Source of the DNA: a virus
DNA: 22,114 nucleotides
Strand: one strand, 5' to 3'
IMG/VR virus record: IMGVR_UViG_3300009187_000083
Location: 1-22,114 of that record
This document shows positions 1 through 22,114 of this stretch, in pieces. Under the pieces are notes generated by a model. The model did not search any database. It was not told where the DNA came from and saw only the letters and a list, made by a program, of their open reading frames with translations. Each line of letters opens with the position of its first letter. Position 1 is the stretch's first letter. Made by a program: the position numbers and the translations under genes.

Positions 1-51
1 AGCTTCTGCATCGAAGCCTTCTAACAGCTCAATCAGTTCAGATACTTTCAT
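1..51 (-). CDS. Hypothetical protein, N-terminal fragment (runs off window)
   Basis: Only the first 17 codons are in the window, beginning MKVSELIELLEGFDAEA. The start ATG (51-49) follows a purine-rich GAGAGGGG ribosome binding site and the early promoter at 84-112. Many phages carry short proteins that start in this style (MKVSELIExL..FDPDAEV), but too little is visible to assign a family. The gene is the last member seen of a series of small, separately promoted genes. Confidence 0.6.
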   Translation of the reverse strand, partial: MKVSELIELLEGFDAEA

Positions 52-83
52 TATGCATTCCCCTCTCTCATCTTGTTAAACTA

Positions 84-112
84 ATTAAAAGCTGGCGTGA
101 GAATAAAATCAA
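84..112 (-). promoter_or_regulatory. Early sigma70-type promoter
   Basis: On the minus strand: -35 TTGATT (112-107), 17-bp spacer, -10 TTTAAT (89-84), directly upstream of the gene starting at 51. The TGA stop of the upstream gene (111-109) lies inside the -35 box. It shares its layout with the promoters at 347-375 and 606-634. Confidence 0.7.
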
Positions 113-315
113 GCCCTGATGGACTCGACTGCTGCGAACATCTTGCGCATCTCCACGACCAGGTGGGCATACGCTTCCTTCTCTTCCTGATAACAACTCT
201 CGAGGTTGTCTCGCGTGTACTCCATCGCATGGATGAAGTCAGCATCCTTGTTGACGTGCTGCTGCAGGAACGCTTGGATCTGTTCCATGATTGCCAGTGC
301 TTCTTTCGTGTTCAT
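109..315 (-). CDS. Hypothetical small early protein (68 aa)
   Basis: Begins MNTKEALAIMEQIQ. I chose ATG 315 because AGGAG sits just upstream; the longer reading frame would translate the ribosome binding site itself. The protein looks fully helical and charged, with an acidic/aromatic middle (HAMEYTRDNLESCYQEEKEA). No recognised domain and no membrane segment. It has its own promoter (347-375), and its stop codon forms part of the next promoter. Probably an early host-takeover or accessory protein, by position only. Confidence 0.7.
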   Translation of the reverse strand: MNTKEALAIMEQIQAFLQQHVNKDADFIHAMEYTRDNLESCYQEEKEAYAHLVVEMRKMFAAVESIRA

Positions 316-346
316 CTTGCTTCTCCTCTCTCTCAATGTTGAACTA

Positions 347-375
347 ATTATAGTCTGGCGAGAAAATTAAGTCAA
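347..375 (-). promoter_or_regulatory. Early sigma70-type promoter (near consensus)
   Basis: Minus strand TTGACT (375-370), 17-bp spacer, TATAAT (352-347): nearly perfect sigma70 consensus. The leader down to the AGGAG site closely matches that of the 606-634 promoter. The TGA stop of the upstream gene (374-372) is inside the -35 hexamer. Confidence 0.85.
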
Positions 376-575
376 GAGGTCAACCCATGAACAACGACGC
401 TCTCGATGTCAGACTCGCAGTCAACTTCATTAAGATAGTTGAACTGTTCAACAATCATATCAAACGCGTTAACCACAGTTTGATTAGGCCATTCACCTGC
501 GATGTTTTCATCGGGAACTTCGACGACCTGTTCGTAATAGAGAGTCGTCTTATAAAATACGGTTACCTTAGCCAT
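372..575 (-). CDS. Hypothetical small early protein (67 aa)
   Basis: Begins MAKVTVFYKTTLYYEQ, preceded by AGGAG seven bases before ATG 575. The N-terminus reads as a beta-strand pair (KVTVFYKTTLYYEQVVEV), followed by an acidic helix and a second strand (DIESVVVHGL), so a compact alpha/beta protein is likely. No family recognised. It has a private promoter at 606-634. Confidence 0.7.
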   Translation of the reverse strand: MAKVTVFYKTTLYYEQVVEVPDENIAGEWPNQTVVNAFDMIVEQFNYLNEVDCESDIESVVVHGLTS

Positions 576-605
576 CTCATGTCTCCTTCTCTCAATGTTG
601 AACTA

Positions 606-634
606 ATTTTAGCTCAGCACGAGAATTAAGTCAA
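606..634 (-). promoter_or_regulatory. Early sigma70-type promoter
   Basis: Minus strand TTGACT (634-629), 17-bp spacer, TAAAAT (611-606). It drives the gene starting at 575. The TGA stop of the upstream gene (633-631) is embedded in the -35 box, as in the two neighbouring promoter units. Confidence 0.75.
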
Positions 635-843
635 CCGCCCTTCCTGGGAACCCTGAAGCCTTCGCGACGACAACCACCGCCAATCATCTTCTGTGTCTCG
701 GGTTGATAGTAGAGCTTGATGAGCTTTTTGTGATTGCTGTGCATGTATTTCTCGCATTGACTATATTCATTAAAATACTTCACTTCAATATCAATTGAGT
801 GGTTTGCATTCATTACTACAATATAGTATACCCAGGCAATCAT
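631..843 (-). CDS. Hypothetical protein (70 aa)
   Basis: Begins MIAWVYYIVVMNANHS. A short hydrophobic N-terminal stretch is followed by a Lys/Tyr-rich body and a basic glycine-rich tail (GGGCRREGFRVPRKGG). Its ATG overlaps the stop of the gene upstream (ATGA at 843-840), implying coupled translation at the end of a four-gene operon. No family recognised. Confidence 0.6.
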   Translation of the reverse strand: MIAWVYYIVVMNANHSIDIEVKYFNEYSQCEKYMHSNHKKLIKLYYQPETQKMIGGGCRREGFRVPRKGG

Positions 844-971
844 TGCTTGTATTTGAATCCAATATGCTGTCGGTTAATATCATCATACGTAATACTATAA
901 CGCGATGGAGTATATAATGTCTTGGGAACTGGATCACCTACCATCATCGTTACTAAAATTAAACCCCACAT
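840..971 (-). CDS. Tiny hypothetical protein (43 aa)
   Basis: Begins MWGLILVTMMVGDPVPKT and ends HIGFKYKQ. It starts in a TAATG overlap with the stop of the upstream membrane protein (973-969) and ends in an ATGA overlap with the next gene, so its frame is fixed by coupling on both sides. The first 10 residues are hydrophobic; the remainder is polar and aromatic. Function unknown. Confidence 0.6.
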   Translation of the reverse strand: MWGLILVTMMVGDPVPKTLYTPSRYSITYDDINRQHIGFKYKQ

Positions 972-1273
972 TATGGCTTCTCTCCTTCGGGAACTGATTT
1001 GACTGTAAATGGATCTGATTTAGGTTCTAATTGCTTGACTTTAGGCTTGGCTTCGATTTGACGCCCAGTAATGTTCTTAGGCACAATACGCTCATCAAAT
1101 TCAACAATTTTATTCATCACCTTTGAAACATAATAGTGAGTCGTGTCGAATATGGTGTTAATAACGGCCTTGGCGGCGGCAGGGTATGCAATGGAGAACG
1201 CTATTACCATTCCCATAGTAAAGCCCTTCCAAACGCCAGAACCTGGCTTATCAGTCTTCGGAGTCGAAATCAT
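971..1273 (-). CDS. Small membrane protein (100 aa)
   Basis: Begins MISTPKTDKPGSGVWKG. One hydrophobic segment covers roughly residues 17-37 (MGMVIAFSIAYPAAAKAVI), then a charged helix and a Lys/Pro-rich tail (EAKPKVKQLEPKSDPF) that is probably soluble and flexible. The ATG overlaps the end of the upstream gene by 23 nt. The ribosome binding site is weak, so the start is less certain; the frame extends upstream to 1324. Probably an inner-membrane accessory protein. Confidence 0.6.
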   Translation of the reverse strand: MISTPKTDKPGSGVWKGFTMGMVIAFSIAYPAAAKAVINTIFDTTHYYVSKVMNKIVEFDERIVPKNITGRQIEAKPKVKQLEPKSDPFTVKSVPEGEKP

Positions 1274-1556
1274 CGTCTTTAGGTACGAAACCAATAACCT
1301 TCTTACTAGTACGACCGAATGCAAACTTAGTATGCCTCATATTTGCGAACTCAAAACCGCAAATAGGCTTAGGAGGTGCCCATCCGTGAACTCGTTCGTC
1401 AGGAATTGCACCAATGGAAAGCAATTCGGAGTCTTTTCCAAACTCTTTGCGAAGAAGATATTTAACATAACCAAAATCTCCATAACCCTTCGCTCGGTCT
1501 TCGAAATACTTCCGAGTAACGGAACCGTCAACTAATTTAATATCGGCGTATAACAT
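1251..1556 (-). CDS. Hypothetical protein (101 aa)
   Basis: Begins MLYADIKLVDGSVTRK and ends KDDDFDSED. A mixed alpha/beta composition with an acidic C-terminus suggests a soluble protein. No motif recognised. First gene of the 1556-631 operon. A promoter-like TTGAGT-17-CATAAT lies at 1563-1591 but would start transcription at or near the ATG, so it is not scored. The start is supported only by a weak GAG site. Confidence 0.6.
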   Translation of the reverse strand: MLYADIKLVDGSVTRKYFEDRAKGYGDFGYVKYLLRKEFGKDSELLSIGAIPDERVHGWAPPKPICGFEFANMRHTKFAFGRTSKKVIGFVPKDDDFDSED

Positions 1557-1607
1557 AGCTCTATTATGACCTATAACGAATAATAACTCAACGTCTCATT
1601 GTATATG

Positions 1608-1733
1608 TCAGGCACCTTTTATTTGACTTTTATCGATATTGCGCTCTTCACAAAACTTAGTTAGTTTACTCCAAGTAGGAAAGTGGTGCCATCTACTATT
1701 ATAATAAACCTTCCAAAACATATGATAACTCAT
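1608..1733 (-). CDS. Tiny aromatic-rich protein (41 aa)
   Basis: Begins MSYHMFWKVYYNSRWHHF, ends SQIKGA. GGGAG lies five bases before ATG 1733, and the stop of the upstream gene is only two bases away (TAATATG), so it is coupled to it. Trp, Tyr and His are unusually dense in the first 25 residues; the C-terminal part (LTKFCEERNIDKSQIKG) looks like a helix-turn. Function unknown. Confidence 0.6.
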   Translation of the reverse strand: MSYHMFWKVYYNSRWHHFPTWSKLTKFCEERNIDKSQIKGA

Positions 1734-1734
1734 A

Positions 1735-2220
1735 TTAACTCCCAGCAATCAGACGAACGCGGCCATCGGACATCGGAAAGAACTTCTCAATAAAGATATG
1801 ATGATCGTTAGATTCCTGAATAGCCTTATCGGCAGCCATCCATAAATGCATCCAAGACACTTCGCCATTAATCGGGTTACAAGTAATGGGAACTTCGACA
1901 TCGCTTTCCCAACCCTCAAATACCAAAGTAGTACCTCGGATTTTAGAATCGTCGTAGATATTCTCGACTTCGAAAATAGACCAGATAGTAGAAAGACCGT
2001 TAGCCTTTCGAATATGATCAAATACATCCATTTGAGTATTGAACCATTCGGCTTCCTGCAAACGAACGTTTTTGAAGCCCTTTTCAATACCCTGCTTGGC
2101 CTTTTGAAGAGTACCAATCAAGCGAGGCGAAAGGACATCCTCAAGCTCTTGAATAGCGCTCTCAAGACGACAAATGCCATTATGAATGCTTTCTTGCTCT
2201 TCTTTAGTAAGAGTAAACAT
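1735..2220 (-). CDS. Conserved-type hypothetical protein (161 aa)
   Basis: Begins MFTLTKEEQESIHNGI. The first half is helical (residues ~5-60, coiled-coil-like). The second half is strand-rich with many Trp (FEGWESDV, EVSWMHLWMAADKA), suggesting a helical dimerisation part plus a globular domain. Its ATG overlaps the stop of the 59-aa gene (TAATG). Driven by the promoter at 2427-2455. I do not recognise the family. Confidence 0.7.
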   Translation of the reverse strand: MFTLTKEEQESIHNGICRLESAIQELEDVLSPRLIGTLQKAKQGIEKGFKNVRLQEAEWFNTQMDVFDHIRKANGLSTIWSIFEVENIYDDSKIRGTTLVFEGWESDVEVPITCNPINGEVSWMHLWMAADKAIQESNDHHIFIEKFFPMSDGRVRLIAGS

Positions 2221-2399
2221 TACGCAACCTCCTGCGAGTTCTTCACGTCAAAGATTTGAATGTATGTGCTTAGGTAGTCAGCAAGCAGCGTTGCTTGCTC
2301 AGGATTACGATTTACTAGACGATTAGCAATATAACGAAGATCTGCATTATCTGCGTCAATCAAGTCTGCAACGAGAAGGTTGATGTTAAGCTTTGTCAT
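2220..2399 (-). CDS. Small hypothetical protein (59 aa)
   Basis: Begins MTKLNINLLVADLIDADN and ends VKNSQEVA. ATG 2399 follows an AAGGAG site at good spacing, about 28 nt below the -10 box of a strong promoter (2427-2455). It overlaps the next gene by TAATG. Predicted helical and acidic; the LRYIANRLVNRNPEQATLLADYL style resembles small phage helical-bundle proteins. Unknown function. Confidence 0.7.
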   Translation of the reverse strand: MTKLNINLLVADLIDADNADLRYIANRLVNRNPEQATLLADYLSTYIQIFDVKNSQEVA

Positions 2400-2411
2400 G
2401 TGTGTGTCTCC

Positions 2412-2543
2412 TTAGTTAACAAAGATATTATACAGGGAGTAGGAAATTAAAGCAACCACTACCCATTCCACAAAAGTAAACTGGTCTACAAACTCTAGCA
2501 ATCGAGGGTACCTATTATGCATCCAGTAGCGATAGTTAGACAT
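2412..2543 (-). CDS. Single-pass mini membrane protein (43 aa)
   Basis: Begins MSNYRYWMHNRYPRLLE; a hydrophobic helix runs from about residue 23 to 42 (TFVEWVVVALISYSLYNIFV). A basic, aromatic N-terminus followed by one membrane span suggests an N-in inner-membrane peptide. The ribosome binding site is weak (AAGAG) and start is 5 nt from the stop of the previous gene. The strong promoter for the next gene lies within its 3' half. Confidence 0.55.
   Translation of the reverse strand: MSNYRYWMHNRYPRLLEFVDQFTFVEWVVVALISYSLYNIFVN
2427..2455 (-). promoter_or_regulatory. Early sigma70-type promoter inside the 3' end of the upstream gene
   Basis: Minus strand TTGCTT (2455-2450), 17-bp spacer, TATAAT (2432-2427), 28 nt ahead of ATG 2399. 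The T-rich block after the -35 (TTGCTTTAATTTCC) is shared with the other early promoters in the window. Confidence 0.8.
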
Positions 2544-2548
2544 GCTAA

Positions 2549-2704
2549 TTAGCTCTTATCCACAAATGCTTTAATGCGGGCAGCTAGTTCGAAAGAAGCT
2601 TCAACAACTTCTTCTGCAGAAGAGTCCTTTTCCGAGTTCTCCCAGACAATATGATATGCTTGACGGAAAATTTCTAGACGAATTTCAAATGGTGACTTAC
2701 TCAT
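2549..2704 (-). CDS. Small conserved-type phage protein (51 aa)
   Basis: Begins MSKSPFEIRLEIFRQAYHIV and ends KAFVDKS. AAGGAGG lies just upstream of ATG 2704, which overlaps the stop of the SWIM gene (ATGA). The opening MSKSPFEIRLELL/IF is typical of a helical protein common in T4-like phages. Two helices separated by an acidic Ser-rich loop. Unknown role. Confidence 0.7.
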   Translation of the reverse strand: MSKSPFEIRLEIFRQAYHIVWENSEKDSSAEEVVEASFELAARIKAFVDKS

Positions 2705-3012
2705 ACTGCCTCCTTAATATGTTTGCATTTGCCGTGATACTTAAATCCAGTACACGTACATCGTTCAACGCCATTTACATTAGTAATATAATAAACGCTA
2801 CCTTTTGAACCTTGAATGATTCGAGTATTCTTTTCTGTATCAGCTTTAATAACTTCAAATTTACGACCTCGCTTATCGAAGTCCATTGGAGTAGTAAAGG
2901 TAACTGGCTTTTCTCCATCTACCTGATAACCCAAAAGCTTATTTTGTGAGTCATTAAGAAAATAGGTATGATTACTCCAATCCCAACTAGTAACCTCACG
3001 TACACTAATCAT
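2701..3012 (-). CDS. SWIM zinc-finger protein (103 aa)
   Basis: The C-terminus carries a SWIM-type zinc-binding pattern: C85-x-C87-x8-C96-x-H98, preceded by beta strands (GSVYYITNV). The N-terminal ~70 residues are strand-rich (HTYFLNDSQNKLLGYQV). SWIM fingers bind nucleic acid or protein partners; here the domain is the whole C-terminal third of a very short protein. It overlaps the upstream gene by 8 nt and the downstream gene by 4 nt in the AAA ATPase operon, so a role beside the ATPase in DNA transactions is plausible but is inference. Confidence 0.75.
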   Translation of the reverse strand: MISVREVTSWDWSNHTYFLNDSQNKLLGYQVDGEKPVTFTTPMDFDKRGRKFEVIKADTEKNTRIIQGSKGSVYYITNVNGVERCTCTGFKYHGKCKHIKEAV

Positions 3013-3229
3013 TTTCTTTATATGCCTTTTTTATTTTTAGTTGAATTTCTGCAGCAGCCATCATTCTGCCAATATCAATTTCCCATGCCTTATTACTATC
3101 AGACTCTATATTACATAACTTAATACAGTCTTCTATAATAAGCTGCGCCAAAAGAGCTGGCATAGTTTCTGGCTTGTTTGCCGTAGCTCTAGTGGCAGAA
3201 TTTACTAAAGCAGTTAATCGATTGTTCAT
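3005..3229 (-). CDS. Helical hypothetical protein (74 aa)
   Basis: Begins MNNRLTALVNSATRAT. I chose ATG 3229, two bases after the stop of the AAA ATPase gene (TAATATG), over the longer frame to 3301 that would overlap the ATPase. Almost entirely helical, with two Cys (EDCIKLCNIE). It ends with an 8-nt overlap into the SWIM gene. No family recognised. Confidence 0.65.
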   Translation of the reverse strand: MNNRLTALVNSATRATANKPETMPALLAQLIIEDCIKLCNIESDSNKAWEIDIGRMMAAAEIQLKIKKAYKEND

Positions 3230-3230
3230 A

Positions 3231-4109
3231 TTAACCGTTAACCAGCATATAAGTCGCCAGGTTCTTCCAATCCGGCTTACCCGAGCTGCGAATCTTCGCA
3301 ACCATCAACAGCGTACGCAAGCTAATCTCACGAGCACTATCACGCTTCTGCTTAATCAAGTCAAGAGCATCACGCTTAACCGACATCAGCATGTCCGGCT
3401 GGAAGCTAGGAGCATTAACGAGAGTCTCCATGCGTTCGATCTTCTGATCGGTCGTCATCGACAAGTCAACGTTCATCGAACGCGAACGAATAGCCTGATC
3501 GATCTTCGATTGCGGCATATTCGAGATGAATACGACACCGCCCTTGAACTGAAAGAAGCGCGGAAGATCGTCAATGCGCGAAGTATTCCACGAGATAATA
3601 CGACGATCATACGAGTCAAGCGCACCCTTGAGCAGGTTAAGCGCATCAGCGTCTTTCAGAATGCTATCGCAGTCATCGAAAACGATAATCGAGTTACGGT
3701 TCTCATACAGAACGCGATACAAGCCTTTAGCAGTCGAGAAGCCCTTGACGACACGGTAGGTCGTACGCGGTGCAGCAGTATCACCAGGCTCCTTCTCGCT
3801 GAAGTCTTGCAGACCAGCAGCTTTCAGAGCAGCAGTAACCGTAAACGACTTGCCCAGACCGCCTTCGCCAGTAATAACAGCCGATGCAGTCTGACCCTTC
3901 GCAACCATCGTTACGAGGTCCGAAGTAAAGTCAAAGCGTTCATTGATACCGAACTGAGCAACCGGAGCAGAAGCCGGCTGCGGAATAAAGTTCGCAGAGC
4001 TCATCTCACGAACCTTCTTGTTAACGTACGAAGCGTTCACCGAACGAACAACTTCGACGCCATCGATCGAACCGACGAACTTATCGCCGACTTGAGTTAC
4101 TGTAATCAT
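3231..4109 (-). CDS. AAA+ family ATPase (292 aa)
   Basis: Begins MITVTQVGDKFVGSID; AAGGAG precedes ATG 4109. Walker A GEGGLGKS at residues 81-88, Walker B IIVFDDCD at 142-149, a sensor-1-like VFISN at 193-197, and an arginine-finger-like AIRSRS at 207-211. The core spans about 60-250. The N-terminal 50 residues are a small strand-rich segment (EVVRSVNASYV). It likely couples ATP hydrolysis to remodelling of DNA or protein; the target is unknown. It heads a coupled operon with the 74-aa, SWIM, 51-aa and 43-aa genes and has its own promoter (4152-4180). GC content is clearly higher than in the replication genes. Confidence 0.85.
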   Translation of the reverse strand: MITVTQVGDKFVGSIDGVEVVRSVNASYVNKKVREMSSANFIPQPASAPVAQFGINERFDFTSDLVTMVAKGQTASAVITGEGGLGKSFTVTAALKAAGLQDFSEKEPGDTAAPRTTYRVVKGFSTAKGLYRVLYENRNSIIVFDDCDSILKDADALNLLKGALDSYDRRIISWNTSRIDDLPRFFQFKGGVVFISNMPQSKIDQAIRSRSMNVDLSMTTDQKIERMETLVNAPSFQPDMLMSVKRDALDLIKQKRDSAREISLRTLLMVAKIRSSGKPDWKNLATYMLVNG

Positions 4110-4151
4110 ACTTTCTCCTTGTGTTGTGTGTTTTTCCCTAACGACCAATAC

Positions 4152-4180
4152 ATGATAGCGTCACGCGGAAATAAAGTCAA
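4152..4180 (-). promoter_or_regulatory. Early sigma70-type promoter of the AAA ATPase operon
   Basis: Minus strand TTGACT (4180-4175), 17-bp spacer, TATCAT (4157-4152), with a 42-nt leader to ATG 4109. The TGA stop of the metallopeptidase gene (4179-4177) is embedded in the -35 box. Confidence 0.75.
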
Positions 4181-4683
4181 CCCTTGTGGTACGCGTTGAG
4201 GATCTTGGATGCTTCCTCGGCCTGGCGATCGAACGCCTCTTTCTCCCAAGGCAGATTGCGATAGCTCTCATAGGTAGTACCGCGTCCATCGTGCTTCTGA
4301 CCTTCCCATACTCGATGATAACCATCGCTTGTCATACGCCCGGTCATATACTGCTCGACGTGAACCATCTCATGACCCAGCGTCTCGGCCATGTCCTTGA
4401 ACCCAGGCAATACCTTTGCGTTAAGCAGAACTGTAATCACTTTGCCGTTAGCACTTCGGATGCATTTGCCGTGAGTGCGACGCGTCTTAAGGTTCTTGAG
4501 ATAATAAACGATACGCACATCGTTGCCTGCTTCAGTCAGCTTATCACGCAACGGTGCTTCGATAGCCTTCTTTGCTGCAGCAACAACCTTTCGGAAGATT
4601 CCTAGGTTGCCCTTCATATAGGTATTGATCTGGACTGTAGTAAAGACGTTTTCGTCTACTTTGATATCTGTAAAGTTGTTCAT
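4177..4683 (-). CDS. HExxH zinc metallopeptidase-like protein (168 aa)
   Basis: Begins MNNFTDIKVDENVFTT; AGGAG lies 5-9 nt before ATG 4683. The zinc motif is HEMVH at residues 104-108 followed by VEQY. A second conserved block, VWEG...NLPWEKEAF (about 126-151), supplies the likely third ligand Glu149. This arrangement (HExxHxxQY...W.G...WExEA) is shared with the protein at 6271-6696, so they are diverged paralogues. No signal peptide, so it acts in the cytoplasm. Probably a gluzincin-type (SprT-like) peptidase; substrate unknown. It has its own promoter at 4721-4749. Confidence 0.75.
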   Translation of the reverse strand: MNNFTDIKVDENVFTTVQINTYMKGNLGIFRKVVAAAKKAIEAPLRDKLTEAGNDVRIVYYLKNLKTRRTHGKCIRSANGKVITVLLNAKVLPGFKDMAETLGHEMVHVEQYMTGRMTSDGYHRVWEGQKHDGRGTTYESYRNLPWEKEAFDRQAEEASKILNAYHKG

Positions 4684-4720
4684 GTGTGCTCCTGTATGTG
4701 ATTGCTTACCCAACATCATC

Positions 4721-4749
4721 ATTGTACGAGTATTCGGAAAGAAAGGCAA
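4721..4749 (-). promoter_or_regulatory. Early sigma70-type promoter of the metallopeptidase gene
   Basis: Minus strand TTGCCT (4749-4744), 17-bp spacer, TACAAT (4726-4721). It stands back to back with the plus-strand operon that starts at 4786. Confidence 0.75.
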
Positions 4750-4755
4750 CAGGCT

Positions 4756-4763
4756 GATAAATA
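4756..4763 (+). promoter_or_regulatory. Possible T4-type late promoter (GATAAATA)
   Basis: GATAAATA differs by one base from the T4 late promoter TATAAATA and lies 23 nt before ATG 4786, a suitable distance. Motifs this short and AT-rich occur by chance, so it is tentative; position at the head of a lone plus-strand operon is the main support. Confidence 0.35.
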
Positions 4764-4785
4764 ATTGATTCTCAAAGGAGAAACC

Positions 4786-5064
4786 ATGGACTTCTATAAG
4801 CTTCTAGCAGAGCTTGGGTTTCCAATGGCAGCAGCACTTTGCGCAGGGTATTTTGTGTACTTGACACTGAAATTTATTTTAGCTGGTGTCATTAGTAACA
4901 TCAAGAGTATTCAAAGTATAATTCTATCATTAGATAAAAGAATTAAGACAATGGATAACGATTTACTTAAAATTGATATCCTAATTTCAACTGCTTTAGA
5001 TCTTCCTCCTGATGTAGAGAGAATTTCTAGACTTAATAACACTGATGAATTAAGAAAAGACTAA
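4786..5064 (+). CDS. Single-pass membrane protein, tandem paralogue 1 (92 aa)
   Basis: Begins MDFYKLLAELGFPMAAALCA after an AAGGAG site. One membrane helix occupies about residues 11-36 (AAALCAGYFVYLTLKF). A long cytoplasmic helix follows with heptad-like spacing (NIKSIQSIILSLDKRIKTMDNDLLKI). The layout L.E.(L/F)GFP..(A/T)...GY is shared with the next gene, so the two arose by duplication. Similar short membrane coiled-coil proteins occur in T4-like phages. Stop and next ATG overlap by one base (TAATG). Confidence 0.75.
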   Translation: MDFYKLLAELGFPMAAALCAGYFVYLTLKFILAGVISNIKSIQSIILSLDKRIKTMDNDLLKIDILISTALDLPPDVERISRLNNTDELRKD

Positions 5065-5330
5065 TGGAAATAGTACATTTAATAGAAAAATTTGGCTTTC
5101 CTGTTGTAACAGCAGGCTGTATGGGCTACTTGATATTCTATCTCTATAGATGGACTACTACAGAAGTTAAACCTATTATTAGCGAGACTAATAATATTCT
5201 TATAGCACTTATTGATAGAATCAGAACTCTAGATAACGATCTTATTAGATTAAATACTAAAGTCAATACCGTTATTATAATGGTAGATAAGTGTGAGAAG
5301 GAAAAGAAAGAGGCATGCGATAAGAAATGA
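5064..5330 (+). CDS. Single-pass membrane protein, tandem paralogue 2 (88 aa)
   Basis: Begins MEIVHLIEKFGFPVVTAGCM. The membrane helix lies at about residues 13-31 (VVTAGCMGYLIFYLYRW). A predicted coiled-coil segment (NILIALIDRIRTLDNDLIRL) matches the region of the upstream protein containing KRIKTMDNDLLKI. It ends in a Lys/Glu-rich tail. ATGA overlap with the metallophosphoesterase gene. The two proteins may form a hetero-oligomer in the inner membrane; function unknown. Confidence 0.75.
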   Translation: MEIVHLIEKFGFPVVTAGCMGYLIFYLYRWTTTEVKPIISETNNILIALIDRIRTLDNDLIRLNTKVNTVIIMVDKCEKEKKEACDKK

Positions 5331-6097
5331 AGTACAAGACTATATTCGTATCAGATATACATCTGGGAACTAAAGAAAGCAAAGCTGAATTGCTTACAGA
5401 TTTTCTTAAGCATAATGAGTGTGAAGAGCTATTTCTAGTTGGAGATATTATAGATGGATGGCGAGTTAAGCAAAAGAAATGGCACTGGAAGAAGTCTCAT
5501 TCCCATCTAGTAAGCAAGATATTCAAACTTAGCCGGAAGGGCGTAAAGATTACCTATGTGACGGGTAATCATGATGAGTTTCTTAGACCCTATGTTGGTC
5601 TATTTACTTTAGGTAACATTAGCGTTGTTAATCACGCTGAGTATAGAGGTATTCTAGGCGAGAAGTATCTCGTTGTACATGGAGATATGTTCGATGGAAT
5701 TACTCGACTAGCTCCATGGCTTAGCTTCTTAGGCGATAAAGCATACGATTCTTTACTATGGGTTAACTCAGTATATAACTGGGTTAGATATAAGTTTGGT
5801 TTTGATTATTGGAGCCTATCAAAGTTCCTTAAGCATAAAGTAAAAAAGGCCGTCGACTTTATATTTAAGTTTGAAGGCAATATCACTCATTATGCTAAGA
5901 AGAGAGAGTTCCAGGGCGTTATATGTGGACATATTCACACCCCGGAGATCAAAGAGATAAGCGGTCTATACTATATGAACTGCGGTGATTGGGTTGAAAG
6001 CTGTTCTGCTCTCGTTGAGAAAATGGACGGTACCTGGGATATAGTTTACTGGACTAAGAAGCTAGAAACTACTGATACTTCTCCATCGCATACGTAA
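5327..6097 (+). CDS. LpxH-like calcineurin-type metallophosphoesterase (256 aa)
   Basis: All metal-binding motifs of the family are present in order: SDIHLG (9-14), GDIID (39-43), GNHDE (79-83), VVHGD (115-119), CGHIHTPE (~199-206), and NCGDWVESCSALVE near the C-terminus. The GDIIDGWR and NCGDWVESC blocks are characteristic of UDP-2,3-diacylglucosamine diphosphatase (LpxH, COG2908), a lipid A enzyme, and length is close to LpxH (~240 aa). The start overlaps the membrane-protein gene by ATGA. Placement with two membrane proteins fits an envelope role, but another phosphoester substrate cannot be excluded. Its 3' end overlaps the convergent gene by 29 nt. Confidence 0.85.
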   Translation: MKYKTIFVSDIHLGTKESKAELLTDFLKHNECEELFLVGDIIDGWRVKQKKWHWKKSHSHLVSKIFKLSRKGVKITYVTGNHDEFLRPYVGLFTLGNISVVNHAEYRGILGEKYLVVHGDMFDGITRLAPWLSFLGDKAYDSLLWVNSVYNWVRYKFGFDYWSLSKFLKHKVKKAVDFIFKFEGNITHYAKKREFQGVICGHIHTPEIKEISGLYYMNCGDWVESCSALVEKMDGTWDIVYWTKKLETTDTSPSHT

Positions 6098-6305
6098 TAA
6101 AGATATTAGCCTGATATTCATCACTAAAATACTTAGTACAGGCTTGATATGTTTTGGTATTGTACATAATAACTAAAATACCTCCAGCGTCAGCACTGCT
6201 AGCCTTTATTAGCCAATTACCAAATTCAACAGCTTCTAAAGATGCATAGCGAGTATACTTCTTTCTCTTACTAGAACTTGTGCCAATGTTTGTATTTGCA
6301 CTCAT
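6069..6305 (-). CDS. Hypothetical protein (78 aa)
   Basis: Begins MSANTNIGTSSSKRKKYTRY. ATG 6305 has AAAGG seven bases upstream; two further in-frame ATGs (6311, 6320) are possible. A basic Ser/Lys-rich N-terminus is followed by a small alpha/beta segment (GGILVIMYNTKTYQACTKYF). It overlaps the upstream peptidase gene by 35 nt and the convergent phosphoesterase gene at its 3' end. Unknown. Confidence 0.55.
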   Translation of the reverse strand: MSANTNIGTSSSKRKKYTRYASLEAVEFGNWLIKASSADAGGILVIMYNTKTYQACTKYFSDEYQANIFITYAMEKYQ

Positions 6306-6696
6306 TTTCATACCTTTCATAGAGCTGACTTTCTAAATCGTATGCTTCATCTTCCCACTCATAACTCTTAGAAGTTTTTCCTTTCCATAGAAAAACTCTA
6401 TCCTTACTAATTAGTTCTTTTCTCAGATATTGCCTAGAATGAACTAATTCATGAGCAAGAGCAACAAGCATATCCTTTTCAGATAATCGCTTGTTTAAAT
6501 GTATAGCTATCTCTGGATATTTATGATCATAGTTAAAATCGCAATATCCATCAGCATCCAATTTACATAGAGTTATTTCTATGTCTAGAGGTATGGTTCT
6601 CTTTCTTACGTTAAGTTTATCAAGATAAAAGGTGGCAGCATTTATTAGAACCTCTTCTTGTTCTTTAGAAGTCTTTCTAACACTAATATTAATCAT
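6271..6696 (-). CDS. HExxH zinc metallopeptidase-like protein, paralogue (141 aa)
   Basis: Begins MINISVRKTSKEQEEV; ATG overlaps the helicase stop (ATGA). Zinc motif HELVH at residues 82-86 followed by SRQY, then LWKG (103-106) and SYEWEDEAY (111-119), which holds the likely third ligand Glu117. The same sequence of blocks is found in the 4177-4683 protein. No signal peptide. Cytoplasmic gluzincin-type peptidase by motif; the partner or substrate is unknown. Coupling to gp41 suggests early or middle expression with replication genes. Confidence 0.75.
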   Translation of the reverse strand: MINISVRKTSKEQEEVLINAATFYLDKLNVRKRTIPLDIEITLCKLDADGYCDFNYDHKYPEIAIHLNKRLSEKDMLVALAHELVHSRQYLRKELISKDRVFLWKGKTSKSYEWEDEAYDLESQLYERYENECKYKHWHKF

Positions 6697-8078
6697 TTGA
6701 ATTCGTCGAAGACCGTTTTATCAAATTTACGTTCTTGCTTGATACGTTCGCCAGACGATGAACGATCGAACAACGGAGTATCATCTATAATATCGTCTTG
6801 TGCTGACTGCTCTACATTATAGAGCCTCATCTTAGATCTATCTACACCTACTACAAACTTTCTATGATGGCTAGGATCGTTATATCGATTCTTTAATTGT
6901 TTGACCAATATTTGTCCAAGGTCTTCCAGTTCCTCTGACGTGATAAGAGCAAACATAAAATCCGCAGTCGCGGGCAACCCAAACGATTCGCTAGTGTCTT
7001 CGAGGCCGAGATCAGTATTAGTATAACCTGAACGCGTAGTTTGAGTTGCAGATACGATTGGTACATTAAATTCAACCGCGAGCCCTCTAATCTCTTCTGC
7101 AATAGATTTGATATACGTGTATGAATTGACATTTGAACCATACTTTAGCCTCGAAGACATGCAGATGTTTAAGTAATCCACATAGATTATATCAGGAACA
7201 AAATTTCTTTTCAACTTCAATTCGCCTAGAAGATGCCTAAAATGAGCAGCTCCTGCAGACGCAGTAGGATATTCCTTAATGATTAACTTGCCTAGCGTCT
7301 TATTCTTAATGCGTTCAATCTTCTTATCGTATGCCTCTTTAGGCAGCATAGATAGCATATCCATTGGCTCATTCAATAGATTTGCATCAATACGCTCGGC
7401 AATCTTCTCTTCTGCCATTTCCATAGTAATGTATAGAACGTTCTTACCGCTCATTAAATTAGCAGCAGCACAATGACACATAAAGAGAGATTTACCTACA
7501 CCGGTACCTGCAAGAGCAACGTTAAGTGTCTTAAGAGGTAGACCGCCTTTAGTAATAGTATTAAAATAATCTAAATCGAACGGAACTCGCTTTTCTTTCT
7601 GATGATAAAACTCAAAGCGTGATTCAAAGTCATCAAGAAAGTCATGACCAATATGAGTATCGAATGATACACCCAATGCATCAGAGAGTAGAGCTGGTAT
7701 CTTACCTTTACCATCTTGCGAATTGCCATTGATAATCTGAATAGAGCTCATAATAGCATTGTAAATGGCTCTGTCCTGACAATACTTCTCAGTTTGATCT
7801 ACAAGCCATTTAACATCTGCTTGCTCATCCTTAATCTCATTTACTTTATCAACGAGCATTTTATGCTCATCATCATTAGTACCTGAGACACTATCCAACT
7901 CTACAATCAGCGCTGCTTTAGTAGGAATACTATTATACTTCGTTACATATTCATCTATTAGTTTAAACAGAACCTTATCAAGCTTATTCTGAAAATAGTC
8001 TGCCTTTAAAAAAGGAAGAGTTTTTCTTGCAAACTCTTCATTAAAGACTAAGTTATTAAAGATTGTATTTTCAATCAT
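6693..8078 (-). CDS. 41: Replicative DNA helicase, T4 gp41 / DnaB family (461 aa)
   Basis: Hexameric 5'-3' helicase that unwinds the fork with primase. The N-terminal helical domain spans ~1-130, followed by a RecA-fold motor. Walker A AGTGVGKS is at 190-197, the H1a-type YITMEMAEE at 216-224, Walker B IIYVDY at 297-302, and the H3-type SATQTTRSGY near 345. Length equals that of T4 gp41 (~475). It starts within the last 8 nt of uvsX (ATG 8078), so it is translationally coupled to it. The C-terminal 40 residues are acidic then basic (DDIIDDTP...GERIKQERK), a likely partner-binding tail. Confidence 0.93.
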   Translation of the reverse strand: MIENTIFNNLVFNEEFARKTLPFLKADYFQNKLDKVLFKLIDEYVTKYNSIPTKAALIVELDSVSGTNDDEHKMLVDKVNEIKDEQADVKWLVDQTEKYCQDRAIYNAIMSSIQIINGNSQDGKGKIPALLSDALGVSFDTHIGHDFLDDFESRFEFYHQKEKRVPFDLDYFNTITKGGLPLKTLNVALAGTGVGKSLFMCHCAAANLMSGKNVLYITMEMAEEKIAERIDANLLNEPMDMLSMLPKEAYDKKIERIKNKTLGKLIIKEYPTASAGAAHFRHLLGELKLKRNFVPDIIYVDYLNICMSSRLKYGSNVNSYTYIKSIAEEIRGLAVEFNVPIVSATQTTRSGYTNTDLGLEDTSESFGLPATADFMFALITSEELEDLGQILVKQLKNRYNDPSHHRKFVVGVDRSKMRLYNVEQSAQDDIIDDTPLFDRSSSGERIKQERKFDKTVFDEFK

Positions 8079-9108
8079 CAGTTTCTGTTATTGTGTTTGA
8101 TCCATAACTAAACTCTTTCTTAGCTACTTCTTCAAGCTGTTCCATAATCTCAGCAGTAAAATACTCAGCAGGATTACGATTAATCTCTTTGCCAAATACT
8201 TTACGACCGTCTGGTAATTCATAGCGGGTAGATGACTTTTTAATGATTTCATACTTCTCAGCCAAGTCTAGGAGACCGTAGTAGCGGTCAAGGCCCTTGT
8301 CGTAAGTAAGTAACACTTCTGCGATTCCGTGTTCTTTTGATAGACGGGACTTATACATCTTGACTTTAATGATGTTTCCAATAATTGCGTCTCCGTCTTT
8401 TTCTTTCTTTTTGCTGAGCATTGCAATAGTGCTGGCAGCATATTTGAGCCCTGAACCACCTGATACCTCCTTTGTAGGAACATAAGAGCCAACCATTTCA
8501 TAGACGTGGTTGGTGACTAGCATTGGGATACGAACTTTAGCAAGCTTCAATGTAAGAACGCGGAAGGCTGCTTTAATAACCTGCGACTTAGTCATATCGC
8601 GAGTATCTTTACCTTCCAGACTATCTTCCATTTCCTTAGAGGTAGATAGCAGACCTAATGAATCAAGCACAAACATCATAGGAGGACGCTTGTCTTCTGG
8701 CTGCTTATCGTATGCATCAATCATCTTAAGTGCATGAGTCTTAAACTTCTGAATAGTGTCTGGCTCAGCAATAATAACGCGGTTAGTATCAATACCGCGA
8801 TCTTCCATCATCTGTTTCGTTACGGCTGCTTCGGTGTCGTAGTAGACGACTCCTCCGGCTGGGTTCTTGTCAAGGAAGGCTCTAACGACACCAAGTACGA
8901 AGAAAGTTTTACCAGTAGCGGACTCTCCTGCAAAAGCAGTAACTTTGTTATCAGGTACGCCACCATAGAGGCTACCAGAGAGAACAGCGTTGAGAATATA
9001 GCTGCCAGTATCAATAAAACCACCAAACTCAGCACTACCGTTGCCGTCAGCGGCAATACAAGTATCCTCATCTTTAATAGTCTCCACTAAGTCTCTAAAA
9101 AAGCTCAT
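8071..9108 (-). CDS. uvsX: UvsX RecA-like recombinase (345 aa)
   Basis: Strand-exchange protein for recombination-dependent replication and repair. Walker A GESATGKT at 61-68; catalytic-type VVYYDTEAAV at 87-96; Walker B MMFVLDS at 144-150; L2-like region VTNHVYEMVGSY...SGGSGLKYAAS around 208-236. The acidic C-terminal tail (NTITETDD) is typical of RecA-type regulators. AAGG precedes ATG 9108. It forms an operon with gp41 downstream, as in several T4 relatives. Confidence 0.94.
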   Translation of the reverse strand: MSFFRDLVETIKDEDTCIAADGNGSAEFGGFIDTGSYILNAVLSGSLYGGVPDNKVTAFAGESATGKTFFVLGVVRAFLDKNPAGGVVYYDTEAAVTKQMMEDRGIDTNRVIIAEPDTIQKFKTHALKMIDAYDKQPEDKRPPMMFVLDSLGLLSTSKEMEDSLEGKDTRDMTKSQVIKAAFRVLTLKLAKVRIPMLVTNHVYEMVGSYVPTKEVSGGSGLKYAASTIAMLSKKKEKDGDAIIGNIIKVKMYKSRLSKEHGIAEVLLTYDKGLDRYYGLLDLAEKYEIIKKSSTRYELPDGRKVFGKEINRNPAEYFTAEIMEQLEEVAKKEFSYGSNTITETDD

Positions 9109-9121
9109 CGTCTATCCTTTA

Positions 9122-9298
9122 TTAAAAGCGTGCACATTTCATAATATAGTCTCTTACTCGTTCAGAATCAACTTCAAACATATCGATTGGCTTTTGCATA
9201 TCAAATACCTTTTTAGGTGTATTCCACCAGCGCTCTACTAGAATAGCATCGCCCATTATAGCAAATAAAATACCATCTAATCGAGACTTTTCTATCAT
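9122..9298 (-). CDS. DUF2384-like (MbcA/ParS/Xre toxin-binding) mini-protein (58 aa)
   Basis: Begins MIEKSRLDGILFAIMGDAIL. The pattern AIMGDAILVERWWNTPKKVFDMQKPIDMF matches the core of the MbcA/ParS/Xre antitoxin C-terminal domain (A..G....A..WL.TPN..L....P...L). That domain normally follows an HTH and binds a RES-type toxin; here it stands alone with no HTH and no toxin gene beside it. ATG 9298 lies two bases from the stop of the upstream gene (TAATATG). It sits directly before uvsX. Possibly an anti-toxin-antitoxin decoy; that is inference. Confidence 0.6.
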   Translation of the reverse strand: MIEKSRLDGILFAIMGDAILVERWWNTPKKVFDMQKPIDMFEVDSERVRDYIMKCARF

Positions 9299-9299
9299 A

Positions 9300-9824
9300 T
9301 TAATCCCATAAGTCCTGGTAATACTTACCGAAAAGCTCAAGACCTTCTCGTATACGCTGCGAATGCATCATACGGCCGTCCCAATCACATTCACCCCAAA
9401 CCTTCCACTTAATCTCTTTCAAGCCCTTTTCGTCAAACCCTTCCTTGCTAGCCATATCATCCCAATCGATTACAGGTTTAACTAGCCAGTATTGCTCATC
9501 CCAATCTTCGTCAAGCACTTGCTCAAATGACCAAATCATTTTATCCATGATTTCTTCCCAATGCTTATGACCTGCAGCCCATGCGTCGTCATTTCCTTCT
9601 GCATAGAAGTCAAAACAGGTTTGAGGGTATTGATTGTCTGTTTGTTGAAATTCAGGAAGGTCGCTAGGTGATCCTTGCTTATTAGCTTTCACCTGCTTAA
9701 GCATAGGAAGTATAATAAGTGCAAGAGTATGGTCCATACCCCATGTATCCCATTTGTCTATACGGATACTTACCTTACGCTCTTTGGTATGGTTCTTAGG
9801 ATACTTGCCCATAAAGACTTTCAA
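9300..9824 (-). CDS. Widespread phage protein of unknown function (174 aa), TTG start
   Basis: Begins MKVFMGKYPKNHTKER. The block KVSIRIDKWDTWGMDHTLA, followed by LIILPMLKQVKANKQGSP, is the signature of a protein found in many T4-like phages, without known function. The rest is Trp/Asp-rich (KHWEEIMDKMIWSFEQVLDE). I prefer TTG at 9824-9822 because AGGAGG lies at the right distance; the first ATG (9812) is too far. The TTG shares bases with the upstream TGA stop (TTGA). Confidence 0.8.
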   Translation of the reverse strand: MKVFMGKYPKNHTKERKVSIRIDKWDTWGMDHTLALIILPMLKQVKANKQGSPSDLPEFQQTDNQYPQTCFDFYAEGNDDAWAAGHKHWEEIMDKMIWSFEQVLDEDWDEQYWLVKPVIDWDDMASKEGFDEKGLKEIKWKVWGECDWDGRMMHSQRIREGLELFGKYYQDLWD

Positions 9825-9991
9825 AATAAAGCCTCCTCAAAATTAGCCCAATCAATAACAGGCTTAATTATAAGCTCTTCTTTTAATAAAGACCAGCCAG
9901 GCTTATTACTAATATAATGTTTAGCCAGGCGTATAGAATAAAATCGGCGCATTTTATCGCCGAATTCGTCTACTGCATAATAAAGTATCAT
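9821..9991 (-). CDS. Small hypothetical protein (56 aa)
   Basis: Begins MILYYAVDEFGDKMRRFYSI, ends VIDWANFEEALF. It overlaps the upstream gene by TAATG and the downstream gene by TTGA. The C-terminal LIIKPVIDWANFEEA closely resembles an internal stretch of the downstream 174-aa protein (LVKPVIDWDDMASKEG), pointing to a shared motif or a partial duplication. Otherwise unknown. Confidence 0.65.
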   Translation of the reverse strand: MILYYAVDEFGDKMRRFYSIRLAKHYISNKPGWSLLKEELIIKPVIDWANFEEALF

Positions 9992-10230
9992 TAACTTTCG
10001 TAAATGGCTTTTATTTTCTGTTTAAATTCTTTAATTTTATCTAATCTATTTGGCCAGTAAATGTAGTCTTTATCTGGATTTTTTTCCAAATTAGAAAGAA
10101 GAGGAAGGATCATTTTATAGATCTTATCAACTTTATCTGAACTAGACTTAGCCGTTTGAGCTATGTCTAGTTCATTTTCGTCGACAATACTAAATCCAAA
10201 ATCAAAGTCATTATCTAATTCTGCTTTCAT
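9991..10230 (-). CDS. Conserved-type small phage protein (79 aa)
   Basis: Begins MKAELDNDFDFGFSIVDENE. An acidic N-terminal leader (LDNDFDFGFSIVDENEL) is followed by one long helical domain ending in DYIYWPNRLDKIKEFKQKI. The FDFGF..VDE and WP-R--KI-EFK features are common to a short protein found in T4-like phages of several hosts, function unknown. Coupled by TAATG to the next gene. Confidence 0.7.
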   Translation of the reverse strand: MKAELDNDFDFGFSIVDENELDIAQTAKSSSDKVDKIYKMILPLLSNLEKNPDKDYIYWPNRLDKIKEFKQKIKAIYES

Positions 10231-10239
10231 GTTTATATT

Positions 10240-12168
10240 TTATAGAAGATTAATAATAAAGTTACGGAACGATTGCAAGCTTTCTTTTAGTTTCTTAGCT
10301 TTTGGCTTAACAGCTTCTACATCGCTTAGAGTCTTTTTAACCAAATTATGAGGAATGTCTGGATGCATTCTATCCTTAAAGTACTTAAGCTTCTCTTCGT
10401 GAGAGGCATCGCTATGAGCCATATTTCTAAGCTCAGTAGCTCTTACAGTGTCATGCTCACCACCGGCTTCAGATCTAATACTGGTAGATAGGTGATTAAA
10501 GTGATATGGAACATGTCCTGCCTTATCTGCCTTGCCGTTATAAGCAGCAACTTGCTTAGCCGATTCTTCACGGCCCTTGCCTAATACAACATGCGCATTA
10601 GTGACATGAGGGTTGTTTTTATGGAAGTGTGTCATGTTCTGGAACATGCTTCCGCCTTCATGAACATGAAGTTTACCTGCTTCAATATCTTTATGAAATG
10701 CATGCTTAATTAGATTAGAACGATGCTCAGATGAAAGAGGATTATCAGCATCATTAGGCTTGTTCTTCGTAATGTACAGATGAACTGGACCGTGATTTTT
10801 CTTTAAGGCATCATTAATAAGCGCTTCATGGCCACGATGGAAAGGTTGCATACGTGCGGCAGGAATAACTACTGCTTTATGTTCTGTATCTTCTGTAACG
10901 CTTGGCTTCTTCTTGCTTAGCTCTGCGTTCTTAGCAAAGTTAGCTCTATTAAACTCTGAACGAGGATTAAGCTTGGTTGTAGAAGTAGCAGGATGCTTAC
11001 CGCGAGGAACATAGCCTTCTGGAGGAGCAGGCTTAAACTTACCATGCTCATCAGGAATCTCATGCTTGATAGGAGAGCTTTCATCAGCCTTATGCGTCTC
11101 GTGGACATAATCTCTGACCGCATTAGTCATAGCATGATGAACTTCAAATGTCTTATTAATAGCGCTCTTATGAGCATCTATTTCTTTTAAAGCAGCATGC
11201 TTTGCTTCAGTCTTAGCCTGCTTTGCTTTATCAGTCTTAACCTTAGCAATTTCTTTATCGTGAGCATCAGATACAAACTTCTTTAAGTCACCATGCATTA
11301 ATTGTTTCTGACCTTCGCCGCCGTACTCGCCTGTACGAATCTTGCTATTAACAAACGGCTCTAGATGATGTTTGTATGATGCATTAGCAACAGTATCTAA
11401 ATGTGAACGTGTTTCTTTATCTTTTAAATGCGCACCAATAGCCTTATTGTGTGTATCAAGTTTCTTGCTACTAACCTTAGGAGCATTTAGTTCTACATTA
11501 TAAACATCTGGATGATGTTTAATATCCTTACCAGGCTTTAGTCCATGAGGGTTATTAAAATTCTTATCCATAGCGGTGTGCGATGCGATAACAATTTTAG
11601 CTCTATGAAGCTTCTTTACTTCTTCTGGATTCGATGTAGAGTTACGAACTACATTAGTTTGCCAGGTAGCTTTACCATTAGCTAAATGAATGTCTTTCTT
11701 AGGCTCTGTTGTATGAATATCATGCTGAATAATAGGAGCCGCACCATGAATCTTGTGAGCATGGTCAAGAAGCGATGAAAGCATAGGAGTCAAATGATGC
11801 TCTGCACCATAATGCTTCTTTATATCTTCGTGCGAATAGGATACCTTTTCTTCAGGTTTTACGGTCTTAGCATCCATTCTACCCTTGTATGCAACACCCA
11901 CAGCATTTTCTGGATGATGAGGATTATGGAATGGAGAATCCTTAGAGTTTCTTGCGGTAACTACTGATACCTTACCGTCTGTTTTCTTTTGTGGTTCCAT
12001 AGAGGATTTGCTATCTTCACGGTGCTGCATGTGCTTGTAGATATTAGCAGCAGCGCCGGTAGCAGATGATCCTCTAAATGCATAGTCAGCCAGGTGAGTG
12101 TAATGCTTAGGATCTGGAGTTCCTAATGCCTGATATTTTTCATTTAAGTAGAAAGAAAAGGAAAACAT
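10240..12168 (-). CDS. Two-domain KxDG ligase-like / HxGH nucleotidyltransferase fusion protein (642 aa)
   Basis: The N-terminal ~230 residues resemble the phage DUF6267-type domain. It has a KxDG motif (K62-T-D-G65) like the AMP-accepting lysine motif of covalent nucleotidyltransferases, then VGVAYKGR, a SYSHEDIKKHYG block, and KIVIASHTAMD. The middle (~270-420) is Lys/His/Ala-rich and probably extended. The C-terminal domain carries PAARMQPFHRGH (HRGH at 444-447) and STSIRS...VRATELRNMA, the two signatures of HxGH-type cytidylyl/adenylyltransferases. Histidine is strikingly abundant throughout. The pair of domains suggests nucleotide or RNA end chemistry, perhaps NAD-related; substrate unknown. 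A TATAAATA element precedes it. Confidence 0.7.
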   Translation of the reverse strand: MFSFSFYLNEKYQALGTPDPKHYTHLADYAFRGSSATGAAANIYKHMQHREDSKSSMEPQKKTDGKVSVVTARNSKDSPFHNPHHPENAVGVAYKGRMDAKTVKPEEKVSYSHEDIKKHYGAEHHLTPMLSSLLDHAHKIHGAAPIIQHDIHTTEPKKDIHLANGKATWQTNVVRNSTSNPEEVKKLHRAKIVIASHTAMDKNFNNPHGLKPGKDIKHHPDVYNVELNAPKVSSKKLDTHNKAIGAHLKDKETRSHLDTVANASYKHHLEPFVNSKIRTGEYGGEGQKQLMHGDLKKFVSDAHDKEIAKVKTDKAKQAKTEAKHAALKEIDAHKSAINKTFEVHHAMTNAVRDYVHETHKADESSPIKHEIPDEHGKFKPAPPEGYVPRGKHPATSTTKLNPRSEFNRANFAKNAELSKKKPSVTEDTEHKAVVIPAARMQPFHRGHEALINDALKKNHGPVHLYITKNKPNDADNPLSSEHRSNLIKHAFHKDIEAGKLHVHEGGSMFQNMTHFHKNNPHVTNAHVVLGKGREESAKQVAAYNGKADKAGHVPYHFNHLSTSIRSEAGGEHDTVRATELRNMAHSDASHEEKLKYFKDRMHPDIPHNLVKKTLSDVEAVKPKAKKLKESLQSFRNFIINLL

Positions 12169-12198
12169 AATTACTCGCTATGAATAAACTTTATAATA

Positions 12199-12206
12199 TA
12201 TTTATA
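12199..12206 (-). promoter_or_regulatory. Possible T4-type late promoter TATAAATA
   Basis: Exact TATAAATA on the minus strand, 31 nt before ATG 12168. The TAA within it (12204-12202) is also the stop codon of the polymerase gene. A few chance matches are expected in 22 kb of AT-rich DNA, so support is position only. Confidence 0.45.
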
Positions 12207-13170
12207 TAAAGAACTCTTCCAAAGTATTTCTCTTCTCAGTTTCCCATCCTATAGTATCCAGAATACCTTTGATAGGCTCAATAAACGCCTTCTGAAACTG
12301 CACATCATAGTCGATCATATGTTCTAGATCTAGCTCTTTAGGAAGTTTTCCGGGCGTCGATATAACATGCTCGCCAAGGTAGTTAGGAGTCTTAAGATAG
12401 CAGAACTTAATCTTCTCTCCCTTCTTTACAGTATCATATTTCTTATCGAGCTTACGCTGCTTGATTGCGTGATTGTATAGCAGAGCACCTTTAACGTGAA
12501 TAGGTGTACCTAACTTGAACACCTTACCGCCACTACTATCAGACCACTTATCGAGTTCAGTAACACCACGCGGGAATGCAATTTGTTCGAACGGTAGACT
12601 CTTAAACTCATCTCTACTCTTCTCAATGTATGAAATCATATCATCTTCAGTCTTGGTCATGATAATAGTCATACTCTCTTTAATCATCTTACGAACCGGT
12701 GCAGGAGTAGATGAACGAACAGCCTCGATGCCCATCATCTTAAGCTTGGGCTCGGCATACTGAACGCCTTCAGAGTTATGCACGTTAAGAATATATCGCT
12801 TCTTAGCAGTAAAGATGCCTTTATCAGCAATAACTTCTCGCTTCATCTTCATCTTCTGCTCATAAGCATTCACATAGATTGACAGCTCTTCATAGCACTT
12901 ATCAATATACGGCTCAAGTACTTTATCACAGAACTTATCTAAGTACTTAACTACCTTCTCGGTCGGAAGTTCTGCTGCTGTCTGCTTGACTAACTCATCC
13001 AGTGTAATATACATTGAATCGGTATCAACGGCAAGCACATAATCGACATTGTCAGTCTTAAGAGTCTTGTTAAGATACTCGTTCATCTTCTTTTCCATCC
13101 AGCGGATAGAAAGCTGACCCGACTTAGTAATTGATTCGGCATACTTAGGGTCAAACCAGCGGAAGAACAT
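12202..13170 (-). CDS. 43: DNA polymerase gp43, C-terminal part (after in-frame stop)
   Basis: Family B polymerase palm and thumb. The conserved motif C YVLAVDTDSMYI sits near the start, and the region GQLSIRWMEKKMNEYLNK matches T4 gp43 just after motif B. The frame is the same as that of 13192-14739 and is open up to the TAA at 13194-13192. The first ATG is 13170 (MFFRWFDPKYAES), but it has no ribosome binding site, and starting there would lose the AYGALAN residues of motif B. So this part is either made by readthrough of the TAA, re-initiated inefficiently, or artificially separated by a sequence error. C-terminal end NTLEEFFI is near the expected length. Confidence 0.8.
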   Translation of the reverse strand: MFFRWFDPKYAESITKSGQLSIRWMEKKMNEYLNKTLKTDNVDYVLAVDTDSMYITLDELVKQTAAELPTEKVVKYLDKFCDKVLEPYIDKCYEELSIYVNAYEQKMKMKREVIADKGIFTAKKRYILNVHNSEGVQYAEPKLKMMGIEAVRSSTPAPVRKMIKESMTIIMTKTEDDMISYIEKSRDEFKSLPFEQIAFPRGVTELDKWSDSSGGKVFKLGTPIHVKGALLYNHAIKQRKLDKKYDTVKKGEKIKFCYLKTPNYLGEHVISTPGKLPKELDLEHMIDYDVQFQKAFIEPIKGILDTIGWETEKRNTLEEFFI

Positions 13171-13191
13171 ATTCGCAAGAGCGCCATAAGC

Positions 13192-13194
13192 TTA
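13192..13194 (-). other. In-frame TAA at the Ser of polymerase motif B
   Basis: Codons read ...AAA-AAG-ATT-CAG-CTA-AAC-TAA-GCT-TAT-GGC (KKIQLN-stop-AYG). In other family B polymerases this is KxxxNSxYG, so TAA replaces the Ser codon (TCA differs by one base). No frame change and no inserted sequence. See the findings. Confidence 0.9.
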
Positions 13195-14739
13195 GTTTAG
13201 CTGAATCTTCTTAGCAAGCTGCATGTTATGACAGCGTGCAATTTCCTTCTCATACTCGTAAGTCTTTTCCTTTTCGTACTGCTTCTTAGCAGCAATCATC
13301 TGGTTCTTATACTTAACCCGATCGTTATACATCTGCTCCATCAGCTTAGGCAGGAACCCTTGACGATCTCGATCAAAGTAACAACCAGACGCAGCTACAG
13401 TATAGTTCTGAGAGGTAATCTCATTCCTTATGCTTAGGTCGTTTAACGCACCATTAAGGATTCTATCTACTCCGCTATCGTCCGAAAGACCTCCAAACGT
13501 TCCTTTGTAAGTCTCAGGACTAATATTGTATTGCATGATAAGGTGCGGGTACAGACTATTCAAGTCGAACGACACAACCCAGTTATGCATACCTAGCTGA
13601 GGATCTTTTACATAAGCACCTACGATCTGTCGATCTTTTTCTTTGCGTTGCGCAACATCAAACATCGGAACAACTATATTCTGTTCCATTAGGTAATTAT
13701 GGATAATAATATCCCACATGCGCACAGACGTAAACGTATCTAGATAGTTGACCTTGGCGTCATAGGCAATTGCCAGTACCTGCTCAATAAACTTAAGCTT
13801 ATCTTCTAGTCGATCGACCAGCGCAACATCTCGAATGTTATACTCGATATAGTTCTGAAAGTCTTTTTCATAGAACTCATCGAGGGTTTCAAAGCCAAGC
13901 GCGTTATAATCTAACTTACGTTCGCCTAGTTCAGTAAACGCAATATGATCTAGTTTATAGCTTTCTTGCTGTGAGAATGAAAACTTCTTATACAGCTGCA
14001 TGTAATCTAGAATACTAATACCTACGATGATAGGAATAGTATATTCACGACCAGCGATTTCAATCTGCCGTTCGGAGAGAATTCCCCACGGTGATAGACG
14101 CTTAGCAGACTCAGGGCCAAGGATACGCGTAATACGATTAATCATATAGGGCATATCGAAGAACTCAACGTTCCAGCCGGTGATAATGTCAGGCAAGAAC
14201 TGCTTCGAGCGCCATGCTAGGATAAACTTATTAAGCAGATCATTCTCATCTCTACACTTGACGTAGGTTATGTTTTCTGATGAGGGCTTATAATCGTAGT
14301 ATCCGAAGACGATTGATTTGCCGTTTTTTGTGAGGGTGATAGCGGTGACTTGTCTATCTGCAACTGAGATGTCTGGAAAGCCGCCCTCCGCCTTGATTTC
14401 GATATCGATTGTGACAACTGAGACTTTCTTCGGGTCATATTTAACTTCCCCTTGATAGTGATCGTTGATAAACGGATACACCCAGTTAGTCATTCCGTAA
14501 GTTTCTTTACCGGAAATGTCACTCATGCCGCTGATATAGGCACGTGCATCGTAAGTACTATCAAACTCTTTACGGTAAACAGTCTTACCATAGAGAGTTT
14601 TATACTCTTCAAGACTAACGCGATCAGTTACAAATAGGTAAGGGCGACAAGGTACGGTATATTGTACTTTCTCGTCGCCCTCGTAGCCTCGGATTAGAAA
14701 TTCATTCTTATAGAGATGGACATTCGTATAAAATCTCAT
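13192..14739 (-). CDS. 43: DNA polymerase gp43, N-terminal part with exonuclease and motif A (515 aa)
   Basis: Carries the N-terminal domain and 3'-5' exonuclease: Exo I VVTIDIEIK (109-117), Exo II IITGWNVEFFD, Exo III YNIRDVALVDRLED. It also has polymerase motif A VVSFDLNSLYPHLI, ending in the first half of motif B (CHNMQLAKKIQLN). T4 gp43 is ~900 aa in one chain; here 515 + 1 + ~329 residues would give a complete enzyme. ATG 14739 follows the promoter at 14768-14796; its ribosome binding site is weak. Located after regA and accessory genes, as in T4 (44-62-regA-43). Confidence 0.9.
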   Translation of the reverse strand: MRFYTNVHLYKNEFLIRGYEGDEKVQYTVPCRPYLFVTDRVSLEEYKTLYGKTVYRKEFDSTYDARAYISGMSDISGKETYGMTNWVYPFINDHYQGEVKYDPKKVSVVTIDIEIKAEGGFPDISVADRQVTAITLTKNGKSIVFGYYDYKPSSENITYVKCRDENDLLNKFILAWRSKQFLPDIITGWNVEFFDMPYMINRITRILGPESAKRLSPWGILSERQIEIAGREYTIPIIVGISILDYMQLYKKFSFSQQESYKLDHIAFTELGERKLDYNALGFETLDEFYEKDFQNYIEYNIRDVALVDRLEDKLKFIEQVLAIAYDAKVNYLDTFTSVRMWDIIIHNYLMEQNIVVPMFDVAQRKEKDRQIVGAYVKDPQLGMHNWVVSFDLNSLYPHLIMQYNISPETYKGTFGGLSDDSGVDRILNGALNDLSIRNEITSQNYTVAASGCYFDRDRQGFLPKLMEQMYNDRVKYKNQMIAAKKQYEKEKTYEYEKEIARCHNMQLAKKIQLN

Positions 14740-14767
14740 CTAATTCACTTTCAAGGCCGAATTGTCT

Positions 14768-14796
14768 ATTATATTAGCTACCCGATGAAAGGTCAA
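14768..14796 (-). promoter_or_regulatory. Sigma70-type promoter of the DNA polymerase gene
   Basis: Minus strand TTGACC (14796-14791), 17-bp spacer, TATAAT (14773-14768), 29 nt before ATG 14739. It overlaps the 3' end of the Sm-like gene. Confidence 0.8.
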
Positions 14797-15088
14797 TGCC
14801 GCCTGCAGGAACAATTTCAATACCTGAACCAAAGATCTTGTTATAGCTATTAAGAAGATCTGTATTAGGATCAAAAGAAGTGGTGACGTGACCGCGTTCG
14901 AATTCAAATTCGGTGTTAGTTCCATAGGGTGCGAATGGTACCAATGCTACCGAGACAGTGCCCTTTGCATTAGGAACTAGCTGAATTACACCTACATTAC
15001 GAAGCTTGAAACGCGACTCAAAAAACTCTACAAACTCACCGATGAATTCTTCACCATTCATCATCCGATAAACTTTAACATGTGACAT
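14774..15088 (-). CDS. Sm/LSM-like small phage protein (104 aa)
   Basis: Begins MSHVKVYRMMNGEEFIGEFV; AAGGAAATC precedes ATG 15088. Strand-rich with VKVYRMMNGEEFIGEF (strand-turn-strand typical of an Sm fold), then VGVIQLVPN and SVALVPFAPYG. It ends with LLNSYNKIFGSGIEIVP, a tail found in a widespread T4-like protein described as Sm-like. Expected to form rings and bind nucleic acid or mRNA, by family analogy only. Confidence 0.65.
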   Translation of the reverse strand: MSHVKVYRMMNGEEFIGEFVEFFESRFKLRNVGVIQLVPNAKGTVSVALVPFAPYGTNTEFEFERGHVTTSFDPNTDLLNSYNKIFGSGIEIVPAGGIDLSSGS

Positions 15089-15112
15089 ATGATTTCCTTT
15101 ATAAAATAAATT

Positions 15113-15337
15113 CTACCCGGTAATAATACCGTAGAGATAGAATACGTTCATTATAGCATTAACAACAAATAAACTCCATTGCCTCCAATAGTAGGCAACA
15201 ACCATCCATAACGTGTTACCTAAAAAGAATAGGATCTTATTGATTGGAGTAATGTCGAATGATGTAAGAGCAGCTGCAGCAACAACACAGACTACAGCAG
15301 CCCACTCAACTACCTTAAGCGGCTTTATATTAATCAT
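15113..15337 (-). CDS. Small membrane protein, two or three helices (74 aa)
   Basis: Begins MINIKPLKVVEWAAVVCVVA. Hydrophobic segments at about 9-26, 34-49 (ILFFLGNTLWMVVAYY) and 55-72 (LFVVNAIMNVFYLYGI). The pattern LGN.LW..V.Y.WR...L...N is typical of short phage/bacterial DUF6552-like membrane proteins and resembles PnuC-type segments. Overlaps the upstream membrane-protein gene by 4 nt (ATGA), so both are likely made together. Confidence 0.65.
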   Translation of the reverse strand: MINIKPLKVVEWAAVVCVVAAAALTSFDITPINKILFFLGNTLWMVVAYYWRQWSLFVVNAIMNVFYLYGIITG

Positions 15338-15621
15338 AGATAGAGTCTAATCAAACCAATACTGTCGATAGTAATCAAGAGCATGTAATTAAGAATCATG
15401 CCAAAAGATTTACGAGTAAATGCAGCCCATGCGTAGAGGCAGCAACCAGTAATCCAAATAGGATAAAGAGCCATGAGGGGAGGATTAGGTACGGTAGCCG
15501 CCATTGCAATTGAACACCCAATACTAATAGCCCAAGCGACAAGCTCAACAATAAACCTAAGATTATTAGACCTATAATCATCTTTAATCCATTTCCATAT
15601 ATCAATTAAAATATCATTCAT
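15334..15621 (-). CDS. Small membrane protein (95 aa)
   Basis: Begins MNDILIDIWKWIKDDYRSNN. An amphipathic N-terminal helix is followed by hydrophobic segments at about 24-43 (FIVELVAWAISIGCSIAMAA), 48-68, and 74-92 (MILNYMLLITIDSIGLIRLY). The IELVAWAISI...SFGMILNYMLLITIDSIG pattern occurs in small proteins of T4-like phages. Partner of the 74-aa membrane protein by overlap. Unknown role; inner membrane expected. Confidence 0.65.
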   Translation of the reverse strand: MNDILIDIWKWIKDDYRSNNLRFIVELVAWAISIGCSIAMAATVPNPPLMALYPIWITGCCLYAWAAFTRKSFGMILNYMLLITIDSIGLIRLYL

Positions 15622-15650
15622 AGGTTTATTATATCCTAATTCAGTAATAA

Positions 15651-15676
15651 AAGAAAGGGGGAAAGCCCCCTTTCTT
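15651..15676 (-). terminator. Rho-independent terminator after hsp20 (possibly bidirectional)
   Basis: Perfect 11-bp stem AAGAAAGGGGG / CCCCCTTTCTT with a 4-nt loop, followed on the minus strand by TTATTAC and on the plus strand by GGTTTTTATT. It sits 23 nt after the hsp20 stop and before the membrane-protein pair. Confidence 0.85.
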
Positions 15677-15698
15677 GGTTTTTATTAAAATAAAAACT

Positions 15699-16193
15699 TT
15701 AGTCTTCAACTAGAAGTTGCTTATCTGATGAGGAATCAGAGATTTCAATCTTCTTTGGCTTCTTGTGCTCTGGAATGATACGCTCTAGGAAAACCTTTAG
15801 AAGGCCGTTAATGTATTCGGCGTTCTTGATTTCTACTGTATCGGCAAGAGTAAACTTGCGTGCGAAAGCGCGGTCAGAGATACCCTTGTATAGGTATGTC
15901 TGGTCTACTCCATCATTAACAAGCGAGTCGATAGAAGTTGAACCCTTAACTGAAAGAACACCATCAGCAAGTTCTAGTTCTAGTTCGTTCTTTGAGAAAC
16001 CAGCAACGGCCAGCTCAATAACGTACTTGTTATCGTCTACCTTCTTGATATTGTATGGAGGATAGTTTGGAATGTTCTTAGCAACATCGTCATGGAACTT
16101 TGCCAGACGGTTGAACGTTTCGTCGAATCCAACAAAAAACTTGTCAAGATCCTTAAATTGGTTGCCCAGAACCATAGTTGGAAATGAAGTCAT
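15699..16193 (-). CDS. hsp20: Hsp20 small heat shock protein (IbpA-type, 164 aa)
   Basis: Alpha-crystallin domain chaperone that holds unfolding proteins. N-terminal arm ~1-45 (FPTMVLGNQFKDLDKFFVGF), then NYPPYNIKKVDDNKYVIELAVAGF as in IbpA. The fold ends with the NGLLKVFL signature (~130-137) and a basic tail with IEI, the I-x-I/V motif used for oligomer assembly. AAGGAG precedes ATG 16193. Phage Hsp20 genes are common in T4-like cyanophages and relatives, where they are thought to aid capsid folding. It has its own late-type promoter and a terminator. Confidence 0.92.
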   Translation of the reverse strand: MTSFPTMVLGNQFKDLDKFFVGFDETFNRLAKFHDDVAKNIPNYPPYNIKKVDDNKYVIELAVAGFSKNELELELADGVLSVKGSTSIDSLVNDGVDQTYLYKGISDRAFARKFTLADTVEIKNAEYINGLLKVFLERIIPEHKKPKKIEISDSSSDKQLLVED

Positions 16194-16224
16194 ATATTTC
16201 TCCTTAAATTAAGCAAGATTAAAT

Positions 16225-16245
16225 TACAGCCCCGAAGGCGCTGCA
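16225..16245 (-). terminator. UUCG hairpin, likely terminator of the deaminase transcript
   Basis: On the minus strand TGCAGC-G-CC-TTCG-GG-GCTGTA forms an 8-bp stem with one bulged G and a UUCG loop, followed by ATTTAATCTT. A transcript from the late promoter at 16250-16257 would begin within the stem, so the hairpin can act only on read-through RNA from upstream. Confidence 0.55.
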
Positions 16246-16249
16246 ATGT

Positions 16250-16257
16250 TATTTATA
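16250..16257 (-). promoter_or_regulatory. Possible T4-type late promoter TATAAATA for hsp20
   Basis: Exact TATAAATA on the minus strand, overlapping the deaminase stop codon (TAA, 16255-16253), followed by the hairpin and a ~50-nt leader to ATG 16193. Chance matches are possible. Confidence 0.5.
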
Positions 16258-16723
16258 CGGGGGTCAGTATATCTAGCTGAATTCCCGCTTCTTCAAACAT
16301 AGATGTAGTTACTTCCCAATTAAAACGAGTACCGTCAAATGATTCCGGTACATAACATACAACGCGTTTAATTCCGCGCTGTATAATAGATTTAGCACAT
16401 TCGTTGCATGGCATCAACGTTGCATAGAGAGTGCAGTCTGAAACATCGGAATGGGCATTGTCAAGGGCGTTTCTTTCAGCATGACACACGAATTTAAGTT
16501 TAGTATCTCTATCAAGGTAGCGGCTATCATTATCTTCAACACCACTAGGAAAACCGTTATACCCAACAGATAATATATGATTTTTTTCATTAACTATTAC
16601 TGAACCAACTTTCGTGCTAGGATCTTTTGACCATGTGCTGATATGAGAAGCTAAGTTTAAAAACCTTAGATCCCATTTAGACTCTTTCGAATTCGCCAAA
16701 CTTGTTAATTCTATATCGAACAT
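16253..16723 (-). CDS. dCMP deaminase-like zinc enzyme (156 aa)
   Basis: Converts dCMP to dUMP (precursor of dTMP) or a related deoxycytidylate. Zinc site CHAE (His81, Glu83) and PCNECAK (Cys106, Cys109) as in the cytidine/deoxycytidylate deaminase fold. STWSKDPSTKVGSVIV and SVGYNGFPSGVED are conserved in the dCMP deaminase/ComE group. No separate allosteric insertion as in T4 Cd (~190 aa), so it is shorter than T4's enzyme. The 5' end overlaps the 56-aa gene by 47 nt in another frame. Confidence 0.88.
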   Translation of the reverse strand: MFDIELTSLANSKESKWDLRFLNLASHISTWSKDPSTKVGSVIVNEKNHILSVGYNGFPSGVEDNDSRYLDRDTKLKFVCHAERNALDNAHSDVSDCTLYATLMPCNECAKSIIQRGIKRVVCYVPESFDGTRFNWEVTTSMFEEAGIQLDILTPV

Positions 16724-16847
16724 CTTTCTTATTCTCTTTGCCCTGGTCTAGTCCATATTTTTTACAATGTTCGGCCCAGGCTGCCTTCTGCTTTTCTTTC
16801 TGCTTCTTACTAGGCTTACGCCCTGAATTGCTTACCTTAATAATCAA
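16677..16847 (-). CDS. Small lysine-rich protein with TTG start (56 aa)
   Basis: Reads MIIKVSNSGRKPSKKQKEKQ at the start and ends INKFGEFERV. GGAG lies eight bases before the TTG (16847-16845), which overlaps the upstream TGA stop (TTGA). The 47-nt overlap with the deaminase gene is long, but the frame is open and highly basic (SGRKPSKKQKEKQKAAWAEH), as expected for a nucleic-acid-binding peptide; similar GRKPSKKQ starts occur in T4-like phages. Moderate confidence. Confidence 0.55.
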   Translation of the reverse strand: MIIKVSNSGRKPSKKQKEKQKAAWAEHCKKYGLDQGKENKKDVRYRINKFGEFERV

Positions 16848-17029
16848 TTGTCAAGCTCCGATACTAGCTCATTAAGAAAATACTGCTCATCTGGATACTC
16901 TTCAAGAAACATATCTTTGATATCTTCAAGAGCAAATTGCGTGTTTTCTACAAGATTATAAAAGAATCCGCTCATGATACTTTCTTTTTGCTCACGCATT
17001 AGTTTAAGCTGAGCCTGGCTACGAAACAT
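16844..17029 (-). CDS. Small hypothetical protein (61 aa)
   Basis: Begins MFRSQAQLKLMREQKESIMS. ATG 17029 has AAGG six bases upstream, overlapping the stop of the AbrB-like gene (TAAGG). An upstream in-frame ATG (17047) has no site. Basic N-terminal helix, acidic C-terminal helix (EDIKDMFLEEYPDEQYFLNE). Unknown function. Confidence 0.65.
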   Translation of the reverse strand: MFRSQAQLKLMREQKESIMSGFFYNLVENTQFALEDIKDMFLEEYPDEQYFLNELVSELDN

Positions 17030-17030
17030 A

Positions 17031-17474
17031 TCAATCCTTATAGTCAATAGTATTAGTAAGACGTTCGATTACTTCTGATTCCGTCCACGAGCTTAGATAA
17101 TCATTATCTGAATATTGAAGTTGTATAATATCGGAATATGAAATCTCCCGGCCGTCAAAAATCTGAGTTCCTAGATGCTTTTGAGAGAACTCTTTAAAGC
17201 CCGGGTCGTGCTCATTAAACACAACTTCATCCATTGCATCTACAAGAGACTTAGCTTTGATGACATATCGATTACGGAATGTGCTAAGAATATCTACAAC
17301 ATAGTACTTAAGGCTATCATCCATTTTCTTCATACTCCATGAACCGTCGCTATTGTCTACCCATTTTATAGAGTCACCAATTTTAAGGCCAGTAGCTTCT
17401 AGTATTTCATCGTTAAGATGAATGTAATGCTCACCATCAACACCCAATTTAACATCTAATGTCCAAGTTTTCAT
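17031..17474 (-). CDS. AbrB/SpoVT-like N-terminal domain protein (147 aa)
   Basis: Begins MKTWTLDVKLGVDGEHYIHL. Residues ~1-50 (HYIHLNDEILEATGLKIGDSIKWVD..GSWSMKK) match the swapped-hairpin AbrB-type DNA-binding pattern (I.LP.E.L...G...GD.L.......) seen in many short phage proteins. Residues 55-147 form a second alpha/beta domain (KYYVVDILSTFRNRYVIKAK) with an acidic helical tail. May be a phage transcription regulator; lacking a partner antitoxin pair, other roles are possible. A TATAAT box lies 31 nt upstream without a clear -35. Confidence 0.6.
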   Translation of the reverse strand: MKTWTLDVKLGVDGEHYIHLNDEILEATGLKIGDSIKWVDNSDGSWSMKKMDDSLKYYVVDILSTFRNRYVIKAKSLVDAMDEVVFNEHDPGFKEFSQKHLGTQIFDGREISYSDIIQLQYSDNDYLSSWTESEVIERLTNTIDYKD

Positions 17475-17504
17475 AGTTGACTTTAAAATTTAAATTACCT
17501 AAGT

Positions 17505-17510
17505 ATTATA
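17505..17510 (-). promoter_or_regulatory. Isolated -10 box (TATAAT) upstream of the AbrB-like gene
   Basis: Minus strand GGGTATAATACT with no recognisable -35 at 16-18 bp. It could be activator-dependent (T4 middle-type), but a MotA box is not clear. The 58-bp divergent region 17475-17532 also holds a plus-strand TTGACT without a well-spaced -10. Confidence 0.35.
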
Positions 17511-17532
17511 CCCATTAACTAAATTAAATGCC

Positions 17533-18012
17533 ATGAAAAAAGCAATTTTATTGCTGGCTCTCTTCTGCTCTTCAGCTTTTGCTGATAAGATGGATGATAT
17601 TAAAATCCTATCGCAAGAAGCAGCTAGCATCTACGCGCCAGACTTGCATTATACCATACCACCAATAGTATATCTCTCACCTAAGGAACTTACTATAAAG
17701 GTTTGCGGTAAGCAATGCCCTAACGATTCTTTTGTAGTAGGGCTATACGATGGAGGAACCATCTACCTAAGAAGTACCTGGGATCCTCAGAACGATACAG
17801 ATGCAAGTTACTACGTGCATGAGTTTGTTCACCATTTACAATACCTTAGCAAGGTAATTGACCCTACAGCTAAGGGAACCTGCGAGGAGAACGCCAGGAT
17901 TGAGTTTGTTGCTTACAGTGTTCAGAATCAATGGTTGATGAGAAGAGGGAAAGGTTTCCCCTATCGCATGATGCAACAACTAAGTTACATATCTGCAGGA
18001 TGTAATCCTTAA
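17533..18012 (+). CDS. Exported HExxH metallopeptidase-like protein (159 aa)
   Basis: Signal peptide MKKAILLLALFCSSAFA, with likely cleavage after residue 17, so it acts in the periplasm or outside. Zinc motif HEFVHHLQY at 96-104. Candidate third ligands lie in CEENARIEFVAYSVQNQWL (117-135), where the ARIEFVAY/Q..WL block resembles DUF6647-type proteins. Four Cys in the mature part (58, 62, 117, near C-terminus) could form two disulfides. There is no strong ribosome binding site. The 3' end overlaps the convergent 52-aa gene by 4 nt. Possible role in cell-wall or envelope processing; substrate unknown. Confidence 0.75.
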   Translation: MKKAILLLALFCSSAFADKMDDIKILSQEAASIYAPDLHYTIPPIVYLSPKELTIKVCGKQCPNDSFVVGLYDGGTIYLRSTWDPQNDTDASYYVHEFVHHLQYLSKVIDPTAKGTCEENARIEFVAYSVQNQWLMRRGKGFPYRMMQQLSYISAGCNP

Positions 18013-18167
18013 TCCTTCTCTACTATTTCTAGATTTCCATCAAAAACAAATCCACATCCGCGAAGAAAAGATTCAAAATTTTCTATAACATTATTAAGTT
18101 GAATCTCTTCAAACTCATGAGTGATCTTGAGATCGTCAAGAGTATGAGCAAAAGTAAATTTAGACAT
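18009..18167 (-). CDS. Conserved-type small phage protein (52 aa)
   Basis: Begins MSKFTFAHTLDDLKITHEFE; AAGG precedes ATG 18167. The ending NFESFLRGCGFVFDGNLEIV is typical of a widespread short protein in T4-like phages (FLRG.GF.FDG.L), unknown function. Beta-helix-beta layout likely. Lies between the tRNA-Gly gene and the secreted peptidase. Confidence 0.7.
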   Translation of the reverse strand: MSKFTFAHTLDDLKITHEFEEIQLNNVIENFESFLRGCGFVFDGNLEIVEKD

Positions 18168-18183
18168 AATATATCCTTAAGAT

Positions 18184-18258
18184 TGGAGCGGGATGCGGGA
18201 ATCGAACCCGCGACTCTAGCTTGGAAGGCTAGGGTAATACCATTTTACGAATCCCGCT
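18184..18258 (-). tRNA. tRNA-Gly(TCC)
   Basis: Acceptor AGCGGGA/TCCCGCT, encoded CCA, anticodon loop CTTCCAA, T-arm GGTTCGATTCC. Reads GGA. The 5' end overlaps the stop codon of the RNase H-like gene by 2 nt. Confidence 0.92.
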
Positions 18259-18727
18259 ATGCAGCTAACACTTCTTTAATTCTATCTGCAGCATAGCTCG
18301 CTGCAAACGCTTGAGGCTTAATAAGGGGTGTAACGTTACACATACCCTTAATATAGCCTACTGCTTCATTAATAATACAACTCGAACCGTGAAGATCGCT
18401 TGGATTAATATCAAGATGAACTTCAACATCTCTGTCTTCTAGAACTTCTTGTAGTTTCAAATACAGCTCTGCAACTTTATATACTTCATTCATTAGCCGC
18501 ATTCTTGGGCGGTTCTTGCTTTGATCATAATCGCGTTCTCTTTGAACCTCGCCAAAGAGCTTGCAACCATGTCTTCCGTCGATGTGTACTACAATTGCGA
18601 GTGTGTAATCAGCATACCAAATATTGTTATTAATGAATCTTTCAGAGTCGCCACCAATATAAATTTTTGTGCTAGGGCCTTGTGCTTCGATAAACTCTTT
18701 TACTTCATTAATATCTATTTTTAGCAT
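18257..18727 (-). CDS. RNase H-like protein (DUF458/YkuK-type, 156 aa)
   Basis: Begins MLKIDINEVKEFIEAQGPST; AAGGAG precedes ATG 18727 in the 13 nt between it and the tRNA-Leu gene. The layout IYIGGDSER (22-30), ADYTLAIVVHIDGRHGCKLF, LDINPSDLHGSSCIINEAVGYIKG and KPQAFAASYAADR matches the DUF458 RNase H-like family, with acidic residues at the expected metal-binding places (D27, D105, D151-type). Possibly an RNA/DNA hybrid or RNA nuclease; not experimentally fixed for the family. Confidence 0.7.
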   Translation of the reverse strand: MLKIDINEVKEFIEAQGPSTKIYIGGDSERFINNNIWYADYTLAIVVHIDGRHGCKLFGEVQRERDYDQSKNRPRMRLMNEVYKVAELYLKLQEVLEDRDVEVHLDINPSDLHGSSCIINEAVGYIKGMCNVTPLIKPQAFAASYAADRIKEVLAA

Positions 18728-18740
18728 GCTTGCTCCTTGT

Positions 18741-18828
18741 TGGTGCCCGGGACCGGAATCGAACCGGTACGCCGTTTTAAAGCGGCAGATTTTAAGTCTG
18801 CTGTGTCTACCTATTTCACCACCCGGGC
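18741..18828 (-). tRNA. tRNA-Leu(TAA)
   Basis: Acceptor GCCCGGG/CCCGGGC, A73, encoded CCA, anticodon loop CTTAAAA, long variable arm CGCTTTAAAACGGCG. Reads UUA. Not a stop suppressor: the anticodon, not the codon, is TAA. Confidence 0.92.
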
Positions 18829-18833
18829 GTTTT

Positions 18834-18910
<77 letters not shown>

Positions 18911-18917
18911 ATGATTC

Positions 18918-18946
18918 ATTATAGTCTACTTATGAATGAAGGGCAA
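18918..18946 (-). promoter_or_regulatory. Sigma70-type promoter for the last three tRNAs
   Basis: Minus strand TTGCCC (18946-18941), 17-bp spacer, TATAAT (18923-18918), 8 nt before the tRNA-Arg gene. Drives Arg, Leu(TAA), the RNase H-like gene and Gly. Confidence 0.8.
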
Positions 18947-18949
18947 CAA

Positions 18950-19108
18950 CTAATCGTCCTGCTTAAGCTTTTCTTCTTTGAGTTTTTCTTCTGGGGTAAG
19001 AACCTGTTCTGGTTCTTTATTACCAAAAATTTTATCCCAGTTGTTTTCGAATGTGATAAGATCAATACCTAATGGTCTTTGTTTTGATCCTTTTCCGCCA
19101 TCGCTCAT
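18950..19108 (-). CDS. Small conserved-type phage protein (52 aa, MSDGGKGS-type)
   Basis: Begins MSDGGKGSKQRPLGIDLITF, with AAGGAG before ATG 19108. The N-terminus MSDGGKGS..RP followed by F..NWD.IFG is a recurring short protein in many phages, function unknown. The C-terminal third is a Lys/Glu helix. It lies directly downstream of the candidate noncoding RNA region. Confidence 0.75.
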   Translation of the reverse strand: MSDGGKGSKQRPLGIDLITFENNWDKIFGNKEPEQVLTPEEKLKEEKLKQDD

Positions 19109-19124
19109 ATTGATCTCCTTATAG

Positions 19125-19562
19125 ATAGTTCGGTTGCGCTACTAAGGTTACAGGTTGCGTTCTAGACCGCTATTGTATACCGTTTCATCCCTAGCTTCCG
19201 CTTCGCACCCAATACACCGAAAGGTATGGGGCGGGTCCTTGACAGTAACGACTACTCTGGGTACGGCCTATAAGAAGGGCTCGCCATTTCGCTGTACGCA
19301 CTACTGTTATCGTCTCCTAAAGACTCATCAGAAGGACTGTTATAGGTGCCAAGCCATTCCTTACCAGGGAACCACTTGACCGGGAGGTTACTCCGACCAC
19401 GTCTAATAACGCTTCGACGAGAACGCTTAAAGTATTCGATCTTTAAGAATCGCTAGTCATATGGTGGAACTAGGCACCTGAGAGTTCTGGACACTATTTG
19501 GCCAATAGTGCTGTGGCATAACACAAACTCACACCTCTCCTAAACCCAAGGAGACACGGGGG
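19125..19562 (-). ncRNA. Candidate large structured noncoding RNA in the tRNA array
   Basis: About 440 nt with no credible gene on either strand and a GC content above that of most neighbouring genes. It is dense in stable pairings: perfect 7-bp hairpins at 19492-19510 and 19426-19447, a 7-bp long-range pairing of 19344-19350 with 19473-19479, and 5-bp hairpins at 19453-19473 and 19537-19553. A CCC/AUAC hairpin lies at 19208-19231. It lies between tRNA-Val and the small MSDGGKGS-type gene, co-directional with the tRNAs. Large phage RNAs such as GOLLD and ROOL are known near tRNA genes, but I see no diagnostic match. Boundaries and strand are inferred. Confidence 0.55.
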
Positions 19563-19564
19563 TT

Positions 19565-19640
19565 TGGTAGGAGGTACCGGGTTCGAACCGATCACATTCA
19601 CGGTGTAAGCGTGACGCTCTACCAACTGAGCTAACCTCCT
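19565..19640 (-). tRNA. tRNA-Val(TAC)
   Basis: Acceptor AGGAGGT/ACCTCCT, A73, encoded CCA, anticodon stem TCACG/CGTGA, loop CTTACAC. Reads GUA. Confidence 0.92.
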
Positions 19641-19644
19641 ATTT

Positions 19645-19720
19645 TGGTCTCTCTATTTGGATTTGAACCAAAACCACTGCGCCCCAAACGCAGTACGCTA
19701 CCTGATTACGCCATAGAGAG
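19645..19720 (-). tRNA. tRNA-Pro(TGG)
   Basis: Acceptor CTCTCTA/TAGAGAG, A73, encoded CCA, anticodon stem CTGCG/CGCAG, loop TTTGGGG. Reads CCA. Confidence 0.92.
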
Positions 19721-19724
19721 AAAC

Positions 19725-19798
19725 TGGTGCCCCCACCCGGAATCGAACCAAGAATCCATGATTACAAATCAAGTGTTATACCATTTAACTATGGAGGC
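19725..19798 (-). tRNA. tRNA-Thr(TGT)
   Basis: Acceptor GCCTCCA/TGGGGGC, A73, encoded CCA, loop TTTGTAA. Reads ACA. One mismatch in the anticodon stem (CTTGA/TCATG) and G-U pairs in the T stem, so slightly degenerate but complete. Confidence 0.85.
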
Positions 19799-19802
19799 TA
19801 TA

Positions 19803-20060
19803 TTAAACTTCTTTCTTCTTACGACCGCGACGAAGCTTTGGCTTTTCAACTACTACTTCTGCAACCTTATCGCTTCCTGGTTCTGATGCAACTTGCTCAG
19901 GCATGCTATCGTCAGGATTCAAAAATACAGGTGCTCCTAGCTCAGTAATTTCGTTAAGAAGCTTATCATAGTGTGTAATAAATTCAATAGTACCGTCTTC
20001 ATATACGGTACGAGTACTATGCGCGCCTTCGAATGTGCTTACAATTACCTTCTCCGACAT
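19803..20060 (-). CDS. Hypothetical protein inside the tRNA array (85 aa)
   Basis: Begins MSEKVIVSTFEGAHSTRTVY; AGGAG precedes ATG 20060, and the longer frame would run into tRNA-Asn. N-terminal strands (KVIVSTFEG, RTVYEDGTIEFITHY), an acidic middle, and a basic tail PKLRRGRKKKEV that could bind nucleic acid. No family recognised. Confidence 0.7.
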   Translation of the reverse strand: MSEKVIVSTFEGAHSTRTVYEDGTIEFITHYDKLLNEITELGAPVFLNPDDSMPEQVASEPGSDKVAEVVVEKPKLRRGRKKKEV

Positions 20061-20077
20061 AATGTCTCCTATTAACT

Positions 20078-20152
20078 TGGCTCCCCGGGCTGGGATTGAA
20101 CCAGCGACCAAATGATTAACAGTCATCTACTCTACCGCTGAGCTACCAGGGA
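20078..20152 (-). tRNA. tRNA-Asn(GTT)
   Basis: Acceptor TCCCTGG/CCGGGGA, G73, encoded CCA, loop CTGTTAA. Reads AAC/AAU. Confidence 0.92.
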
Positions 20153-20157
20153 ATAAT

Positions 20158-20231
20158 TGGTTGCGGGACCTAGATTCGAACTAAGAACTCAGGCTTATGA
20201 GACCTGTGTGATGCCATTTCACTATCCCGCT
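20158..20231 (-). tRNA. tRNA-Met(CAT), A1·A72 mismatch
   Basis: Loop CTCATAA, anticodon CAT, encoded CCA. With standard arm lengths, positions 2-7 (GCGGGA) pair with 66-71 (TCCCGC), leaving A1 opposite A72 unpaired, a feature of initiator tRNAs. But the anticodon stem (CAGGT/GCCTG) lacks the three G-C pairs of fMet, and position 11:24 is T:A as in elongators. Elongator Met, initiator-like, or lysidine-modified Ile are all possible. Confidence 0.8.
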
Positions 20232-20239
20232 ATACGTAC

Positions 20240-20267
20240 ATTATAATACTTATCGAATATAAGTCAA
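20240..20267 (-). promoter_or_regulatory. Sigma70-type promoter within the tRNA array
   Basis: Minus strand TTGACT (20267-20262), 16-bp spacer, TATAAT (20245-20240), between tRNA-Trp and tRNA-Met. Drives the Met to Val group and the downstream noncoding RNA region. Confidence 0.75.
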
Positions 20268-20269
20268 CT

Positions 20270-20343
20270 TGGACCCGGTGGAGAGAATCGAACTCCCACA
20301 TGCAGATTTGGAGGCTGCGGTTCTGCCATTAAACTACACCGGG
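20270..20343 (-). tRNA. tRNA-Trp(CCA) with U73
   Basis: Acceptor CCCGGTG/CACCGGG, encoded CCA, loop CTCCAAA. Reads UGG. Discriminator base is U where bacterial tRNA-Trp has G, and pair 31:39 is C·U. U73 and the C2:G71 pair are typical of tRNA-Gly, so this may derive from a tRNA-Gly body. Confidence 0.82.
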
Positions 20344-20346
20344 ATC

Positions 20347-20436
20347 TGGCGGAAGCGGTGAGATTCGAACTCACGGTGCCATTACTGACACGACAGTTTT
20401 CAAGACTGTTGATTTAAACCACTCATCCACACTTCC
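20347..20436 (-). tRNA. tRNA-Ser(TGA)
   Basis: Acceptor GGAAGTG/CGCTTCC, G73, encoded CCA, anticodon stem ACAGT/ACTGT, loop CTTGAAA, long variable arm. Reads UCA. Confidence 0.92.
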
Positions 20437-20440
20437 AAAC

Positions 20441-20632
20441 TTACTCGAACTCTTTCTGAATATAAAAATTAGCTACCTTTTCAGTCATCATACTAACAAT
20501 ATCGCCAAAACATCCTTCGAGTGTATATTTATTTTTAAGCTTACCGAGGCACTTAGTCCTAGTAAACGTATAAAAATCTTCGCGATGTTCTTTGTTGCTT
20601 ACGTCAAAGTTAATAACTGGATTAATTTTCAT
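20441..20632 (-). CDS. Small hypothetical protein inside the tRNA array (63 aa)
   Basis: Begins MKINPVINFDVSNKEHREDF. The longer frame would cover tRNA-Leu(TAG), so ATG 20632 is chosen; the site upstream is weak (GAGAAATAAT). FDVSNKEHREDFYTF.RT resembles a short protein family of T4-like phages (FD...KEHR..F..F). Unknown function. Confidence 0.6.
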   Translation of the reverse strand: MKINPVINFDVSNKEHREDFYTFTRTKCLGKLKNKYTLEGCFGDIVSMMTEKVANFYIQKEFE

Positions 20633-20646
20633 ATTATTTCTCAATT

Positions 20647-20729
20647 TGGTGCCCCAGGAGAGACTCGAACTCTCACGCTTTTGGCACTGGCTTCTAAGAC
20701 CAGCGTGTCTACCATTCCACCACCGGGGC
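20647..20729 (-). tRNA. tRNA-Leu(TAG)
   Basis: Acceptor GCCCCGG/CTGGGGC, A73, encoded CCA, anticodon stem CTGGT/GCCAG, loop CTTAGAA, long variable arm TGCCAAAAGCG. Reads CUA. The letters TAG are the anticodon, so this is not an amber suppressor. Confidence 0.92.
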
Positions 20730-20736
20730 GATAACA

Positions 20737-20830
20737 TGGTCCTCCCGACAGGACTCGAACCTGTAACGTGCCCCCATCTAGAGCCTATGCCGGGTATAAG
20801 CCGGGTGTTTTACCATTAAACTACAGGAGG
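20737..20830 (-). tRNA. Atypical tRNA, anticodon TAT (Ile AUA) with a long variable region
   Basis: Acceptor CCTCCTG/CGGGAGG, A73, encoded CCA, D stem GTTT/AAAC, T stem ACAGG/CCTGT all intact. The anticodon arm CCGG-CTTATAC-CCGG gives anticodon TAT. Between anticodon stem and T stem lie about 24 nt that can form GCTC/GGGC, like a class II tRNA (Leu, Ser, Tyr), which is not expected for tRNA-Ile. A near-direct repeat ACCCGGC occurs across the loop. First gene of the array after its promoter. Confidence 0.75.
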
Positions 20831-20850
20831 GATTTCCTAACAACAAATAC

Positions 20851-20879
20851 ATTATAGATGCATCAGAATTAAAAGTCAA
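20851..20879 (-). promoter_or_regulatory. Consensus sigma70 promoter at the head of the tRNA array
   Basis: Minus strand TTGACT (20879-20874), 17-bp spacer, TATAAT (20856-20851), 20 nt before the TAT-anticodon tRNA. It directly follows the regA stop codon. Confidence 0.85.
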
Positions 20880-21281
20880 CTACTTTGTTTTTCTGCCTAT
20901 ATTGTATTTTGCTACTAATTCCCACTCATGCTTTTCTTTATATGATAAAACTTTGATTTGAGATAGAGGTGCTGTTGGTTCTTGAGTTGCGCGGGGATCT
21001 ATAAGGTGTATGAGTTCCCATTCTGCAAGGAGATTGATAATAGCATTGCGACGTGCTATATCATCTTCGGAGAAATTAGAGGGCTTGCCGTCTAGAAGAA
21101 ATAGTTCTTTGAAATGAACTATGTAGTAGCGGCCTTGCTTATGAAGTATATGACAGGATTGATAGAGCTTTTTATCTTTTCTGGAGGCTACACCAATACG
21201 GGTTAGCGTTTCTCTTACTTTTAAAAAATCATCTTCTTCTACCAATCTTATTTCAATAAGATCGTCTATAGTGGTCATCAT
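20880..21281 (-). CDS. regA: RegA translational repressor of early genes (133 aa)
   Basis: Binds the start region of early mRNAs and blocks their translation. Strong match to T4 RegA: DFLKVRETLTRIGVASRKDK, YQSCHILHKQGRYYIVHFKE, EKHEWELVAKYNIG. T4 RegA has 122 residues; here ~9 more at the N-terminus if ATG 21281 is used (ATG 21278 is also possible). AAGGTG lies upstream. Overlaps gene 62 by 29 nt, so translation is coupled as in T4. Confidence 0.95.
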   Translation of the reverse strand: MMTTIDDLIEIRLVEEDDFLKVRETLTRIGVASRKDKKLYQSCHILHKQGRYYIVHFKELFLLDGKPSNFSEDDIARRNAIINLLAEWELIHLIDPRATQEPTAPLSQIKVLSYKEKHEWELVAKYNIGRKTK

Positions 21282-21660
21282 TCACCTTTTTTAGTTCTTG
21301 TTTTATAGTCTCTAACTGCTCAGCTGAAAGTATCGATAAGACTTGAGACGCCTTGTCAACATTATACTTATAATATTGACAAACAGCGGAAATATCTTCA
21401 CTTTCAACCTTCTTCACCCACTTTGCAAAACGCTTCTGAGGCCTGATACTATTTAGTAGATAATGAAACTGTAATTTCTTATCTACATTATTGTATCGGT
21501 TTATCTCATTCGCGTAGAGAATAGTATCGGGGAAATAAGATAGAGACTTATTAACTAAAAAAGGCACATACTCTTTTTCTACCAGCTCATCATTCTCTGA
21601 GCCAGTCATTAGATCTTTCTTGGTATAGTTTATTGCATTGACAAAATCAAACGGGTTCAT
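21253..21660 (-). CDS. 62: Sliding clamp loader small subunit, T4 gp62-type (135 aa)
   Basis: Partner of gp44 that loads the gp45 clamp on DNA. Begins MNPFDFVNAINYTKKDLMTG, with NKSLSYFPDTILYANEIN, LQFHYLLNSIRPQKRFAKW as in gp62 of distant T4 relatives. Shorter than T4 gp62 (187 aa), as in other exo-T-even phages. ATG overlaps the gp44 stop (ATGA). Confidence 0.92.
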   Translation of the reverse strand: MNPFDFVNAINYTKKDLMTGSENDELVEKEYVPFLVNKSLSYFPDTILYANEINRYNNVDKKLQFHYLLNSIRPQKRFAKWVKKVESEDISAVCQYYKYNVDKASQVLSILSAEQLETIKQELKKVNDDHYRRSY

Positions 21661-22114
21661 TTGAACTCTATTTCAACCATGACTTCGGTAAGGAATGCAA
21701 CCAGGTTAATTTCCTTATCAGCAACGAATGCTGAGTTGTACTGGTACTTTGCAATAAGAAGTACCAGTTGTGGGATAGAACTTGCTTTAACGTGTTCTGA
21801 TGCGGTATCATAAAAGGTCCTAAACAATACAGCATCTTCTACGTCTGAATGCTCTCCTACCCATTTTCTTACATTAGTAAAGCTTTTATCCTTAATAAAG
21901 GCTACTAAGTTTAAAAATTTAATCTCTTGAAAGTTAGATAGTATGCCAGAGTCAATACTACCCGTTGCACTATATCGCTGTAGCTCGTTAATAGTGCGGC
22001 GGAAGTCTGGAAAGTATCGTTCTACGAATGCAGCAAGAGTCTTACTATCGCTAGTAACGTTCTCGTCTTCTAGGATCTTTAGAAGTCTCTTGTAGAACTG
22101 CATAGCAAGCTTAG
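21657..22114 (-). CDS. 44: Sliding clamp loader large subunit gp44, C-terminal part (runs off window)
   Basis: Clamp-loader ATPase subunit; only the C-terminal ~150 residues are in the window. The first in-frame ATG is 22103, but the frame stays open to the window edge (KLAMQFYKR), so the gene continues beyond. AFVERYFPDFRRTINELQRYS matches the lid-domain region of T4 gp44, followed by the helical collar domain to VEIEFK. The Walker motifs lie outside the window. Coupled to gene 62 by ATGA. Confidence 0.92.
   Translation of the reverse strand, partial: KLAMQFYKRLLKILEDENVTSDSKTLAAFVERYFPDFRRTINELQRYSATGSIDSGILSNFQEIKFLNLVAFIKDKSFTNVRKWVGEHSDVEDAVLFRTFYDTASEHVKASSIPQLVLLIAKYQYNSAFVADKEINLVAFLTEVMVEIEFK

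Follow-up and report, generated by a model that had tools for sequence, protein, structure and literature searches.

An in-frame TAA at motif B of a gp43-type DNA polymerase gene is private to one metagenomic contig and is probably a single wrong base

Split gp43 polymerases occur in phages of Aeromonas and Acinetobacter and in some cyanophages. In Aeromonas phage 25 the two halves of gp43, made from two genes, co-purify with activity (PMC2988022). How does a polymerase frame that is cut by one stop codon compare with these? We examined such a frame in a stretch of viral DNA of 22,114 nucleotides (IMG/VR virus record IMGVR_UViG_3300009187_000083, positions 1 to 22,114), the whole of which is here called the window. 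The initial annotation of this DNA had offered three candidates for the stop: TAA readthrough that limits the polymerase, a two-subunit enzyme born from the loss of an inserted element, and a sequence error in one base. A stop of this kind, were it real and fixed, would make a replicative polymerase a striking instance of recoding. The last of the three candidates is the best supported, for the closest relative of the window and all other relatives that we fetched have the gene intact.

The polymerase frame extends on the minus strand from 14739 to 12202, a length of 845 codons, and the TAA at 13194–13192 is its sole stop. The description first given of it, a single in-frame TAA that splits the polymerase with no shift, thus holds. 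The frame is open everywhere else, and the two open reading frames on either side of the TAA (515 and 322 aa; table 1) are one shared frame. The local reading is ...CAG CTA AAC TAA GCT TAT GGC GCT..., which places the TAA at codon 516 in the motif context KKIQLN-[S]-AYG. When the TAA is read as S, phmmer pairs ‘kiqlnsaygal’ of the window with ‘kllinslygal’ of RB69-type gp43 chains. The TAA codon is therefore the Ser of motif B, as had been claimed. Both reading frames match a single full-length family, phrog_262 (family length 856): residues 1–515 of the N-terminal half correspond to 7–521, and residues 3–321 of the C-terminal half to 532–851. The gene is of the gp43 type of family B, with a collinear full-length match, exonuclease and polymerase domains, and a motif B that is seen in the relatives’ version, codon 516 of the window being TAA. 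There is no start codon between the TAA and the ATG at 13170. Nor do the 30 bases upstream of that ATG contain a Shine–Dalgarno-like stretch, in agreement with the earlier remark that it lacks a ribosome-binding site. This ATG is the native Met codon 524 of the full-length polymerase.

Table 1. Features of the polymerase locus and the bases private to the window (positions in the window).
Feature	Position	Strand	Evidence
gp43 DNA polymerase, 5' part, codons 1–515 (exonuclease domain and first part of polymerase domain)	13192..14739	-	Pfam DNA_pol_B_exo1 2.2e-23, DNA_pol_B 1.6e-15; phrog_262 1.4e-171
Private in-frame TAA, codon 516 (motif B Ser in all relatives)	13192..13194	-	Sequence and relatives
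gp43 DNA polymerase, 3' part; mechanical reading frame from native Met524, not a separate gene	12202..13170	-	phrog_262 2.2e-130; no Shine–Dalgarno-like stretch upstream
Second window-private base change (plus-strand G to T), which replaces Pro171 by Thr in the 642-aa reading frame	11658	+	9 other aligned loci have G

What stands at codon 516 in the relatives? The initial annotation had proposed this comparison, and we made it with 80 related polymerase loci fetched from IMG/VR viral contigs. All 80 encode Ser at this codon, by means of six different codons, and no stop occurs anywhere in the aligned polymerase of any of them. The closest relative is contig 3300027971_000937 (L002), from the same phage population as the window. 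Over 6,815 aligned bases the DNA of the two is 99.9% identical, with four substitutions and a single gap of 4 bases. One of the four substitutions is the second base of codon 516. The polymerase of L002 is open over 845 codons and has the same residue as the window at the other 844; around the TAA its DNA is that of the window except for the deviating base. L007, at 99% protein identity, likewise has an intact polymerase. At the 4-base gap, which lies near the contig end, L002 lacks the bases of window positions 9107–9110, and with them the greater part of the start codon in a UvsX-like gene. This loss is probably an assembly error at the contig end, and a reminder that such contigs carry errors.

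A scan with the dCMP deaminase gene found a further contig, L164, of 104,904 bases and from the metagenome of L002, which has one mismatch in 6,336 bases against window positions 15779–22114. A scan for near-identical contigs with the helicase gene returned, among the matches listed, more distant relatives only. L002 and L164 are nearly identical to the window, and all three are therefore essentially the same phage strain. No second polymerase of this population is present on L164, and the longer related records give one polymerase match each. We then turn to IMG/VR as a whole, a collection that may omit the window’s own and near-identical records. The local 32-base sequence, with the deviating base left free, matched only L002 and L007 there, both intact, and a degenerate pattern for motif B in which TAA, TAG or TGA replaced the Ser codon, and which also admitted TGG, matched nothing. 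Megablast found no close relatives in annotated phage records; by protein, the nearest named phages are cyanophages, at about 52% identity. We conclude that the stop is private to the window’s contig. It is real in the window’s sequence, yet it is no property of the lineage. Uninterrupted relatives were part of what had been named in advance as speaking against a real interruption, and in that part the outcome is clear, L002 and every other fetched relative being intact.

What kind of base change is involved? Two bases of the window differ from those of every aligned relative: 13193, within the stop, and 11658, for which some of the aligned loci in table 1 are overlapping records. Each is a nonsynonymous G-to-T change as read on the plus strand. 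Position 21922, at which the window has A and L164 has C (Ile versus Ser at codon 61 of the reading frame 22103–21657), is again nonsynonymous and of the G:C/T:A class; the relatives disagree there, so that the change may have gone in either direction. Between the window and L007, 66% of the differences are transitions and 14% (75/530) are G:C/T:A, and, with the per-gene counts summed, about 79% of codon changes are synonymous. The window-private changes seem not to have passed through selection, which would suit errors or mutations of very recent origin, though with two or three changes to go by this is suggestive only. Random G:C-to-T:A changes make a stop in these genes in about 10% of cases, which gives a 19–27% chance that two or three of them would include a stop. 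The presence of a stop among the private changes therefore needs no special cause. One report (PMC12390751) describes G-to-T changes as an artefact that oxidative damage to DNA is known to cause in sequencing. Both window-private changes are likewise G:C to T:A, and might be G-to-T/C-to-A library artefacts of this kind, a likeness of two polarised changes only.

The 642-aa reading frame that contains position 11658 (window 10240–12168, minus strand) lies between the polymerase and the UvsX-like gene. Its C-terminal part is cytidylyltransferase-like (phrog_395, 1.2e-8; Pfam CTP_transf_like, 0.0044, below the cut-off), while its N-terminal part, of about 430 aa, has no family match. Elsewhere in the window, two adjacent small reading frames of 99 and 88 aa (4765–5330, plus strand) resemble paralogues; both have a hydrophobic segment close to the N terminus, and neither has a Pfam match. 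They adjoin a calcineurin-like phosphoesterase gene (5327–6097) on the same strand, which is opposite to that of most genes. Two small genes on the minus strand (4177–4749 and 6271–6696) have HExxH-like motifs and weak SprT-like or metallopeptidase matches below the Pfam cut-offs.

Because only the window’s contig has the stop and a contig of almost the same sequence is intact, we prefer an error of consensus, sequencing or library to a split or readthrough enzyme, and put the probability of such an error at roughly 0.75. The phage, T4-like and related to cyanophages, would then have an ordinary, uninterrupted gp43-type polymerase gene, and one base of the contig would be wrong; that single-base difference would turn the invariant Ser codon of motif B into TAA. 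At most, the sampled DNA contained the stop as a singleton under no selection, and any functional role for it is very unlikely. The case is mainly a caution: an essential gene can seem split or recoded through one base of a lone metagenomic contig, and one near-identical public contig is enough to remove the claim.

Might the stop nonetheless have been present in a phage? A very recent, real nonsense mutation in part of the population is an unlikely origin, though the chief alternative to an error. The polymerase-defective genome might be complemented in co-infection, might come from a dead virion, or might be a minority variant picked by the assembler; jointly we allow these three a minor share of the probability. 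A defective variant fits all the sequence data. The stop is private, its flanks are unchanged with no adaptation around it, and the private changes of the window look unselected. However, to form the consensus such a variant would need local dominance, and a defect in the replicative polymerase is not likely to reach it; the window genes compared with L007 show no other stop. We infer that an error is likelier than a real dead variant.

Readthrough or suppression of the TAA, limiting the amount of full-length polymerase, is most improbable. The frame downstream of the stop is open and, in comparison with L007, constrained at the protein level, and the encoded protein is otherwise identical to that of the intact relative. 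But the constraint is older than the stop. The stop is absent from every relative, and nothing near the codon differs from the intact copy in L002, so that the readthrough candidate of the initial annotation is not supported. Neither a conserved in-frame stop with conserved context nor a phage-coded suppressor tRNA, the marks of programmed readthrough or recoding, was found, the tRNA being sought in both the window and the 105-kb contig L164. All 12 tRNAs of the window have sense anticodons and none decodes a stop; L164 has the same 12 and no others, a count of phage-coded tRNAs in a phage genome that may be incomplete. A global reassignment of TAA was rejected, since many other genes in the window terminate at TAA. 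That the ochre codon at the motif B Ser is suppressed by the host or read through, so as to give full-length polymerase in some hosts only, is scarcely credible.

We give next to no weight to a true two-subunit polymerase, possibly one that arose when an intein or another insert was lost from the N–S position of motif B, despite the precedents with which we began. Its C-terminal reading frame would begin at the native Met524 and would lack AYGALAN, a ribosome-binding site and a spacer. The closest relative, L002, is uninterrupted and identical in DNA around the site. Among the 80 aligned relatives none has an intein or other insert at codon 516, and neither an insert nor the remnant of one was found in this or the related genes. 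With no stop or insert in any relative, the origin from a lost insert that had been suggested is not supported. In a split of the gp43A/gp43B kind the second gene would be expected to have its own start region, and the break to lie outside the catalytic motifs and to be lineage-wide. Here the first ATG is native codon 524, the break would fall inside motif B, and the relatives are intact at the codon in 80 cases out of 80. One wrong base in the contig remains our reading.

How, then, does the window compare with known polymerases? That gene 43 is split in T4-like phages of Aeromonas, to which the initial annotation had pointed, is correct (PMC2988022), but there the gene is broken upstream of motif B, and the C-terminal subunit has the motif complete. 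Two frames, as in the window, are present in Aeromonas phages AP1 and 50AhydR13PP, Acinetobacter phage 133 and Synechococcus phage ACG-2014f. In these four the break is near window residue 487, roughly 25–30 residues upstream of the motif B Ser. Their two genes either share a short overlap or are separated by other genes, and the second subunit contains all of motif B. We read these break points from the alignment block, the computed end residues being unreliable where the chain ends align loosely. In ACG-2014f (L241, 492–3508), split upstream of motif B, two small hypothetical reading frames lie between the gp43 genes. In Slickus01 the break is downstream of motif B, which is again uncut; the mapped splits thus keep motif B in one chain. 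The uninterrupted gp43 polymerases of the T4-like cyanophages Sf-CH5 (Synechococcus phage) and S-SM2, on the other hand, are full-length collinear homologues of the window’s polymerase, at about 52% identity. Closer still are the IMG/VR loci L002–L007 (79–100% polymerase identity), which have a Ser codon at motif B where the window’s contig alone shows TAA.
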